A stretch of 64,000 nt of DNA from Mesorhizobium sp. J8 (GTDB lineage Bacteria > Pseudomonadota > Alphaproteobacteria > Rhizobiales > Rhizobiaceae). Every line of letters begins with the position of its first letter. The first letter of the stretch is position 1. The notes beneath the pieces are model-generated. The model searched no databases, had not been told where the DNA came from, and saw only the letters and a list, made by a program, of their open reading frames with translations. Shown here piece after piece: positions 1-64,000 of the stretch. The DNA is taken from assembly GCF_016591715.1 (NCBI RefSeq), contig NZ_AP024109.1:558001-622000 (forward strand), given 5' to 3'. A program made the position numbers and the translations under genes.

Positions 1-544
1 CGCGCCACGGATGCTCGGCATTGCCCTTGATGTCGGGCACGCCGCAATGGTCGAGGACGAACTGTACATCGGGCGCGAGGTCGGCAAGCGCCATCGCCTT
101 CGGGATCTGATGCGGCAGCACCACCAGGTCGAAGGTCAGGCCGGTGCCGGCCAGCCGCTTGATGTTCTGACGAAACAGCGCCCCTTCCGAGACATCGTCG
201 GGCACGACATGCAGCACGCGGCGGAAACCCTTGACGAACGGGTCTGCCTTGACCGTTTCCAGATAGGCCTCGAAGCCGGCCTGTTCCGGCCGGCAGGCGG
301 CGATCGCTCCGCGGAGCAGGCTCCCGGCTCGGCCGGCAACCGACTTCACGTAAGCGGTCTCGGCGGCGATATCGGCCGGGTCGACGTCCACCTCCATATG
401 CAGGACGCCTTCGATGCCTGAGCGCCGCGCGTCGGCGGCGTATTCCTCATAGGGGAAATCGCGGTTCAGCGCCGGCGCGCCGGCCAGCCACGGATAGCGA
501 AGCGTGCTCTGGTCGACGAGATGCAGATGTGTGTCGATGATCAT
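1..544 (-). CDS. Amidohydrolase (COG3618 type), probable L-fuconolactonase, 3' end cut by window
   Basis: Reading from the ATG at 544 leftwards gives 181 residues before the window edge. The protein starts MIDTHLHLVD, the HxH metal-binding signature of the amidohydrolase-2 family, and near the edge shows LDHCGVPD, the second metal/substrate region of that family. A clear ribosome site (GGGAGGA) lies about 8 nt upstream of the ATG. The family includes L-fuconolactonase, galactarolactonase and related sugar-lactone hydrolases. The same locus encodes a clear L-fuconate dehydratase, so hydrolysis of L-fucono-lactone to L-fuconate is the best inference. It lies 63 nt downstream of the iclR gene in the same direction, so the two are probably co-transcribed. 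The C-terminal part is not visible. Confidence 0.8.
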   Translation of the reverse strand, partial: MIIDTHLHLVDQSTLRYPWLAGAPALNRDFPYEEYAADARRSGIEGVLHMEVDVDPADIAAETAYVKSVAGRAGSLLRGAIAACRPEQAGFEAYLETVKADPFVKGFRRVLHVVPDDVSEGALFRQNIKRLAGTGLTFDLVVLPHQIPKAMALADLAPDVQFVLDHCGVPDIKGNAEHPWR

Positions 545-607
545 GCGGCGTATCCTCCCTGGGTTCGGCAGCTATCTCGCCGAGAAATCCATTATTCAAA
601 TAAGAAA

Positions 608-1396
608 TTACGACGATTGCGGCACATCGGATCCGGCGAGCTGCGACAGCCTGGCGGCGGCTCCTTGCAGATGCCGGATCGTCAGCGTGATGTCCGGTGC
701 CTTTGGGGCGTTGACCAGCGTGATATAGGGGATGGTCAGCGCTGCGATGGCCCTGCCGTCCGGCCCGAGCACCGGCGTCGAAAGATTGTAGACGCCGGCG
801 GTCTGCAGCGACGCCATCATCTCGTAGCCACGGTCGCGCACCTGGTCGAGGCGGGCGAAGAACTCCGGCGTCAAATTGAACTGTTCGGTGCTCTGCAGGT
901 GCTCGGCGATCATCATCTTGCGCTCTTCCGGGGAGCGGAAGGCGAGCAGCACATGGCCGGAGCCGGTGTCGAACAGGCTGATATGCGAGCCGACACGGAT
1001 GGAGATGCCCCAGTAGCGCGGCGCTTCCTGCTGGGCGATGACCACGGCGGCGCCGCGATCGAACACGACCAATTGATTGGCTTGCCATGAGGTCTCGGCG
1101 AGCTCGCGCATGATCGGCGTCGCGTAGGACACCAGCCGCCGCACCGGCGCATGCAATTGCGCCAGCCCGAATAGCTTGAGCGTCAGCGAATAGCGGTCGC
1201 CGTCGATCTTGGTGACATAGCCGCGCCGCACCAGGCGGTCGAGCATGCGGTAGAATTCGTTCGGGCTGCGGTCGAGCCGCTTGGCGATCTCCGCCTGCGT
1301 CAGCCCGCCATCCACGCTGGACAGCAATTCGAGAATGTCCAGCCCCTTGTCCAGCGCCGGCGCGCGGTAGCGGTCCCCGTCTTCTTCCTCTGCCAC
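608..1396 (-). CDS. IclR-family transcriptional regulator
   Basis: A 262-residue protein with the IclR layout: an N-terminal winged helix-turn-helix at about residues 15-70 (GLTQAEIAKRLDRSPNEFYR, then a wing around GDRYSL) and a C-terminal effector-binding domain at about 85-255. The start is GTG at 1396, chosen because GGAGGGG lies 5-6 nt upstream. IclR proteins bind small carbon metabolites and act as repressors or activators of catabolic genes. It is divergent from a sugar ABC importer and upstream of the lactonase-like gene, so it is the likely local regulator of the 6-deoxyhexose locus. The effector cannot be read from sequence. Confidence 0.9.
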   Translation of the reverse strand: MAEEEDGDRYRAPALDKGLDILELLSSVDGGLTQAEIAKRLDRSPNEFYRMLDRLVRRGYVTKIDGDRYSLTLKLFGLAQLHAPVRRLVSYATPIMRELAETSWQANQLVVFDRGAAVVIAQQEAPRYWGISIRVGSHISLFDTGSGHVLLAFRSPEERKMMIAEHLQSTEQFNLTPEFFARLDQVRDRGYEMMASLQTAGVYNLSTPVLGPDGRAIAALTIPYITLVNAPKAPDITLTIRHLQGAAARLSQLAGSDVPQSS

Positions 1397-1421
1397 CTGC
1401 CCCTCCAGTGAATTTCGATCT

Positions 1422-1510
1422 GCATATATGCATGAACTTCATTCGGCTGGAAGCATAATCGCCTTGACCCGGGAATGAAAATACTATTTGCATATGAATG
1501 AAGCTTAAGC
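1422..1510. promoter_or_regulatory. Divergent promoter region with paired candidate IclR operators
   Basis: The 165-nt gap between iclR and the importer contains a perfect 10-bp palindrome GCATATATGC (1422-1431) that runs into ATGAA-C-TTCAT (1432-1442). About 50 bp further right is GCATATGAATGAAGC (1490-1504). The octamer GAATGAAG of the second site is also present on the opposite strand of the first site, so the two are inverted relative to each other. Paired palindromic sites between divergent genes are typical for IclR control. The assignment to this regulator is inference. Confidence 0.5.
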
Positions 1511-1561
1511 GATCGGTCGCGCACCCGGCGGATCGTCGCCGCGAGCCCATGGGAGGAGAAC

Positions 1562-2878
1562 ATGACGAGACTGGTTCTAGGCATTTCCGCCGGCCTGGCT
1601 GGCCTGCTGCTCGGCGGCACGGCTTTTTCGGCCGATCTGCCCGGCAAATTTCCGGGCGTGACGATCGACGTGAAGCTGATCGGCGGCCAGCAATATGAAA
1701 AGCTCTACGAGCGCATCCCCGAATGGGAGAAGGCGACCGGCGCCAAGGTCAACATCCTGACCAAGAAGAACGGCTTCGACATCGACAAGGAACTGAAGTC
1801 CGACATCGCCTCGGGCAGCACCAACTGGTGCGTCGGCTGGAACCATTCGTCCTTCGCCCCGCAATATACGAGCCTTTACACCGACCTCGGCAAGCTCTTG
1901 CCGAAGGAAGAGATCGACGCCTTCGTGCCCTCGACGATCAAGGCCGCGACCATCGACGGCAAGCTCGAGATGCTGCCGCGCGCGCAGTTCGACGTCTCGG
2001 CGCTCTACTACCAGAAGAGCCTCTACGAGAACGCCGACAACAAGACCAAGTTCAAGGCCAAATACGGCTATGACCTTGCGCCGCCGGACACCTGGAAGGA
2101 AGTGACCGACCAGGCCGAGTTCTTCGCCAACCCGCCGAATTTCTACGGCACGCAGTTCGCCGGCAAGGAAGAGGCGATCAACGGCCGCTTCTACGAGATG
2201 GTGGTCGCCGAGGGCGGCGAATATCTCGACAAGGACGGCAAGCCCGTGTTCAACTCCGAGGCCGGCATCCGCGCGCTCGACTGGTTCGTCAACCTCTACA
2301 AGGCCAAGGCCGTGCCGGCCGGCACCACCAACTATCTCTGGGACGATCTCGGGCAGGGCTTTGCCTCCGGCACCGTGGCGATCAACCTCGACTGGCCGGG
2401 CTGGGCCGGTTTCTTCAACGATCCGAAGTCCTCGAAGGTCGCCGGCAATGTCGGCGTCAAGGTCGCGCCCAAGGGCTCCTCCGGCAAGCGCACCGGCTGG
2501 TCGGGCTTCCACGGCTTCTCCGTCACCGAGAACTGCGCCAACAAGGAAGCCGCGGCTTCGCTCGTCTGGTGGTTGACCAACGAGGACAGCCAGAAGCTGG
2601 AAGCCGCCGCCGGCCCGCTGCCGACCCGCACCGCGGTCTGGGACTGGGACCTGAAGCAGGCCGAGAACGACCCGTACAAGAAGGAGGTCCTCGCCGCCTT
2701 CCAGGAGGAAGCCAAGCACGCCTTCGCCGTGCCGCAGACGCCGGAGTGGATCGAGATCTCCAACGCCGTCTACCCCGAGCTGCAGGCGGCGATCCTCGGC
2801 GACAAGACGTCCAAGCAGGCGCTGGACGACGCCGCCGCCAAGGCGACGCAGATCCTGCAGGACGCCGGCAAGCTCTAA
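1562..2878 (+). CDS. Sugar ABC transporter, periplasmic solute-binding protein (family 1)
   Basis: A 438-residue protein with a Sec signal peptide (hydrophobic core at residues 4-20, likely cleavage after AFSA at 24), followed by a family-1 extracellular solute-binding fold that captures sugars in the periplasm. The ATG at 1562 follows GGGAGGAGAAC. Motifs such as PEWEKATGAKVNI and the C-terminal helix rich in Ala/Lys are typical of CUT1 binding proteins. It is followed by two permeases, an ATPase and sugar-acid enzymes, so the likely substrate is L-fucose or a related 6-deoxy sugar. Substrate specificity is inferred only from the neighbourhood. Confidence 0.9.
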   Translation: MTRLVLGISAGLAGLLLGGTAFSADLPGKFPGVTIDVKLIGGQQYEKLYERIPEWEKATGAKVNILTKKNGFDIDKELKSDIASGSTNWCVGWNHSSFAPQYTSLYTDLGKLLPKEEIDAFVPSTIKAATIDGKLEMLPRAQFDVSALYYQKSLYENADNKTKFKAKYGYDLAPPDTWKEVTDQAEFFANPPNFYGTQFAGKEEAINGRFYEMVVAEGGEYLDKDGKPVFNSEAGIRALDWFVNLYKAKAVPAGTTNYLWDDLGQGFASGTVAINLDWPGWAGFFNDPKSSKVAGNVGVKVAPKGSSGKRTGWSGFHGFSVTENCANKEAAASLVWWLTNEDSQKLEAAAGPLPTRTAVWDWDLKQAENDPYKKEVLAAFQEEAKHAFAVPQTPEWIEISNAVYPELQAAILGDKTSKQALDDAAAKATQILQDAGKL

Positions 2879-2895
2879 GCAGCGCTCCCAAGGCT

Positions 2896-2922
2896 GCCTC
2901 CCCCATCGTGAATGGGGGAGGC
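2896..2922 (+). terminator. Stem-loop between binding-protein and permease genes
   Basis: A perfect 11-bp inverted repeat, GCCTCCCCCAT / ATGGGGGAGGC, encloses the loop CGTGA directly after the solute-binding-protein stop codon. No run of T follows, so it is more likely a 3'-end stabilising or partial attenuation structure than a full terminator. Such structures allow higher expression of the binding protein than of the membrane subunits. Confidence 0.6.
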
Positions 2923-3011
2923 GGCAGCGTCTCGTCGCTGCCAACTTTCCGCTCCGGCCGGGGCCATGCCCGCGACGGCCCGAATTGAATGCAATACCCC
3001 ACAGGATACTG

Positions 3012-3908
3012 ATGAAGGGCCTCAAGCCATCCGCGCCGTTTCTGCTGCTGCTCCCGGCCATCATCGTGCTGGCGGCGGTCGTGGTGCTGCCGTTGATCCT
3101 GTCGCTCTATTCCAGCTTCACGCCGTTCCGCCTGACGCGGCCCGAGACCTTCTTCGTCTTCATCGGTTTCAGGAACTATCTCTCGATCCTGTCCAATGCC
3201 GATTTCTGGTGGGCCTTCGGCCGCACCGTCCTGCTGCTCACCATCGCGCTCAACCTCGAAATGCTGCTCGGCCTCGGCCTGGCGATGCTGGTCGAGAAAG
3301 CGACGCGCGGCCAGCGCATCCTGCGCACGCTGATGATGTTCCCCATGATGTTCTCGCCGATCCTGGTCGGCTTCCAGTTCAAATTCATGTTCAATGACAA
3401 TATCGGCCTGGTGAACAACGCGCTGCAGTCGCTGGGCATCACGCAGGACGCCATCCCGTGGCTGATCGAGGGCCACCTAGCCTTCATCGCCATCACGATC
3501 GCCGAGATCTGGTCGTCAACCTCGATCTTCACCATCCTGATCCTGGCCGGCCTGCTCGCCATGCCAAAGGAGCCCATCGAGGCCGCCCGCGTCGACGGCT
3601 GCACGCCCTGGCAGACCTTCCGCTATGTCACCTGGCCCTTCGTCATGCCTTTCGCCTACATCGCCATGACGATCCGCTCGCTCGACGTGGCGCGCGCCTA
3701 TGACATCGTCAAGATCATGACCGATGGCGGCCCGGCCGGCCGCACGGAGCTGTTGTGGACGCTGGTCGGACGCACCGCCTACAGCGACGCCCGCATGGGC
3801 CTGGCCAACGCCATGGCCTATTTCTCGATCCTGCTGTCGATTGCTTTCACCGTTTATTTCTACAACAAGCTCGCCGCGGCGCGCGCGCAGATCGGCGCGG
3901 AGTGGTGA
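3012..3908 (+). CDS. Sugar ABC transporter permease (MalF/UgpA type)
   Basis: A 298-residue integral membrane protein with about six hydrophobic segments, the first at residues 8-30. The cytoplasmic EAA loop reads EAARVDGCTPWQTFRYV, the site that docks the ATPase. The ATG at 3012 is preferred because AGGA lies 5 nt upstream. An in-frame ATG at 2985 would add nine residues (MNAIPHRIL) but has no ribosome site. It pairs with the next permease to form the CUT1 channel. Confidence 0.88.
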   Translation: MKGLKPSAPFLLLLPAIIVLAAVVVLPLILSLYSSFTPFRLTRPETFFVFIGFRNYLSILSNADFWWAFGRTVLLLTIALNLEMLLGLGLAMLVEKATRGQRILRTLMMFPMMFSPILVGFQFKFMFNDNIGLVNNALQSLGITQDAIPWLIEGHLAFIAITIAEIWSSTSIFTILILAGLLAMPKEPIEAARVDGCTPWQTFRYVTWPFVMPFAYIAMTIRSLDVARAYDIVKIMTDGGPAGRTELLWTLVGRTAYSDARMGLANAMAYFSILLSIAFTVYFYNKLAAARAQIGAEW

Positions 3909-3910
3909 GA

Positions 3911-4777
3911 ATGGACGAGAACGCCTCCGCCCGCCTGACGCGCCGCGCGCTGACCGTCGCGCATCGCGTCGGCCTGTTCCTGGCCATGCTCGTCATCTGC
4001 CTGCCGGGCATCTGGATCGTGCTGTCGTCGCTCAGGCCCACCGTCGAGATCATGGCCAAGCCGCCGGTCTGGATCCCGCAGGAAGTGTCGCTCGATGCCT
4101 ACATCGCCATGTTCAGCGGCATCGGCAAAGGCGGCATCCCGGTGCTCGACTATTTCCGCAACTCGCTGATCATCTCGGTCACCTCGACGGTGATCGCCGT
4201 GGCGATCGGCATGGCCGGCGGCTACGCCTTCGCGCGCTACCGCTTCCGCGGCAAGTCGGGCATGTTCCTCGGCCTGATGCTGACGCGCACCGTGCCCGGC
4301 ATCGCGCTGTCGCTGCCTTTGTTCTTCCTCTATGTGCGCCTCGGCATCATCGACACCCATATCGGCATGATCCTGGCTTATGTCGCGTTGAACGTGCCCT
4401 TCACCATCTGGCTGATCGACGGCTTCTTCCGCCAGGTGCCGAAGGACCTCGCGGAGGCTGCCCAGATCGACGGCTGCACGCGCTGGCAGGCCTTCTGGCA
4501 GGTCGAGTTTCCGCTGGCGCGCCCCGGCATCGCCTCGGCTGCGATCTTCGCCTTTCTCACCTGCTGGAACGAGTTCGCTTTGGCCTCGCAGCTCACCCGC
4601 TCCGTCAACTCCAAGACGCTGCCGGTCGGGCTGCTCGACTACACGGCCGAGTTCACCATCGACTGGCGCGGCATGTGCGCGCTGGCGGTGGTGATGATCA
4701 TCCCGGCGCTGACCCTCACCTACATCGTCCAGAAACACCTCGTCGGCGGCCTCACCTCCGGCGCGGTGAAAGGTTGA
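3911..4777 (+). CDS. Sugar ABC transporter permease (MalG/UgpE type)
   Basis: A 288-residue membrane protein with an N-terminal hydrophobic segment (GLFLAMLVICLPGIWIVLSS) and five further membrane spans. The EAA loop reads EAAQIDGCTRWQAFWQVEFP. It ends GLTSGAVKG, the usual C terminus of MalG-type subunits. The start ATG at 3911 lies 2 nt after the upstream permease stop, so the two are translationally linked. A longer in-frame opening exists upstream but overlaps the previous gene. It is the second half of the CUT1 channel. Confidence 0.9.
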   Translation: MDENASARLTRRALTVAHRVGLFLAMLVICLPGIWIVLSSLRPTVEIMAKPPVWIPQEVSLDAYIAMFSGIGKGGIPVLDYFRNSLIISVTSTVIAVAIGMAGGYAFARYRFRGKSGMFLGLMLTRTVPGIALSLPLFFLYVRLGIIDTHIGMILAYVALNVPFTIWLIDGFFRQVPKDLAEAAQIDGCTRWQAFWQVEFPLARPGIASAAIFAFLTCWNEFALASQLTRSVNSKTLPVGLLDYTAEFTIDWRGMCALAVVMIIPALTLTYIVQKHLVGGLTSGAVKG

Positions 4778-4782
4778 ACTGC

Positions 4783-5880
4783 ATGGCAACGGTTTCGCTG
4801 AAAAAGCTCACCAAGCGCTACGGCAATATGGAGATCGTGCACGGCATCGATCTCGAGATCGCCGACCGCGAATTCATCGCGCTGGTCGGCCCTTCGGGCT
4901 GCGGCAAGTCGACGACCTTGCGCATGATCGCCGGCCTCGAGGATATCAGCGGCGGCAACATCGATATCGGCGGCCGCGTGGTCAACGACCTGCCACCGCG
5001 CTCACGCAACATCTCCATGGTGTTCCAGTCCTACGCGCTCTATCCGCATATGACGGTGCGCGAGAATCTCGGTTTCTCCCTGAAGATCGCTGGTGCCGCG
5101 AAAGACGACATGGACCGGCGGGTCGCCGAAGCTTCCGCCATCCTTGGCCTGGATGAACTGCTGGAGCGCCGCCCTTCGCAGCTCTCCGGCGGCCAGCGCC
5201 AGCGCGTCGCCATGGGCCGCGCCATCGTGCGCGATCCCGATGTCTTCCTGTTCGACGAACCGCTGTCGAACCTCGACGCGAAGCTTCGCACGCAGATGCG
5301 TACCGAGATCAAGAAGCTGCATGCCAAGGTGAAGTCGACGGTCATCTATGTCACCCACGACCAGGTTGAGGCGATGACGCTCGCCGACCGCATCGTCATC
5401 ATGCGCTCCGGTTACATCGAGCAGGTCGGCACGCCGGACGAGGTGTTCAGCCGTCCCGCCACACGCTTCGTCGCCGGCTTCATCGGCTCGCCGCCGATGA
5501 ATTTGCACGAGGCTACCGTCAGCGACGGCAGGCTAGTGTTCAGCGGCGGCGACAGCCTGCCATTGCCCGGCCAGTTCAAGTCGAAGGCGGCGGCCGGCGA
5601 CAAGGTCGTGTTCGGCATCCGCCCGGATGATTTCTACCCCACCGGCCACGGCCTGAGCTCGGGCGGCGAAACGGAAGTCCACCGCGTCGAGCTGCCGGTC
5701 AGCATCACCGAGCCGCTCGGCAACGAGACGCTGGTCTTCGCCGAGTTCAACGGCGCCGACTGGGTTTCGCGCATGCTCAATCCCAAGCCGCTGAAAGCCG
5801 GCGACAGGATCGGCATGAGCTTCGACCTGAGCCGCGCGCATCTGTTCTCCGCCGAAACCGGAAAGTCGCTGAGGAGCTGA
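4783..5880 (+). CDS. Sugar ABC transporter ATP-binding protein (UgpC/MalK type)
   Basis: A 365-residue ATPase with Walker A GPSGCGKST at about residues 36-44, signature LSGGQRQR near 134 and Walker B FLFDEPLSNLDAK shortly after. A C-terminal OB/TOBE domain at about 240-360 is typical of CUT1 ATPases that power the two upstream permeases. The start ATG at 4783 follows the permease stop by 5 nt. It completes a binding protein, permease, permease, ATPase order, and enzymes of the putative pathway follow within 2 nt. Confidence 0.92.
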   Translation: MATVSLKKLTKRYGNMEIVHGIDLEIADREFIALVGPSGCGKSTTLRMIAGLEDISGGNIDIGGRVVNDLPPRSRNISMVFQSYALYPHMTVRENLGFSLKIAGAAKDDMDRRVAEASAILGLDELLERRPSQLSGGQRQRVAMGRAIVRDPDVFLFDEPLSNLDAKLRTQMRTEIKKLHAKVKSTVIYVTHDQVEAMTLADRIVIMRSGYIEQVGTPDEVFSRPATRFVAGFIGSPPMNLHEATVSDGRLVFSGGDSLPLPGQFKSKAAAGDKVVFGIRPDDFYPTGHGLSSGGETEVHRVELPVSITEPLGNETLVFAEFNGADWVSRMLNPKPLKAGDRIGMSFDLSRAHLFSAETGKSLRS

Positions 5881-5882
5881 AC

Positions 5883-6995
5883 ATGGCGAAAATCGAGAAA
5901 ATCGAACTGCGCATGGTCGACCTCGTGCCGAAGGTCAAGCGCACCGATGCGATCCAGAGCTTCGTCAGCCAGGAAACGCCGATCGTCACCATCACCGATT
6001 CCGACGGCGCGTCGGGCACCGGCTACAGCTACACGATCGGCACCGGCGGCTCATCGGTTATGCGGCTGCTTGCCGACCATCTCGCGCCGCGCCTGATCGG
6101 CTGCGACGCCGACCAGATCGAGGCGATCTGGCACGAGCTCGAATTCGCCACCCATGCCACCACGATCGGCGCAATCACCGCGATCGCGCTGGCCGCTATC
6201 GACACCGCCCTTTGGGATCTGCGCGCGAGAAAGCAGAACCTGCCGCTCTGGAAGCTCGCCGGCGGCGCCAAGGACCGTTGTCCGCTCTACACCACGGAAG
6301 GCGGCTGGCTGCATATCGAGACTGAGGCTTTGGTCGACGACGCGCTGGAGGCGAAGGCCAAGGGGTTCACCGGCTCGAAGGTCAAGATCGGCAAGCCGCA
6401 TGGCTCGGAGGATTTTTCACGGCTGTCGGCGGTGCGCAAGGCGGTCGGCGACGGCTACGAGATCATGACCGACTGCAACCAGGGTTTTTCCGTCGACGAG
6501 GCGATCCGCCGCGCCGAGCGCTTGCGCGATCTCGACCTCGCCTGGATCGAGGAGCCGCTGCCGGCCGACGACATAGATGGCCATGTGCGGCTGTCGAACT
6601 CGACCGCGACGCCGATCGCGGTCGGCGAGTCGCTTTATTCGATCAGGCACTTCCGCGAGTACATGCAGAAAGGCGGCGCCAACATCATCCAGGTCGATGT
6701 CGGCCGCATCGGCGGCATCACGCCGTGGCTGAAAGTCGCCCATGCGGCGGAGGCCTTCGACATGCCGGTCTGCCCGCATTTCCTGATGGAGTTGCATGTC
6801 AGCCTGGTCTGCGCCATCCAGAACGGCAGATATGTCGAGTATATTCCGCAGCTCGATGAGTTGACGGGCGCCAAGATGCGCATCGAGGATGGTCATGCGC
6901 TGGCGCCCAGCGAGCCGGGGATCGGTATCGACTGGGACTGGGACGTGGTCAAGGCAAGGAGCATCGCCGAATTCACCACGGCGATCGTGAAATAG
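5883..6995 (+). CDS. Mandelate racemase/enolase-superfamily sugar-acid dehydratase
   Basis: A 370-residue enolase-superfamily enzyme. The capping domain covers residues 1-130 and the barrel the remainder. It shows the K-x-K motif (GSKVKIG), metal ligands in TDCNQG, EEPLP and VGES, and a His in PHFLME, which is the mandelate-racemase subgroup arrangement. Members abstract the proton alpha to a carboxylate and mostly dehydrate aldonic or aldaric acids. The exact substrate is unknown. A second enolase-superfamily gene nearby is the better L-fuconate dehydratase, so this one may act on a related acid or epimer. It starts 2 nt after the ATPase stop. Confidence 0.85.
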   Translation: MAKIEKIELRMVDLVPKVKRTDAIQSFVSQETPIVTITDSDGASGTGYSYTIGTGGSSVMRLLADHLAPRLIGCDADQIEAIWHELEFATHATTIGAITAIALAAIDTALWDLRARKQNLPLWKLAGGAKDRCPLYTTEGGWLHIETEALVDDALEAKAKGFTGSKVKIGKPHGSEDFSRLSAVRKAVGDGYEIMTDCNQGFSVDEAIRRAERLRDLDLAWIEEPLPADDIDGHVRLSNSTATPIAVGESLYSIRHFREYMQKGGANIIQVDVGRIGGITPWLKVAHAAEAFDMPVCPHFLMELHVSLVCAIQNGRYVEYIPQLDELTGAKMRIEDGHALAPSEPGIGIDWDWDVVKARSIAEFTTAIVK

Positions 6996-7005
6996 GGAGG
7001 CGGAT

Positions 7006-7335
7006 ATGCAGCGCATGGGAATGGTGCTTGGATTGAAACCCGAGAAGGTCGAGGAATATGTCCGCCTTCACGCCGCTGTCTGGCCGGACGTTCTCGCCAT
7101 GATCTCGGCCTGCAACATCAAGAATTATTCGATCTACCTGAAGCGGCCGGAGAACCTGCTGTTCTCCTATTTCGAGTACCACGGCACCGACTATGCCGCC
7201 GACATGGCCAAGATGGCGGCCGATCCCAAGACCCAGGAATGGTGGTCGGTCTGCATGCCCTGCCAGGAGCCGCTGGAAACGCGAAAGGAAGGCGAGTGGT
7301 GGGCGTCGATGGACGAGGTCTTCCATCATGACTGA
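7006..7335 (+). CDS. L-rhamnose/L-fucose mutarotase (RhaM family, DUF718)
   Basis: A 109-residue protein with the family-typical segments: LHAAVWPDVL, NYSIYLKRPENLLFSYFEY, MAKMAADPKTQEWW and GEWWASMDEVFH. Enzymes of this family interconvert the alpha and beta anomers of 6-deoxyhexoses, feeding a dehydrogenase that uses one anomer. The ribosome site GGGAGG lies 6 nt before the ATG at 7006. It overlaps the next gene by 8 nt. With an L-fuconate dehydratase in the operon, L-fucose is a likely substrate, though the family was first described for L-rhamnose. Confidence 0.9.
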   Translation: MQRMGMVLGLKPEKVEEYVRLHAAVWPDVLAMISACNIKNYSIYLKRPENLLFSYFEYHGTDYAADMAKMAADPKTQEWWSVCMPCQEPLETRKEGEWWASMDEVFHHD

Positions 7336-8401
7336 TGCCTTCGACCCGGCATCGCTGGCGCAGTCCTGGCCCAAGCCCTCGAAGCCGCGCCCGATCGTCA
7401 CCTTCGGCGCCGGCTCGATCGTCGGCGACGCGCATTTTCCCGCCTACCGCAAGGGCGGTTTCCCGATTTCCGGCCTCTACGATCCGGATCGGGCGAAGGC
7501 GGAGAAGCTTGCCGACAAATGGGGCGTGAAGGCGTTCGGCTCGGTCGAGGAGGCCGCGGCCGTCAAGGACGCGATCTTCGATCTGGCGACGCCGCCGGGC
7601 CGGCACGCCGAGGTGCTGACGGCGTTGCCCGACGGCGCGGTGGCGCTGATACAGAAGCCGATGGGCAATTATCTCGGCGAGGCGACGGAAATCCTCGAAA
7701 TCTGCCGCGCCAAGCAACTCAGGGCCGCCGTGAACTTCCAGCTCCGCTTTGCGCCGATGATGCTGGCGCTGAAGGACGCCATCGCCCATGGATGGCTGGG
7801 CGAGGTCGTCGATTTCGACGCGCTTTTGGCGCTCGACACGCCGTGGCAGCTGTGGGAATTCCTGCTCAAGGCGCCGCGCGTCGAGATCGCCATGCATTCG
7901 ATCCATTATCTCGACCTGATCCGCCAGCTTCTCGGCAATCCGCTGGGCGTGCACGCCAAGACGCTCGGCCACCCCAACCACAAGGTCGCACAGACCCGCA
8001 CCAGCGCCATCCTCGATTATGGCGATACGGTGCGCTGCGGGTTGTCGATCAACCACGACCATAAGTTCGGACGCCGTTACCAGGCCTGCGAATTCCGCAT
8101 CTGCGGCACCGAGGGCGCGGCCTATGTCAAGCTCGGCCTCAACCTCGACTATCCGCGCGGCGAGCCGGACATCCTGGAGATTTATCCCAAGGGCGGTTCG
8201 GACTGGGTCACCGTCCCGCTCGCCGGCGAATGGTTCCCCGATGCCTTTGTCGGCCGCATGGCCAATGTCCAGCGCTTCGCGTCCGGCGAGGACGCGGAAC
8301 TGGTGAGCACCGTCGAGGACGCCTGGCACACCATGGCGCTGGTCGAGGCCGCCTACAAATCGAGCGCCGCGCCGGCAACGCCGCTGGCCACGAAGCCGTA
8401 A
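7328..8401 (+). CDS. Gfo/Idh/MocA-family oxidoreductase, candidate sugar dehydrogenase
   Basis: A 357-residue protein with an N-terminal Rossmann fold ([17 protein letters not shown], a GxGxxG-like nucleotide loop at about residues 26-33) and the QKPMGN motif corresponding to the EKP motif of the family. A C-terminal alpha/beta substrate domain follows. The ATG at 7328 overlaps the mutarotase stop by 8 nt. In this operon it could be the NAD(P)-dependent sugar 1-dehydrogenase that makes the lactone for the amidohydrolase. That role is inference from context. Confidence 0.82.
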
Positions 8402-8409
8402 GGCCGGAC

Positions 8410-8856
8410 ATGGAACAGACCACCTATTTCGAGGACTATGAGATCGGCTCGTCGCGCCTCACCAGCGGCCGCACCATCACCGAAACCGATTTCGTCGTCC
8501 ATGCCGGCCATACCGGCGATTTCTTTCCGCATCACATGGACGCCGAGTTCATGAAGACCACGCCCTTCGGCCAGCGCATCGCGCATGGCACGCTGGTCTT
8601 CTCGGTCGGCGTCGGCCTGACGGCGAGCGTCATCAACCCGGTCGCCTTCTCCTACGGCTACGACAGGCTGCGTTTCATCAAGCCGGTCTTCATCGGCGAC
8701 ACCATTCGCACGCGCACCACCATCGCCGCCAAGGAAGACGACCCGAAACGGCCAAACGCCGGGCGCGTCATCGAGCGCGTCGAGGTTTTGAACCAGCGTG
8801 ACGACGTCGTGCTGGCCGCGGATCACATCTACATCGTCGAGCGACGGCCCGGCTGA
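8410..8856 (+). CDS. MaoC-like hot-dog-fold dehydratase
   Basis: A 148-residue hot-dog-fold protein. It has the MaoC/R-hydratase signature D-x5-H, seen around [11 protein letters not shown], and the following [12 protein letters not shown] segment. Family members hydrate or dehydrate enoyl-type intermediates, mostly on CoA or acyl-carrier substrates. It starts 8 nt after the dehydrogenase stop and precedes an SDR, so it belongs to the same operon. No MaoC step is part of the textbook L-fucose route, so its function here is unclear. Confidence 0.8.
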
Positions 8857-8873
8857 AAGACGGAGACAGAAGA

Positions 8874-9605
8874 ATGGCTGACATCACAGGCAAGGTCGTG
8901 GTCGTTACGGCGGCCGCGCAAGGCATAGGGCGGGCAAGCGCGCTGGCTTTCGCGAAAGCGGGCGCCATCGTCCACGCCACCGACATCAACGAGACGGCCT
9001 TGGCCGAACTTGCCGACACGCCCGGCATTGCGACGCAAAAGCTCGATGTGCTGAACGACGAAGCAGTGAAGGCCGCCTTCGCCGAAATCGGCCGCGTCGA
9101 CGTGCTGTTCAACTGCGCCGGCTTCGTTCATGCCGGCTCGATCCTCGAGATGAAGGATGAGGATCTCGACTTCGCCTTCGACCTCAATGTGCGCGCCATG
9201 ATCCGCACCATCCGCACCGTGCTGCCCGGCATGCTGGAGCGCGGCGACGGCTCGATCATCAACATGGCGTCGGTAGCCGGCGCCCCGAAGGGCGTGCCGA
9301 ACCGCTTCGCCTATGGCGTGACCAAGGCGGCCGTGGTTGGCCTGACCAAATCGATCGCCGCCGACTATGTCGCCAAGGGCATACGCTGCAACGCCATCTG
9401 CCCGGGTACGGTCGAAAGCCCTTCGCTTCAGGGCCGCATGCAGGCGCAAGGCGACTATGAGGCCGCGCGCGCGGCCTTCATCGCCCGCCAGCCGATGGGC
9501 AGGATCGGCACGCCGGAAGAGATCGCCGACCTCGCCGTCTATCTCGCCGGGGCGACCTATACGACGGGACAGGCCTATAATATCGACGGCGGCTGGTCGA
9601 TCTGA
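8874..9605 (+). CDS. Short-chain dehydrogenase, candidate 2-keto-3-deoxy-L-fuconate dehydrogenase
   Basis: A 243-residue classical SDR with nucleotide motif TAAAQGIG at residues 12-19, NCAG near 81, catalytic Ser in INMASVAG, YGVTK as the Tyr-x3-Lys pair, and a C-terminal NIDGGWSI. In the non-phosphorylative L-fucose pathway an SDR oxidises 2-keto-3-deoxy-L-fuconate to the 2,4-diketo acid, and this short SDR type without extensions fits well. It lies 17 nt after the MaoC gene and 68 nt before the L-fuconate dehydratase. Assignment rests on the neighbouring dehydratase. Confidence 0.85.
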   Translation: MADITGKVVVVTAAAQGIGRASALAFAKAGAIVHATDINETALAELADTPGIATQKLDVLNDEAVKAAFAEIGRVDVLFNCAGFVHAGSILEMKDEDLDFAFDLNVRAMIRTIRTVLPGMLERGDGSIINMASVAGAPKGVPNRFAYGVTKAAVVGLTKSIAADYVAKGIRCNAICPGTVESPSLQGRMQAQGDYEAARAAFIARQPMGRIGTPEEIADLAVYLAGATYTTGQAYNIDGGWSI

Positions 9606-9673
9606 GGCCCTTTCAACCGCCAGGTTGAGCGCGCGGCAATCCAGTTTACGAGGCGGGCCACTACGAGGCAGCA

Positions 9674-10951
9674 ATGACGAAAATCACGGACCTCAGAACC
9701 TTCGACCTCCGTTTCCCGACATCGCAAAGCCTCGACGGCTCGGATGCCATGAATCCGGACCCGGACTATTCAGCAGCCTATGTCATCCTCGACACCGATC
9801 GCCCGTCGCTGAAGGGCCACGGCCTCACCTTCACCATCGGCCGCGGCAACGAGATCTGCTGCGCGGCGATCGAGGCGCTGCGCCATCTCGTCGTCGGGCT
9901 CGACCTCGACTGGGTGAAAGAGGATCCCGGCCGCTTCTGGCACCATGTGACCGGTGACAGCCAACTGCGCTGGATCGGGCCGGACAAGGGTGCGATGCAT
10001 CTCGCGGTCGGCGCCGTGGTCAACGCGGTCTGGGACCTCTGGGCCAAGGAAGCCGGCAAACCGGTCTGGCGCCTGGTCGCCGAGATGAGTCCCGAAGAGA
10101 TCCTGCGCATCGTCGACTTCCGCTATCTCACCGATGCGATCACGCCGGCCGAAGCGCTGGAGATTTTGAAAAAGGCCGAAGCCGGCAAGGCCGAGCGCTT
10201 CGCCACCCTCGAGCGCGAAGGCTATGCCTGCTACACCACCTCCGCCGGCTGGCTCGGCTATCCCGACGACAAACTCAGGCGCCTCTGCCAGGAAGCGGTT
10301 GACGATGGCTTCAACCACATCAAGCTGAAGGTCGGCCGCGATCGCGCCGACGACATCCGTCGCTTGCGGATCGCCCGCGAGGTCATCGGGCCGGACCGTT
10401 ACCTGATGATCGACGCCAACCAGGTCTGGGAGGTCGACCAGGCGATCGACTGGCTGAAGGACCTCGCCTTCGCGAAACCCTTCTTCATCGAGGAGCCGAC
10501 CAGCCCGGACGATGTCGCCGGCCACGCCAAGATCCGTAAGGCCGTGGCGCCGATCAAGGTTGCCACCGGCGAGATGTGCCAGAACCGCATCATGTTCAAG
10601 CAGTTCATCGCCGGCGGCGCCATCGACGTGGTGCAGATCGATTCCTGCCGCATGGGCGGGCTGAACGAGGTGCTGGCGGTGCTCCTGATCGCCGCCAAGT
10701 TCGGCTTGCCGGTCTGGCCACATGCCGGCGGCGTCGGCTTATGCGAATATGTCCAGCATCTGTCGATGATCGACTATGTCGCGGTGTCAGGCAGCAAGGA
10801 CGGGCGCGTCATCGAATATGTCGATCATTTGCACGAGCATTTTCTCGATCCCTGCGTCATCCGCGACGCCGCCTATATGCCGCCCCAGGCGCCCGGTTTC
10901 TCGATCGAGATGAAGGCGAAGTCGATCGAGGACTACCTGCATCGCGCCTGA
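9674..10951 (+). CDS. L-fuconate dehydratase (enolase superfamily)
   Basis: A 425-residue enolase-superfamily enzyme with an N-terminal segment FPTSQSLDGSDAMNPDPDYS that is characteristic of characterised L-fuconate dehydratases. It also has TIGRGNEICCAA and ITGDSQLRW-like features of that group (TGDSQLRW is present). Catalytic K-x-K is in IKLKVGRD, metal ligands are in MIDANQ, EEPTS and TGEM, the Asp-His dyad is in QIDSCR and WPHAGG, and the C-terminal YVDHLHEHFLDP is family-typical. It converts L-fuconate to 2-keto-3-deoxy-L-fuconate. The gene follows the SDR by 68 nt and closes the operon. Confidence 0.92.
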   Translation: MTKITDLRTFDLRFPTSQSLDGSDAMNPDPDYSAAYVILDTDRPSLKGHGLTFTIGRGNEICCAAIEALRHLVVGLDLDWVKEDPGRFWHHVTGDSQLRWIGPDKGAMHLAVGAVVNAVWDLWAKEAGKPVWRLVAEMSPEEILRIVDFRYLTDAITPAEALEILKKAEAGKAERFATLEREGYACYTTSAGWLGYPDDKLRRLCQEAVDDGFNHIKLKVGRDRADDIRRLRIAREVIGPDRYLMIDANQVWEVDQAIDWLKDLAFAKPFFIEEPTSPDDVAGHAKIRKAVAPIKVATGEMCQNRIMFKQFIAGGAIDVVQIDSCRMGGLNEVLAVLLIAAKFGLPVWPHAGGVGLCEYVQHLSMIDYVAVSGSKDGRVIEYVDHLHEHFLDPCVIRDAAYMPPQAPGFSIEMKAKSIEDYLHRA

Positions 10952-11021
10952 GACATGAGGCGGCAAACCGGGGCGCGGCCCCTCGGTGCCCGACCGCCGG
11001 CGAATCGGCTATGCCTGTCGC

Positions 11022-11681
11022 ATGCAGGAGACTTCCCTCTACGAGCCGGTGAAGCGGTTTCTCGAGAGCATGGATTTCGCCGTCAAGGGCGAGATCGGCG
11101 GCTGCGACGTGGTCGGCGTGCGCCCCGGCGAGCCGCCGGTTGTCGTCATCTGCGAGCTGAAGCTGCAGTTCAACCTCGAGCTCGTTCTGCAAGCGGTCGA
11201 TCGCGCGGCCGCCTGCGACGAAGTGTGGCTCGCCGCCTATATGTCGGCGCGCGGCAAGGGCCGCGAGCATGATCGGCGGTTTCGCGCGCTTTGCCGCCGT
11301 CTCGGCTTCGGCCTGTTGGGCGTCGGCAGGAAGGGCGAGGTGGAGCTGCTGCTCAGTCCCGCCGCCTTGCCGCCGCGCCGGGATCCCAGGCGGCGCTCGC
11401 GCCTGGTCGAGGAGCATCACCGCCGCAAGGGCGATCCGTCCGTCGGCGGCAGCACGCGCAGGAAGCCGATCATGACCGCCTACCGGCAGGAGGCGCTGGC
11501 CTGCGCCGCCGCCATGGCCGACGGTCCGAAGCGGCCACGCGACCTCAAGGCGCTTTCGCCGCGCGCCGCGAGCATCCTGCAGCATAATTACTATGGCTGG
11601 TTCGCCCGCGCCGAGCGCGGCATCTACGCACTGACCGAAGCCGGTCTCGCCGCGATCGCACCCGCGCCGGCGATCCTATAA
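11022..11681 (+). CDS. DUF2161-type protein with PD-(D/E)xK nuclease-like motif
   Basis: A 219-residue protein. The N-terminal half carries GEIGGCDVVGV followed by VICELKLQF, a D...ExK pattern like that of PD-(D/E)xK phosphodiesterases and characteristic of the DUF2161 family. The C-terminal part (about 145-219) contains a basic stretch and a small winged-helix-like region ending in YALTEAGLAAI. The ATG at 11022 is preferred. An in-frame start at 10986 would add 12 unconserved-looking residues. It stands alone between the fucose operon and the convergent dgoD gene, 47 nt away. The function is not known. Confidence 0.7.
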   Translation: MQETSLYEPVKRFLESMDFAVKGEIGGCDVVGVRPGEPPVVVICELKLQFNLELVLQAVDRAAACDEVWLAAYMSARGKGREHDRRFRALCRRLGFGLLGVGRKGEVELLLSPAALPPRRDPRRRSRLVEEHHRRKGDPSVGGSTRRKPIMTAYRQEALACAAAMADGPKRPRDLKALSPRAASILQHNYYGWFARAERGIYALTEAGLAAIAPAPAIL

Positions 11682-11728
11682 GCTATTGGGTGACGAAAAA
11701 GTCGCCGGCTCACCACTTGGCGCCCGGC

Positions 11729-12877
11729 TTACCATTCGGCGAACGAACCGTCCTTGTGGCGCCAGACCGGGTTGCGCCAGCGATGTCCCTCCCTGGCGCG
11801 CTCCTTCACATACTCCTCGTCGATCTCGACGCCCAGGCCCGGTCCGTCGGGAATGGCGACATAGCCATCCTCATAGCGGAACACATCCTTGTTGGCGGCA
11901 TAGTCGAGCAGGTCGTTGCCGGCATTGTAGTGGATGCCCAGGCTCTGTTCCTGGATGAAGCAATTGTAGCTCACGGCGTCGAGCTGCAGGCAGGCGGCCA
12001 GCGCGATGGGCCCGAGCGGACAGTGCGGCGCCACAGCCACGTCATAGGCTTCCGCCATGGCTGCGATCTTGCGGCATTCGGTGATGCCGCCGGCATGCGA
12101 CAGATCGGGCTGGATGATGTCGACGACAGCTTCCTCGAATACCGGCTTGAAGTCCCAGCGGCTGTAAAGCCGTTCGCCGAGCGCGATCGGCGTCGAGCCG
12201 AGCGCGGCGATCTCCTTCAGCGCCTCGCGGTTTTCGCTGAGCACCGGCTCCTCGATGAACATCAGCCGGTAGGGCTCCAGTTCCTTGACCAGGATGCGCG
12301 CCATCGGCCGGTGCACCCGGCCATGGAAATCGACCGCGATGCCGATATTCGGCCCGACCGCCTCGCGCACCATGGCGACCCGTTCAACCGCGGCATCGAT
12401 CCTGTCGTGACTGTCGACGATCTGCAACTCCTCGGTGCCGTTCATCTTGAGCGCCTGGAAGCCGCGCGCCACCACATCCCTGGCGCCGGCCGCAACTTCC
12501 GCCGGACGGTCGCCGCCGATCCAGGAATAGACCTTGATCGTCTCGCGCAGCTTCCCGCCAAGCAATTCATGCACCGGCACGCCAAGCGCCTTGCCCTTGA
12601 TGTCCCACAGCGCCTGGTCGATGCCGGCGATGGCGCTCATCAGAATCGGCCCGCCGCGATAGAAGCCGCCGCGATGCATCACCGTCCAATGATCCTCGAT
12701 CAGACGCGGATCCTTGCCGATCAGATAGTCGGCCAGTTCCTTGACCGCCGCTTCGACCGTCAGCGCCTTGCCTTCGACCACCGGCTCGCCCCAGCCGCTG
12801 ACGCCGGCGTCGGTCTCGATCTTGAGGAACAGCCAGCGCGGCGGAACGACATAGGTGGTTAGAGCGGTGATCTTCAT
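11729..12877 (-). CDS. dgoD: D-galactonate dehydratase
   Basis: A 382-residue enolase-superfamily enzyme, the same length as Escherichia coli DgoD and with long stretches matching it from memory: [56 protein letters not shown] and the C terminus [16 protein letters not shown]. It dehydrates D-galactonate to 2-keto-3-deoxy-D-galactonate in the De Ley-Doudoroff pathway. It lies 14 nt downstream of a GntR-type regulator on the same strand and is divergent from an araFGH importer. The other dgo genes are not in this window. Confidence 0.95.
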
Positions 12878-12891
12878 GCGGCCGGCCGGTC

Positions 12892-13650
12892 TCAGTTGTT
12901 TTTCAGTTTCTTGGCGCTGACGAGGTCGCGTGCGGCGAGATCGAGTATCTTGTCGGCCGCGTTGCGCGCGGCGACGGCGTCGCGCATGCGCAGAGCTTCG
13001 ACCACTTCGCCATGCGCCGCCGCCGCTTCCTTGCGCCTGACCGGCGAGATCGTCGCGGTGGCTTCGAGCGAAAACAGCAGTGCCGTATCGATCAGCTTGC
13101 CGATCTGGCGGAAGATCGGGTTGTGGCTCGCGCCATAGACGATCTGGTGGAAGACGATGTCGGAGCGCGAGAATTGCGTCAGATCCTCGCCGGCGCCGGC
13201 CATGCCTTGCCAGGCCGCTTCGAGGTCGGCGATCTCCTGCAGCGTCGCGCGTGTCGCCGCAAGTTCCGCGACCAGCGGCTCGATGGCGCGGCGGGTTTCG
13301 AGGATCGCGTCGAACAGCTTGTCGTCCAGGGCATGCGGCGCATGCCAGGCCAGCACCTGCGGATCGATGATGTTCCAGTTGTCCTGGTCGCACACGACCG
13401 TGCCGACACGTGGCCGGGACAGCACCAGCCCCTTTGCCGCCAGCACTTTCAGCGCCTCGCGGATGACGGTGCGGCTGACGCCGTATTCGATACCGAGATC
13501 GTTCTCGGTCGGCAGCGACGATCCGGCCGGATAGCGGCCAGAGAAGATGTCGGAGGCGATCGCCTTGGTCACGTCGGGCATGACGCGCGGACGACGCGCC
13601 GTCTCGCGCGTTTCCTGATCTTCGTCAGCCTTCTTCGGTGTTTCGTTCAC
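12892..13650 (-). CDS. GntR-family regulator, FadR subfamily (DgoR-like)
   Basis: A 252-residue protein. The N-terminal winged helix (about residues 25-90) contains [29 protein letters not shown]. The C-terminal all-helical FCD domain has the metal/ligand-type His pattern ([14 protein letters not shown], later [11 protein letters not shown]). The start is GTG at 13650 with GGAGGGG 7-8 nt upstream. An upstream in-frame opening to 13695 is less likely. FadR-type regulators of sugar acids, such as DgoR, respond to galactonate or ketodeoxygalactonate. Position between dgoD and araF suggests control of both transcripts. Confidence 0.88.
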
Positions 13651-13761
13651 CTTAGCCCCTCCTCCAAGGCAGCGAACCCTTCGGTTTGCGCGCAATTGGT
13701 CCGGCCTTAGCGGATGCGAGTGATTTGCGCCAGCGACTACTTATCGGACTACCTATCTTAT

Positions 13762-13794
13762 TTATCATACCAAATCAATTGACGGGTATGATAA
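13762..13794. promoter_or_regulatory. Candidate GntR operator in the gntR/araF divergent region
   Basis: A perfect 10-bp inverted repeat TTATCATACC (13762-13771) / GGTATGATAA (13785-13794), with a 13-nt spacer, lies in the 202-nt gap between the divergent gntR and araF genes. The surrounding sequence is AT-rich compared with the coding regions and probably holds both promoters. Binding by the adjacent GntR protein is inference. Confidence 0.55.
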
Positions 13795-13852
13795 AATTGA
13801 CTACACACGACCAATCCGGGCTGAGCGCCCGGCCGTTTGCTGGGAGGTAATC

Positions 13853-14845
13853 ATGCGACTTTTGAAAACCGCGCTCGTCGCGGGTGCTCTCGCCGTCTTG
13901 TCGGTCACCACGATCGCGTCGGCCTACGCTCAGGACACCAAGATCGGCTTCATCGTCAAACAGCCCGAGGAGCCCTGGTTCCAGGACGAATGGAAGTTCG
14001 CCGACCAGGCCGCCAAGGAAAAGGGTTTCACGCTCGTCAAGATCGGCGCCGAGGACGGCGAGAAGCTGATGTCGGCGATCGACAATCTGGGCGCTCAGGG
14101 AGCGCAGGGTTTCGTCGTCTGCACGCCGGATGTGAAGCTCGGCCCGGGCATCGTCGCCAAGGCCGCCGCCAACAATCTCAAGCTGATGACGGTGGACGAC
14201 CGCCTCGTCGGCGCCGACGGCAAGCCGCTGGAAGACGTGCCGCATATGGGTATCTCCGCCACCAAGATCGGCGAGGCGGTGGGTCAGGCCATCGTCGACG
14301 AGATGAAGGCGCGCGGCTGGAAGATGGACGAGGTCGGCGCGATCCGCGTTTCCTACGACCAGCTGCCGACCGCCGTCGACCGCGTCGAGGGCGCGATCTC
14401 GGTGCTGAAGGCCGCCGGCTTCAAGGCCGAGAACATCTTCGACGCGCCGCAGGCCAAGACCGACACCGAAGCCGCGCTCAATGCCGCGACCGTAGTGCTC
14501 AATGCCCATGCCGGCATCAAGAAGTGGATCGCCTTCGGCCTCAATGACGAGGCGGTGCTGGGCGCCGTGCGCGCTTCCGAAAGCGTCGGCATCCCGGCCG
14601 ACGGCATGATCGGCGTCGGCATCGGCGGCGCGGAATCGGCGATCAACGAGTTCAAGAAGCCCGCCGCCACCGGCTTCGTCGGCACGGTGATCATTTCGCC
14701 CAAGCGTCATGGCTACGAGACAGCGCTCGACATGTATGATTGGATCGCCAACAACAAGGAGCCGGCCAAGCTGACGCTGACCGCCGGCGCGCTGGCCAAG
14801 CGCGACGACTACCAGAAGGTGCGCAAGGACCTCGGCATCGAATAG
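13853..14845 (+). CDS. araF: L-arabinose/galactose-type ABC transporter, periplasmic binding protein
   Basis: A 330-residue protein with a Sec signal peptide (residues 1-26, cleavage near AYA|QD). It has a periplasmic type-I binding fold closely resembling AraF: KIGFIVKQPEEPWFQDEWKF, VCTPDVKLGPGIV, TVDDRLV and FGLNDEAVLGAVRASE. AraF binds L-arabinose and also D-galactose. The ATG at 13853 follows GGGAGGTAATC. It heads an araFGH-SDR operon divergent from gntR-dgoD, so galactose is a likely physiological ligand besides arabinose. Confidence 0.9.
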   Translation: MRLLKTALVAGALAVLSVTTIASAYAQDTKIGFIVKQPEEPWFQDEWKFADQAAKEKGFTLVKIGAEDGEKLMSAIDNLGAQGAQGFVVCTPDVKLGPGIVAKAAANNLKLMTVDDRLVGADGKPLEDVPHMGISATKIGEAVGQAIVDEMKARGWKMDEVGAIRVSYDQLPTAVDRVEGAISVLKAAGFKAENIFDAPQAKTDTEAALNAATVVLNAHAGIKKWIAFGLNDEAVLGAVRASESVGIPADGMIGVGIGGAESAINEFKKPAATGFVGTVIISPKRHGYETALDMYDWIANNKEPAKLTLTAGALAKRDDYQKVRKDLGIE

Positions 14846-14856
14846 TCCTCCCTGTA

Positions 14857-14891
14857 CGAACAGGCGGCGGCTCGATGCCGCCGCCTGTTCG
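14857..14891 (+). terminator. Strong stem-loop between araF and araG
   Basis: CGAACAGGCGGCGG (14857-14870) pairs perfectly with CCGCCGCCTGTTCG (14878-14891). One more C-G pair closes a 5-nt loop, so the stem is 15 bp. There is no T run. Its position right after the binding-protein stop codon suggests mRNA stabilisation or partial attenuation before the ATPase gene. Confidence 0.65.
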
Positions 14892-14915
14892 GCATGCAAA
14901 GAAGGATCGAGGCCC

Positions 14916-16427
14916 GTGTCCTTTCTCGAATTCTCCAGCATCACCAAGACCTATCCGGGCGTCAAAGCCTTGTCGGATGTGTCGTTCAGCGTCGAGAAGG
15001 GCGCCGTGCACGGATTGATGGGCGAGAATGGCGCCGGCAAATCGACGCTCATCAAGATCCTGTCCGGTGACCAGCATGCCGATGCCGGCGAAATAAGCAT
15101 CGACGGCAAGGTCCAGGCCTATGCCTCGACGAGGGACGCCTTCGACAATGGCGTCATCGTCATCCATCAGGAATTGCAGCTGGTGCCCGAGCTGGCCGTT
15201 GCCGAGAATCTCAGCCTCGGCCGCTTTCCGGCAAGCGGGGGCATCATCGCCCGCCGCCGTATGCTGGACGATGTCGGCGCCAAGCTGAAATCGGCCGGCA
15301 TCGACATAGACATGCGCCGCAAGGTCAAGACGCTTTCGATCGGCGAACGCCAGATGGTCGAGATCGCCAAGGCGGTGATGCTCGACGCCCGCGTCATCGC
15401 GCTCGACGAGCCGACCTCGTCGCTGTCGTCCCGCGAAAGCGAGATCCTGTTCAAGCTGATCTACCGGCTGCGCGGCGAAGGCAAGGTCATCATCTATGTC
15501 TCGCACCGCCTCGACGAGGTGTTCCGGCTCTGCGATAGCCTGACGGTGCTGCGTGACGGCAAGCTCGCCGCGCATCACGCATCGCTCAAAGATGTGACGC
15601 GCGACCAGGTCGTCGCCGAGATGGTCGGCCGCGAGATTTCCGATATCTGGGGTTTTCGTCCGCGCAAGGCGGGAGAGGTTCGCCTTAAGGTCGACGACCT
15701 GAGCGGCGCCAGGTTGCGCACGCCCGCAAGCTTCGAAGCCCGCGCCGGAGAGATCGTCGGTTTCTTCGGCCTCATCGGCGCCGGACGCTCGGAGCTGATG
15801 CGGCTGGTCTTTGGCGCGGATCCGCGTTCGGGCGGCACGATCACGGTTGACGGCAACACGATTGCCCCTGCCAGCCCGCATGATGCGATCCGGGCCGGCG
15901 TCGTGCTCTGCTCTGAGGACCGGAAGCATGACGGCATCATCCAGGGCCGCTCGATCGAGGAGAACATCAACATCTCGTCCCGCCGCCACCACACGCGCTT
16001 CGGCGTTTTGAACCGCGCCAGCGAGATCGCGACGGCCGAAACCTTCATCAAGAAGCTCAAGGTGCGCACGCCGTCGCGCAAGCAGGACATTGTCAACCTG
16101 TCGGGCGGTAACCAGCAGAAGGTCATCCTCGGCCGCTGGCTGTCCGAGCAGGGCATCCGCGTGCTCATCGTCGACGAACCGACGCGCGGCATCGATGTCG
16201 GCGCCAAGTCGGAAATCTACGAGCTGCTCTACCAGCTTGCCGAGGACGGCATGGCAATCGTTGTCGTCTCCTCGGAGCTGCCGGAAGTGATGGGCATCTG
16301 CGACCGCATCCTGGTGATGTGCGGCGGGCGCATCAGCGCCGAGCTCGCGCGCGGCCAGTTCGCTGAAAGGGCGATCCTGGCCGCGGCACTCCCCGACAAG
16401 AAAACCCCCGACGCGATCGCATCCTGA
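14916..16427 (+). CDS. araG: Sugar ABC transporter ATPase with two ABC domains
   Basis: A 503-residue CUT2 ATPase with two nucleotide-binding domains. The first has Walker A GENGAGKST near residue 36 and a DEPTSSLSSRE Walker B region. The second has a degenerate P-loop (GLIGAGRSEL) typical of AraG/RbsA, signature LSGGNQQKVILGRWL and Walker B LIVDEPTRGIDVGAK. The start is GTG at 14916 with AAGGA upstream. It powers the AraH channel for import of arabinose or galactose. Confidence 0.92.
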   Translation: MSFLEFSSITKTYPGVKALSDVSFSVEKGAVHGLMGENGAGKSTLIKILSGDQHADAGEISIDGKVQAYASTRDAFDNGVIVIHQELQLVPELAVAENLSLGRFPASGGIIARRRMLDDVGAKLKSAGIDIDMRRKVKTLSIGERQMVEIAKAVMLDARVIALDEPTSSLSSRESEILFKLIYRLRGEGKVIIYVSHRLDEVFRLCDSLTVLRDGKLAAHHASLKDVTRDQVVAEMVGREISDIWGFRPRKAGEVRLKVDDLSGARLRTPASFEARAGEIVGFFGLIGAGRSELMRLVFGADPRSGGTITVDGNTIAPASPHDAIRAGVVLCSEDRKHDGIIQGRSIEENINISSRRHHTRFGVLNRASEIATAETFIKKLKVRTPSRKQDIVNLSGGNQQKVILGRWLSEQGIRVLIVDEPTRGIDVGAKSEIYELLYQLAEDGMAIVVVSSELPEVMGICDRILVMCGGRISAELARGQFAERAILAAALPDKKTPDAIAS

Positions 16428-16436
16428 GGATTTGTA

Positions 16437-17387
16437 ATGACCGATCGGTTGAAGAAGATCCTGCTCGGCGAACAAGGCCTCGTCGTCATCTTCATCGTCG
16501 CCTTCGCGCTGGTGTCGCTGCTCGTGCCGAACTTCCTCACCGACCGCAATATGCTTGGCCTGCTGCAATCCGTGGTCACCGTCGGCATCGTCGCCTGCAC
16601 CATGATGTTCTGTCTTGCGGCGCGCGATTTCGACCTGTCCGTCGGCTCCATCGTCGCCTTTGCCGGCATGGTCGCTGTGATGGCATCCAATTACACCGGC
16701 TCGATCCTGCTCGGCCTCATCGCGGCGATCGCCTGCGGCGCCGTCGTCGGCTGGGTCAACGGCGTGGTCATCGCCAAGTTTCGCATCAACGCCCTGATCA
16801 CCACTTTGGCCACCATGCAGATCGTGCGCGGTTTCGCGCTGATCTCGTCGGACGGCCGCGCCGTCGGCATCAACAGCCCGGATTTCTACCAGCTTGCCTT
16901 GTCGAAGCTGCTCGGCATCCCGACGCCGATATGGGTTCTGGCGGTGCTCTTCGCCATCTTCGGCTTCGTGCTGAACAGCACCGTCTTCGGCAAGAACACG
17001 CTGGCCATCGGCGGCAATCCGGAAGCCTCCCGGTTGGCCGGCGTCAATGTCGACAGGACGCGCATCTGGATATTCACGCTGCAGGGCGTGGTCTGCGGCA
17101 TCGCCGGCATCCTGCTTGCCTCGCGCATCACCTCCGGCCAGCCCAACGCAGCGGTGGGCTTGGAGCTTTCGGTGATCTCAGCCTGCGTGCTCGGCGGCGT
17201 CTCCCTGGCCGGCGGCAGGGCGACTATGTCGGGTGTCATCGTCGGCGTGCTGATCATGGGCATCGCCGAGAACGCGATGAACCTGCTCAACATCCCCGCC
17301 TTCTACCAATACATCGTGCGCGGCGTGATCCTGCTCCTAGCGGTGCTGCTCGACAATCTGCGCTCTTCTGCTTTGGGGCGGCGCTGA
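16437..17387 (+). CDS. araH: Sugar ABC transporter permease
   Basis: A 316-residue membrane protein with eight to ten hydrophobic segments and CUT2 permease motifs (AARDFDLSVGSIVAFAGMVA, GWVNGVVIAKFRINALITTL, SVISACVLGGVSLAGGRATM). The ATG at 16437 has GAGGA 6-7 nt upstream and lies 9 nt after araG. The TGA stop overlaps the ATG of the downstream SDR (TGATG), showing translational coupling. It forms the homodimeric channel of the arabinose/galactose importer. Confidence 0.92.
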   Translation: MTDRLKKILLGEQGLVVIFIVAFALVSLLVPNFLTDRNMLGLLQSVVTVGIVACTMMFCLAARDFDLSVGSIVAFAGMVAVMASNYTGSILLGLIAAIACGAVVGWVNGVVIAKFRINALITTLATMQIVRGFALISSDGRAVGINSPDFYQLALSKLLGIPTPIWVLAVLFAIFGFVLNSTVFGKNTLAIGGNPEASRLAGVNVDRTRIWIFTLQGVVCGIAGILLASRITSGQPNAAVGLELSVISACVLGGVSLAGGRATMSGVIVGVLIMGIAENAMNLLNIPAFYQYIVRGVILLLAVLLDNLRSSALGRR

Positions 17388-18148
17388 TGGCACGTCTGAA
17401 GGGAAAGCGCATCTTCCTCACGGGCGCGGCGCAAGGCATCGGCTACGCCATAGCCGAGGCCTGCCTGCGGGAAAAGGCCGAGCTCTTCCTGGTCGACCGC
17501 GACGCGGACCTTCTCGTCGAAAGCGCTGCACGTTTGGGCGACGTTGCGCACGCGGCCGCCGATATCGCCGACGCCAAGGCAATCGACGCCGCGATGCAGG
17601 CGGCAACGAAGGCCATCGGTCCGGTCAACACCGTCATCAACAATGCCGGCGTCAACGTCTTCTCGACGCCGCTCGACGCCACCGAGGATGACTGGACGCG
17701 CAATCTCGACGTCAACGTGAAGGGCGCCTGGCACTGCGCCAGGGCGGCGTTGCCGGGGATGATCGGGCAGGGCGGCGGCGTGATCCTCAACATCGCCTCC
17801 ACGCACGCCTTCACCATCATCCCGCACACCTTTCCCTATCCCGTCGCCAAGCATGCTCTGCTCGGCCTGACCAAATCGCTGGCGATCGAATATGCCGGCA
17901 ACAACATCCGCGTGAACGCGCTGGCGCCCGGTTATGTCGCCACCCAGAAGGTCATCGACTACTGGAACAGCTTTGACGATCCGGAGGCGGCACGGGCCAA
18001 GACGCTGGCGCTGCACCCGGGCGGGCGCATCGCCACGCCTGAGGAGATCGCCATGGCGGCGGTCTTCCTCGTCTCCGACGAATGCCCCTTCATCAACGCC
18101 GCCTGCCTCGTCGCGGATGGCGGCCTGAGCGTGCTTCACCACCCCTGA
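17387..18148 (+). CDS. Short-chain dehydrogenase, candidate galactose/arabinose 1-dehydrogenase
   Basis: A 253-residue classical SDR with TGAAQGIG nucleotide loop (residues 12-19), NNAG near 87, catalytic Ser in NIASTHAF, Tyr-x3-Lys in YPVAKHAL and the C-terminal VADGGLSV. It is coupled to araH by a 1-nt stop/start overlap, so imported sugar is the probable substrate. Oxidation of D-galactose to galactonolactone would feed the divergent galactonate dehydratase. This role is inferred, and L-arabinose or D-fucose oxidation is also possible. Confidence 0.85.
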   Translation: MARLKGKRIFLTGAAQGIGYAIAEACLREKAELFLVDRDADLLVESAARLGDVAHAAADIADAKAIDAAMQAATKAIGPVNTVINNAGVNVFSTPLDATEDDWTRNLDVNVKGAWHCARAALPGMIGQGGGVILNIASTHAFTIIPHTFPYPVAKHALLGLTKSLAIEYAGNNIRVNALAPGYVATQKVIDYWNSFDDPEAARAKTLALHPGGRIATPEEIAMAAVFLVSDECPFINAACLVADGGLSVLHHP

Positions 18149-18169
18149 CACAAGCCATGAACCATTGAT

Positions 18170-18370
18170 ACGCTGCGTCTCCCGGTCGAACAGAAACTGG
18201 CGCGCGACGAGAAGGTGACGATGGCGATGCTCGAGTCCGGCTCCCAGACGAAATCGAATTTCAACCGGGAGTTCCGCGGCGTCACGGAGCTGAGCCCTGC
18301 TGCCTGGCGCGAGCGGTCTCGATCAGAACCGCTCGCGGTAGTCGCGCGGGTTGGTGCCGAGGACGCGTAG
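18170..18370 (+). pseudogene. Remnant of an AraC-family regulator C-terminal domain
   Basis: The frame running through 18251 encodes KSNFNREFRGVTELSPAAWR, the diagnostic second helix-turn-helix and C-terminal motif of AraC/XylS regulators (usual form SNFNRxFRRxxGxxPxxYR). It continues to a stop at 18368-18370. Upstream in the same frame only a weakly matching stretch (RDEKVTMAMLESGSQT) remains, and no start codon or DNA-binding domain of normal length is present. The fragment lies between the SDR and the glxA-type gene, overlapping the end of the latter on the opposite strand. It is probably a decayed gene left by deletion. Confidence 0.6.
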
Positions 18371-19270
18371 AAAGCCGCGCCGCATCGTTTCCTCGGAGCC
18401 GAAGCCGCAGCGCCGGGCCGTTTGGCTGACCGTCTGCCCCCGCTCCAGCATCCGCCGCGCCGCCTCGATGCGGATCTCCTCGACAGCACGCGCGGGCGTT
18501 CGCCCGGTCGCCTCCTGATAGCGCCGCGAAAAACTGCGCCGGCTCATATTGGCGCGGTCAGCCAGTTGCTCCAGCGAAAGGTCGGCGCTCAGATTGTCCA
18601 GGATCCAGCCATGCAGTTTGTCGAAGCGCTCGTCGCCTTGCTGCAGCTTGAGGGTCTGGCTGAACTGCGCCTGGCCGCCGGGACGCTTCAGGAAGACGAC
18701 CAGCTCGCGCGCCACCGCGAGCGCCGTGCGCCGGCCGAGGTCGGCCTCGACGAAGGAGAGCGCCAGGTCGATGCCCGCCGTCACGCCGGCCGAGGTCCAG
18801 ACATTGCCGTCGCGGATGAAGATCGGGTCGGGTTCCAGCCTTACCGCCGGAAAACGCTTGGCGAACTCCGCGCAGCGGCCCCAGTGGGTAACCGCGCGCC
18901 GGCCGTCGAGCAGGCCGGCCTCGGCCAGCAGCATGGCGCCGCTGCAGACGGAGGCCGTTCGCGTCGCATCGCGCGAGCGGCCGACGATCCATTCCACCAG
19001 CTCGGCATCCTCGCAGGCCGCGTTGACGCCCCAGCCGCCGGGTACGATCACCGTGTCGATCTCGCTGCCATGCGCCGGCAGCGCTGCTGCCTCCAGCACC
19101 AAGCCGGACGATGTCCTGATCCGCGGCGAAGCGGCGACGAGGACGACCTCATAGGCGGGCCCTTCGCCGGCCTGCGTCCTGAAATCGTTGGCGCTGGCGA
19201 AAACCTGGAGCGGTCCGCTGACATCGAGGAGCTGGATGTCGGGATAGGCGAGGATTTCGATGCGGCGCAT
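18323..19270 (-). CDS. GlxA-type transcriptional regulator (DJ-1/PfpI domain plus AraC HTH)
   Basis: A 315-residue protein. Residues 1-185 form a DJ-1/PfpI-like domain with the nucleophile-elbow region SVCSGAMLLAEAGLLDG. The C-terminal 100 residues carry two AraC-type helix-turn-helices (LEQLADRANMSRRSFSRRYQE and VSQTARRCGFGSEETMRRGF) and end GTNPRDYRERF. The start ATG at 19270 (MRRIEIL) fits the family better than an extension to 19351. Such regulators are often divergent from the gene they control, here the DJ-1/PfpI enzyme starting 103 nt away. Confidence 0.9.
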   Translation of the reverse strand: MRRIEILAYPDIQLLDVSGPLQVFASANDFRTQAGEGPAYEVVLVAASPRIRTSSGLVLEAAALPAHGSEIDTVIVPGGWGVNAACEDAELVEWIVGRSRDATRTASVCSGAMLLAEAGLLDGRRAVTHWGRCAEFAKRFPAVRLEPDPIFIRDGNVWTSAGVTAGIDLALSFVEADLGRRTALAVARELVVFLKRPGGQAQFSQTLKLQQGDERFDKLHGWILDNLSADLSLEQLADRANMSRRSFSRRYQEATGRTPARAVEEIRIEAARRMLERGQTVSQTARRCGFGSEETMRRGFLRVLGTNPRDYRERF

Positions 19271-19372
19271 GGGTTTGGCCTGAAACGAGGGATGATTGGC
19301 GATCTGGCCAAAGCATGATGCCGTAGATTGCCCGAAGTCAACCTGCCCCAAGTCAAACCCTGGAGATTTCCT

Positions 19373-20080
19373 ATGAGCCTTCGTTTCGGCATTCTCGTTT
19401 TCCCCAACGTCCAGCAGCTCGATCTCACCGGGCCTTACGAGGTCATGGCGACGGTCAAGGGCACGGAGGTGGAGCTGATCTGGAAGGATCGCAATCCGGT
19501 GATGTCATCGACGCGTCTGTCGCTTACGCCGACGGCGACATTCGACGATTGTCCGCCGCTCGACGTGCTGTGCATTCCAGGCGGTGGCGGCGTCAACGTG
19601 CTGCTCGAGGACAAGGCGGTTCTCGATTTCGTCTGCGAGCGCGCCGGGCAGGCGCGCTACATAACCTCGGTGTGCAGCGGCGCGCTGGTGCTCGGCGCGG
19701 CCGGATTGCTCAAGGGTAAGCGCGCCACCACCCATTGGTATGCGCATGATTTCCTTGAAGAGTTCGGCGCGATTCCCGTTGATGCGCGGATCGTCGAGGA
19801 CGGCAAGCTGATCACCGCCGGTGGCGTCACCTCCGGCGTCGATTTCGGCCTGGCGCTCGTCGCCAGGCTGCTCGGCCAGGCTGAAGCGGAAGTCGTGCAG
19901 CTCTCGCTCGAATATGCGCCGGCGCCTCCCTTCCGCTCCGGCACGCCCGCCGAGGCTTCGCCGGCCGTGCTGGCGGAGGCCAAGCAGCGGCTTTCGGGTT
20001 CGAGGCGGGTCCGTGAGGAAATGTTCGCGCGCTGGCGCCGGGAGCGTGCGGCGGCCATGCCGACGCGCATCCGCCCCTGA
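19373..20080 (+). CDS. DJ-1/PfpI family protein, isonitrile-hydratase-like
   Basis: A 235-residue protein of the DJ-1/PfpI superfamily. It shows the conserved acidic residue in LDLTGPYEV (about residue 16), PGGGGVNVLL, and the nucleophile Cys in VCSGALVLGAAGLL (about residue 103) followed by ATTHW. These match isonitrile hydratase (InhA)-like proteins, which convert isonitriles to N-formamides, though many relatives have other or unknown roles. The ATG at 19373 has TGGAG 8 nt upstream. It is divergent from a GlxA-type regulator of the same fold, its probable controller. Confidence 0.82.
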   Translation: MSLRFGILVFPNVQQLDLTGPYEVMATVKGTEVELIWKDRNPVMSSTRLSLTPTATFDDCPPLDVLCIPGGGGVNVLLEDKAVLDFVCERAGQARYITSVCSGALVLGAAGLLKGKRATTHWYAHDFLEEFGAIPVDARIVEDGKLITAGGVTSGVDFGLALVARLLGQAEAEVVQLSLEYAPAPPFRSGTPAEASPAVLAEAKQRLSGSRRVREEMFARWRRERAAAMPTRIRP

Positions 20081-20165
20081 AATGCCAGGGCTGGATGGCG
20101 CATATCCGCGCTGTCCGGCCTAGCCCATTTCGACTGTTGACTCATCTTTCCGCTTGTGCAGAAAT

Positions 20166-20176
20166 TGGTTGGACCA
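20166..20176. promoter_or_regulatory. Candidate FadR-type operator TGGTnnnACCA
   Basis: TGGTTGGACCA, a TGGT-3nt-ACCA inverted repeat, lies 22 nt before the putative gntR start. It matches the general FadR-subfamily operator shape. A further AACCA follows at 20180-20184. Autoregulation of the gntR-PLP-ABC operon by the encoded GntR protein is the likely meaning. Confidence 0.5.
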
Positions 20177-20198
20177 TTGAACCACTTTAGGCTCAGGC

Positions 20199-20930
20199 TT
20201 GACCGATTTCTTGCCCCCCATCCAGACCACGGCCCGCGATGACGCGGTGCTGAAGGCATTGGCGGGCTTCGTGCGGCAGGAGGCTCTGGGTCCGGGCGAA
20301 AAGCTGCCGACCGAGCGCATCCTGGCCGAACGCCTCAAGGTCAGCCGCAACACGGTGCGCGAGGCCCTGACTCGCTGGGAGGGGCTCGGCCTCGTCGAAC
20401 GGCGGCAGGGCTCGGGCACCTATCTCAAGGCCGCCGTCTCCCCCGACATGCTGCACATGCCGCTGACGCTCGCCGGCGGCAACGACTTCGCCGGCCTGAT
20501 GGCGACGCTGGAGATCCGCCGCGCGCTGGAGGCCGAGGCAGCCGCCCTTTGCGCTATTCGCGCCGGCAAGGCCGAGCTCGCCGAGATCGAGCGCAAGCTC
20601 GACCTCATGGAGGAGGCCTTCCAGACTCGCGCCGGCATGTCCTCGGAGGAGGATTGGGAATTCCACCAGGCGGTCTTCCGCGCTTCCGGCAACCCGCTCT
20701 TCGAGCAGATCATCGCCGCCATGTACGAGATGTTCCACCGTTTCTGGGAGCATCCGCTCGGCGTGCGGGATTTCGGCCATGCAAGCTTTCCCTATCACCG
20801 CACCATCTTCGAGCGCATCGCCGCGCGCGACCCCGAAGGCGCCCGCGCCGAAGCGCTGAAGCTGATCGCCACCGTCGAGGACGATCTTAAGCGCGGCGCC
20901 GCCAACCTCAAACTTTCGGACCGCAGATGA
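20199..20930 (+). CDS. GntR-family regulator, FadR subfamily
   Basis: A 243-residue protein with a winged helix at about residues 15-80 (LGPGEKLPTERILAERLKVSRNTVREALTRWE, then RRQGSGTYL) and an FCD ligand-binding domain carrying the metal-site His residues in WEFHQAVFRASGNPLFEQ and SFPYHRTIFERI. The start is read as TTG at 20199 because the first residues fit. The ribosome site is weak, so the true start is uncertain by a few codons. The stop overlaps the ATG of the PLP enzyme (ATGA), so the regulator is co-transcribed with the genes it likely controls. Confidence 0.85.
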   Translation: MTDFLPPIQTTARDDAVLKALAGFVRQEALGPGEKLPTERILAERLKVSRNTVREALTRWEGLGLVERRQGSGTYLKAAVSPDMLHMPLTLAGGNDFAGLMATLEIRRALEAEAAALCAIRAGKAELAEIERKLDLMEEAFQTRAGMSSEEDWEFHQAVFRASGNPLFEQIIAAMYEMFHRFWEHPLGVRDFGHASFPYHRTIFERIAARDPEGARAEALKLIATVEDDLKRGAANLKLSDRR

Positions 20931-22129
20931 ACGAGCAGCCCAACACCTTCGACCCGGCTTCCCTGGCCAGCGACTATCTCGGCGAGGCGGCGACGCTGCT
21001 GGCGCATGACGATCCGTTCCCGGGCGGCGCGGTAGTTCCGCCGATCTACCAGACCTCGCTGTTCACCTTCGCCAATTACGCCGACATGGCCGACACCTTC
21101 GCCGGCAGGAGGAAGCAGCCGATCTACTCGCGCGGCGACAATCCGACGGTGATGGAGTTCGAGGCGCGCGTCGCGGCGCTCGAGGGCGCGGAAGCCGCGC
21201 GCGGCTTCTCCAGCGGCATGGCGGCGATCAGCGCCACGGTGCTCGCCTTCGTCGGCGCCGGCGAGCGCATGGTCGCCGTGCGCAATTGCTATGGCGATGC
21301 CTACCGGCTGTTCGAGCGCCTGTTTCCGCGCCTTCACATCAAGGTCGACTATGTCGACGGCTCCGATCCCGACGCGGTTGCCGCGGCGCTTCCCGGCGCC
21401 AAGCTGCTCTACCTCGAAAGCCCGACCTCGATGATGTTCGAGCTGCAGGACCTGGAGCACCTGACGCGGCTGGCCAAGGAGCAGGGCATTGTCACCACCA
21501 TCGACAATTCCTGGGCGACGCCCGTCTTCCAGAAGCCGATCTCGCATGGCGTCGACCTGGTGCTGCATTCGGCTTCGAAGTATCTGAGCGGCCATAGCGA
21601 CACCGTCGCCGGCGTGGTGGCAGGCTCGGCCGCCCACATCAAGCATATCAACGAGCAGACCTATTCCCAGCTTGGCGGCAAGCTATCGCCCTTCGAAGGC
21701 TGGCTTTTGCTGCGTGGCCTGCGGACGCTGCCGCTGCGCCTGCCGCATCACATGAAGAGCGGGCTCATCCTTGCCGAGCGGCTGAAGGCGCATGGCAAGG
21801 TCGAGCGCGTCAACCACCCCGCCTATTCCAACCATCCCGGCAAGAAGACATTGGCCGGCTATGCCGGCCTGTTCTCCTTCGAGGTCACCGAGGATGTCGA
21901 CATCCCGGCTTTTGTCGACGCGCTGAAATATTTCCGCATCGGCGTCAGCTGGGGCGGCCATGAAAGCCTGGTCGTGCCGGCAAAGGCCTCGCTCGAGCAG
22001 ACGCCGGGCATCAATTCGATGGCGCGCTTCGGCGTCAGCCCCCGAACCATCCGCTTCAATGTCGGATTGGAAAATGTCGAGGACCTCTGGGCCGACATAG
22101 CCCAGGCCTTCGACAAGTCAAAAAAATAA
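20927..22129 (+). CDS. PLP-dependent trans-sulfuration-type enzyme (cystathionine gamma-lyase/synthase family)
   Basis: A 400-residue Cys/Met-metabolism PLP enzyme. YSRGDNPTVMEFE near residue 66, SSGMAAISATVLAF, TIDNSWATPVFQKPISHGVD and the PLP-lysine motif HSASKYLSGHSDTVAG near residue 210 identify the fold. Members catalyse beta- or gamma-elimination or replacement on cysteine, homocysteine or methionine derivatives. It is coupled by ATGA to the gntR gene and followed by a sugar-type importer. That is unusual and suggests a thioglycoside or amino-acid-conjugate substrate, but this is speculation. Confidence 0.85.
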   Translation: MNEQPNTFDPASLASDYLGEAATLLAHDDPFPGGAVVPPIYQTSLFTFANYADMADTFAGRRKQPIYSRGDNPTVMEFEARVAALEGAEAARGFSSGMAAISATVLAFVGAGERMVAVRNCYGDAYRLFERLFPRLHIKVDYVDGSDPDAVAAALPGAKLLYLESPTSMMFELQDLEHLTRLAKEQGIVTTIDNSWATPVFQKPISHGVDLVLHSASKYLSGHSDTVAGVVAGSAAHIKHINEQTYSQLGGKLSPFEGWLLLRGLRTLPLRLPHHMKSGLILAERLKAHGKVERVNHPAYSNHPGKKTLAGYAGLFSFEVTEDVDIPAFVDALKYFRIGVSWGGHESLVVPAKASLEQTPGINSMARFGVSPRTIRFNVGLENVEDLWADIAQAFDKSKK

Positions 22130-22154
22130 CGGATCGAAAATGGGAGTCCTGAAG

Positions 22155-23432
22155 ATGAAAAGACTGACCTTCATGCTTGCCGCCGTCGCCGGCCTGGCGA
22201 TCTCCGCCAGCGGTGCGTTGGCCGACACCACCATCAAGCTGGTCGAGGTCATCACCAGCCCGCCGCGCACCGAATTCCTGAAAAAGCAGATCGCCGAATT
22301 CGAGAGCGCCAATCCGGGGATCAAGGTAGAGGTGGTGTCGCTGCCTTGGGGGCAGGCCTTCGAAAAATTCCTCACCATGGTGCAGGCCGGCGACACGCCC
22401 GACGTGGTTGAAATGCCGGAGCGCTGGATGGGCCTCTACGCCAATAACGGCCAGCTCGAGGATCTCGGCCCCTACATGGCCAAGTGGCCCGACGCCAAGA
22501 CGCTCGGCGACCGTGCCAAGCAGTTCGGCTCGACCGTGAACAACACGCAGTTCATGATCCCTTACGGTTATTATGTGAACGCGCTGTTCTGGAACAAGAA
22601 GCTGTTCAAGGAAGCCGGCCTCGATCGTCCGCCGGAAAACCTCGACGAGTTCGTCGCCTTCTCCAAGAAGATCTCGGCCATCCCCGGCAAATACGGCTAC
22701 TGCCTGCGCGGCGGCCCGGGCGCCTTCAACGGCATGCACATGTTCATGAATATTGCCGACGGCAAGGGCGGCTATTTCACCGACGACGGCGTCTCGACCA
22801 TCAATGACGAAGGCTCGGTCAAGGGCCTGCAGATGCTGGCCGACATGTACAAGAACGGCCTGGCGCCGAAGGACGCGGTGAGCTGGGGCTTCAACGAAAC
22901 GGTGACCGGCTTCTATTCCGGCACCTGCGCCATGCTCAACCAGGACCCCGACGCGTTGCTCGGCATCGCCGACAAGATGAGCGCCGACGACTTCGCCGTC
23001 GCGCCGCTTCCGGTTGGCCCGGGCGGCAAGTCCTATCCGACTCTGGGCTATGCCGGCTGGGCGATGTTCGCCAACTCCCAGCACAAGGACGAAGCCTGGA
23101 AGCTGATGGCCACGCTTCTGTCGCCCAAGGACAATCTGGAATGGGCCAAGGAAGTCGGCGTCATCCCGATCCACAATGGCGCCGACCAGGACGCGCATTT
23201 CAAGACCGAGCAGTTCAAGGGATGGTTCACCGAGCTGAGCGACAGCTCCAAATATGAAATGGTGACGCCGCCGACGCATCTGGAAAACCTCGGCAACTTC
23301 GTCGACCAGGTGGCCATCAAGAACTTCCAGGAAGTGCTGCTCGGCCAGAAGCCGGCCAAGGAAGTGGCCAACGAATGGGCCAAGTTCCTGACCAAGGAAC
23401 AGCAGGACTGGCTGGCGAAGAATAAGAAGTAA
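22155..23432 (+). CDS. Sugar ABC transporter, periplasmic solute-binding protein (family 1)
   Basis: A 425-residue binding protein with a Sec signal peptide (MKRLTFMLAAVAGLAISASG, cleavage near ALA|DT) and a family-1 solute-binding fold (NPGIKVEVVSLPWGQAFEKF, PDVVEMPERWMGLY, NALFWNKKLFKEAGLD). The ATG at 22155 is chosen because GGGAG lies about 8 nt upstream. An ATG at 22140 is a possible alternative. It is the capture subunit of the importer formed with the three genes after the repeat region. The ligand is unknown. Confidence 0.9.
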   Translation: MKRLTFMLAAVAGLAISASGALADTTIKLVEVITSPPRTEFLKKQIAEFESANPGIKVEVVSLPWGQAFEKFLTMVQAGDTPDVVEMPERWMGLYANNGQLEDLGPYMAKWPDAKTLGDRAKQFGSTVNNTQFMIPYGYYVNALFWNKKLFKEAGLDRPPENLDEFVAFSKKISAIPGKYGYCLRGGPGAFNGMHMFMNIADGKGGYFTDDGVSTINDEGSVKGLQMLADMYKNGLAPKDAVSWGFNETVTGFYSGTCAMLNQDPDALLGIADKMSADDFAVAPLPVGPGGKSYPTLGYAGWAMFANSQHKDEAWKLMATLLSPKDNLEWAKEVGVIPIHNGADQDAHFKTEQFKGWFTELSDSSKYEMVTPPTHLENLGNFVDQVAIKNFQEVLLGQKPAKEVANEWAKFLTKEQQDWLAKNKK

Positions 23433-23445
23433 GCGCAGGCCTCTT

Positions 23446-23657
23446 CCTTCTCCCCGTTTACGGGGAGAAGGTGGTCCGAAGGACCGGATGAGGGGCAGCG
23501 CCAGACCTTCGTAAGTTCGCGCCTCTTTTTCCTTCTCCCCGTTCTACGGGGAGAAGTTGTCACGAAGTGACGGATGAGGGGCAGCGCTGAGTTCTGAAAA
23601 GCTGGCGCCGCCCCTCATCTGCCTGCCGGCATCTTCTCCCCGTAAACGGGGAGAAGG
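23446..23657. repeat. Three RIME-type palindromic intergenic repeats
   Basis: Two direct copies (23446-23500 and 23531-23586) share CCTTCTCCCCGT...ACGGGGAGAAG followed by a small second hairpin and GGATGAGGGGCAGCG. A third, inverted copy covers 23608-23657 (GCCCCTCAT...CTTCTCCCCGTAAACGGGG). This is the architecture of the rhizobial intergenic mosaic element family. They fill the 269-nt gap between the binding protein and first permease genes, where they can fold in the mRNA and probably lower downstream expression or protect the upstream message. Confidence 0.85.
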
Positions 23658-23701
23658 GCGCCGTCGCCAACGCCGGCTCCAACCATAATCGCGAGCACCG
23701 T

Positions 23702-24625
23702 ATGACCTACGCAGTGTCCGAAATCCGATCCGCCGCGCTGCCGCGCAAACGGCGGCTGAGCAAGGCCGCGATAGAGCCGTGGCTCTATCTTTCGCCGGCT
23801 ATCGTGCTTTTGGTCCTGGTGCTGCTGGTGCCGCTGATCATCGGCATCAGCTACTCGTTCCGCAAATTCTCGGCCTTCAAGTCGCAATATGTCGGCCTCG
23901 CGCAATACCAGGCGATGCTTTCCGACCAGGTGCTTGGGCAGGCGCTGATCAACACGCTGTGGTGGACGGTCGCCAGCCTGTTCTTCCAGTTCTTCCTCGG
24001 ACTGGGCCTGGCGCTGCTGCTCGACAAGCCGTTCTATGGCCGCAAGGTCGTGCAGGCCGTGGTGTTCCTGCCCTGGGCGGTGCCGTCCTTCCTCTCCGGC
24101 CTCACCTGGGCCTGGCTGTTCAACCCGATCATCGGGCCGCTGCCGCACTGGCTCTTCGCGCTCGGCTTGAAGGCCGAGCCGACCAACGTGCTCTCCGATC
24201 CGGCCACAGCCATGTGGGGGCCGATCGTCGCCAACATCTGGTTCGGCATCCCCTTCTTCGCCATCACGCTGCTCGCGGCGCTGAAGTCGATCCCCTCCGA
24301 ACTGCATGAGGCTGCGGCCATCGACGGCGCCTCGCCCTGGCAGCGCTTCACCAAGGTGACGCTGCCGTTTCTCGCGCCGACCATCGTCATCACCGTCATG
24401 CTGCGCACCATCTGGATCGCCACCTTCGCCGATCTGATCTTCGTCATGACCGAGGGCGGCCCGGCGGGCTCGACCAGCACCGTGCCGGTCTACATCTATG
24501 TCAGCGCCTTCAAATCGCTCGACAAGGGCTATGCCTCGGCGGTCGCGGTGCTGCTTCTGGTGCTGCTCATCGTCTATGCGATCGGGCTGATCGCCATCCG
24601 TCGCACGCTGGTGAGGCACGTCTGA
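23702..24625 (+). CDS. Sugar ABC transporter permease (MalF type)
   Basis: A 307-residue membrane protein with six predicted spans, the first at about residues 32-50 (LSPAIVLLVLVLLVPLIIGI). The EAA loop reads EAAAIDGASPWQRFTKVTLPFLAP. A basic N-terminal tail (LPRKRRLSK) precedes the first span, giving the usual inside orientation. Its stop overlaps the next permease start (TGATG). It forms half of the channel for the importer whose binding protein is encoded upstream. Confidence 0.9.
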   Translation: MTYAVSEIRSAALPRKRRLSKAAIEPWLYLSPAIVLLVLVLLVPLIIGISYSFRKFSAFKSQYVGLAQYQAMLSDQVLGQALINTLWWTVASLFFQFFLGLGLALLLDKPFYGRKVVQAVVFLPWAVPSFLSGLTWAWLFNPIIGPLPHWLFALGLKAEPTNVLSDPATAMWGPIVANIWFGIPFFAITLLAALKSIPSELHEAAAIDGASPWQRFTKVTLPFLAPTIVITVMLRTIWIATFADLIFVMTEGGPAGSTSTVPVYIYVSAFKSLDKGYASAVAVLLLVLLIVYAIGLIAIRRTLVRHV

Positions 24626-25473
24626 TGATCGCCGGCCGCTCCACCTCTTCGCGCATTTTCGGCGGCATCGGGCTCTACGCGGCGATCGCGGCTTACGTGA
24701 TCTTCGCTCTGTTCCCGATCTTCTGGACGTTGAAGATCTCGGTGACGCCCGAGCGCCTGCTCTATTCGGAAGGCATCACCTTCTGGCCGTCGGAAACGAC
24801 GCTGAAGAACTTCGCGACCGTGCTCGAGGCGTCCGACTTTCCGCGTTATTTCCTGAACAGCGTCATCGTCTCGGTGTCGACGGCCGCGTTCGTCACCGTC
24901 ATCGCGACGCTCGCCGGCTACGCCATGTCGCGCTTCACCTTCCGCGGCAAGGCGACGCTGGCGATCCTGCTGCTGCTCACCCAGACCTTCCCGCTGGTCA
25001 TGGTCATCCCGCCGATCTACCGCATCATGGGCGATCTGGGCCTCACCAACAGCCTGATCGGACTGATCATCATCTACACCGCCTTCAACACCGCCTTCGC
25101 CACCTTCCTCATGCAGTCCTTCTTCGACGGCATCCCGAAGGACCTGGAAGAGGCGGCGATGATCGACGGCTGCACCCGCGCCCAGGCGATGCGCCGGGTG
25201 ATCGTGCCGCTGACCTTGCCCGGCATGGGCGCGACGCTCGGCTTCGTCTTCACCGCCGCCTGGAGCGAATTGCTGTTCGCGTTGATGCTGATCTCCAGCG
25301 ACGAGCAGAAGACCTTCGCCGTCGGCCTGCTCACCTTCATCGGCAAGTTCGCCGTCGACTGGGGGCAGATGATGGCGGCCTCCATCCTGGCGCTGATCCC
25401 GGTCTGCGTCTTCTTCGCCTTCCTGCAACGTTATCTCGTCACCGGCCTCACCGCCGGCGCGGTCAAAGGATAA
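24625..25473 (+). CDS. Sugar ABC transporter permease (MalG type)
   Basis: A 282-residue membrane protein with six spans, an EAA loop EEAAMIDGCTRAQAMRRVIVP and the MalG-type C terminus GLTAGAVKG. The start ATG at 24625 overlaps the upstream permease stop, indicating coupled translation and equal stoichiometry. It lies 3 nt before the ATPase gene. No feature indicates the transported sugar. Confidence 0.9.
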   Translation: MIAGRSTSSRIFGGIGLYAAIAAYVIFALFPIFWTLKISVTPERLLYSEGITFWPSETTLKNFATVLEASDFPRYFLNSVIVSVSTAAFVTVIATLAGYAMSRFTFRGKATLAILLLLTQTFPLVMVIPPIYRIMGDLGLTNSLIGLIIIYTAFNTAFATFLMQSFFDGIPKDLEEAAMIDGCTRAQAMRRVIVPLTLPGMGATLGFVFTAAWSELLFALMLISSDEQKTFAVGLLTFIGKFAVDWGQMMAASILALIPVCVFFAFLQRYLVTGLTAGAVKG

Positions 25474-25476
25474 AAG

Positions 25477-26543
<1,067 letters not shown>

Positions 26544-26544
<1 letters not shown>

Positions 26545-26642
26545 AGCACTTCACCGTCTCACGGAAACGGTGAAGTGCTCTATCTCCTTGTTTTACGCAA
26601 TTCCTGGCAGAAAACCGCTCACAATTTTCCTGGAATTGCTCT
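26544..26642. repeat. Palindromic intergenic repeats (two families) between convergent genes
   Basis: GAGCACTTCACCGT / ACGGTGAAGTGCTC (26544-26580) forms a 14-bp stem. It is followed at 26584-26642 by a reverse-oriented copy of the 62-bp element found twice at 37049-37172 (shared words GGAATTGCGTAAAA, GTGAGCGGTTTTC and GAGCAATTCCAGGAAAA). The pair sits between the convergent ATPase genes and could act as a two-way terminator. Both are dispersed rhizobial-type repeats. Confidence 0.8.
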
Positions 26643-28440
26643 AGCTGGCCAGCAGTGCGTCCGTTCGCCAGCAGGCGATCAGATGGCCGTCGCCCACATC
26701 CGTGCCAGCCGGTTCCGCTTCCCGGCAACTGGCCAAGGCAAGAGGACAACGATCGGCGAACGCGCACCCGCGATGCGCTGTCTCTGCGGCCACTTGGACC
26801 GAAACTGCCGGCGCCTCGTCCGAAGACGCCGCCAAAAGCTGCTTCGTATAGGGGTGGTTGGGGCCGCGGAAGACCTGTTCCGAAGTGCCGGTCTCGACCA
26901 GGCGGCCGCGATAGAGCACGCCGATCCTGTCGGCCATGTAGCGCACGACCCTGAGGTCGTGGCTGATGAACAGATAGGTCGTGTCCCTGTCGCGCTGAAG
27001 GTCGTTGAGCAGGTTGAGCACCGTCGCCTGAACCGAGACATCGAGCGCCGAGGTCGGTTCGTCCAGCACCACTACTTTCGGCGCGCCGGCGAAGGCGCGC
27101 GCGATCGCCGCCCTCTGCCGCTGACCGCCGGACAATGAGCGCGGTTTCTGCTCGGCGGTCGTGCCGGCCAGTCGGACGGAGCGGAGAAGCTCGGCGACGC
27201 GGTTCCTTGCATCGCTGCGGCCAAGCCCGGCAAGCCGCCGCAGCGGCCGGCTGATGATCCGCCCGATCCGGTGGCGCGGATTGAGCGTGCGGTCGGGCGA
27301 CTGAAAGACCATCTGCACGTCGCGCCGTTCGCCTGGCGCCCGCTTTTCGGCGCGCGGCGCGACCGTCTTGCCGAACAGCTCGACCGATCCTTCGCTCGGC
27401 GTCTGCAGCCCGGTGACGATCCGCGCCAGCGTCGATTTGCCGGAGCCGGATTCGCCGATCAAGCCGAAGGTCTCGCCTTGGCCGATGCTGAGGTCGATAT
27501 TGTGCAGGACCGCCTGATCACCGAAGGAATGGCTGATGCCCTTGCCAGCGATGGCGATCTGCCTGTCTCTTTGATCAGGAGCAGCGATCGCCCCGGGGCG
27601 ATCGCGAACGGTCGCGCCGGTCTCGGCCAGCCGCCCGTCGCGCTTGGTGAAATTGAGCGCCGGGATCGAGGCGATCAGCGCCTTGGTATAGGTATGGGCC
27701 GGGTTCTCGAACACGTCCTCAGCCCCGCCACTTTCCACCACGGCACCCGACTGCATCACCGCGACGCGGTCGCAGGAACGGCGGATCAGGTTGATGTCGT
27801 GGCTGATCAACAGGATGCTGGTCTTGTGCTCGCGGCGCAGGTCGTCGAGGATGGCGATCACCTCCGACTGCACGCTGGCGTCGAGCGCCGTGGTCGGCTC
27901 GTCCAGCACCAGCAGCGCCGGGTCGAGCGCGATGGCGATAGCGATGTTGGCGCGCTGCTGCATGCCGCCGGACAATTCATGCGGATAGAGATCGAGCACC
28001 CGCTCCGGATTGGCGACCCGTACACGCTTCAGCAATTCGACCGAGCGCGAGCGCGCCTCCTCGTGGCGCACCGAACGATGGCGCATGATCGTCTCACTGA
28101 TCTGCCTTCCGATCGTCATGGCGGGGCTGAGCGCAGCGCCCGGATGCTGGTAAACGGCAGCAATACGATCGCCCCGCAGGCCGCGCAACTCTTCGCCGGA
28201 AAGGTCGCGGATTTCCCGGCCCTGGAACTCGATCGCCGAAGCCGCCAGACGCGCATTGCCCGGCAGGTAGCGCAGGATCGCCATGGCCACCGAGCTCTTG
28301 CCCGAACCGGATTCGCCGACCAGTCCCAACGCCTCGCCCTGGCCTATTGCGAGCGACACGCCGTCGACGGCGGATTGCCATCCTCTTTTCCCGCCATAGG
28401 CGATGGAAAGTTTCTCCACATTCAGTACCGAAGGGGACAT
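26641..28440 (-). CDS. Dipeptide/opine-type ABC transporter ATPase, DppD-DppF fusion
   Basis: A 599-residue protein with two complete ABC domains. The first has GESGSGKSSVAM, signature LSGGMQQRANIA and DEPTTALDASVQ. The second has GESGSGKSTLAR, LSGGQRQRAAIA and DEPTSALDVSVQ, followed by the oligopeptide-type C-terminal Cys region GCAFADRCPLALASC. The start ATG at 28440 (MSPSVLNVEKL) follows GAGGT by 5 nt. A longer frame to 28485 lacks a ribosome site. It is divergent from the monooxygenase operon that encodes the matching binding protein and permeases, so it is their power subunit. Confidence 0.9.
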   Translation of the reverse strand: MSPSVLNVEKLSIAYGGKRGWQSAVDGVSLAIGQGEALGLVGESGSGKSSVAMAILRYLPGNARLAASAIEFQGREIRDLSGEELRGLRGDRIAAVYQHPGAALSPAMTIGRQISETIMRHRSVRHEEARSRSVELLKRVRVANPERVLDLYPHELSGGMQQRANIAIAIALDPALLVLDEPTTALDASVQSEVIAILDDLRREHKTSILLISHDINLIRRSCDRVAVMQSGAVVESGGAEDVFENPAHTYTKALIASIPALNFTKRDGRLAETGATVRDRPGAIAAPDQRDRQIAIAGKGISHSFGDQAVLHNIDLSIGQGETFGLIGESGSGKSTLARIVTGLQTPSEGSVELFGKTVAPRAEKRAPGERRDVQMVFQSPDRTLNPRHRIGRIISRPLRRLAGLGRSDARNRVAELLRSVRLAGTTAEQKPRSLSGGQRQRAAIARAFAGAPKVVVLDEPTSALDVSVQATVLNLLNDLQRDRDTTYLFISHDLRVVRYMADRIGVLYRGRLVETGTSEQVFRGPNHPYTKQLLAASSDEAPAVSVQVAAETAHRGCAFADRCPLALASCREAEPAGTDVGDGHLIACWRTDALLAS

Positions 28441-28629
28441 CAAGACCTCGAAATCTCTTTCTGCCGGTGCCCTAATCAAGGGCAATCGCTTCCGCTTCCA
28501 TTGTATATTATCTCTATAAAATTACTCGAATTAAGGCCGAGCGCAATCTAGCCTTTTGCAAATTGGAGATTTCGGGTCGCGCCGGACAAGTGGCGCCCGT
28601 GTCTCTCAGCGATTTGCAAGGAGGCCGGC
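28441..28629. promoter_or_regulatory. AT-rich divergent promoter region
   Basis: The 189-nt gap between the fused ATPase and the monooxygenase contains a markedly AT-rich stretch (ATTGTATATTATCTCTATAA, 28500-28519) in an otherwise GC-rich window. No convincing operator palindrome was found. It must hold the promoters of both divergent transcripts. Confidence 0.45.
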
Positions 28630-29988
28630 ATGGCGCGAAATCAGTTGATCCTCAGCGCGTTCTTCTTCAACCCGCAAGGCGACCATCGCATGTCGTGGCG
28701 CCATCCGCGCGCGCCCGGCCGGGAGGTGCTCGGCTTCGATTATTACCGCGAGCTGGTCCAGGCCGCCGAACGCGCCAGGATCGACACCATCTTCGTCGCC
28801 GACCATGTATCGATCTGGGATTCGGTGAAGAGCGGCGTCGCGCATTACGCCAATGCTCGCCTGGAGCCGCTGACGCTGCTTTCGGCGCTGGCTGGAGTGA
28901 CGAAACACATCGGTCTCATCACCACTGCCTCGAGCTCCTACAGCGAGCCCTACAATGTGGCGCGCTTGTTCGCTTCGCTCGATCATATCAGCGGCGGCAG
29001 GGCGTCATGGAACGTCGTCACCTCGGCCATGGACGAGGAGGCGCGCAATTTCGGTCGCGACGGCAACATCGAGCATGCCTTCCGTTATCAGCGCGCCGCT
29101 GAGTTCCTCGATATCGTCAAGGGGCTGTGGGACAGCTGGGAAGACGAAGCCCTGCTGTTCGACAAGGAAACCGGCTATTTCGCCGATCCGGACAAGGTCC
29201 ATGTGCTCGACCATCGCGGCGCGCATTTCAAGGTGCGCGGGCCGCTCAACGTCTCGCGGCCGCCGCAGGGTCATCCGCTGATCGTCCAGGCTGGCTCGTC
29301 GGAGGACGGCAAGAATTTCGCCACAGCCCATGCCGATGCGCATTTCGCCATCTACAGCACCAGGGAAGACGGCATCCGCTATCGCGAGGACATCAACGAG
29401 CGTCTCGCCCGTCACGGCCGGCGTCCCGAAAGCTTCAAGATCCTGCCCGGCATCCTGCCGATCGTCGCCGCGTCCGAGGCTGAGGCGCGCGACAGGCAGG
29501 ATTACCTGCAGACGCTGCTGCCGGATCGCGTCGGCATCGATCTCCTGTCGAGCTGGAGCGGCATCGACCTCTCGGCCTATCCGCCGGATGGCCCGCTGCC
29601 GCAGCTCCCCGACGAAAGCACCTTCAACGGCGGGCGCACATCGCTCAACCGCGTCAAGCAGTGGGCGACGCAGAACCTGACCCTGCGTGAGATCGCGCGA
29701 AAACTTGCCAACAGCGGCTCGGTGCCGACTGTCGCCGGCACGCCGAAGCAGATCGCCGACCAGCTGCAGGACTGGTTCGAGGCGGGCGCCGCCGACGGCT
29801 TCAATCTGATGTTCCCCCTGTTGCCGGAGGACTGGATCAATTTCGCCGCTGAGGTCGTGCCCGAGCTGCAGCGTCGCGGCGTCTTCCCGACGGAATACGC
29901 GCCCGGAACGCTGCGCGACCGCTTCGGCCTCGCCCGTCCAGCCAATCGCTTCGCCGAGCAGCGCGCGAACCAGCGCGCCGTGTCCTGA
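28630..29988 (+). CDS. FMN-dependent monooxygenase, NtaA/SnaA/DszA family
   Basis: A 452-residue class-C flavin monooxygenase of the bacterial luciferase superfamily. NtaA/DszA features are LSAFFFNPQGDHRMSWRHP at the N terminus, ADHVSIWDS, LITTASSSYSEPYNVARLFASLDHISGGRASWNVVTS, and the FMN-site segment RYQRAAEFLDIVKGLWDSWED. Homologues oxygenate dibenzothiophene sulfone, nitrilotriacetate or thioether compounds with reduced flavin from a separate reductase. AAGGAGG lies 5 nt before the ATG. It heads an operon with a Dpp-type importer, so an imported heteroatom-containing compound is probable. Confidence 0.9.
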   Translation: MARNQLILSAFFFNPQGDHRMSWRHPRAPGREVLGFDYYRELVQAAERARIDTIFVADHVSIWDSVKSGVAHYANARLEPLTLLSALAGVTKHIGLITTASSSYSEPYNVARLFASLDHISGGRASWNVVTSAMDEEARNFGRDGNIEHAFRYQRAAEFLDIVKGLWDSWEDEALLFDKETGYFADPDKVHVLDHRGAHFKVRGPLNVSRPPQGHPLIVQAGSSEDGKNFATAHADAHFAIYSTREDGIRYREDINERLARHGRRPESFKILPGILPIVAASEAEARDRQDYLQTLLPDRVGIDLLSSWSGIDLSAYPPDGPLPQLPDESTFNGGRTSLNRVKQWATQNLTLREIARKLANSGSVPTVAGTPKQIADQLQDWFEAGAADGFNLMFPLLPEDWINFAAEVVPELQRRGVFPTEYAPGTLRDRFGLARPANRFAEQRANQRAVS

Positions 29989-29999
29989 GGAGAGCCGTC

Positions 30000-30773
30000 A
30001 TGACCGCCCAGCCCAGACTGCAGCCGCGCGAAGCGACAGCTCCGCAGCTGATCAATGTCCTGCACAGCCCGAAGCGCATCCGCGTCAAATTCGCCGGCCG
30101 CGTGATCGCCGACAGCCGCAACGTGCTTGTGCTGCGCTCCAACCATTTTTTGCCGATCTATTTCTTCTCGCTGGCCGCCGTCGACCAGTCAGTGCTGAAG
30201 CCGTCGAAGCAGGGTCAGCAGCATGCCGTCGGCGGCGAGACCAGATACTGGGATATCGAAGCCGGCGACCGGCGCGCCGCCGATGCCGCCTGGTCGTTCA
30301 CGGCGCCGCCCGACGAGAATCTGGCGCCGCTCGCCGGGCGCGTCGCCTTCACCTGGAACCTCGTCGATCAATGGTTCGAGGAGGACGAAGAAGTCTTCGT
30401 CCATGCCCGCGACCCCTATGCGCGCATCGACGTGCTGCAGAGCTCCAGCCATGTCGAGATCTGGTTCGACGGCGAGTCGATCGCCGACAGCCGCCGTCCC
30501 GTGCTGCTGTTCGAAACGCACCTGCCGACACGGTTCTACCTGCCGCCCGAGGATGTCCGGCTCGAGCGGTTGAGGGCCTCGTTGACGAGGACCCGATGTC
30601 CCTACAAGGGCGTCGCCTCCTACTGGTCCGGCGTGCGCAAGGACGGTTCGCTCAGCGAAGACATCGCCTGGAGTTACCGCCATCCGATCGCCGAGATGCC
30701 GAAGATCAAGGGGCTCATCGCCTTCTATCCGCAAGCGGTCGACCGCATCCATCTCGACGGCCAGCCGGTCTGA
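30000..30773 (+). CDS. Protein with two DUF427 domains
   Basis: A 257-residue protein with two related DUF427 units. Each contains an I/VADSR motif (VIADSRNVLVLRSNHFLPIYF at about 39-59; SIADSRRPVLLFETHLPTRFY at about 159-179), a following K/RC-type YW motif (TRYWDIEAG; ASYWSGVRKD) and an AWS-type ending (AAWSF; IAWSYRHP). DUF427 proteins are small beta folds of unknown biochemistry. The tandem form appears full length. GAGGAG lies 6 nt upstream of the ATG, and the gene sits 11 nt after the monooxygenase. Confidence 0.8.
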   Translation: MTAQPRLQPREATAPQLINVLHSPKRIRVKFAGRVIADSRNVLVLRSNHFLPIYFFSLAAVDQSVLKPSKQGQQHAVGGETRYWDIEAGDRRAADAAWSFTAPPDENLAPLAGRVAFTWNLVDQWFEEDEEVFVHARDPYARIDVLQSSSHVEIWFDGESIADSRRPVLLFETHLPTRFYLPPEDVRLERLRASLTRTRCPYKGVASYWSGVRKDGSLSEDIAWSYRHPIAEMPKIKGLIAFYPQAVDRIHLDGQPV

Positions 30774-30825
30774 TCCAGCCCCGTCTCCACTTCATTTTAA
30801 AACCACGATTTTCACAGAGGCAAAA

Positions 30826-32469
30826 ATGACCAAGCGCAACGAAATCGACACCCTTCGCAATCTCTCCGGCGACATCTGGAACGTCGCCGTCGACGAATAT
30901 GCCAACGGTTATCTCAAGCGCCGCGACCTGTTGAAGTATGCAGCCTTCATCGGCTTGACCGGTTTCGCCGCGTCGCACGGTCTGGGCTTTCCCGGCTCGG
31001 CGCGCGCCGCTGCTGGCGGCGGCACCGTCCGTGTCGGGCTTGGCCAGCCGACCAAGGCGATCGATCCGGTCACGGTCACCGATCCGGCCAGCATCGGCGT
31101 TCTCAGCCAGGTCGGCGAATATCTGATCCTCGATGATCCCAAGGACGGGCTGCAGCCGAAGCTCGCCCTGTCCTGGGAAGCCGACGAGACGGCCAAGCGC
31201 TGGACCTTCAAGCTTCGCCCCGGCGTGAAATTCCATGACGGCCGCACCGTCACCGCCAAGGACGTAGTGGCGAGCTTCGAGCGTCTGGTCGACCCGAACA
31301 GCGGCTCGTCGGCGCTCTCGGCTTACAAGGGCATCCTGTCCAAGGGCGGCGCCAAGATCGTCGACGACGAGACGGTCGCCTTCGATCTTGACCAGTCGAA
31401 TTCGAATTTCCCCTTCTATGTCTCGTCCGACGTCTACAACGCGGTGATCCTGCCGGCCGACTATGCCGGCGACTTCGAGAAGAATTTCAACGGCACCGGT
31501 CCGTTCAAGCTGGAATCCTTCCGCCCCAAGCAAGGCGCCAGCTTCGTGCGCAACCCCGACTACTGGGGCGACAAGGCGCTGCCTGACCGGGTCGAGATAA
31601 AGTTCTTCGATGACGAGCAGGCGCAGGTCGTGGCGCTGCAGGCTGGCCAACTCGACGTCATCCCGAGCACCACGCGTCTGGAACTGGCGATCGAGGGCAA
31701 TCCCAACTTCAAGCTGCTGAGCGTCCAGGCGAGCTCGCATGACGCCGTGCATCTCAGGACCGATCAGGCGCCGTTCACCGACAAGCGCGTCCGTCGCGCG
31801 CTGGCGCTCACCCTCGATCGTGAGGCCATCGTGAAGGGCCTGTTGAAGGGTCGCGCCGTCGCCGGCAACGACACTCCGTTCGCGCCGATCTTCCCTTCGG
31901 CCGATCCGTCGGTGCCGCAGCGCAGGCAGGACATCGCCGAGGCCAAGCGTCTGCTCGCCGAAGCCGGCGTGCCCAACGGCTTCGAGGTGACGCTGACCAC
32001 CGAACGCGCCTACGACATCCCCGACTACGCCGTGATCATCCAAAACTTCGCCAAGAAGGCCGGCATCGACATAAAGCTCAACGTGCTGCCGCAGGATGCC
32101 TATTACGGATCGGCGACCTTCGGCAGCTCACCCTGGCTTGATTCCAACCTCGGCATCACCGATTTCGGCCATCGCGGCACGCCCGACATATTCCTCAATG
32201 CCACGCTGAAGAGCGACGGCGCATGGAACGCCGCGCATTTCAAGAATGCGGATTATGACGCATTGTTGGCCGAATACGGCAAGGCGCGAGACCTGCAGGC
32301 GCAGCGCGTCGCGGCCGGCAAGATCCAGGCCCTGCTGCTCGACGAGACGCCGGAGATCATCAGCTACTTCTCGCAATATAGCCGCATCTCCAGCGCGAAG
32401 GTCGAGGGCGTGCGCTTCACCGCGATCTCGCATCTTCTGCTCGACCGCGTTTCCTTCGTGCAGGCATGA
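30826..32469 (+). CDS. Peptide/opine-type ABC transporter, periplasmic binding protein (family 5)
   Basis: A 547-residue SBP_bac_5 protein. The N terminus carries KRRDLLKYAAFIGLTGFAA at about residues 27-45, a twin-arginine-like signal preceding the AAA cleavage region, which suggests Tat export of a folded protein. The mature part shows LAPKL-like DGLQPKLALSWEADET, FKLRPGVKFHDGRTVTAKDVV and NGTGPFKLESFRPKQ, hallmarks of Dpp/Opp binding proteins. It lies 52 nt after the DUF427 gene and precedes its two permeases. Confidence 0.9.
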   Translation: MTKRNEIDTLRNLSGDIWNVAVDEYANGYLKRRDLLKYAAFIGLTGFAASHGLGFPGSARAAAGGGTVRVGLGQPTKAIDPVTVTDPASIGVLSQVGEYLILDDPKDGLQPKLALSWEADETAKRWTFKLRPGVKFHDGRTVTAKDVVASFERLVDPNSGSSALSAYKGILSKGGAKIVDDETVAFDLDQSNSNFPFYVSSDVYNAVILPADYAGDFEKNFNGTGPFKLESFRPKQGASFVRNPDYWGDKALPDRVEIKFFDDEQAQVVALQAGQLDVIPSTTRLELAIEGNPNFKLLSVQASSHDAVHLRTDQAPFTDKRVRRALALTLDREAIVKGLLKGRAVAGNDTPFAPIFPSADPSVPQRRQDIAEAKRLLAEAGVPNGFEVTLTTERAYDIPDYAVIIQNFAKKAGIDIKLNVLPQDAYYGSATFGSSPWLDSNLGITDFGHRGTPDIFLNATLKSDGAWNAAHFKNADYDALLAEYGKARDLQAQRVAAGKIQALLLDETPEIISYFSQYSRISSAKVEGVRFTAISHLLLDRVSFVQA

Positions 32470-32500
32470 TGCGGGAACGCCAAGCCGGGCGGGCCACCGG

Positions 32501-33460
32501 ATGCTGACCGGCCGCGCCTTGTCGGCGCGCCTGGCCTCGCTGCTCCTCACCTTATGGCTGGTCAGCGTGCTGGTCTTCCTCGCCGGGCAGGTTCTGCCCG
32601 GCGATGTCGCGCGCGTCATGCTTGGTCCGTTCGCGGATGCGCAAGCGGTCGCCGCGCTGAACAGACAACTCGGTGCCGACCAGCCCGTCCTTGTCCAATA
32701 TTGGCGCTGGTTCAGCGCGGCGCTTGGCGGCGACTTCGGCACGTCGCTGTCGATGCGTGCGCCGGTCGCGCCCTTCGTGCTCGCAAGCCTCGGCCGCTCG
32801 GCAGCGCTTGCCGGCATCATCCTTTTGTTTCTTGTGCCGCTGGGCGTCGGCGCGGGCATCGTTGCCGGCCTCAACCAGGGCCGGCTCGCCGATCGGCTGA
32901 TCGTGCTCGCCGGCGTCTCCTTCGGCATCGTCCCGGATTTCGTGTCCGGCCTGCTTCTGCTTCTGGTCTTCGGCCTGTGGCTGAACTGGCTGCCGATCAC
33001 GGGTGCCGCGCCCGATGGCGCGGGCTTCTGGACCAGCGGTTATTATCTCATCCTGCCGGCGCTGCCGCTGGTGCTCAATCTCGCCGGCTATCTGGCGCGC
33101 ATGACGCGGGCCGGCGTCATCGAGGCGCTTGCCGCCGACTATACGCGCACCGCCATCCTGAAGGGGCTGGGTCGCCGGCAGGTCATTGTCCGCCACGTGC
33201 TGCCCAACGCGTTGACGCCGACGGTCGCGGTGCTGGCGACGCAGAGCGGCTACATGCTTGGCGGGCTGGTGGTGATCGAGGCGCTGTTCGGCATCCAGGG
33301 CCTCGGCAATCTGGTCCTGAACGCTGCCAAGTCGCGCGATTTCCCGATGCTGGAAGCAGGCGTGCTGGTGATGGCGACGATCTTCGTCCTGTCCTCCGCG
33401 ATAGGCGATCTCGCCCAGGCGCTGCTCGACCCGCGGCAACGGCGGCGAGCGTCACTATGA
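32501..33460 (+). CDS. ABC transporter permease, DppB type
   Basis: A 319-residue membrane protein with DppB features: an N-terminal span (LLLTLWLVSVLVFLAGQVLPGD), QLGADQPVLVQYWRWFSAAL and the cytoplasmic loop YTRTAILKGLGRRQVIVRHVLPNA, followed by the last two spans. The ATG at 32501 gives the normal N terminus. The stop codon overlaps the next gene start (ATGATG), which couples translation of the two channel subunits. Confidence 0.9.
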   Translation: MLTGRALSARLASLLLTLWLVSVLVFLAGQVLPGDVARVMLGPFADAQAVAALNRQLGADQPVLVQYWRWFSAALGGDFGTSLSMRAPVAPFVLASLGRSAALAGIILLFLVPLGVGAGIVAGLNQGRLADRLIVLAGVSFGIVPDFVSGLLLLLVFGLWLNWLPITGAAPDGAGFWTSGYYLILPALPLVLNLAGYLARMTRAGVIEALAADYTRTAILKGLGRRQVIVRHVLPNALTPTVAVLATQSGYMLGGLVVIEALFGIQGLGNLVLNAAKSRDFPMLEAGVLVMATIFVLSSAIGDLAQALLDPRQRRRASL

Positions 33461-34344
33461 TGGACCTCCTGGAATTTCCGGCACCGTCGCACGGGTCCGT
33501 TGTCCTGCGGGTCGCCGGCAGGCTGGGCCGCGTCGTTCGCGGCCTTCCCGCTTCCGTCATCATCGGATCGCTCATCCTCGCCTTCTGGATCGCCTGCGCC
33601 CTGTTCGGCGGCCGGCTGGTCCCCTACGATCCCTACGCCGAGGATTTCCTCGCCACGCTGACGCCGCCGGATGCCGCGCACTGGTTCGGCACCGATCACC
33701 TCGGCCGCGACGTGCTGTCCCGGATCATCGTCGGATCATGCGATATCCTGCTGGTGGCGCCGCTCGCCACGCTTGGTGGCGTCGCCGCCGGTACCGCGAT
33801 CGGACTGGTGCTCGGCTATTTCGACGGGCTGGTCGACGCGGTCGGCGCGCGGCTGCTCGACACGCTGATGGCCTTTCCATTCATCGTGCTCGTTACCATG
33901 ACGCTTGTGGCGCTGGGGCCCTCGAACCTCACCGTCATCCTGGTGATCGCCATCGCCTATGCGCCGCTGGTGGCGAGAACCGTGCGCGCTGCCGTGCGCG
34001 AGCAGAAGGAACGCGAATATGTGAGCGCCGCCCGTCTCGGCGGCGAGAACGCCTTCGCGATCATGGTGCTGGAAATCCTGCCCAACATCCGGGAGACGAT
34101 CCTGATCGAGCTCGTCACCCGGCTAGGCTACGCCTTCTTCTCGATCGCCACGCTGAGCTTTCTCGGCCTCGGCATCCAGCCGCCTTCGGCCGACTGGGGC
34201 CTGGCGATCGCCGAAGGCTACGGCTTCCTCACCGGTGGCAAATGGTGGGTCGTGGTCTTCAACTCGGGCGCGATCGTATCGCTGGTCATGGCCACCAACC
34301 TGATCGCTCAAGGCATAGGCGCCTTCGAGAATATCGAGAGATGA
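33457..34344 (+). CDS. ABC transporter permease, DppC type
   Basis: A 295-residue membrane protein with DppC features: a cytoplasmic N-terminal tail, a first span at about residues 28-50 (VIIGSLILAFWIACALFGG), the motif HWFGTDHLGRDVLSRIIVGS, and the loop EYVSAARLGGENAFAIMVLEILPN. It begins with two ATG codons (33457 and 33460), the first overlapping the DppB stop. It is the last gene of the operon whose ATPase is encoded divergently. Confidence 0.9.
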   Translation: MMDLLEFPAPSHGSVVLRVAGRLGRVVRGLPASVIIGSLILAFWIACALFGGRLVPYDPYAEDFLATLTPPDAAHWFGTDHLGRDVLSRIIVGSCDILLVAPLATLGGVAAGTAIGLVLGYFDGLVDAVGARLLDTLMAFPFIVLVTMTLVALGPSNLTVILVIAIAYAPLVARTVRAAVREQKEREYVSAARLGGENAFAIMVLEILPNIRETILIELVTRLGYAFFSIATLSFLGLGIQPPSADWGLAIAEGYGFLTGGKWWVVVFNSGAIVSLVMATNLIAQGIGAFENIER

Positions 34345-34397
34345 ATTGCGGCTTTTGATTGCTAGACTCCTGTTGATTCGCCTCGACGGGAAAAGGC

Positions 34398-34883
34398 ATG
34401 AGCAAGGCCCTCGGCACATTCGCACTGATCACGGTTCTCAGCGCCTTGCTGATGGCGCTGTCATTGGCGGTCGCCAGGCACGGCTATCCCTACGGCGCGT
34501 TCGGCGTGAAGCGTCTTGACGGCATCGCCGACACGGGCTCCTTCCTGGCGATCGCCGCCGTCTATTTTTTCGGCGCGATGCTGATGATGATCCTGCCGAT
34601 CCGCGCCGCCGGCATCGTGCTGACCCACGCCGCCGACGCGGTCTTCTGGGCGACGATCATGCTGTTCGCGACCATCGTCGGCTCGCTTGTGGCCAGATGG
34701 GCCTTCGGCCAGCATGAGGTGCTTTGGACGCTCTTCAACTGGCGCTTCCTGTTCGTTGCGGCTATCGTGGCGGCGCATCTCACCATGAACGAGCTTCGCC
34801 GCAACGTCCTGCTCAGAAGCCTGTTCTTCGTCATCTTTGGCGCGGTCACGCTCGCCTGCCTGTTCTGGTCGTTCTCGACCTGA
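34398..34883 (+). CDS. Small integral membrane protein, unknown function
   Basis: A 161-residue, strongly hydrophobic protein with four predicted membrane spans at about 5-25, 48-70, 78-100 and 113-160 (the last region may contain two). No motif that I recognise is present. The start ATG at 34398 lies 53 nt after the DppC stop, with GGGAAAAGG as ribosome site. It may be carried on the same transcript as the permeases, but its composition gives no hint of a shared role. Confidence 0.7.
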   Translation: MSKALGTFALITVLSALLMALSLAVARHGYPYGAFGVKRLDGIADTGSFLAIAAVYFFGAMLMMILPIRAAGIVLTHAADAVFWATIMLFATIVGSLVARWAFGQHEVLWTLFNWRFLFVAAIVAAHLTMNELRRNVLLRSLFFVIFGAVTLACLFWSFST

Positions 34884-34945
34884 CGCGCTGCGGCTCTAGG
34901 TTTAAGATCGCGGGTAGACCTCCTCCCGGACAATGACTATATCAT

Positions 34946-34956
34946 TTGTCTGACAA
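34946..34956. promoter_or_regulatory. Palindrome TTGTCTGACAA upstream of aldehyde dehydrogenase
   Basis: A perfect TTGTC-T-GACAA inverted repeat lies 47 nt before the aldehyde dehydrogenase ATG. It fits the TnGTnnnACnA shape bound by FadR-subfamily GntR regulators. No GntR gene is adjacent, so the regulator would act from elsewhere; the two GntR genes in this window are candidates. Confidence 0.45.
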
Positions 34957-35002
34957 TTGACCCGGCCGAAGGTCGCCGCGACCAAACTCAAGGAAAAACA
35001 AG

Positions 35003-36442
35003 ATGACCCTGCACCGCAAGAACCTGATCGACGGCGAGTGGCTTGGCGAGGCCGGCTCGCGCAACATCAACCCTTCGAACACCAACGACGTCGTCGGCGA
35101 ATACGCTTCGGCCGGGCCGGAGGAAGCAAAACAGGCCATCGCCGCCGCCAAGGCCGCCTTTCCGGCATGGTCGCGCTCCGGGCCGCTGGCCCGTCACGCG
35201 GTGCTGAAGAAGACCTCCGACGAGATCATGGCGCGCAAGGATGAGATCGGCAGGTCGCTCGCTCGCGAGGAGGGCAAGACACTGGCCGAGGGCGTCGGTG
35301 AAACCATTCGCGCCGCGCAGATCTTCGATTTCTTCGCCGGCGAGACGCTGCGCCTGTCGGGCGAGATGGTGCCGAGCGTCAGGCCGGGCGTCGGCGTAGA
35401 AATGACCCGCGAAGGCGTCGGCGTCGTCGGCATCATCACGCCGTGGAATTTCCCCATCGCCATCCCCGCCTGGAAGATCGCGCCGGCTTTGGCTTACGGC
35501 AACACCATCGTCTTCAAGCCGGCCGAGCTCGTTCCCGAAAGCGCCTGGACCATCGTCGATATCCTGCACCGCGCCGGCCTGCCCAAGGGCGTGCTCAACC
35601 TCGTCATGGGCAAGGGCTCGGTGGTCGGCCAGGCGATGCTCGACAGCCCTGACGTCAACGCCATCTCGTTTACCGGCTCGGTCGGCACGGGCAAGCGCGT
35701 CGCCGCGGCAAGCGTCGAGCATATGCGCAAGTTCCAGCTCGAGATGGGCGGCAAGAATCCGCTCGTCGTGCTCGACGATGCCGACCTCGCGGTCGCCGTC
35801 GACTGCGCCGTGAACGGCGCCTATTTCTCCACTGGACAGCGCTGCACTGCCTCCTCGCGCCTGATCGTCACCGATGGCATCCACGACCGCTTCGTCGATG
35901 CGGTGAAGGAACGGCTGGACAAGCTCGTCATCGGCGATGCGCTTGACGCCAAGACCGAGATCGGTCCGGTCGTCGACCAGACGCAGCTCAAGCAGGACGA
36001 GGACTACATCGCTATCGGTGTCAGGGAAGGCGCAACACTCGCCTTCGGCGGCGAGCGGCTGGAGCGCGGCACGCCGGGCTTCTATCTGAAGCCGGCGCTG
36101 TTTGTCGGCGCCACCAACGCCATGCGCATCTCACGCGAGGAGATCTTCGGCCCGGTCGCCAATGTCATCCGTGTCAAGGATTATGACGAGGCGCTCAGCG
36201 TGGCCAACGACACGCCGTTCGGCCTCACCTCGGGCATCTGCACGACCAGCCTGAAGCACGCGACGCATTTCAAGCGCAACTCCGAAGCCGGCATGGTCAT
36301 GGTCAATCTGCCGACGGCGGGCGTCGACTTCCACGTGCCGTTCGGCGGCCGCAAGGGCTCGAGCTACGGTCCGCGCGAGCAGGGCCGCTACGCGATGGAG
36401 TTCTACACCACGGTGAAGACGGCCTATACATTCGCCGGCTGA
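35003..36442 (+). CDS. NAD(P)-dependent aldehyde dehydrogenase, alpha-ketoglutarate-semialdehyde type
   Basis: A 479-residue ALDH. It shows the cofactor region GIITPWNFPIAIPAWKIAPA near residue 145, FTGSVGTGKRV, the general base Glu in QLEMGGKNPLVV and the nucleophile Cys in FSTGQRCTASSR (about residue 284). The DDADLAVAVDCAVNGAYFSTG stretch matches alpha-ketoglutaric semialdehyde (2,5-dioxovalerate) dehydrogenases, which finish oxidative routes for pentonates and hexarates. Succinate semialdehyde-type activity is possible. It precedes a DUF1349 gene by 20 nt. Confidence 0.85.
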   Translation: MTLHRKNLIDGEWLGEAGSRNINPSNTNDVVGEYASAGPEEAKQAIAAAKAAFPAWSRSGPLARHAVLKKTSDEIMARKDEIGRSLAREEGKTLAEGVGETIRAAQIFDFFAGETLRLSGEMVPSVRPGVGVEMTREGVGVVGIITPWNFPIAIPAWKIAPALAYGNTIVFKPAELVPESAWTIVDILHRAGLPKGVLNLVMGKGSVVGQAMLDSPDVNAISFTGSVGTGKRVAAASVEHMRKFQLEMGGKNPLVVLDDADLAVAVDCAVNGAYFSTGQRCTASSRLIVTDGIHDRFVDAVKERLDKLVIGDALDAKTEIGPVVDQTQLKQDEDYIAIGVREGATLAFGGERLERGTPGFYLKPALFVGATNAMRISREEIFGPVANVIRVKDYDEALSVANDTPFGLTSGICTTSLKHATHFKRNSEAGMVMVNLPTAGVDFHVPFGGRKGSSYGPREQGRYAMEFYTTVKTAYTFAG

Positions 36443-36462
36443 GCCAGTCCGGGAGGAGATCG

Positions 36463-37038
36463 ATGAGCGTGGCTGACATGACATGGCTCAACCCGCCGCC
36501 GCACCATGCGGTCGGCGACGGTACGCTCACCGTCCGCACCGGCAAGGAGACCGACTTCTGGCGCGAGACCTTCTACGGCTTCTGGCGCGACAACGGCCAT
36601 TTCCTCTACCGACCTGTCGAGGGTGACTTCAGCGCCGAGGTCACCGTCAAGGGCGACTACAAGGTGCTCTATGACCAGGCGGGGCTGATGCTGCGCCTCA
36701 GCGAAACGCACTGGATCAAAGCCGGCATCGAATACACCGACGGGCTGGCATATTTCTCAGTCGTCGTCACCAACGACACCTCCGACTGGTCGCTGGTCGC
36801 CATTGCCGCCGACAAGGACGGCGTCAGGATCCGCCTGACCCGTCACGCCGAGGCGATCCGCGTCCAGTATCTCGACGCCTCGGATGGCCACTGGAAGCCG
36901 GTGCGGCTGGCCTATTTCCCGGTCTCGAAATCGGTCGATGTCGGCATGATGTGCTGCTCGCCGCAGCGCGAGGGTTTCGAGGTGACGTTTTCCGGCTTCA
37001 CGATAGGGCCGGCGATTTCGCGGGATCTGCACGACTGA
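36463..37038 (+). CDS. DUF1349 protein, concanavalin-like beta-sandwich
   Basis: A 191-residue cytosolic protein matching DUF1349: TDFWRETFYGFWRDNGHFLY, DFSAEVTVKGDYKVLYDQAGLMLR and WIKAGIEYTDGLAYFSVVVTN, with the C-terminal MCCSPQREGFEVTFSGF. This family has a lectin-like jelly-roll fold, and a yeast relative is annotated as a regulator of enolase, though no biochemical activity is established. GGGAGGAG precedes the ATG at 36463. It follows the aldehyde dehydrogenase by 20 nt, so a shared carbohydrate role is likely. Confidence 0.85.
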   Translation: MSVADMTWLNPPPHHAVGDGTLTVRTGKETDFWRETFYGFWRDNGHFLYRPVEGDFSAEVTVKGDYKVLYDQAGLMLRLSETHWIKAGIEYTDGLAYFSVVVTNDTSDWSLVAIAADKDGVRIRLTRHAEAIRVQYLDASDGHWKPVRLAYFPVSKSVDVGMMCCSPQREGFEVTFSGFTIGPAISRDLHD

Positions 37039-37048
37039 CGCGACACTT

Positions 37049-37172
37049 GAGCAATTCCAGGAAAAGTGTGAGCGGTTTTCCGCCCGGAATTGCGTAAAAA
37101 CAAGGAGCTAGAGCAATTCCAGGAAAAGTGTGAGCGGTTTTCCGTCCGGAATTGCGTAAAAACAAGGAGCTA
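37049..37172. repeat. Tandem 62-bp intergenic repeat
   Basis: Two head-to-tail units, 37049-37110 and 37111-37172, are identical except for one base (C/T at the middle of the unit). Each begins GAGCAATTCCAGGAAAA and ends CAAGGAGCTA and contains a GGAATTGC arm complementary to the opening. A third, inverted copy lies at 26584-26642, so this is a dispersed element duplicated here in tandem. Confidence 0.9.
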
Positions 37173-37311
37173 GAGCATTTCACCGTTTCCGTGAAACGGT
37201 GAAATGCTCTAGATCGTGATGGCGTTTCGTTGAATCGCCCTCACGATCTAACTCTTTGTTGGAGCATGATCTTTCTCCGAAAACCGGTTCCCACTTTTCG
37301 GGATCATGCTC
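37170..37311. repeat. Cluster of three further palindromic repeats
   Basis: Directly after the tandem repeat come three different palindromes. First is a 17-20-bp stem GAGCATTTCACCGTTTC / GAAACGGTGAAATGCTC with a CGT loop (37170-37212). Second is AGATCGTGA...TCACGATCT with inner GGCG/CGCC (37211-37249). Third is GAGCATGATC...GATCATGCTC (37262-37311), whose end touches the luxR stop codon. They lie between convergent genes and may terminate both transcripts. Confidence 0.85.
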
Positions 37312-38090
37312 TAGCTGTCCATCCGGTGCTGGAAGAACTGCAGGAACAATTCACGCTCGGTGTTGATGTCGAGCTTTTCATAGATGCGGCGGCGGTGATT
37401 CTTCACCGTACCGACGGTGATGCCCAGCCGCTCGGCGATGTTGGCTGTCGGATGGCCGGCCAGGATCAACTGCACCAGTTCGCGCTCGCGCGACGAAAGC
37501 TCGGGCCAGAGGCTTTCCGGAATTCTGGGCTTCTGCTGCGGCGAGGCGCCCGGACCGCTGGGCGCCGAGGTGCGGGAGAAGTCTGAGCCGCGGGCCTTGA
37601 TGTCCAGCGCGTGCAGCGCCTCGAACACCGGCAGTCGCTCGGTGAGCAGCGCGATCTCGCTGTCTTTGAACGACACCGTCGACCGGTCGAGAAAGATGCC
37701 GAGGCACCAGTCGCCGCCGTCGGCCAGCATGATGCCGACCTCGTCGCAGATCTCCGACTGCGCCAGGAAACCGGCTATGTATTGCCCGCGTTTGGCCTCC
37801 TCGTTGGCCAGACCTTTCAGCGGCATGATGCCGAGGCGGCGCTGGCTGCGCCACGAGGCATAGAACGGATCGAAGACGTAGTAATTGTCGAGATAGCGCC
37901 GCACCATCTCGTCGGAGAAGCGCCGGTGCTTGACGAATTCCGGCGTCTTGGTCGCCGAGTAGCGCGTCACCGTCACCAGATCATGCGCGATGTCGGCGCC
38001 GATCAGATCGATCAGGCAGTCGACATGCCGGTCGGTGCCGGTGGCGGCGATCGCCTTGGCCAGCGGCGCCCAGATGTTGCCCATGCGCAT
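37311..38090 (-). CDS. LuxR-family transcriptional regulator
   Basis: A 259-residue protein. The C-terminal LuxR-type helix-turn-helix at about 190-255 reads LSSRERELVQLILAGHPTAN, then GITVGTVKNHRRRIYEKLDI. The N-terminal 170 residues form an unassigned sensor-like domain rich in aromatic residues (VTVTRYSATKTPEFVKHRRF, YYVFDPFYASWR). No receiver-domain Asp pattern is evident. The start is placed at 38090, and a start at 38084 has the better-spaced AAGGG. It is divergent from acetone carboxylase genes with a 110-nt gap and probably regulates them. Confidence 0.85.
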   Translation of the reverse strand: MRMGNIWAPLAKAIAATGTDRHVDCLIDLIGADIAHDLVTVTRYSATKTPEFVKHRRFSDEMVRRYLDNYYVFDPFYASWRSQRRLGIMPLKGLANEEAKRGQYIAGFLAQSEICDEVGIMLADGGDWCLGIFLDRSTVSFKDSEIALLTERLPVFEALHALDIKARGSDFSRTSAPSGPGASPQQKPRIPESLWPELSSRERELVQLILAGHPTANIAERLGITVGTVKNHRRRIYEKLDINTERELFLQFFQHRMDS

Positions 38091-38200
38091 GCCCTTTTCT
38101 CGGCGAACCCGGCCCAAGCGTCATTGTGTCTTTAGGCATATGGCGCGATCCGGCTTTGGGAATCTAGCCTGCGGTCACTCTCGGCAAGGGAAAGCGACCC

Positions 38201-40342
38201 GTGAACCAGATTACCACCAACCCAATCGTCATCGGCATCGACGCCGGCGGCACCATGACCGACACGATCCTTGTCGATCAGGACGGCCACTTCAAGATCG
38301 GCAAGTCGGCGACCACCCCGAAGAACGAGGCCGAAGGCTTCCTCGCCTCCGCCGAGGATGCGGCCGACGCCTGGGGCGTCTCGCTCCAGGACCTGTTCTC
38401 CGGCGTCAATGTCGTGCTCTATTCCGGCACCGGCATGCTCAACACGCTGTTGTCGCGAACCGGCCGCAAGCTCGGGCTGATTACCACCAAGGGATTGGAG
38501 GACATGATCCTGATGGGGCGCGGCCTGCAGGCCTGGGCCGACTATTCCTATGCCGACCGCCTGCACGCGGTCACCCATCACCATCCCGACCCGCTGGTGC
38601 CGCGCCGCCGCACCCACGGCGTCACCGAGCGCATCGATCAGTTCGGTGACATCATCCTGCCGCTCTACGAGCACGAGGTGCATGCGGCCGCCAAGAAGCT
38701 GATTGCCGACAAGGTCGAGGCGATCTGCATCATGACCGTCTTCTCGCATGTCAATCCGGCGCATGAGAAACGCATCGCCGAGATCTGCCGCGAGGAGATC
38801 GCCGCCGCCGGCGCCGACATCCTCGTCTACACCAGCCATGAGGTGCGTCCGGTCATCCGCGAGCAGTCGCGGCTGAACTCGGTGCTGATCGAGGCCTACG
38901 CCACTTCGCGCGGCCGCAAGCAGCTCAAGGGCATTGAGGACGTCTCCAAGAAATACGGCTTCAAATATGGCGTGCAGACGCTGCTCTCCTTCGGTGGCCT
39001 GACCTCGATCGACCATCCGCGCCTGCACGAGACGATGATCTCCGGACCCATCGGTGGCATCCTGGGCGCGGCCTATGTCGGCAAGCTGATCGGCAACGAC
39101 TCGCTGATCTGCTCGGATATGGGCGGCACGTCCTTCGACATGGGCGTCATCACGCGCGGCCAGACGCGGATCGAGAACGAACCGCTGATGGACCGCTTCA
39201 AGCTCAACGTGCCGACGCTGCATCTCGACACGATCGGCGCCGGCGCCGGGATGATCCTGAAGGTCGACCCGCTGACCCGAAAAGTCTCGCTCGGGCCGGA
39301 AAGCGCCGGATCCGATCCTGGACCGATCTGCTTCGCCAAGGGCGGCACGGAGCCGACCATCGCCGATTGCGACGCCATCCTCGGTCGCTTGAACCCGCAT
39401 TACTTCCTCGGCGGCAAGGTCGTGCTGCAGGTCGAGAAGGCGCGCAAAGCCTTCGAGGAGAAATGCGCCCGCGTGCTCGGCGTCGGTGTCGAGGAGGCCG
39501 CCGAAGGCATGATCGACATGCTGGAGGCCGACGCCAACAATGCGCTTCGCCGGGTCATCTCCGGCCAGGGCATTCACCCCTCGGAATTCACGCTTCTGTC
39601 CTATGGCGGCTCGGGGCCATTGCATCTCGCCGGCTGCTCCAGGGGCATCGGCTTCAAGGACATCATCACCTTCCAGTTCGCCGCCGCCTTCTCTGCCTTC
39701 GGCTGCACCACGGCCGATTTCATGCGCCGTCATTCGGTGTCGACGCAGATCGACATCGGCGCGCGCGCCAGCGATGACGAATTGCAGGCCTTTGGCGGGA
39801 AGGTCACCGGCGTCTGGGACGACCTGACCAAGGCTGCGGTCGATGAAATGATCGCCGACGGCCACAGCCGCGACAAGATCAAGACCGTGCCGTTCCTGAT
39901 GATGCGCTACACCGGCCAGCTCGAGGACGTCGAGGTCATGGCGCCGCTGTCGGCGGTTCGTTCGGCCGACGACATGCGCAAGGTCATCGCCGAGTTCGAA
40001 GCGGTCTACGCCAAGGTCAATCATCGCGTCTCGCGCTATGGCGAGGCCGGTTTCTCGATCACCGAACTGGGCCTGATCGCCACCGCCGACAAGGTCAAGC
40101 CGATGCTGGTCAAGCGGCCGCTCGGCAAATCCGATCCGGCGTCCGCCCATAAGGGCGTGCGCGAGGCCTATATCGGCGGCCGCTGGCACAAGGCTGATCT
40201 CTACGAGATGGACTTGCTCCAGCCCGGCCATGAGGTCGTCGGCCCGGCCATCATCGAACACCCGGCGACGACCCTCGTCGTCCATCCGCAGGACCGTGTC
40301 CATGTCGATGAATGGACGCTGCTGCACTACACCCACGCTTGA
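38201..40342 (+). CDS. acxA: Acetone carboxylase beta subunit (hydantoinase A-like)
   Basis: A 713-residue protein of the HyuA/oxoprolinase family with an N-terminal ATP-binding actin-like motif (GIDAGGTMTDTILVD), a middle part with SDMGGTSFDMGVI, and ESAGSDPGPICFAKGG. Length and gene order (beta, alpha, 168-residue gamma) match acetone carboxylase, which makes acetoacetate from acetone and bicarbonate at the cost of ATP. The start is GTG at 38201 after GGGAAAG. The stop lies 14 nt before acxB. Related acetophenone or hydantoin enzymes lack the gamma subunit seen here. Confidence 0.9.
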   Translation: MNQITTNPIVIGIDAGGTMTDTILVDQDGHFKIGKSATTPKNEAEGFLASAEDAADAWGVSLQDLFSGVNVVLYSGTGMLNTLLSRTGRKLGLITTKGLEDMILMGRGLQAWADYSYADRLHAVTHHHPDPLVPRRRTHGVTERIDQFGDIILPLYEHEVHAAAKKLIADKVEAICIMTVFSHVNPAHEKRIAEICREEIAAAGADILVYTSHEVRPVIREQSRLNSVLIEAYATSRGRKQLKGIEDVSKKYGFKYGVQTLLSFGGLTSIDHPRLHETMISGPIGGILGAAYVGKLIGNDSLICSDMGGTSFDMGVITRGQTRIENEPLMDRFKLNVPTLHLDTIGAGAGMILKVDPLTRKVSLGPESAGSDPGPICFAKGGTEPTIADCDAILGRLNPHYFLGGKVVLQVEKARKAFEEKCARVLGVGVEEAAEGMIDMLEADANNALRRVISGQGIHPSEFTLLSYGGSGPLHLAGCSRGIGFKDIITFQFAAAFSAFGCTTADFMRRHSVSTQIDIGARASDDELQAFGGKVTGVWDDLTKAAVDEMIADGHSRDKIKTVPFLMMRYTGQLEDVEVMAPLSAVRSADDMRKVIAEFEAVYAKVNHRVSRYGEAGFSITELGLIATADKVKPMLVKRPLGKSDPASAHKGVREAYIGGRWHKADLYEMDLLQPGHEVVGPAIIEHPATTLVVHPQDRVHVDEWTLLHYTHA

Positions 40343-40356
40343 GAAGGGCGAACGCC

Positions 40357-42552
40357 ATGCTGGACAAACCCGCCTCTGCGCTGCGCATCCGCGAAAGGCT
40401 GCTCGAATCCGAACGGCTGATGGACGAGACCGGCTGCTATGACGGCATCACCGAGCTCAAGCTGCGCAACCAGGACCCGCTGAAATTCGAGACGCTGCAC
40501 ACCAAGCTGCGCGCCTATTGCGTGTCCGCGCGTGAGATGGCGCGCCGCATCTCCGCCTCGCCCGGCGTGCGCGAGGTCGGCGAGATGGTCGTCGCCATCT
40601 ACACACCGGAAGGCGATGCCATCGCGCTCTCCAACGGCATCATGGTGCATGTGCACACGATGAGCCGTTTCATCAAATGGATGATCCGCAACGGCTACGA
40701 GGAAAACCCGCAGATCCGCGACGGCGACATCTTCGCCAACAACGACGCCTTTATCGGCACCGTCCAGGTGCCGGACGTGATGGACGTGGTGCCGATCTTC
40801 CATTCCGGCAAGCTGGTCGGCTGGGCCGGCGCCGTCTGTCACGAGCTCGAAGCCGGCGGCATCACCCCCGGCGGCGACGTGGCGCTGGCGCAGGAGCGCT
40901 TCACCGAAGGCCTGTTCGTCTGCGCCGAGAAGGTCGGCGAGAACGACGAGCTCAGGCGCGACTACGTCATCCGCTGCGAGCGCAATCTCCGCATGCCGAT
41001 CTACTGGGTGCTGGACGAGAAGGCCAAGGTCGCCTCCTGCATCGACATGCGCGAAAGCGTTAAGGCGCTGATCGACGAGATCGGCCTCGACTACTGGATG
41101 CAGGTGTCGAAGGAGTTCATCGAGGAAGGACGCCGCGCGCAGCTTGCGCGCACCCGCCAGCTCACCGTGCCCGGCATCTACCGCGGCCACACCTTTTACG
41201 GCCATGTCACCGCCGGCAAACCGGGCTACCAGCCGCTCGGCGATCCCGACTGGCTCTACAACATGCCGATCGAGATGGAGATCACCACCGACGGCAAGAT
41301 CATCATGGATTTCGAGGGCACGCAGCCCTGGGGCTACCATTCGATGAACTGCACGCCGGCCGGCATGGATGGCGGCATGTTCGTGACGCTGACCCAGCAC
41401 ATGAATTTTGAAGGTCTCGTCAATGACGGCGCCTGGATGGCGACCGAACTGAAGCTGCCCAAGGGCACCTGGACCAACCCCGACAACGAGATGGTGGCCA
41501 CCGCCACCTCTTGGGCGTTGCTTTTGCCCGCCTATGGCGTCTTCCAGCGGCTCCTGTCGCGCTCCTTCATCGCCCGCGGCTTCGTCGAGGAGGCCTTTGT
41601 CGGCCAGGTCAACAGCCCGATGATCGAGATGGGAGGCACCAGCCAATACGGCACGCCCTTCGGCATGGCCCATTTCGAATGCGCCGCCGCCGGCTCCGGC
41701 GCGCTCGCGATCAAGGACGGCTTGGACACCGCCTATGTCGGCTGGAACCCGGAATCCGACATGGGCAACATCGAGATCTGGGAACAGAACATGCCGATGC
41801 TCTATATCGGCCGCTCCATCGTCCCCAACTCCGGCGGCGCCGGCAAATATCGCGGCGGCTGCTCCTTCCTGTCGACATGGCTGGTCTCGAAGACCGATCA
41901 CCTGAGGTTGGTCACGTCCGAGCATTCGTCACGCGTCTTCGACAATGGCGGTCTGTGCGGCGGCTATCCGGCGCCGACCTGCCAGAAGCACCGCGCCGTG
42001 CGCGAGAGCAACATCTTCGAGCTGGCCGAAAATGGCGCGCCGCTGGCCCACCACACCGGCACCAATCCGTATCGCTCGGAGCTGGAGGTGCGGCTGGAAG
42101 GCGAGCATGTGACGCTGGAAGGGCCATACATCACAGCACCCCACAAGACGGGCGACGTCTTTACCCATTCCTACAATGGCGGCGGCGGTTACGGCGACGT
42201 GCTGGAGCGCGATCCGGTCAAGACCGCCTGGGATGTCGAGAACGGTTTTCTGACCAAGGAAGCGGCGCAAGGCATCTTCGGCATCGTGCTTGACGAGGAC
42301 GCGGAAGGTTTTCCGGTCGCCAACCTCGAAGCCACCAAGCGCCATCGCGCCGAGATGCGCGCGAAGCGCCTGGCTCGTGCAAAACCGGTTTCGGAATGGA
42401 TCGCCAGGGAGCGCGAACGGGTGAAGACGGCCGATTTCGCGCCGGAGGTGAAGAAGATGTACGCCAGCGCGATCAGGCTTTCGCCGCGCTTCACCAAGGA
42501 TTTTTCGGCCTTCTGGGATGTCGACGCCAAATCGACTTTCGGCGTGGAGTAA
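40357..42552 (+). CDS. acxB: Acetone carboxylase alpha subunit (hydantoinase B-like)
   Basis: A 731-residue HyuB-family protein: FETLHTKLRAYCVSAREMAR, ISASPGVREVGEMVVAIYTPEGDAIALSNGI, NNDAFIGTVQVPDVMDVVPIF, CHELEAGGITPGGDVA and the C-terminal GGGYGDVLERDP. In characterised acetone carboxylases this subunit carries the Mn-dependent carboxylation site. The ATG at 40357 follows GAGAAGGGCG. It is followed 6 nt later by the gamma subunit gene, giving the standard operon. Confidence 0.9.
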   Translation: MLDKPASALRIRERLLESERLMDETGCYDGITELKLRNQDPLKFETLHTKLRAYCVSAREMARRISASPGVREVGEMVVAIYTPEGDAIALSNGIMVHVHTMSRFIKWMIRNGYEENPQIRDGDIFANNDAFIGTVQVPDVMDVVPIFHSGKLVGWAGAVCHELEAGGITPGGDVALAQERFTEGLFVCAEKVGENDELRRDYVIRCERNLRMPIYWVLDEKAKVASCIDMRESVKALIDEIGLDYWMQVSKEFIEEGRRAQLARTRQLTVPGIYRGHTFYGHVTAGKPGYQPLGDPDWLYNMPIEMEITTDGKIIMDFEGTQPWGYHSMNCTPAGMDGGMFVTLTQHMNFEGLVNDGAWMATELKLPKGTWTNPDNEMVATATSWALLLPAYGVFQRLLSRSFIARGFVEEAFVGQVNSPMIEMGGTSQYGTPFGMAHFECAAAGSGALAIKDGLDTAYVGWNPESDMGNIEIWEQNMPMLYIGRSIVPNSGGAGKYRGGCSFLSTWLVSKTDHLRLVTSEHSSRVFDNGGLCGGYPAPTCQKHRAVRESNIFELAENGAPLAHHTGTNPYRSELEVRLEGEHVTLEGPYITAPHKTGDVFTHSYNGGGGYGDVLERDPVKTAWDVENGFLTKEAAQGIFGIVLDEDAEGFPVANLEATKRHRAEMRAKRLARAKPVSEWIARERERVKTADFAPEVKKMYASAIRLSPRFTKDFSAFWDVDAKSTFGVE

Positions 42553-42558
42553 GGGACC

Positions 42559-43065
42559 ATGACCTCATACAGCAAGGAAGTCATCGCCGATCTGATTGCC
42601 GGCACGCTGCCCTGGCCGCAGACGCGTCGCATCATGAGCGCCTACAAGGACGACGACCGCTTCTTCAAATATGTCTCGGTGCTGCAGGACCGCGTCGGGT
42701 GGAGCGATCCGATCCTGCTCCCGGTCGGCGATCATCTCTTCATCTGCCAAAGCGGTGACGAGCGGGTGACGAAATGCGAATGCGGTCATTCCTTCGGCGA
42801 CTATCGCAAGAACTGGAAGCTGAAGGCCGCGATCATCGTGCGCGACAGCGAGGAGACCCTGCGCGAGATCTACCCCAACAGCGACCTTCCGGACCCGGAC
42901 TGGATGGAAATCCGCGAGTTCATCTGCCCGCAATGCGGGACGCTGCACGAGGTCGAGGCGGCCGCGCCGGGCTATCCGATCGTGCATGATTTCGAGCCCG
43001 ATCTCGAAGGGTTCTATCGCGATTGGCTTGGCAAGCCGCTGGAGCCGTCGAACAAAGGAGGCTGA
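42559..43065 (+). CDS. acxC: Acetone carboxylase gamma subunit
   Basis: A 168-residue protein, the usual size of AcxC. It contains two Cys pairs, KCECGHSFGDY near residue 73 and ICPQCGTLHEVE near residue 116, that resemble a zinc-ribbon-like site, and the opening EVIADLIAGTLPWPQTRRIM. The gamma subunit is specific to acetone carboxylases and therefore supports the operon assignment. The stop overlaps the next ATG (TGATG), preceded by AAAGGAGG, so the SDR downstream is translated from the same message. Confidence 0.9.
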   Translation: MTSYSKEVIADLIAGTLPWPQTRRIMSAYKDDDRFFKYVSVLQDRVGWSDPILLPVGDHLFICQSGDERVTKCECGHSFGDYRKNWKLKAAIIVRDSEETLREIYPNSDLPDPDWMEIREFICPQCGTLHEVEAAAPGYPIVHDFEPDLEGFYRDWLGKPLEPSNKGG

Positions 43066-43844
43066 TGCCGCAAATGGCCCGCGTCGCAGGCAAGGTGGCG
43101 CTCGTTACCGGAGCCGGTCTCGGCCTCGGGCGGGCGTCGTCGCTTTTGCTGGCGTCGGAAGGCGCCAGGCTCGTCGTCAGCGACATCGACGAGGGCCTCG
43201 CGACCCACACGGCGGCCGAGATCGTCAGGGCCGGCGGCGAAGCGCTGGCTCTGCGCCATGACGTGTCGAAGCCTGAGGACTGGCCGTCGGTCATGGCGAC
43301 GATCGAGCAGCGCTTCGGGCGGCTCGACGTGCTGGTCAACAATGCCGGCATCGCGATCGCAAAAAACATCGAGGACACCTCGCTGGCCGAATGGCGGCGC
43401 ACCATGGCGGTCAACCTGGACGGCGTCTTCCTCGGCTGCCAGGAAGGCATCAAGCTGATGAAGAAATCCGGCGGCGGATCGATCATCAACCTCTCTTCCA
43501 TCGACGGCATCATCGGCGAGGCGGATCTTGCCGCCTACTGCGCCTCCAAGGGCGGCGTGCGCACCTTGACCAAGGCGGTGGCCGTGCACTGTGCCGAGCA
43601 GCGCTACGGCATCCGCTGCAATTCGATCCACCCCGGCTATGTCTGGACGCCGCAGACCGAGAACTATTTGCGCGATCTGGGCACGCTCGAGCAGGAGAAG
43701 GCCAAGGCGCTGTCGCGCCATCCGATCGGCTTCCTCGGGGAGCCGAACGACATCGCCTACATGGTCCTGTACCTCGCCTCGGACGAATCGAAATTCGTCA
43801 CCGGCTCCGAAATGGTTGTCGACGGAGGCTATCTTGCAGTGTGA
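43065..43844 (+). CDS. Short-chain dehydrogenase, candidate secondary-alcohol or 3-hydroxyacid dehydrogenase
   Basis: A 259-residue classical SDR. TGAGLGLGRAS nucleotide loop near residue 14, NNAG near 92, catalytic Ser in INLSSIDG, YCASKGGV as Tyr-x3-Lys, and VVDGGYLAV at the end. The start at 43065 overlaps the acxC stop, so the enzyme is coupled to acetone carboxylase. Possible jobs are oxidation of 2-propanol to acetone or reduction of acetoacetate. Neither is proven by sequence. Confidence 0.85.
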   Translation: MPQMARVAGKVALVTGAGLGLGRASSLLLASEGARLVVSDIDEGLATHTAAEIVRAGGEALALRHDVSKPEDWPSVMATIEQRFGRLDVLVNNAGIAIAKNIEDTSLAEWRRTMAVNLDGVFLGCQEGIKLMKKSGGGSIINLSSIDGIIGEADLAAYCASKGGVRTLTKAVAVHCAEQRYGIRCNSIHPGYVWTPQTENYLRDLGTLEQEKAKALSRHPIGFLGEPNDIAYMVLYLASDESKFVTGSEMVVDGGYLAV

Positions 43845-43862
43845 AGACGGAGTGCGTTCGCG

Positions 43863-44690
43863 ATGACAAATCTCACTGGCCGCAGCGCCATCGTCACCGG
43901 CGGCTTTTCCGGCATGGGCTTTGCCATCGCCACGGCGCTCGCCAAGGCCGGCGCCAATGTCGCCGTCGGCTCCTATGTGGCGCCGCCGCAGGCGGGCAGG
44001 GCGGATGCCGCCTACTATCCCGCCGCCGACGAGATCGAGCGCGTGAAGTCGGCGCTGGCCGCCCACGGCGCCAAGGTGCATGCCGCCCATCTCGACGTGC
44101 GCGACAGCGCGCTCACCAACCTCTTCTTTGCCGAAGCCCAGGCGGCCGTCGGCCCGGCCGACATCCTGGTCAACGCCGCCGGCACCACGGCCGAGCAACC
44201 GGTCTGCGGCCATTCCGACGAGCTCTGGGACAAGATCGTCGACACCAATCTCACCGGGGCGTTCCGTACAACCCGCGCGGTCCTGCCCGGCATGATCGAA
44301 CGCGGCTGGGGCCGCATCGTCAACATCGGCTCGACCGCGGCTTCCGTCGGCTGGAAGGACAATCCTGCTTACTGCGCCTCCAAGGCCGGCCTGCTCGGGC
44401 TGACGCGTTGCGTGGCGCTCGAAGGCGCAGCGCACGGCGTCACCTGCGTCATGATCAGCCCGACCTGGGTCGAGACCGAGCTGATGCGCCGCAATGTGGC
44501 GCAGGTCGTCGAGCGCGAAGGCAAGGGCCGCAGCGCAGAGGAACTGATGGACGAGTTCAGGAAAGGCAATCCCCAGGGGCGCATGATGCAGCCGGAGGAA
44601 ATCGCGGCGCTCGCCGTCTTCCTTTGCTCGGACCTCGCCAGGGGGATCACCATGGAAAACATCCAGATCACCGGCGGCGCCTTGTGGTAG
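43863..44690 (+). CDS. Short-chain dehydrogenase, second copy in acetone operon
   Basis: A 275-residue SDR with TGGFSGMGFAIA nucleotide loop near residue 12, NAAGTTAEQPV, catalytic Ser in NIGSTAASVGW, YCASKAGL as Tyr-x3-Lys, and ITGGALW at the C terminus. An extra stretch (PPQAGRADAAYYPAADEIER at about 41-60) after the second beta strand distinguishes it from its neighbour. It lies 18 nt after the first SDR. Two different SDRs behind acxC suggest paired steps around acetone or acetoacetate, an inference. Confidence 0.82.
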   Translation: MTNLTGRSAIVTGGFSGMGFAIATALAKAGANVAVGSYVAPPQAGRADAAYYPAADEIERVKSALAAHGAKVHAAHLDVRDSALTNLFFAEAQAAVGPADILVNAAGTTAEQPVCGHSDELWDKIVDTNLTGAFRTTRAVLPGMIERGWGRIVNIGSTAASVGWKDNPAYCASKAGLLGLTRCVALEGAAHGVTCVMISPTWVETELMRRNVAQVVEREGKGRSAEELMDEFRKGNPQGRMMQPEEIAALAVFLCSDLARGITMENIQITGGALW

Positions 44691-44773
44691 CGTCGGTTGG
44701 GGGTGATGGATTCCGGTCTCGTGGGAGGAGACCGGCATAGACGGAAGGACCATCAACCAACAGGGGAACTGAC

Positions 44774-45712
44774 ATGACGATAAGAAATGCCCTGCAAGGG
44801 ACCGGTATTTGCCTCGCACTGATGCTTGCCGCAACGACGACCGGGCAAAGCGCCGATCTTGGCGCGAAGGACGAGCCGATCAAGCTCGCCATGCTGGAAT
44901 GGACAGGCGCGCACGTCTCCACGCACATCGCCGGCCAGCTTCTGGAGAAGCTCGGCTATAAGGTCGAATACGTCACCGCCGGCAATTTCCCGCAATTTTC
45001 TGGCCTCGCCGACGGCTCGCTCAGCGCATCGGTCGAGATCTGGTTGAACAATGTCGGCGACATCTATCCGAAGGTGCTGGCCGCCAAGCAGATCGAGGAT
45101 ATCGGCAAGCTCGATCTGAAGACGCAGGAAGGCTGGATCTATCCGAAATTCATGGAAAAGGTCTGCCCTGGCCTGCCGGACTGGACCGCTCTAAATAAGC
45201 CCGAATGCGTGCAGGCATTGGCGACGCCTGAAACCGCGCCCAATGGCCGCTTCCTCGACTATCCGGCCGATTGGGGCTCGCGCGCGGCCACCATCCTTGC
45301 CGACAACAACATGCCCTACACCGCCGTGCCGTCCGGTTCCGAAGGCGCGCTGGTCGCAGAGCTCGAAGCCGCCGAAGCCGCCAAGACGCCGCTCATCATG
45401 ATGTTCTGGGGTCCGCATTACGCGCTGGCCGAGAACGATGTCGGCTGGGTGACGATGCCGCCCTGCAAGGAGCAGACCAACGAGCACTGCATCACCCCAC
45501 CTGATGTCGACAAGATTGTCTGGTCGGGCTTTGGCGCCAAATGGCCGGCGGCTTACGCCTTCCTCAAGGCCTTCAAGATGGATGCGACCGAGCAGCAGAA
45601 GATGATGCTGGCCGTCGATAAGCAAGGCAAGGATCTCGACGCCGTCGTCAAGGAATGGATCGACAAGAACGAGACGGTGTGGAAACCTTGGCTCGACGCC
45701 GCCAAGGGATAG
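44774..45712 (+). CDS. Glycine-betaine/choline-type ABC transporter, periplasmic binding protein
   Basis: A 312-residue OpuAC-family protein with a Sec signal peptide (hydrophobic residues 9-22, cleavage near GQSA|DL). ProX-like segments are LAMLEWTGAHVSTHIAGQLL, SVEIWLNNVGDIY, YPADWGSRAATIL and a Trp/aromatic-rich set (WLNN, WGPHYAL, VGWVTMPP) typical of quaternary-amine cages. The ATG at 44774 has GGGGA upstream. The ligand is probably a betaine-like compound, but the aromatic box was not modelled. It is separated from its ATPase by a stem-loop. Confidence 0.85.
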   Translation: MTIRNALQGTGICLALMLAATTTGQSADLGAKDEPIKLAMLEWTGAHVSTHIAGQLLEKLGYKVEYVTAGNFPQFSGLADGSLSASVEIWLNNVGDIYPKVLAAKQIEDIGKLDLKTQEGWIYPKFMEKVCPGLPDWTALNKPECVQALATPETAPNGRFLDYPADWGSRAATILADNNMPYTAVPSGSEGALVAELEAAEAAKTPLIMMFWGPHYALAENDVGWVTMPPCKEQTNEHCITPPDVDKIVWSGFGAKWPAAYAFLKAFKMDATEQQKMMLAVDKQGKDLDAVVKEWIDKNETVWKPWLDAAKG

Positions 45713-45750
45713 TTCGCCGATGTGCCTGGCAAAGGCTGAGGGCACCATAG

Positions 45751-45780
45751 GCCCGGTCTCCGCAATGCGCGGAGCCGGGC
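45751..45780 (+). terminator. Stem-loop between binding-protein and ATPase genes
   Basis: GCCCGG-T-CTCCGC and GCGGAG-CCGGGC pair over 12 bp with one bulged T and a short loop, 38 nt after the binding-protein stop. No T run follows. As in the other import operons here, it can protect the upstream message or attenuate downstream reading. Confidence 0.6.
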
Positions 45781-45805
45781 GGGCGATCGGCGCGGGTGGT
45801 TAAGG

Positions 45806-46867
45806 ATGAACACGGCCGCGCGTCCGATAAAGCTTGCCTGCCGAAATGTCTGGAAGGTCTACGGCCGGCGCCCGGCCTATTACTTCGACTCGCGCGGCTA
45901 TATCATCGATCCCGATGCGCTGGCCGAGCGCCTGCGCGCCGAGGCGCATCTGCCGGCCGTGGTCGATGCCAGCTTCGAGGTGGCGACCGGCGAGATATTC
46001 GTCATCATGGGTCTGTCCGGCTCCGGCAAGTCGACCCTGGTGCGCTGCCTGTCGCGCCTAGTCGAGCCCAGCGCCGGCGAGATCCTGCTCGACGGCAGGA
46101 ACCTGCTCGCCGCCAGCGGCAAGGAGCTCATCGAGCTGCGCCGCCACGCCATGGGCATGGTGTTCCAGAATTTCGGCCTGCTGCCGCATCTGAACGTGCT
46201 GGGCAACGTCGCCTTCCCGCTGAAGATCCAGGGCAAGCCGGCGAAGGAGCGCGAGGCCCGCGCCCGCGAGATGATCGCGTTGGTCGGGCTTGAAGGGCGC
46301 GAGGCGTCCTTCCCGCACCAGCTTTCCGGCGGCCAGCAGCAGCGCGTCGGCATCGCCCGCTCGCTCGCGGTGGGGCCGGAGCTCTGGTTCCTCGACGAGC
46401 CGTTCTCGGCGCTCGATCCGCTGATCCGCAAGCAGATGCAGGATGAGTTCCTGCGCCTGCAGCGCATGCTGAAGAAGACCATCGTCTTCATCACCCACGA
46501 CATCGCGGAGGCCTTCCGCCTGGCCGACCGGCTGGCGATCATGCGGGCGGGCAAGATCGTGCAGATCGGCCGCCCCGCCGACATCGTGCTCAACCCGGCC
46601 GACGACTATGTCGCGCAGTTCACCGAGGACATGCCGCTGCTGCGCGTCATCACGGCCGGCGACATCGCCGCGCCCGCCAATGGCGCGGGGTTGCCGGAAC
46701 GAAGCGTCGCCGCCGACACCAGCCTCGAGGCCCTGATCCCGCAACTCGCCTCGGGTGTGACGGCCTTCACCGTTCCTGGCGCGGGCGATAGACCGCCGGC
46801 GGTGCTCGACGCCGGCGCCGTGCTCGCGGTGCTCGAACGCGAGCAGGCGCGGCGCAAGAGCTCATGA
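45806..46867 (+). CDS. Quaternary-amine ABC transporter ATPase (ProV/OpuAA type)
   Basis: A 353-residue ATPase. The N-terminal extension (KVYGRRPAYYF, then DSRGYIIDPDALAERL) before the P-loop resembles ProV. Walker A is GLSGSGKST at about residue 69, signature LSGGQQQRVGIARSLA, Walker B LWFLDEPFSALDPL. The C-terminal 90 residues (from about 260) are short and do not form an obvious complete CBS pair, unlike typical ProV, so osmotic gating may differ. It ends in a 4-nt overlap with the permease gene. Confidence 0.87.
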   Translation: MNTAARPIKLACRNVWKVYGRRPAYYFDSRGYIIDPDALAERLRAEAHLPAVVDASFEVATGEIFVIMGLSGSGKSTLVRCLSRLVEPSAGEILLDGRNLLAASGKELIELRRHAMGMVFQNFGLLPHLNVLGNVAFPLKIQGKPAKEREARAREMIALVGLEGREASFPHQLSGGQQQRVGIARSLAVGPELWFLDEPFSALDPLIRKQMQDEFLRLQRMLKKTIVFITHDIAEAFRLADRLAIMRAGKIVQIGRPADIVLNPADDYVAQFTEDMPLLRVITAGDIAAPANGAGLPERSVAADTSLEALIPQLASGVTAFTVPGAGDRPPAVLDAGAVLAVLEREQARRKSS

Positions 46868-48960
46868 TGGCACCGGCCACGGTATTTCGGCCCTCCTCGC
46901 GGCTCGTCATGGAACCGGCGCTTCTGCCTTGGTGCGTGCTGGCCGTGCTGACGGCGCTTTGCCTGCTTCTCAAAACCGAGCTTCCCTGGCTGATCAATTT
47001 CCCCAAGGAATGGACGCTGCCGCTGGCCACTTACATCAACGCGGCGACCGACATTCTCGTCGCCGTCATCCAGCGGGGTTTCCGGGCGCTGTCCGCCCTG
47101 CTCGATGCGCCGATGCGCGGCGCGCGGCTGGCGCTCGCCTGGCTGCCCTGGCCGGCGGTGATGCTGGCCGTCGCCGTCCTCGCGCTGAAGTCGAGCGGTG
47201 AGCGGCTGGCGGTCTTCGCGCTCGCCACGCTCGCCTATATCCTGCTCGCCGGCTACTGGCCGCAGAGCATGAACACGCTAGCGCTGGTGCTGCTGGCGGT
47301 GCCGATCTCCACCGTGCTCGGCTTCCTGCTTGGCGTTCTGGGCTACGCTCGCCCGCGCTGGCGTCCGGTGCTCAATGGCGCGCTTGACCTGATGCAGACC
47401 GTGCCGGCTTTCGCCTATCTCATTCCGCTCCTGCTCCTGTTCGGCTTCGGTCCGGTGGTCGGGTTGATCGCCTCGGCGATCTACGCGACGCCGCCGATGG
47501 TGCGCAACACCATGCTCGGGTTGGAGCGCGTGCCGGCGGCGATCAGCGAGGCCGGCCTGATGAGCGGCTGCACGCGCCGCCAGCAATTCTGGCAGGTCGA
47601 GGTGCCGACGGCGCTGCCGCAGCTTCTCGTCGGCTTCAACCAGACGACGATGGCGGCGCTGTCGATGGTGATCGTCGCCGCCATCATCGGCGGCTTCGAA
47701 GACATCGGCTGGGAGGTGCTCTCCTCGATGCGCAAGGCCGAATTCGGCCAGAGCATCCTCTCCGGCCTGGTTATCGCGCTGCTCGCCATCCTCATCGACC
47801 GCCTCACCATCGGCTTCGCCAAGGCGCCGGAGACCGGGCCGACGCCCGCCATGCGCTGGATGACGCCGCGCCGGCTGGCCCTGTCGCTGTCCGTCGCGCT
47901 GGCGCTCGCCATCGTCATCCGGCTGGCCGCGCCCGATGCGACGCTTCTGCCGGAAACCGGGCTGCGCATGCAGATGGGCGCCGTCAACCAATGGCTGCTG
48001 GGGCTCGTGCGCGACTATGCCTGGTTCTTCAACGGCGTGCGCAATGCGGTGCTCTACTGCCTGCTTCTGCCGCTGCGCGTCGGTATTTCCGGCTCGGCGA
48101 CGCCGGCGATGTGGGGCTTCTCGCTGCCGCCGTCCGTGCTGGTCGCTTATGTCGCCCTGGTGCTGGCCTTTGCCATCTTGGCGTTGCGCGGCTTCGGTTG
48201 GCGCGGGGCACTGGCGGTGCTGGCCGCCGGCTTTGTCTTCTATACCGGCTTTCTCGATCTGCCCTGGCCTGTCTTCATCCTTGCCGTCGCCTTGCTCGCC
48301 GGCCAGGTGGGCGGGCCGCGGCTCGGTTTTTTCGCGCTTGTCGGCTTCGGGCTGATACTGGTCAATGGCCTATGGCCTCAGCTGGTGCAGTCGCTCTATC
48401 TCTGCACGCTGGCGGTCCTGCTTTGCCTTCTGGTCGGCGGCGCGCTCGGAACATGGGCGGCGCATAACGATCGCGTCTCGCATATCCTGAAGCCGATCTG
48501 CGACGCGCTGCAGACGATGCCGCAATTCGTCTTCCTCATCCCGGCGCTCATGTTCTTCAAGGTTGGCGAGTTCACGGCGCTGATCGCCATCATGCTCTAC
48601 GCCATCGTGCCGCCGATCCGCTATGTCGAGCACGGGCTGCGGCATGTCCGCCCCGATGTCGTCGAGGCGGTCGAGCAGATGGGCGCGACGCCGCTGCAGA
48701 CCTTGCTGCAGGCCAAGCTGCCGCTCGCTCTGCCCGTCGTCATGCTCGGCCTCAACCAGACCATCATGGCGGCCCTGTCGATGCTGGCCATCGCCGCCCT
48801 TGTCGGCACGCGTGATCTTGGCCAGGCGGTCTATGTCGCGCTGGGCAAGGCCGATGCCGGCATGGGCCTGATCGCCGGCCTGTCGATCGCCTTCCTGGCG
48901 ATCCTTGCCGACCGGTTGATCCAGGCAGCCGTTGCGCGTTCGGCCGCTGCTTCACATTGA
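46864..48960 (+). CDS. Tandem-fused ProW-type ABC permease
   Basis: A 698-residue membrane protein made of two ProW-like permease domains in one chain. Each half ends with the same coupling-loop pattern: first SGCTRRQQFWQVEVPTALPQ, LLVGFNQTTMAALSMVI and GGFEDIGWEVL; second GATPLQTLLQAKLPLALPV, LGLNQTIMAALSMLAIAALV and GTRDLGQAVY. ProW normally acts as a homodimer, so the fusion supplies both halves of the channel in a fixed ratio. The ATG at 46864 overlaps the ATPase stop. The stop at 48960 directly abuts the convergent exoQ-like gene. Confidence 0.9.
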   Translation: MMAPATVFRPSSRLVMEPALLPWCVLAVLTALCLLLKTELPWLINFPKEWTLPLATYINAATDILVAVIQRGFRALSALLDAPMRGARLALAWLPWPAVMLAVAVLALKSSGERLAVFALATLAYILLAGYWPQSMNTLALVLLAVPISTVLGFLLGVLGYARPRWRPVLNGALDLMQTVPAFAYLIPLLLLFGFGPVVGLIASAIYATPPMVRNTMLGLERVPAAISEAGLMSGCTRRQQFWQVEVPTALPQLLVGFNQTTMAALSMVIVAAIIGGFEDIGWEVLSSMRKAEFGQSILSGLVIALLAILIDRLTIGFAKAPETGPTPAMRWMTPRRLALSLSVALALAIVIRLAAPDATLLPETGLRMQMGAVNQWLLGLVRDYAWFFNGVRNAVLYCLLLPLRVGISGSATPAMWGFSLPPSVLVAYVALVLAFAILALRGFGWRGALAVLAAGFVFYTGFLDLPWPVFILAVALLAGQVGGPRLGFFALVGFGLILVNGLWPQLVQSLYLCTLAVLLCLLVGGALGTWAAHNDRVSHILKPICDALQTMPQFVFLIPALMFFKVGEFTALIAIMLYAIVPPIRYVEHGLRHVRPDVVEAVEQMGATPLQTLLQAKLPLALPVVMLGLNQTIMAALSMLAIAALVGTRDLGQAVYVALGKADAGMGLIAGLSIAFLAILADRLIQAAVARSAAASH

Positions 48961-50244
48961 TCAGACAGGCGCCGGCACGCGCCCATTGGCAGGCCTCTCA
49001 TCCTCGGCTGGAATGGCCACCCTGCGGCGCCGGAACGCCGGCAAGGGGATCAGCGTGAACAGGCCGTAATAGACGATGAAGGACGCCATGAAGTAGGGGC
49101 CGAGCATCTCGACCTCGAAGAAGGAGCGGATCAGCATCAACCCGATCGCGCCGGCAAGCACCACCGAATCGGCGCTCCAATCGCCGAACACCACTTTCGA
49201 CACATGGCCGTAGAAAGCGCGCAGGATCACCAGCGCCAGCAGGGTGACGCCGATGAAGCCGATCTCGACCAGCGTCTCGACATAGGTGTTGTGGAAGTGG
49301 AAGCCGGAGCGGGTCGAGATGTAGAATTCCGCCCACAGCCGTTCCGGGTCGGCAAAGCCCTGCACCCAATAGGCGGCATAGCCATAGCCAAGCAGCGGAT
49401 GCTGCTGCGCCGCCTCCCAGCCCTGCTCCCACAGATAGGTGCGGCCGGTGAGCGTCGAATCCTTGCCGAAGATGCCGAGCACGACATCCAGCAAGCCGAG
49501 GTTGAGCGCCGCCGCGACGCTTGTCACCAGCGCGCCGGCGCCGACGATGAACAGCACGCGGCGATAGCGCAGCGACAAGACCTTGGTCATGGTGAGGAGC
49601 ATCACGACGCCGATCACCGCAGGCAGCGAGGCGACCGACGTCGCCGAATGGGCGATGGCGAGCATATAGACCGACAGAAGCATGATCGGCGCTGTCCAGA
49701 TGAAGCCCAGCCAGTTGCGCCGGTAGAAGGCCATGAACGCAAGGCAGAAGAAGATGCCGAGCGAAGAGAAGAAACCGATCTGGTTCTTGGAGCCGAAGGC
49801 GCCGACGAAATTGACCGTGCCGTCGAGCGTGTCGAGCGCGTAACCGCCGACTCCGAGTGAATAGAGCAGAACGAAAAAGATGCCGATCAGCGAGCCCACC
49901 ACCAGCGTGCGCACGCTGATGGTGCGCGCCGCGACATAGGCGCAGACGATGTGCGAGGCATATTGCACTCCCGCGCGCGCGCTGATGCCCGCCGCCTGGG
50001 ACCAGAACACCGAGAAGCAGATATAGGTGGCTAGCAGAATGGGCAGCCAGGCGCTGGAAAGCCTCCAGGTGAAGCGCCGGTAGTCGACGAAGAGCAGCGG
50101 CAGCCACACGGCATAATAGGCAAGGATCAGGATCTGGCCGAAATTGGGCGAATAGGCGAAGGCGATCATGGAGACCGCGACGGCGAGGGTGCCGTAGGTT
50201 TCGTTGCGATCGGGATCGATCAGGATGGATTTGGGAATCTTCAT
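48961..50244 (-). CDS. O-antigen ligase/EPS polymerase family membrane protein (ExoQ-like)
   Basis: A 427-residue protein with ten to twelve predicted spans and a Wzy_C-type periplasmic loop containing STLTGRTYLWEQGWEAAQQH, PLLGYGY and the signature GFHFHNTYVETLVEIGFIG. It probably polymerises undecaprenol-linked EPS repeat units. Neighbouring exoZ-, exoF- and exoY-like genes point to ExoQ. The start ATG at 50244 lies 18 nt after the acyltransferase gene, so it ends a leftward exo operon. Confidence 0.82.
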   Translation of the reverse strand: MKIPKSILIDPDRNETYGTLAVAVSMIAFAYSPNFGQILILAYYAVWLPLLFVDYRRFTWRLSSAWLPILLATYICFSVFWSQAAGISARAGVQYASHIVCAYVAARTISVRTLVVGSLIGIFFVLLYSLGVGGYALDTLDGTVNFVGAFGSKNQIGFFSSLGIFFCLAFMAFYRRNWLGFIWTAPIMLLSVYMLAIAHSATSVASLPAVIGVVMLLTMTKVLSLRYRRVLFIVGAGALVTSVAAALNLGLLDVVLGIFGKDSTLTGRTYLWEQGWEAAQQHPLLGYGYAAYWVQGFADPERLWAEFYISTRSGFHFHNTYVETLVEIGFIGVTLLALVILRAFYGHVSKVVFGDWSADSVVLAGAIGLMLIRSFFEVEMLGPYFMASFIVYYGLFTLIPLPAFRRRRVAIPAEDERPANGRVPAPV

Positions 50245-50262
50245 ACCGGATCTTGTCTGTTC

Positions 50263-51354
50263 CTAAGCCACGGCCCGCGCGCGCTGCATCTGCCGCTGCA
50301 GGAAGCGCCGCACCGGCTCGTCATAGACGCGCGTGGCGATGTCGGCGATGACGATGACAGAGGCCGCCATCACGAGGCCGAACCAGGGATGATGCGCGAA
50401 AGGATCGATCGAGAAGGCCTTGCCGGCGCCGGCGATGATCATCAGCATCGGCGTGTGGATGATGTAGATCGGGTAGGAAATCCGCCCGAGCCAGCCATAG
50501 AAGCCCGACAGAAGCGACGCGGTCGGCGCCGCCGCGCCGGTCATCACCATGATCGGGAAGACGATGACGATGGCCGCGAGGTCGTAGGCCACACGCGCGC
50601 CGCCGCCGGGCGCGATGGCGAAGACGGCAAGGGTGAGCAGGATCGCGCCTTCGACCCAGAGCCCGCGCCGCAGGAAGCCGAGGCTGCCTTGCCAATGCGC
50701 CATCGATCGGCAGAGCAGCACGCCGAGGAAGAAGGAGAATGTCACGCGCGGCAGGCCGCTGAGGATGGTGTTGCCGGTCATGCCGAAATCCAGCGTGCCC
50801 GCGAAAACCGAGGCGACGACGAGCAGCACCAGGCTGACGGCGACGATCCCCGTCAGCACGCGCCGTGTCAGCAGCACGAAGACCGCGACATAGGCGATGT
50901 TGACGATAAGCTCGAAGAACAACGACCAAGATGCCGGATTGAGCGGGAAGATCGTATGATAGGCGTCGCTGACCAGCGGGATGAAGAACATGCCGGTCGT
51001 CAGTTGCACGCCGATCTCGGAGAGCGGCATGTATTCGGCCGGCATCAGCCTGTTCTTCACCAGCAGGTAGAAGAAGCCGAGCAGCGTGCCGGCGAGATAG
51101 AGCGGATAGAGCCGGATCAGGCGGATGGCCACGAACGTGCCGAAGCCCATGCCGTTCTCGATCTTGCGGTCATAGGCATGCGCGATGACGAAGCCGCTGA
51201 GAAGGAAGAAAAGATCGACCGCGAGATAGCTCGACGGCAGCACCTTGCCGTCGGCCAGGAATGGCGAGAAATGGTAGAGCATCACGCTGATCGCCGCCAC
51301 GCCGCGGATGGCGTCGAGGTTCAGATAGACGTGACGCGGGACTGCGGGTTGCAT
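50263..51354 (-). CDS. Acyltransferase-3 family membrane protein (ExoZ-like acetyltransferase)
   Basis: A 363-residue membrane protein with about ten spans and acyltransferase-3 landmarks: LNLDAIRGVAAISVMLYHFS (catalytic-type His near residue 23), AVDLFFLLSGFVIAHAYDRK and RLIRLYPLYLAG. ExoZ adds acetyl groups to succinoglycan sugars. Location between exoF- and exoQ-like genes supports an EPS O-acetylation role. The order exoY, exoF, exoZ, exoQ differs from the Y, F, Q, Z order I recall for Sinorhizobium meliloti. Confidence 0.8.
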   Translation of the reverse strand: MQPAVPRHVYLNLDAIRGVAAISVMLYHFSPFLADGKVLPSSYLAVDLFFLLSGFVIAHAYDRKIENGMGFGTFVAIRLIRLYPLYLAGTLLGFFYLLVKNRLMPAEYMPLSEIGVQLTTGMFFIPLVSDAYHTIFPLNPASWSLFFELIVNIAYVAVFVLLTRRVLTGIVAVSLVLLVVASVFAGTLDFGMTGNTILSGLPRVTFSFFLGVLLCRSMAHWQGSLGFLRRGLWVEGAILLTLAVFAIAPGGGARVAYDLAAIVIVFPIMVMTGAAAPTASLLSGFYGWLGRISYPIYIIHTPMLMIIAGAGKAFSIDPFAHHPWFGLVMAASVIVIADIATRVYDEPVRRFLQRQMQRARAVA

Positions 51355-51473
51355 GTTATGCCTTCAAGCGGTCCAAACAGATCGCTCGCCCGCGCCGCGA
51401 CGCGAACGAGCCAGGGCTTGTCCCTCCAGCCTCCGTTTCCCGGCCCGATTCGGGTAAGCCGGGGACGGCGGCG

Positions 51474-52778
51474 CTACTGGCTGGCCGTCGGCGCCAGCTT
51501 TACCTTGATCACGTCGCCCGGCAGGACGGGCGTGTCTTCCTTGGCCTCGACCTCGCTCGTCTTACCGTCGGCAACGCGCACCAGCGAGTAGAGCAGGGTC
51601 GGCTCCTGGTCGCCGGTCATGCTGGCCGCCGTCGCGGGGTCCGACGCCTGCGCGATCAGACCCTTCTGCATGCCGGCCTTCAACGTCGCCTCGTTCAGGT
51701 CGGCCTCGGTCTGCTGGCGGTTGGCGGTAAGGGTGGAGTTGAGCGAGTTCCTCGCGTCGATGGCGTCCTGTTCTGCCTTGCTGATTGACTGCTTGGCGGT
51801 GAGGATGGCCGTCTCATAGTCGAGGATCTTGCCCTGCAGGTCGGTGACCGACTGTTGCGAGGAAAGCAGCCGCGCATTGGCGACTAGGCCTTTCTGCGCC
51901 AGCGGACCGATGCTTTCGGCCTGTTTCTCGGCCAGGTCGACCTGTTTCTGCTGGTTGGTGATCTTCTTCTGCAACGATTCGATTTCGGACTGCAGGACGC
52001 CTTTCAGATCGTCGAGGGCATCGAGCTTCAGCTTCAGCGATTTCTGGTCGGAGACCAGGATCGCCATTTCGTCGGCGACGATGGGCGGCAGTCTCGGATC
52101 GCCCTCGATCTCCTTGGGGACCTCGAAACTCGTCTTCCCGGCGAGGTCGGCGTCGATTCTGGCTCGCTTGACGAGGAGGCGGATACGCTGGTCGTCATAG
52201 ATGTCATAGCTGCCCTTGGCGGTGACCAGATCCTTGCCGAGTTGGGGACCATAGTCGGCGTTGCGCCTTATGCCGCCGGCGATGCTGATTGCCTTGAGCA
52301 CGGTCAGATCGGGCACGAAGGGAAACTGGCCGGGATTCTGAACCTCGCCCGAAATGTAGAACGGTCGGAACTGCGCCATCTCGACCGAGGCTTCCGGCTT
52401 GTCGGGTAGCGCTAGCTTACGCTGCAGCGCGAGCCCGATCGCCGAAGCGATCTCCGCCGTCGTCTTGCCGGCGGCCTGCATGTCGCCGACGAACGGCACC
52501 GACAGCGTCCCGCCCGGGCCGACCGAATACTCGCCATTGATGGCCGACCAGTCGCGGAACGTGCCGTCGACCGTCTGCCATTCGGCGACGCGGATGTTGA
52601 GCTTGTCCAGGGGGCCAAGCTGATAATCGCCAGCGGCAGCCAATTGCGGCATGGCCAGCGACGCCGCAAGCAAGAAGCCCGCGACGCGGGCTGGTGTCCG
52701 GGATATGAGACTGCAGGCGAAAGACAGTCCGAAGAGGTCTTTTGTCAAATGAACGTTTCCGATCCGCTTTGGCCCCAT
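51474..52778 (-). CDS. Polysaccharide export protein, ExoF-like (Wza/poly-export family)
   Basis: A 434-residue protein with a signal peptide region (ARVAGFLLAASLAMPQLAAA, cleavage near AAAG). A polysaccharide-export domain follows (DYQLGPLDKLNIRVAEWQTV, YSVGPGGTLSVPFVGDMQAA), then an SLBB-like segment (YISGEVQNPGQFPFVPDLTV) and a long coiled coil at about 215-370. It should form the periplasmic/outer-membrane export channel with an exoP-type kinase. The start at 52778 avoids overlap with exoY. A TTG at about 52735 or a longer frame to 52862 is possible. Confidence 0.85.
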   Translation of the reverse strand: MGPKRIGNVHLTKDLFGLSFACSLISRTPARVAGFLLAASLAMPQLAAAGDYQLGPLDKLNIRVAEWQTVDGTFRDWSAINGEYSVGPGGTLSVPFVGDMQAAGKTTAEIASAIGLALQRKLALPDKPEASVEMAQFRPFYISGEVQNPGQFPFVPDLTVLKAISIAGGIRRNADYGPQLGKDLVTAKGSYDIYDDQRIRLLVKRARIDADLAGKTSFEVPKEIEGDPRLPPIVADEMAILVSDQKSLKLKLDALDDLKGVLQSEIESLQKKITNQQKQVDLAEKQAESIGPLAQKGLVANARLLSSQQSVTDLQGKILDYETAILTAKQSISKAEQDAIDARNSLNSTLTANRQQTEADLNEATLKAGMQKGLIAQASDPATAASMTGDQEPTLLYSLVRVADGKTSEVEAKEDTPVLPGDVIKVKLAPTASQ

Positions 52779-52837
52779 CCGCCCGATGAGATCACTTTCG
52801 GATGCCCGCCCCGCGATCGGCGGAGCAGGCCCGTCGG

Positions 52838-53515
52838 TCAATAGCTGCCGCGCGACATCCACACGGCAGGAACTGTCTTGAAGATGATGCGAATATCCTC
52901 GAACAGCGACCAGTTCTCGACATAGTGGCGGTCGAAGGCGACGCGCGTGTCGTAGGACACGTCATTGCGGCCGCTCACCTGCCACAGCCCGGTGAGACCC
53001 GGGCGCGACTTCAGGTAATAGACAGCGGCGCTGCCATAGATCTCCAATTCGTCGCGCACCACCGGGCGCGGGCCGACAAGGCTCATGTCGCCTTGCAGGA
53101 TATTGAGGATCTGCGGCAGCTCGTCGAGGCTGAGCTTGCGAAGCACCGCGCCGACGCGAGTGACGCGCGGATCGTTCTTCAGCTTGCGCGTTGCGATCCA
53201 TTCGGCGTTGGCTTCCGGATTGGCCGCCAGATAGGCGGCGAGCACGCGCTCGCCGTCCGGAACCATGGTGCGGAATTTGAGGCAGGAGAAAATCCTGCCG
53301 CCGCGGCCGATCCGCTTATGGCCATAAAAGATCGGACCGTTGTCCGAAAGCTTGACCAGCAGGGCGACCATCAGGAAGAGCGGGCTGAGCAAAATCAGCC
53401 CTGCCAGGGAACCGACGATATCGAAGCTGCGTTTGATTAAACCGCCGATGGGGGGTGGAAAATCAACGCCGGCCTGGGCAAAACCCGCATTAGCCGACTT
53501 GGCGACGTCCCTCAT
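52838..53515 (-). CDS. exoY: Undecaprenyl-phosphate sugar-1-phosphate transferase (ExoY-like)
   Basis: A 225-residue initiating glycosyltransferase. One hydrophobic segment ([20 protein letters not shown] at about 29-48) precedes the bacterial-sugar-transferase domain with [47 protein letters not shown] and [15 protein letters not shown]. It loads the first sugar-1-phosphate onto the lipid carrier and commits the cell to EPS synthesis. The ATG at 53515 faces the divergent exoX-like gene over a 606-nt regulatory gap, the arrangement of exoY/exoX in Sinorhizobium. Confidence 0.9.
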
Positions 53516-54121
53516 GCAGAAGCTCCATACGTTGAACGGATGGTTTACGGCAAGATATCAAAAAAATGCTGCAGCGCAACACACAATTTCCCATCGGTCT
53601 GAAATGTTCACGTCATGAATTGACTAAATAATAAACCTGGCCTGCCCAAATTTTCACCTTTGTGGCACGTTTATGACAAGGTGACGGAAAACCAGGAAAA
53701 TGTAGTCCGGGTTTTGGGCCGTTTTTGGACAGTGCATTCTTTGCTGCAGAAGAAGTTCGGTTGCAGGGCGCGAGAATCACTCGCGGCGGTAAGTTATTCA
53801 GATAAAATACTAATCAAAAGCACGAGTTTTACTGAGGACGCAGCGGCGGCATTGAATAGCTAGCGGAGCCACAGTGTGCGTCGCAGCATGGCGGAGTCGA
53901 TCTCGTAAAATCCTTGGAAACCATACGTTCAGGGCCTTGCTGGAACCGGCCCGCCTTAATAGAGTCGCAAATTGTTCCTGTCATTGTCTGCATGGGTAAG
54001 GAAGGCCGGAAGCAACCGGCCGGATTGGGCAGCCACAAAGAGCTCTTTGGCGCAACGGGGAGTACGCGGGTGGGTAAGTCGCAGCTTCTGCATGCTCGTC
54101 TCGGTTGAAGGGCCGGCGAAC
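53516..54121. other. 606-nt non-coding divergent region between exoY- and exoX-like genes
   Basis: This gap is clearly more AT-rich than its surroundings near 53560-53850 and probably holds the exoY and exoX promoters and sites for EPS regulators. It contains GGCCGG/CCGGCC (54004-54021) and the perfect 14-bp palindrome CAAAGAGCTCTTTG (54036-54049), 72 nt before the exoX-like start. A 67-codon open frame at 53660-53863 has no protein-like features. No RNA gene was recognised. Confidence 0.6.
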
Positions 54122-54394
54122 ATGTCTCTGCCAAAATTCATCATCGGCATGATGTTCGCGCTCGCGATCGTCATCGGCTGGTCATATTTCGACGGCGCAT
54201 CGGCGGGCACCATCCTCTTGCGCGCCATCGTTTGCGCCGTCATTATCCAGGCGGGCTATTTCCTTCTGGTCTTCGCCATGGTCGGCAGAGCCACGCCGAC
54301 ATCGGCGGACAAGGTCCGTGAATCCGACCGCGGCGCGATCCTGAACAAGGTCGCCGAAGGCGAAAAGCTAAGCGCCAGGCGCAGCCTCCACTGA
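54122..54394 (+). CDS. Small inner-membrane protein, ExoX/SyrA-type EPS production repressor candidate
   Basis: A 90-residue protein with two membrane spans (about 5-20, FIIGMMFALAIVIGWSYF, and 32-54, AIVCAVIIQAGYFLLVFAMV) and a charged cytoplasmic tail. Size, topology, the CAVIIQAGYFLLVF pattern and position divergent from exoY match the ExoX family, small proteins that lower EPS synthesis by acting on ExoY. The ATG at 54122 is chosen over upstream openings because the spans begin there. The 3' end overlaps the convergent ABC exporter gene by 27 nt. Confidence 0.65.
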   Translation: MSLPKFIIGMMFALAIVIGWSYFDGASAGTILLRAIVCAVIIQAGYFLLVFAMVGRATPTSADKVRESDRGAILNKVAEGEKLSARRSLH

Positions 54395-56269
54395 CCGTTC
54401 GACCGGCGCCGGGGCCGGTCCGGCCTCGACCGCGGTGTCGCGCTCGGCCTGTTCGCCCGACAGCATCCTGGCAAGACGGCTGCCGGCTTTTGCCTTCAGC
54501 CGCCGATATTGTCCGACCTCGACGATGCGCCCGTTCTCGATGGCCACGACCCAGTCGGCGAAGGCGATCATCGATGGCCGGTGCGCGATGGTCAAAATCG
54601 TCATCTGGCCGCGCAGCGACTCGATCGATTGGGCGATCAGCGATTGATTCTGCCAGTCGAGCGCGCTCGTCGCCTCGTCGAGGATGAGGAGCGAGGGCTT
54701 GCGCAGCAGCGCCCGCGCCAAAGCGATGCGCTGCCGCTCGCCGCCGGAGAGCCGCACACCGCGGTCGCCCACCACCGTCTCCAGCCGCAATGCCAGCCGC
54801 TCCACGAAATCGGCCGCATGGGCGTTGCGCAGCGCCGCCCAAAGCTCGTCGTCATTGGCCCCCGGCGCTGCAAGGCGCAGATTGGCGGCGATCGTGTCAT
54901 GCAGCAGGAACACGTCCTGCGGTACGTAGGCGACCTGATCGCGCCAGGCCCTGCGGTTCCGGGCGGTGATCTCCACGCCGTCGGCCAGGATCCTGCCGCT
55001 GGTTGGTTCGAGCAGGCCGAGCAGCATGTCGGCGATCGTGCTCTTGCCCGAGCCGGAAGGGCCGATCAGCGCCGTTACCTTGCCGGCAGGCAGGCCGAAG
55101 GTGATGTCGCTGACCACCGGGTGCCCGTCTCCTTCGCCATAGGCGAAGCAGATATCGCGGATGTTGAGGCCCGTCTCGAGCGAGAGTCTCGCGCCCTGTT
55201 CGGCCGCGCTTTCTTCCGGCTCGCGCTCGGCATCGAAACGGGCCTGGAGGCTCTGCATTGAAGCATAGGCCGGCAGGTTGATCAGCACCTGCTGGGTCTG
55301 GAGCTGCATATCCATGAAGCGCGGCGCGACGCGCATGAAAACCAGGAGCAGCACGACGATCTCGGCAAGCGACAGGTGGAAGCCGACCAGCGCGATATAG
55401 ATGAACAGGCTGAGCCCGATCACGCTCGTAACCTGGAACAGCGCGGTGCCCAGCGACGAGTTGCGGACGAAGGCGATGTTGTCGGACTTCATCCTGTCCA
55501 GCGTCGCGCCGAGCTCGGCAAAATAGCTTGCCTCGACGTTCAGGCTCTTGGCCACCTTGATGCCGCCGAGAAACTCGGAGACCGTGCGGTACTGGTCCTG
55601 GCGGTTGCCGGTCAGCGTCCGGCCATAGGCGCTGGCGCGTGCCCTGAACGGCTGCAAGGCGATCAGCAGCACCAGGCCGATGAAAATGGCAAAGCATGTC
55701 ATCACCGGCGAGATGAAGAGCGAGACCACGAGATAGCCGGTGAGAAGCAGCGTGGCCTGGGTGAGCATCAGCAGCGAGAAGGCCGCGACCTGTACCCGGT
55801 CGACATCGCCGTTCAGCGCATGGTCGAGGTCGGAGCTGCGGATGCGGGTGAACACGCCCCAGCGTGCCTTGCCGACGCTCTCGAACAGGTTCATGCGCAC
55901 GCGGTTGACGAAGTCGTAGAGCAGCCGCGCCATGTAGACCGACTTGAAGCGGTTGAAAACCGCTTGCAGCGTCACCAGCGCGACGAGCAGGGAAAGCACG
56001 GTGGCGAGCGACAGCGTTCCGCCGGGCACCAGCCAATGGAGAGCCTCCGGCACCCGAACCGCGTAATTCTGCTCGGCCTTGCCGATCAGGCGCAGCAGCG
56101 GAACGAGCAGCAGGATGGAGGCGCCTTCGGTGAGGCTTCCCAGGATCAGGAAGGCAAGCGCCGTCGCCGTGCGCCGCCCGCCGACATGCGCCATCATCGC
56201 GCCGAAGCCGGCGACATCCCGGAAGAACGACAGGCGAAGCTTCGAGGACCAGCCCATGCCTTGGCTCAC
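54368..56269 (-). CDS. ABC exporter of the lasso-peptide cluster (transmembrane plus ATPase)
   Basis: A 633-residue half-transporter with six spans at about 25-330 (GSLTEGASILLLVPLLRLIG, LSLLVALVTLQAVF, YIALVGFHLSLAEIVVLLLV) and a C-terminal ATPase: Walker A GPSGSGKSTIADML, signature LSGGERQRIALARALL and Walker B LLILDEATSALDW. The GTG at 56269 overlaps the kinase stop (GTGA), giving coupled translation and a better start than the ATG at 56257. Homodimeric exporters of this type carry mature lasso peptides out of the cell and give self-immunity. It is the last gene of the leftward cluster. Confidence 0.88.
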   Translation of the reverse strand: MSQGMGWSSKLRLSFFRDVAGFGAMMAHVGGRRTATALAFLILGSLTEGASILLLVPLLRLIGKAEQNYAVRVPEALHWLVPGGTLSLATVLSLLVALVTLQAVFNRFKSVYMARLLYDFVNRVRMNLFESVGKARWGVFTRIRSSDLDHALNGDVDRVQVAAFSLLMLTQATLLLTGYLVVSLFISPVMTCFAIFIGLVLLIALQPFRARASAYGRTLTGNRQDQYRTVSEFLGGIKVAKSLNVEASYFAELGATLDRMKSDNIAFVRNSSLGTALFQVTSVIGLSLFIYIALVGFHLSLAEIVVLLLVFMRVAPRFMDMQLQTQQVLINLPAYASMQSLQARFDAEREPEESAAEQGARLSLETGLNIRDICFAYGEGDGHPVVSDITFGLPAGKVTALIGPSGSGKSTIADMLLGLLEPTSGRILADGVEITARNRRAWRDQVAYVPQDVFLLHDTIAANLRLAAPGANDDELWAALRNAHAADFVERLALRLETVVGDRGVRLSGGERQRIALARALLRKPSLLILDEATSALDWQNQSLIAQSIESLRGQMTILTIAHRPSMIAFADWVVAIENGRIVEVGQYRRLKAKAGSRLARMLSGEQAERDTAVEAGPAPAPVERSVEAAPGA

Positions 56270-57246
56270 CTTGTCTCGGACGCCAGGTCGGTTTCGATCG
56301 CGGCGACCGCCTCGTCGATCCGGGCGAGCCCGGCCGGCACTTCGAGGCGGCTGAGGCCGACGCGTCCGGCGACCTGTGCGCATTGGCCGAGATGCACGGA
56401 GGCGGAATCGCCCGGCAGCGCCTGCCGGCCGAACCGCGTGATGTAGGAGAATTTGATGACCGCCGGCAGCGCGGCGGCCCCGGTCAGCGGCGAGATCGCC
56501 GCCCGCGCGCCGCGCTCGAGCACATAGAGGCGCGACACCGGCACTGCTTCGCCGGCAAACCCGTCGCGCAGCCGGTGCTGCGCCTTGTCGATTTGCGGAT
56601 GCACTTGCGGGCGTACCTCCGCTTGCTCGAGGCGAATGGCGCCGGCCGCATCCGCGGCGAGCTTGAGCTGCGGAAATCCGGGCAGGATCATCGGCCGCCC
56701 GGGATCGGATAAGTCCAGCGCCACGACGTCGTCGGTGAGCAGGCGGTGGCCGGCGCGGATCATCGCGCCCGCCGTCGTCGACTTGCCGGCGCCCTTGTCG
56801 CCCATGAAGATCACGCTCTTGCCGCCGACGGCGATGGCGCTGGCATGCAGGACGAGCAGCCCGCGCCGATGCAGGGCGAGCGCCATCACCGGCCCGAGCA
56901 GCGGAAAGGCAAGCAGCGGGTCGCCCACGCCTGGCGCTGGATCGACGTCGATCCGCTTGCCGTCGCTGATCATGAAGGTGCCGACCGCCTGCCAGGAAAG
57001 ATATTGGCGCGTGGACTCGAACCGGAACGCCGTGGCGCCCTGCGATGCGGCGTCGGGGAAGTCGACCGGCCCGACCGCGATCTCCAGGTCCGGCGTCGCC
57101 GGCGCCGCCGGTTCGAGTTCCGGCAGGGCCACTTCCGAACGGACGATCAGCCCGTAGGCCTTGTAGAAATGGCGGACCCGTCCGCCCGGCGCCGCCGTCT
57201 CGGTGGCGGGCCCGGGCCGCGCAAGGGACGCGATCGGAAGGTTCAT
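56266..57246 (-). CDS. HPr-kinase-like protein, candidate lasso-peptide Ser kinase
   Basis: A 326-residue protein. The C-terminal half has an HPr-kinase-like P-loop, GDKGAGKST at residues 149-157, preceded by HASAIAVGGKSVIF and followed by LLTDDVVALD (about 169-178), equivalent to the HprK metal/substrate loop. The N-terminal 120 residues resemble those of lasso-cluster kinases rather than true HprK. In paeninodin-type clusters such enzymes phosphorylate the C-terminal Ser of the precursor. The precursor here ends in Ser. It overlaps both neighbours by 4 nt (ATGA, GTGA), so it belongs to the cluster. Activity is not proven. Confidence 0.82.
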   Translation of the reverse strand: MNLPIASLARPGPATETAAPGGRVRHFYKAYGLIVRSEVALPELEPAAPATPDLEIAVGPVDFPDAASQGATAFRFESTRQYLSWQAVGTFMISDGKRIDVDPAPGVGDPLLAFPLLGPVMALALHRRGLLVLHASAIAVGGKSVIFMGDKGAGKSTTAGAMIRAGHRLLTDDVVALDLSDPGRPMILPGFPQLKLAADAAGAIRLEQAEVRPQVHPQIDKAQHRLRDGFAGEAVPVSRLYVLERGARAAISPLTGAAALPAVIKFSYITRFGRQALPGDSASVHLGQCAQVAGRVGLSRLEVPAGLARIDEAVAAIETDLASETR

Positions 57247-59156
57247 GCAGGGCTTCCTTGGACTTGCCGCAGCCACAATGACAGCGAAACCGAGCGCCAG
57301 ACATGCTGGACGTCGGGCAGCGTCGCCTGCTCGGGCCGGCTGAGCAGGCGCTCATAGACCGCGTTCACTTCAGGCAGGTTGACATAGGGCGCGATCCGCT
57401 CGCTGTCCGATATCAGCAGCCTGTCCAGAAGTTCGCGATGGTTGCCGAGCATGCCATTGACCAGATTGGCGGTGAAATCGATCTTGTCGCGCCGCCATTG
57501 CACCGCAGGCGGCAGAATGCCTTGCATGGCCCGGCGCAGCACATGGCGGCCGAAACCGTCCCTGAGCTTTTCCTCGCCGGGCAGCGCCAAGCAGAATTCG
57601 ACGAGGGGCTTGTCCCAGAACGGATAACGCGGCTCGACACCGAAATTGGCGGCGGCCTTATCAAGCACTTCGAAGGCGTGCGGGACCAGCCCGGTCGACA
57701 GAAGCCAGCGATGCGTCAGCGCTTCGCTGGCCGTGACGGCTGCGGGCATGTAGCCGCTGCGATGAAAGCGCTCGGCAAGATCGGTGCGCCTGGCAAGCTC
57801 CGGATTGACCAGGCCCGTCCAGGCGGCGCGCGCGGTTTGCGCCGGCCTGCGCCGCGCCTTGCCGACGACGCGTCTGGCCATCGACCTCACCCGGGCGATC
57901 CGCCAGGCCGGTCCGTAGATGGTCAGGAACTTGAAATAGAGCGAGAGCATGCCCTCGCCATAGGTATTGGCGGCGCTGCGCAGCTCGCGCCACAGCTCCA
58001 GCCACCTGCCGGCATTGGCGAGTTCATGAAGGTGTCCATGGCCCTGCGAGACGACCTCGTCGCCGCCGTGCCCGTCGAGAAGCACTTTGACGCCCTTTGC
58101 GCCGGCGGTGCGGTAAAGGTCGCGAGTCAGCGACAGGCCGGGCGCCAGGAACGTGCCTTCCTGCTCCTCCAGAATGCGATCGAATTCGGCGAAGGGCGCG
58201 TAATTGCCCACCGCAATCAGCGTGGCGTCGAGCGGATTGTCGGCGAGGACCGCATCGATGAACGGCTTCTCGTCCATCGGCGAGCCCTTGTCGAAGACCA
58301 GTGAGAAGGTCTTGAGCTTCGGATTGCGCTTCGCCGCCGCGCGAACACCGGCAACGCAAGCGATCGAGGAGGAATCGAGCCCGCCGCTCAGCATGGCGCC
58401 GACGGCCGGCGTGCCGCGCATGCGGTTCTCCACCGATTGCGCAAAGAGATGCCTGAATTCCTCGGCCGCGTCCGAGCGCGGCGGCCGTTGCGAAGGCTCG
58501 ATGTGCCAGTAGCGCCGCAGCGCCACCTGTCGGTCCGCCACCATCATGCTGTGCCGTGCCGGCAGGCGGAAGATCTCGGCATAGGGCGTAGCCTGGGGAT
58601 CGTCCGGCAGACCGGCGAGGAAGCCGGAAATCTGGTGCTCGCTGAGGCGCCTGCCGACGCCGTCGAGCGCCAGGATAGGCCCGATCTCCGAGGCGAACGC
58701 AAAACGCTTGCCGGTCGCATGATAGTAGAAAGGTTTGACGCCGAAATGGTCGCGCGCGCAAAACAGCGCCTGGCGTTCGCCATCCCATATCGCGAAAGCG
58801 AAATCGCCCTGCAGGTAGATCGGGCAGGCCTCGCCCCATTTGAGGTAGGCGCGCATGATGAGCGCCGCGTCGGCCATCGACCGGTCGCGCAGGCCGAGCC
58901 GCGCCAGAAGCTCGTCGCGATTGTCCAGCCGGCAGTCAGCGGTGATGGCGAGCTTGCCGCCGGCCATCGTCAGCGGGCCGTGGCCGTCCTCGCCGGTCGT
59001 ATCGAGCCAGGCGTGGCCGAGCGCCACGCTGCCCTCGCTCCACCAAGAACTGCCGTCGCGGGCGCGGTGGCGCATGCGCGAAAGCATCTCCTGGATATCG
59101 CCGGCCCCGGCGGGCCGGCCATTGTCGTCATGCACGATTCCGGCGACGCCGCTCAT
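57243..59156 (-). CDS. Lasso peptide macrolactam synthetase, asparagine-synthetase-like (C protein)
   Basis: A 637-residue asparagine-synthase-family protein with an N-terminal Ntn-like glutaminase domain (about 1-200) and a C-terminal ATP-pyrophosphatase domain with SGGLDSSSIA at 257-266, DGHGGDEVVSQGHGH and YPFWDKPLVEFCLALPG. The normal MCGI N terminus is replaced by MSGVAGI, so the Cys2 nucleophile is absent and glutamine hydrolysis is not expected. The enzyme would adenylate the core Asp side chain and close the ring on the Gly1 amine. It lies 3 nt after B2 and overlaps the kinase start by 4 nt. Confidence 0.88.
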   Translation of the reverse strand: MSGVAGIVHDDNGRPAGAGDIQEMLSRMRHRARDGSSWWSEGSVALGHAWLDTTGEDGHGPLTMAGGKLAITADCRLDNRDELLARLGLRDRSMADAALIMRAYLKWGEACPIYLQGDFAFAIWDGERQALFCARDHFGVKPFYYHATGKRFAFASEIGPILALDGVGRRLSEHQISGFLAGLPDDPQATPYAEIFRLPARHSMMVADRQVALRRYWHIEPSQRPPRSDAAEEFRHLFAQSVENRMRGTPAVGAMLSGGLDSSSIACVAGVRAAAKRNPKLKTFSLVFDKGSPMDEKPFIDAVLADNPLDATLIAVGNYAPFAEFDRILEEQEGTFLAPGLSLTRDLYRTAGAKGVKVLLDGHGGDEVVSQGHGHLHELANAGRWLELWRELRSAANTYGEGMLSLYFKFLTIYGPAWRIARVRSMARRVVGKARRRPAQTARAAWTGLVNPELARRTDLAERFHRSGYMPAAVTASEALTHRWLLSTGLVPHAFEVLDKAAANFGVEPRYPFWDKPLVEFCLALPGEEKLRDGFGRHVLRRAMQGILPPAVQWRRDKIDFTANLVNGMLGNHRELLDRLLISDSERIAPYVNLPEVNAVYERLLSRPEQATLPDVQHVWRSVSLSLWLRQVQGSPA

Positions 59157-59159
59157 TGC

Positions 59160-59576
59160 TCACGACCCATGGTCGACCAGATGGGCAAAGCCGTTGATCG
59201 AACCGCCGAGCACGATGTGGTTGCCGCTCATCAGCCACGCATGCGCCTTGAGCGTGCTGCCGGTGCCTTTCTCGATGCCGATGCTGATCTTCGAGGCATT
59301 GCCCTGGCGGGCGAGCAGATATTGCCCGGCCAGCGCCTGGGTGAGGCACGTGGCGCCCGGCACGAGCCGCGCCGCTGCGGCGACGCCCCAGGCGACACGC
59401 CGCAGATCGGCGACGCTGGCGTCGCGCCTGGCATCCAGCCGCGTGACCGCGCCGCGGACACGGTTGTAGGAGGACAGCGTCAGCGCGAGCCGCACTGCGC
59501 TCACCACCACCAGGCAGCGCGCCAGGAACAGCATCTCCCGGCCGCTCAGCGAGCGGAGCCTAGACCAGTTCCTCAC
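59160..59576 (-). CDS. Lasso peptide leader peptidase, transglutaminase-like (B2 protein)
   Basis: A 138-residue protein with the B2 core: GATCLTQALAGQYLLARQGN carrying the catalytic Cys, and LKAHAWLMSGNHIVLGG carrying the catalytic His. The third acidic residue is less clear. B2 cleaves the leader from the precursor after delivery by B1. The GTG at 59576 is preferred because GAGG lies about 9 nt upstream. A TTG at 59591 is the alternative. Either start overlaps the B1 stop, giving a 17- or 32-nt overlap. Length is normal for split B2 proteins. Confidence 0.87.
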   Translation of the reverse strand: MRNWSRLRSLSGREMLFLARCLVVVSAVRLALTLSSYNRVRGAVTRLDARRDASVADLRRVAWGVAAAARLVPGATCLTQALAGQYLLARQGNASKISIGIEKGTGSTLKAHAWLMSGNHIVLGGSINGFAHLVDHGS

Positions 59577-59859
59577 GATGGAGCCTCGCAAGCCCTGCTT
59601 CGCTCAGCCCCCTGAGCAAACCCTCGACGTCCGCCTTGCAGCGCTCCGCATCGACATTGTAGCGCGCAAGCACGGCGCTGCGGATATCGAGGATCGATCG
59701 CGGCTCCTGGATCTGCTCCCAGATGAAGGCGCCGACGCCGTTCAGGCTGTAATAGACGTTGGATTTGAGATGGAGCAGCGCCAGTCCGGGGCCGAATTCA
59801 CACGCGACCGCCTCGCCGGTCGCAACCACGCGGTCATGGTCCGAGGGGTTCCAGTCCAT
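59560..59859 (-). CDS. Lasso leader-recognition protein, PqqD-like (B1 protein)
   Basis: A 99-residue PqqD-family protein: GPGLALLHLKSNVYYSLNGVGAFIWEQ followed by ILDIRSAVLARYNVDAERCKADVEGLLRGLSEAGL, the usual three-strand plus helix fold that binds RiPP leaders. In lasso systems it grips the YxxP leader motif and presents the peptide to B2 and C. It lies 161 nt after the precursor gene, behind a stem-loop, and overlaps B2. The start ATG at 59859 (MDWNPSDHD) is standard. Confidence 0.9.
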   Translation of the reverse strand: MDWNPSDHDRVVATGEAVACEFGPGLALLHLKSNVYYSLNGVGAFIWEQIQEPRSILDIRSAVLARYNVDAERCKADVEGLLRGLSEAGLARLHREELV

Positions 59860-59933
59860 GCTAAAACCTCGTTGCTGGCCCCGCGCCCTTGGGCCTTTCG
59901 CCGTGGATCGGTTGCCGACGATCCTCGGCAGGA

Positions 59934-59959
59934 AGCCGGGGGACAGAAGCCCCCCGGCT
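59934..59959 (-). terminator. Stem-loop between lasso precursor and biosynthetic genes
   Basis: AGCCGGGGG (59934-59942) and CCCCCGGCT (59951-59959) form a perfect 9-bp GC-rich stem with an 8-nt loop in the 161-nt gap between the precursor stop and the B1 start. No T run follows on the coding strand. It probably allows excess precursor mRNA relative to the enzyme genes. Confidence 0.6.
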
Positions 59960-60020
59960 CACCTGGTGGAGAGCATCCGGAGCCCCAACTTAGACACCCG
60001 GTTGCCTGTGAGCTTTAGCT

Positions 60021-60173
60021 TTAGGAGAAGGTCAGCTCGCCGACCGGCGTGTGCGCGGGGAAGCTCGCGTCAAGCGCCGTCGTGCCGGCACCGCCCTGCG
60101 TGATCGTTTCAATCGAACCGTGAACCGTCAGGCTGGGGGTTTCGTACTCATGCTTTTCAACATTCTGTTCCAT
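60021..60173 (-). CDS. Lasso peptide precursor (A protein), predicted leader 26 aa and core 24 aa
   Basis: A 50-residue peptide beginning MEQNVEKHEYETPSLTVHGS, with GGAGAG at a normal distance before the ATG at 60173. The leader has the Y10-x-x-P13-x-L15-x3-G19 recognition motif and Thr at position -2 of the predicted cut (ETITQ then GGAGTTALD). The core starts with Gly1 and has Asp9, allowing a nine-residue ring. The tail of 15 residues has bulky Phe12, His15 and Phe23 as possible plugs and ends ELTFS. The calculated monoisotopic mass of the cyclised core is about 2285.1 Da. The C-terminal Ser is a possible kinase target. Confidence 0.85.
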   Translation of the reverse strand: MEQNVEKHEYETPSLTVHGSIETITQGGAGTTALDASFPAHTPVGELTFS

Positions 60174-60674
60174 TTTACTCTCCAACTGAGGACTGGAAGC
60201 GGCTGCAGAATGCCGCCAGCATATCGCTATGCTGCAACGCAATTGCTGCACGGCACCATTCATGAGTCAAGCGTGATTTACCAACCGTTAATCAATTCTC
60301 GGTTGCGCTCGCCTTCCTTGGCGGTCAAGCCGTGAGCGCCGTTAGGGTAAACCCCGACCGCCCTCGGATTCAACCGCAGGTCTCTGCCGTTTAGGTAAGC
60401 TTTTGATTTATTTGTGGTAATTTTCACGGCATGCAACCCGTTTCGCGCATGCGAAGAAATTGCTGCAAAAAATCTTCACTATCTGGCCTCGGCCGGATAT
60501 CGCCTGTGTTGTCTTCAAAAGTGATTGAACACGTGACGATTCTAACTCGTAGGTTGCAGCGATGAACCAGCTCGAACGGGGCTTTAAAGCAGCTGCGTTA
60601 ATTTTCCCGATGCTTTTCTTCGCAGTTGCGGTATAAATCGCTCGGGCGGCATTTTGCGGAGAACGACATCGGGC
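60174..60674. other. 501-nt non-coding divergent region upstream of the lasso precursor
   Basis: The region between the precursor and the rightward nucleotidyltransferase is AT-richer than the genes around it and must hold both promoters. An imperfect palindrome TATCTGGCC-TC-GGCCGGATA (60480-60499, one mismatch per arm) is the clearest candidate operator. No coding frame with protein-like features and no RNA gene were recognised. Confidence 0.5.
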
Positions 60675-61907
60675 ATGGCGGTGCAGGATGGCTCCTATGA
60701 AAGGCTGCGCGCCGCCGGCTGCGCCAACGAAGTCGCCTATGTGCAGGCCTGCCTGAGGCTGTTTTTCACGCCCCGAGCCAAGATCACGGATGGCCCAGCC
60801 GATCTGCCCGCACTGACGGTCTCGGCGGCCCCGATTTCGGCGGCCCCAGTCTCGGCGGCCAACGTCGCCGACATCGCCAGGCTGAACAAGGTCGCCGTGT
60901 TCCTGCTCAAGGCGCTCAAGCATGCGCCCGCGGACGCTGTGCCCGCGGAGTTGGCTGGCTGGCTCGATGGCTACCGTCGGCGCACGATGTCGATGAACGC
61001 CGCCTGCATCGGCGATTCGATAGCCATCGATCGCGCGCTGCGCGAGAGCGGGGTCGATTTCGTCTTCCTCAAGGGGCCGCTCCAGCAGCATCTGCTCTAT
61101 GGCGACCATTTCATGAAGCCTTCTGGCGATGTCGACATACTGGTTTCGCCGGCGCGCTTCGGGCAAGCGCGCGAGGCGTTGCGGGCGATTGGCTACGAGG
61201 TTGCCGGCAAATCCCGCTCCGTCTGGTGGATTCGCTTCCTCGGCGAGCAGCACATGGTTCGCGAAGACGGCGCGAGGGCCTCGACGGTCGACCTCCATCA
61301 TCGGCTGCAGCAGCCTGGCTCGCCGAGCCCACGCGACATCGACGGCTTCCTGCGCCGCAAGCGCGAAGTCGAGGTGGCCGGCGCCGCCATGCCGGTGATC
61401 TCGGCCGCCGACACGCTGCTATTGTCCTCGATCAGCGTCGCCAAGGCCTTTTTCAACCGCGAGCCCTGTGCCGGCTATGTCTGCGACATCAGGGCCAGCG
61501 CCGGCCGCCTGAACGAAGCCGAGCAGCAGAGGGTGCTCGATCACGCCGCCGGACAGGGCCTGGCGGACACGCTGCTCCTCGGCCTGCGCGCGGCCGATGT
61601 GCTGCTCGGCGCCACAGGCACGCTGCTTTCGGAGCGCGCCACCCGCATTCTGGCCCGCATCGACAACGCCGATCTCTTCCACATGGTCATGGCGCCGTGG
61701 CTCGCGTCATTGCGCTGGCCGCAGCGCCGCCATGTGCTTTGGGAGCTCTGCGGCCGCGAGCCGGTCCGTTACCTGGCTGAAGCCGGTTGGGCCGCCTCCG
61801 CCGATCTCAGCCGGCGCATCTTCGAGCGGCCGGCCACGATCGGGCCGGCGCAGGGCGAAATGATCAAAATCATGGGCGGGGCTGCCAATCATGCAAGCGA
61901 AAGGTGA
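60675..61907 (+). CDS. Nucleotidyltransferase-family protein (NTP_transf_5 type), linked to lasso cluster
   Basis: A 410-residue protein with the nucleotidyltransferase core VDFVFLKGPLQQHLLYGDHF and SGDVDILVSPARFGQAREALRAIGYE, in which DVDILV supplies the metal-binding acidic pair. HHRL and a helical C-terminal region follow. Such proteins recur in lasso and other RiPP or polysaccharide clusters, with tailoring roles suggested but rarely proven. An Ala-rich segment with repeated SAAP (about 50-63) precedes the catalytic domain. The ATG at 60675 is preferred; a TTG at 60654 would add seven residues. It is followed by a glycosyltransferase 4 nt after its stop. Confidence 0.75.
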   Translation: MAVQDGSYERLRAAGCANEVAYVQACLRLFFTPRAKITDGPADLPALTVSAAPISAAPVSAANVADIARLNKVAVFLLKALKHAPADAVPAELAGWLDGYRRRTMSMNAACIGDSIAIDRALRESGVDFVFLKGPLQQHLLYGDHFMKPSGDVDILVSPARFGQAREALRAIGYEVAGKSRSVWWIRFLGEQHMVREDGARASTVDLHHRLQQPGSPSPRDIDGFLRRKREVEVAGAAMPVISAADTLLLSSISVAKAFFNREPCAGYVCDIRASAGRLNEAEQQRVLDHAAGQGLADTLLLGLRAADVLLGATGTLLSERATRILARIDNADLFHMVMAPWLASLRWPQRRHVLWELCGREPVRYLAEAGWAASADLSRRIFERPATIGPAQGEMIKIMGGAANHASER

Positions 61908-61911
61908 GCCC

Positions 61912-62940
61912 ATGCCCGTGACGACGCCCATCACCAATCCAGGGGTCTGCGTCATCATCGCCGCGCGCAATGCGGCGCGCACCATTCCCGGCGCCATCGC
62001 TTCGGCGCTGCGCGAGGCGGAAGTCGCCGAAGTCATCGTGGTCGACGACGCCTCCACCGACGACACCCGGGAAGTGGCCCTGGCCGCCGATGACGGCAGC
62101 GGCCGGCTTGCCGTCATCCGCTTCGACGTCAATCGCGGCCCTTCCGCCGCGCGCAACGCGGCCATCCAAGCCTCCAGATCGCCCTTCATCAGCATTCTTG
62201 ATGCCGACGATTTCTTCCTCGAGGGCCGCTTTCGCCGGCTTTTCGCCAGCGCCGATTGGGATTTCGCCGCCGACAACATCATGCTGATCCGAGACGATGC
62301 GGCGACGGACCTCGCCAAGATCACCGCGCCGCCTTTCGAAGCCGAGCCGGAATTTCTCGATTTCGAGCGCTTCATCGACGGCAACATCTCGCGCCGCCGC
62401 GTGCGGCGCGGCGAGTTGGGCTTCCTCAAGCCGGTGATCAGCCGGACTTTCCTCGACCGGCATGGGCTGAGCTACGACGAGAACCTCAGGCTTGGCGAAG
62501 ATTACGAACTCTACGCGCGCGCCGTCGCCTGCGGGGCACGCTTCAAAGTCATCAAGTCCTGCGGCTATGGCGCGATCGTGCGCGCCGATTCGCTGAGCGG
62601 CCGCCACAGAACGCAGGATTTGAAGCGCCTTGCCGATGCCGATCTGGCGCTGCTCCAGATCGACAGCCTTCCGGAGCGCTCGAAGGCAGCGTTGCGGCGC
62701 CATGAGCGCCATGTCCGCGACAAATACCGGCTGCGCAATTTCCTCGATGTGAAAGCCGAGCGCGGGCTGGCGTCGGCTGCGGCTTACGCCTTCGCCAGCC
62801 AGTCGAATCTGATCCCGATCGTGCGCGGCGTCGCCACCGACAAGCTCGACGCGCTGTTCCGCCGCACCGGGATTGTTGCGCGGCAGCAAATACCGCCGAT
62901 GCGCTTCCTGATGGCGGCAACCAGCGCCGCGAACGAGTGA
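61912..62940 (+). CDS. Family-2 glycosyltransferase (ExoU/ExoW-like)
   Basis: A 342-residue inverting GT2 enzyme. GVCVIIAARNAARTIPGAIA at the N terminus, EVIVVDDASTDDT, the DxD-type SILDADDFFLEG near residue 95 and the catalytic-base region LRLGEDYELYARAVA near residue 190 define the GT-A fold. No membrane spans are present. It probably transfers a sugar to the lipid-linked EPS repeat unit. AAAGGTGAG precedes the ATG at 61912. Its position next to lasso genes leaves open whether the acceptor is EPS or peptide. Confidence 0.85.
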   Translation: MPVTTPITNPGVCVIIAARNAARTIPGAIASALREAEVAEVIVVDDASTDDTREVALAADDGSGRLAVIRFDVNRGPSAARNAAIQASRSPFISILDADDFFLEGRFRRLFASADWDFAADNIMLIRDDAATDLAKITAPPFEAEPEFLDFERFIDGNISRRRVRRGELGFLKPVISRTFLDRHGLSYDENLRLGEDYELYARAVACGARFKVIKSCGYGAIVRADSLSGRHRTQDLKRLADADLALLQIDSLPERSKAALRRHERHVRDKYRLRNFLDVKAERGLASAAAYAFASQSNLIPIVRGVATDKLDALFRRTGIVARQQIPPMRFLMAATSAANE

Positions 62941-63061
62941 TCCTGCATTGTCCCGGAAGCTGGCGCCCCTCAAAAAATCCGCATTCGGAAAACTATGATG
63001 TTGCCTAGTCGCTGCGGGAATGGCAGTCTATGTTGCAATGCAGCAATTTCGAAAGACCGAT

Positions 63062-63442
63062 ATGATGGCTTCGATTTTTGGCTTCAGATCTCGGGATCCG
63101 GCGCGCGACCGGCAGACCGATCTCCAGCGTTTCGACCGGTTGGCGAAGCTCTTCGACCAGATCGCGGCGGAGATCGAGGCGGAGAAAACCGGGCTGGAGA
63201 ACCGTTACAAGTCGACGGCCGCCAACGCGGCCTTCCTGGTCGAGGCGATGGAGAACGGTTCGGCATCGGCCAGCAAGGGATCGGACGTCAGCGCGATGAC
63301 CAGCTCGATCCTGAATTGCGAGCGCCGCATTGCGGAACTCGCTCGCCAGAAAGGTTTGATGAAGGAACTGCGTCATTCGCTTGACGCGATCGTCGGGGAT
63401 GGTTTCGATCGGCCCGCTGCGCAGGCGACGGTAAGACGTTGA
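63062..63442 (+). CDS. Small helical protein of unknown function
   Basis: A 126-residue protein with high helix and coiled-coil tendency (QRFDRLAKLFDQIAAEIEAE, then KTGLENRYKSTAANAAFLVE, and ERRIAELARQKGLMKELRHS). No signal peptide, membrane span or known motif. The start at 63062 (MMASIFGF) is a choice; a frame to 63020 also exists. It sits between a glycosyltransferase and an exoK-like gene and may be an EPS-locus accessory protein, but nothing in the sequence shows this. Confidence 0.6.
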   Translation: MMASIFGFRSRDPARDRQTDLQRFDRLAKLFDQIAAEIEAEKTGLENRYKSTAANAAFLVEAMENGSASASKGSDVSAMTSSILNCERRIAELARQKGLMKELRHSLDAIVGDGFDRPAAQATVRR

Positions 63443-63570
63443 TGGGCGCGTTGGGCGCTGTCATCGGTACGAGGCATTAGAGGAGTTCAAAGGGCGGAGG
63501 ACAGGAAGCGGCTCGCTCATGCGAACCGAGGATGACTTGGGTTGGGCGGACAACACAAGGTGAGTTTGTT

Positions 63571-64000
63571 ATGAACGCAGATCCGGACAACACCTCCGCC
63601 GTGGCGGCTTGCGCGACGTCGCATGCGCCATGGAGCGGATTAACCAGCCTGCGGCTAGGCTTCGTCGGCGCCTTGCTTGCGATCGCAGCGACCCTTGCCG
63701 GGAGCCTGCATCCCGCGCATGCGCAGGAGGCGCAGCAAGAGCTGAAAAGCGCACCGTCCTTCGTCGACGATTTCTCGAATTTCAACCAGTCTCGCTGGTT
63801 CGTCTCGGACGGCTGGACCAACGGCGCCCATCAGAACTGCACTTGGTCGAAGGATCTCGTGCGGCTTTCCGACGGCGTGCTGTCGCTGGGCTTCGAAAAG
63901 CGCAAGCTGAAGGACCGCGATTTCGCCTGCGCCGAGATCCAGACGAAGCAGCGCTACGGCTATGGCGTCTACGAGGCGCGCATGAAGACCGGCACCGGCT
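63571..64000 (+). CDS. Secreted GH16 beta-glycanase, ExoK-like, 5' part only
   Basis: The ATG at 63571 opens a frame that runs off the window after 143 codons. A long signal region (basic-hydrophobic LRLGFVGALLAIAATLAGSL, cleavage near AHAQE) precedes a GH16-type N terminus: FVDDFSNFNQSRWFVSDGW, NGAHQNCTWSKD and CAEIQTKQRYGYGVYEARMK. The last two blocks match endo-1,3-1,4-beta-glycanases such as ExoK, which trim nascent succinoglycan. The catalytic EIDIE-type motif lies beyond the window edge, so activity is not shown. Confidence 0.85.
   Translation, partial: MNADPDNTSAVAACATSHAPWSGLTSLRLGFVGALLAIAATLAGSLHPAHAQEAQQELKSAPSFVDDFSNFNQSRWFVSDGWTNGAHQNCTWSKDLVRLSDGVLSLGFEKRKLKDRDFACAEIQTKQRYGYGVYEARMKTGTG

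Follow-up and report, generated by a model that had tools for sequence, protein, structure and literature searches.

Why should a lasso-peptide operon with its own HPr-kinase-like gene lie within a rhizobial exopolysaccharide (EPS) locus? The question was addressed in a stretch of 64,000 nucleotides from Mesorhizobium sp. J8 (NZ_AP024109.1, positions 558,001 to 622,000), referred to as the window. A preliminary description had reported six leftward genes in the order A-B1-B2-C-kinase-exporter, whose positions and strand were confirmed. It had called this set a complete cluster; all six genes were found, but N, a probable seventh, had been overlooked. The following features were assigned (positions in the window):

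48961..50244, minus strand: Wzy/exoQ-like polymerase, EPS locus (PF04932, 3.5e-22)
51474..52862, minus strand: exoF-like polysaccharide export protein, EPS locus (PF02563, 1.8e-14)
52838..53515, minus strand: exoY-like sugar transferase, EPS locus (PF02397, 2.6e-64)
54122..54394, plus strand: ExoX-like repressor, left neighbour of the operon (NF052519 ExoX, 2.7e-10, 40.4 bits, below the cut-off of 140)
60173-54368, minus strand: complete lasso-peptide operon, six genes in the order A-B1-B2-C-K-D
54368..56269, minus strand: D, ABC exporter with GTG start (ABC_tran 9.6e-35, ABC_membrane 5.5e-12)
56266..57246, minus strand: K, HPr-kinase-like lasso kinase with H134, K155, D172 and D173
57243..59156, minus strand: C, asparagine-synthetase-like lasso macrolactam cyclase (NF033535, 783.8 bits, cut-off 525)
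59160..59591, minus strand: B2, transglutaminase-like leader peptidase, start codon uncertain (NF033537, 64.5 bits, cut-off 33)
59560..59859, minus strand: B1, PqqD-like RiPP recognition element, RRE (PF05402, 5.6e-19)
59930..59964, minus strand: RNA hairpin in the A-B1 gap (MFE -29.1, z -3.98 for 59930-59972)
60021..60173, minus strand: A, lasso precursor of 50 aa (NF033528 and NF033521, above cut-off)
60095-60024, minus strand: core of A, GGAGTTALDASFPAHTPVGELTFS, with predicted G1-D9 ring and C-terminal Ser24
60173-60096, minus strand: leader of A, 26 aa, MEQNVEKHEYETPSLTVHGSIETITQ
60174..60303, minus strand: conserved block 5' of A, likely promoter region (position conservation, 103 loci)
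60654..61907, plus strand: N, divergent PF14907 nucleotidyltransferase (1.7e-35), probable seventh cassette gene
61891..62940, plus strand: GT2 glycosyltransferase at the exoU position, EPS locus (PF00535, 1.4e-26)

Lasso precursors are defined by a YxxPxL...G leader, Thr at position -2, Gly1 in the core and Asp or Glu at core positions 7-9. A carries the leader motif YETPSLTVHG, Thr25, Gly1 and Asp9, and scored 33.2 bits against NF033528 (cut-off 33) and 23.9 bits against NF033521 (cut-off 19). Its ATG at 60173 is preceded by the Shine-Dalgarno sequence GGAGAG; a longer reading frame from the in-frame ATG at 60263 was rejected because of this placement and because 81 of 103 loci lack room for 20 or more additional in-frame codons. 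The three components that mark a lasso cluster, an RRE (B1, PF05402), a leader peptidase (B2, NF033537) and a macrolactam synthetase (C, NF033535), are all present, the cut-offs of the two NF profiles being exceeded, and the profile searches agree with the family motifs previously noted in the precursor, PqqD, transglutaminase-like and asparagine-synthetase-like proteins. B1 matched the solved TbiB1 (1.5e-08), and residues C82, H117, H137 and D140 (and C26) of B2 were shared by 99% or more of 100 homologues. The 4-nt overlaps described at C/K and K/D were found, whereas B1 and B2 overlap (by 32 nt) only if B2 starts at TTG 59591. Besides the window, 102 further Mesorhizobium species genomes have kept the gene block, and the cluster is thus more than a chance arrangement. 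Partial BLAST pieces among the genus loci (C in L101 and L123, D in L127, B2 in L128) indicate that a few cassette copies may be broken, split or misassembled.

The best 40-nt window of the A-B1 gaps in the 103 loci had a median of -24.1, compared with -17.2 in segments of C, and the hairpin may act as an attenuator that favours the precursor over the enzymes. Within the block at 60174..60303, a TTGACT-like element lies ~95 nt before the ATG of A; TTGACTCATG (at most two mismatches) was found 94-98 nt before the ATG in 102 of the 103 loci and at 107 in one, and the block is likely the promoter region of A.

In K, the P-loop GDKGAGKST and the segment LLTDDVVALD were both present as reported. 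HPr-like lasso kinases have a His-Lys-Asp-Asp motif and phosphorylate the C-terminal Ser of the precursor (PMC9266682, available part). The motif was assigned in this analysis to H134, K155, D172 and D173 of K, which are invariant across 20 aligned sequences, and the model of K (pLDDT 88.5) matches the PEPCK/HPrK fold. The curated cut-offs for HPr kinase/phosphorylase proper were not reached (TIGR00679, 31.0 of 240 bits; PF07475, Hpr_kinase_C, 32.7 of 33.3 bits). EPS cassettes with HprK-related kinase A and XrtA are at most a tentative parallel to the K-bearing cassette: the matches were sub-threshold (TIGR04352, 42.1 of 200 bits; TIGR03108, 193 of 817), and the term 'HprK-related kinase' was not found in the literature among the matches listed.

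The core is 24 residues long, keeps D9 and ends in TFS, and thus in Ser, in 103/103 Mesorhizobium loci (one with an ambiguous base). Among the precursor homologues listed (best 120 of 154 profile matches, the profile itself favouring Ser-type ends), a C-terminal Ser was present in 116 of the 121 retrieved, and two of the five exceptions are incomplete entries; D9 was found in 115 of these 116 and Thr at -2 in all of them. Ser24 is the predicted site of paeninodin-type phosphorylation. The computed mass of the G1-D9 lasso of the 24-residue core is 2285.096, or 2365.063 with HPO3, in line with the 2285.1 Da proposed earlier; the +79.97 Da shift also proposed fits because the core ends in a Ser that such kinases phosphorylate (PMC9266682, available part).

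The cassette is placed inside a Wzy-type exo locus, between the exoX-like gene, whose 3' end overlaps that of D, and the GT2 gene at the exoU position. The published Mesorhizobium gene order exoQFYXUK, part of an exoQFYXUKTLAMONP cluster, has the same flanking genes in the same order, but the available part of that description mentions no lasso cassette between exoX and exoU; the EPS repeat of M. loti R7A is given there as an O-acetylated octasaccharide, with no mention of peptide or phosphate (PMC8227245). Of the 146 Mesorhizobium species genomes, 103 have a kinase orthologue. Wherever contigs show it, the cassette occupies one site, the exoX-exoU interval, and in the window and the 102 fetched relatives it adjoins exoY, the GT2 gene or both; two of the contigs end early. 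Cassette-enzyme distances rise and fall with the EPS-flank distances (r=0.91, n=103; none of 500 permutations reached this value), and the cassette is best read as vertically inherited within the genus.

An exo locus was present in 128 of the 146 genomes, and 25 of these have no kinase orthologue, so EPS synthesis apparently does not require the cassette. In the 20 of these 25 genomes that were fetched, the genes from N to D were absent as a block in every case, while the GT2 gene, the exoX homologue and exoY were retained in all 20. Short cassette-like remnants occurred in 11 of the 20 empty sites; nine consist of a single piece of 57-151 nt from the 3' end of D beside exoX, a piece whose conservation may have a different cause, and the sites L207 and L209 hold pieces from both cassette ends.

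Across the class the cassette is not common, as a kinase match at 1e-40 was obtained in 6 of 385 sampled genomes, the window's own included; around the five others (L235-L241) one EPS gene was detected, only in L241. Cassette relatives were found in Brevundimonas, Sphingobium and Aurantiacibacter. In other genera and a second family, too, the cassette has exoY/exoF as neighbours; in L165, L167, L169 and L170 these adjoin A to D together with N. Of 11 cassette loci beyond the Mesorhizobium clade (17.3-21.0 kb), 10 had EPS genes nearby, compared with 1 of 15 other lasso/HPr-kinase loci (12 genomes, 12.5-19.9 kb), and none were found at L171-L174 (G541, G606, G754); the EPS link fails outside the cassette's own kind. 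The queries were taken partly from the test loci; with self-matches excluded, each of the ten loci still matched a query drawn from a different locus, which for L316 and L320 was GH16 alone. Pfam, applied to the cassette loci and not the controls, also supports the EPS neighbourhood, showing only an acyltransferase and ManC in L310, the cassette locus with no EPS-query match. Left out of the count were L169 (which has exoY and exoF), L308 (a 4.5-kb contig) and L166 (where N alone is seen, at the start of a contig). A scan for the precursor pattern gave no match in L315, L317 and L321, yet tblastn gave an A-like match in L317.

We consider it likely that the seven genes form a phospho-lasso-peptide cassette built into the EPS locus of Mesorhizobium and its relatives, with a product that works together with EPS. 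By analogy with characterised relatives, B1 would bind the conserved leader of A, B2 would cleave after leader residue Gln26, C would close the Gly1-Asp9 ring around the tail and D would export the product. Genomic context suggests that N modifies the Ser phosphate with a nucleotidyl or sugar-type group and that the exported peptide works alongside the EPS from the flanking exo genes, on the surface or within the matrix. If this link is true, phospho-lasso peptides are part of EPS biology and not only of antibiotic warfare. With one fixed site and 25 cassette-less exo genomes (20 empty sites seen), function can be tested by deletion and by comparison with natural empty sites.

Several characterised lasso peptides are antibacterial, and the product might be an ordinary bacteriocin against close relatives, encoded in an exo interval that merely tolerates extra genes and acting independently of EPS. 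The patchy presence of the cassette (at least 5 changes on the EPS tree) agrees with this reading, as does the gain-and-loss history of Bacilli paeninodins, in which the authors see the usual pattern of biological conflicts (PMC13381572, available part). We regard it as unlikely, since a bacteriocin would be expected to diversify, whereas the core keeps its 24 residues, D9 and TFS with a dN/dS of ~0.2, and since several genera and a second family show comparable surroundings. Ratios were obtained from those 64 of the 103 genomes in which all ten genes are complete (150 pairs sampled per set, after removal of sequences that contain stops or X or have <90% coverage) and are rough because dS reaches 0.9; the core (0.19-0.22) resembles the enzymes and the leader alone is extreme (0.02-0.04). 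The statement that the peptide is more conserved than the enzymes, mostly true by identity over 50 aa, was therefore not retained.

A more specific version of the EPS-related role, which we hold to be rather improbable, is that N links a sugar from the EPS pathway to the phosphate on Ser24. The peptide would thereby cap, anchor or tag a small share of the EPS chains and so control chain length, retention or recognition; in that case lasso peptides would serve as structural or regulatory components of bacterial polysaccharides and not as diffusible antibiotics. By sequence, N matched no solved chain at E 1. The MenT and ANT(2'') nucleotidyltransferases lead its fold list, so only a nucleotidyltransferase fold is claimed, and FKRP-like chemistry was dropped because FKRP ranks lower. 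Could N instead serve EPS synthesis, for example in sugar-phosphate transfer, and merely share an intergenic region with A? This seems quite improbable, given that N disappears with the lasso genes from all 20 empty sites, where the GT2 gene stays, and that it accompanies them in seven loci with differing flanks (L310, L311, L315-L317, L320, L321). N probably belongs to the cassette as its seventh gene.

A plant receptor senses the EPS whose synthesis the M. loti exo locus encodes (PMC8227245, available part), which would suit a symbiosis factor made for the legume host. This highly improbable reading was dropped, as the weak excess of the cassette in nodA+ genomes (77/101 versus 26/45 others among all 146; p=0.031) reverses among the 128 exo-locus genomes (77/101 nodA+ versus 26/27 nodA-; p=0.026), both values ignoring relatedness, and no trend remains over 5 independent pairs on the tree. 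It is also at odds with the cassette relatives in Brevundimonas, Sphingobium and Aurantiacibacter, none of which we know as legume symbionts.

Kinase-bearing clusters had been attributed to paeninodin and some proteobacteria, and both are published (PMC8498205, PMC9266682, as far as available). The proteobacterial case, SyanA/SyanK of Sphingobium yanoikuyae, for which polyphosphorylation is reported, likewise combines a kinase gene, lasso genes and a C-terminal Ser; by its description it is set apart from the window, the available parts mentioning neither a nucleotidyltransferase nor an EPS neighbourhood (PMC8498205, PMC9266682). Paeninodin (Paenibacillus, PadeK) and pseudomycoidin (Bacillus, PsmK/PsmN) share with the window the HPr-like kinase with His-Lys-Asp-Asp and the C-terminal Ser, and pseudomycoidin also the nucleotidyltransferase gene beside the lasso genes, tied there to hexoses on the phosphate (PMC9266682, available part); by description, the window differs in its divergent N and in precursors that end in TFS. 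A similar setting is that of the Bacilli capsule-locus paeninodin-like clusters and the LPP family, where, as in the window, lasso genes, kinase and NTP transferase are embedded in polysaccharide loci. In Bacilli, 344 of 9173 genomes carry paeninodins, which were gained or lost at least 102 times, and 80 genomes carry LPPs (61 events); the available text states the biological role of paeninodin-type lasso peptides as unknown (PMC13381572). The Mesorhizobium cassette, in contrast, is carried at a single site by 103 of the 146 species genomes, and its divergence follows that of the EPS genes. With these related clusters already published, it is a new and unusually stable variant. Every component of the earlier claim holds, from the complete lasso cluster and its HPr-kinase-like tailoring kinase to the setting in a rhizobial exo locus, and its remark that none had been described in such a locus agrees with the openly licensed literature among the matches listed. 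As most sampled Mesorhizobium species carry the cassette, with a peptide predicted to be phosphorylated and possibly further tagged, the role of such peptides becomes testable. In several Mesorhizobium, the precursor is already labelled 'lasso peptide' by NCBI.

The lasso operon A-B1-B2-C-K-D spans 60173-54368 on the minus strand; the order of six leftward genes claimed in the preliminary description stands, as do the 4-nt overlaps joining cyclase, kinase and exporter, which were found at both C/K and K/D. The genes, with the probable seventh member of the cassette (N), are as follows:

60021-60173, minus: A, lasso precursor, passing NCBIfam lasso cut-offs
59560-59859, minus: B1, PqqD-like RRE, matching the solved lasso RRE TbiB1
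59160-59591, minus: B2, leader peptidase, passing NCBIfam lasso cut-offs
57243-59156, minus: C, cyclase, passing NCBIfam lasso cut-offs
56266-57246, minus: K, HPr-kinase-like kinase, with an Hpr_kinase_C match around the P-loop just below the Pfam cut-off
54368-56269, minus: D, ABC exporter
60654-61907, plus: N, divergent PF14907 nucleotidyltransferase

The families previously assigned to A, B1, B2, C and D were recovered. For the G1-D9 lasso formed from the core GGAGTTALDASFPAHTPVGELTFS, a mass of 2285.096 is predicted (2365.063 with one phosphate), in agreement with the earlier value near 2285.1 Da.

The cassette is flanked by exopolysaccharide (EPS) genes:

left: ExoX-like gene (NF052519, below cut-off)
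left: exoY (Bac_transf)
left: exoF (Poly_export)
left: acyltransferase gene
left: Wzy-type polymerase gene
right: GT2 glycosyltransferase gene (61891..62940, plus)
right, beyond the GT2 gene: ExoK gene (NF052392, over cut-off)
right, after ExoK: UDP-glucose dehydrogenase, GMC oxidoreductase, glycosyltransferase and Wzx-type flippase genes

Based on the order exoQFYXUKTLAMONP published for M. loti (PMC8227245), the GT2 gene was named exoU and the cassette occupies the exoX-exoU interval. Genes for an OpuAC-type glycine betaine binding protein, an ABC ATPase and a permease lie left of the exo genes (44774-48960).

Orthologues of K (at least 65% identity) were found in 103 of the 146 species genomes of Mesorhizobium, the window counted, including M. 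plurifarium, M. ciceri, M. huakuii, M. loti and M. amorphae. All 102 other loci were fetched, and A, B1, B2, C, K and D were matched in each, in a few through partial pieces only. N and the GT2 gene were matched in 101 (the exception, L096, starts near a contig start), as were exoY and exoF (the exception, L047, stops at a contig end). The core comprised 24 residues with a TFS end in 103/103 loci, one with an ambiguous base, and cassette and EPS distances were correlated (r=0.91, 103 genomes). A cluster of another kind, whose genes resemble C (31-32% identity), B1, D and the kinase, occurs in four Mesorhizobium genomes without the EPS cassette (L137-L140; G087, G040, G143, G037).

Outside the genus, A to D and N were found beside exoY and exoF, at 38-68% identity, in two loci of the same family (L165, L167) and two of another family of the order (L169, L170), with a GT2 match in all except L167. 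A further locus, L168 (G415), matched A to D, N and GT2, with no match to exoY or exoF; the 24-residue core predicted from its A hit (at 8413) would have Gln at position 1 (QNQSGTFLD...), which is unusual for the ring-forming position of a lasso core. B1, B2, C, K, D and N were present in named loci of Sphingobium, Brevundimonas (two), Porphyrobacter, Aurantiacibacter, Rhizorhabdus and Sphingomonas, where N is either divergent or placed behind D; two of these loci gave no A hit. By Pfam, Wzz/BY-kinase, Wzy, GH16, BBP2 or glycosyltransferase genes adjoin the Brevundimonas, Porphyrobacter, Aurantiacibacter and Rhizorhabdus loci, and an acyltransferase and ManC the Sphingobium locus. With one query set, partly drawn from the tested cassette loci, EPS genes were detected near 10/11 cassette loci outside the clade versus 1/15 other lasso/HPr-kinase loci. 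These controls, including five other genomes with a class-wide kinase match, make clear that an EPS link is not shared by every lasso cluster with a kinase of this kind. Another EPS-linked case, though a very distant one, may be L241 (G1130), which has genes resembling C, D and N (25-32% identity) and, within 18 kb, matches of exoY-like and Wzy-like type.

Among the 43 remaining Mesorhizobium genomes, exoF was matched at 61% identity or more in 25 and not in 18. In all 20 cassette-less sites fetched from these 25, the GT2 gene and exoY lay close together, an ExoX homologue was present, and N to D were absent except for fragments. Short cassette-like pieces persisted at 11 of the 20, comprising both cassette ends in two (L207, L209) and a single piece of the D 3' end in nine. 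N belongs with the lasso genes at loss, and the GT2 gene with EPS. Cassette presence required at least 5 changes on the GT2/exoY/exoF tree (shuffled mean, 18.9). Given the cassette in outgroups, its patchy presence points to repeated loss. Symbiosis does not account for this distribution: the cassette occurs in 26 of 45 nodA-less genomes and, among exo-locus carriers, in 26/27 nodA-less versus 77/101 nodA-bearing genomes, with no trend among these carriers once relatedness was considered.

Kinase-bearing proteobacterial lasso clusters (SyanK) and the paeninodin and pseudomycoidin clusters were already known (PMC8498205, PMC9266682). Lasso clusters in Bacilli capsule loci, described in 2026 with their role stated as unknown (PMC13381572), share with the Mesorhizobium cassette a kinase, an NTP transferase and a polysaccharide locus; however, for Bacilli paeninodins the gains and losses across 344 genomes number at least 102 (PMC13381572), whereas the Mesorhizobium cassette is stably inherited. 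No description of the latter appeared among the matches listed in openly licensed literature, nor, in line with the preliminary description, of any lasso/kinase cluster in a rhizobial exo locus. The novelty is a seven-gene cassette in Alphaproteobacteria that is embedded in an EPS locus, is inherited stably and disappears as one unit.

The predicted structure of K (pLDDT 88.5) has a PEPCK/HPrK fold. Its residues H134, K155, D172 and D173, invariant across 20 aligned sequences, fit the His-Lys-Asp-Asp motif that lasso kinases are reported to carry (PMC9266682), the position assignment being our own. By analogy with characterised relatives, the leader would be bound, Ser24 phosphorylated on the linear precursor, the leader cleaved off, the G1-D9 ring closed and the product exported; gene context suggests a step for N and a role in EPS.

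Across 64 genomes, the leader had a dN/dS of 0.02-0.04 and the core one of 0.19-0.22; values of 0.15-0.24 were obtained over B1, B2, C, K, D and N, and exoY gave 0.08-0.10. The core value resembles those of the enzymes, which argues for ordinary purifying selection; together with the fixed length, D9 and TFS, this is unlike the pattern expected of a diversifying bacteriocin. The ~130 nt upstream of A (60174-60303), containing a TTGACT-like element, are highly conserved in 103 loci. A stable hairpin in the A-B1 gap (59930-59964), kept despite varying sequence in the five loci compared, could give an excess of precursor.
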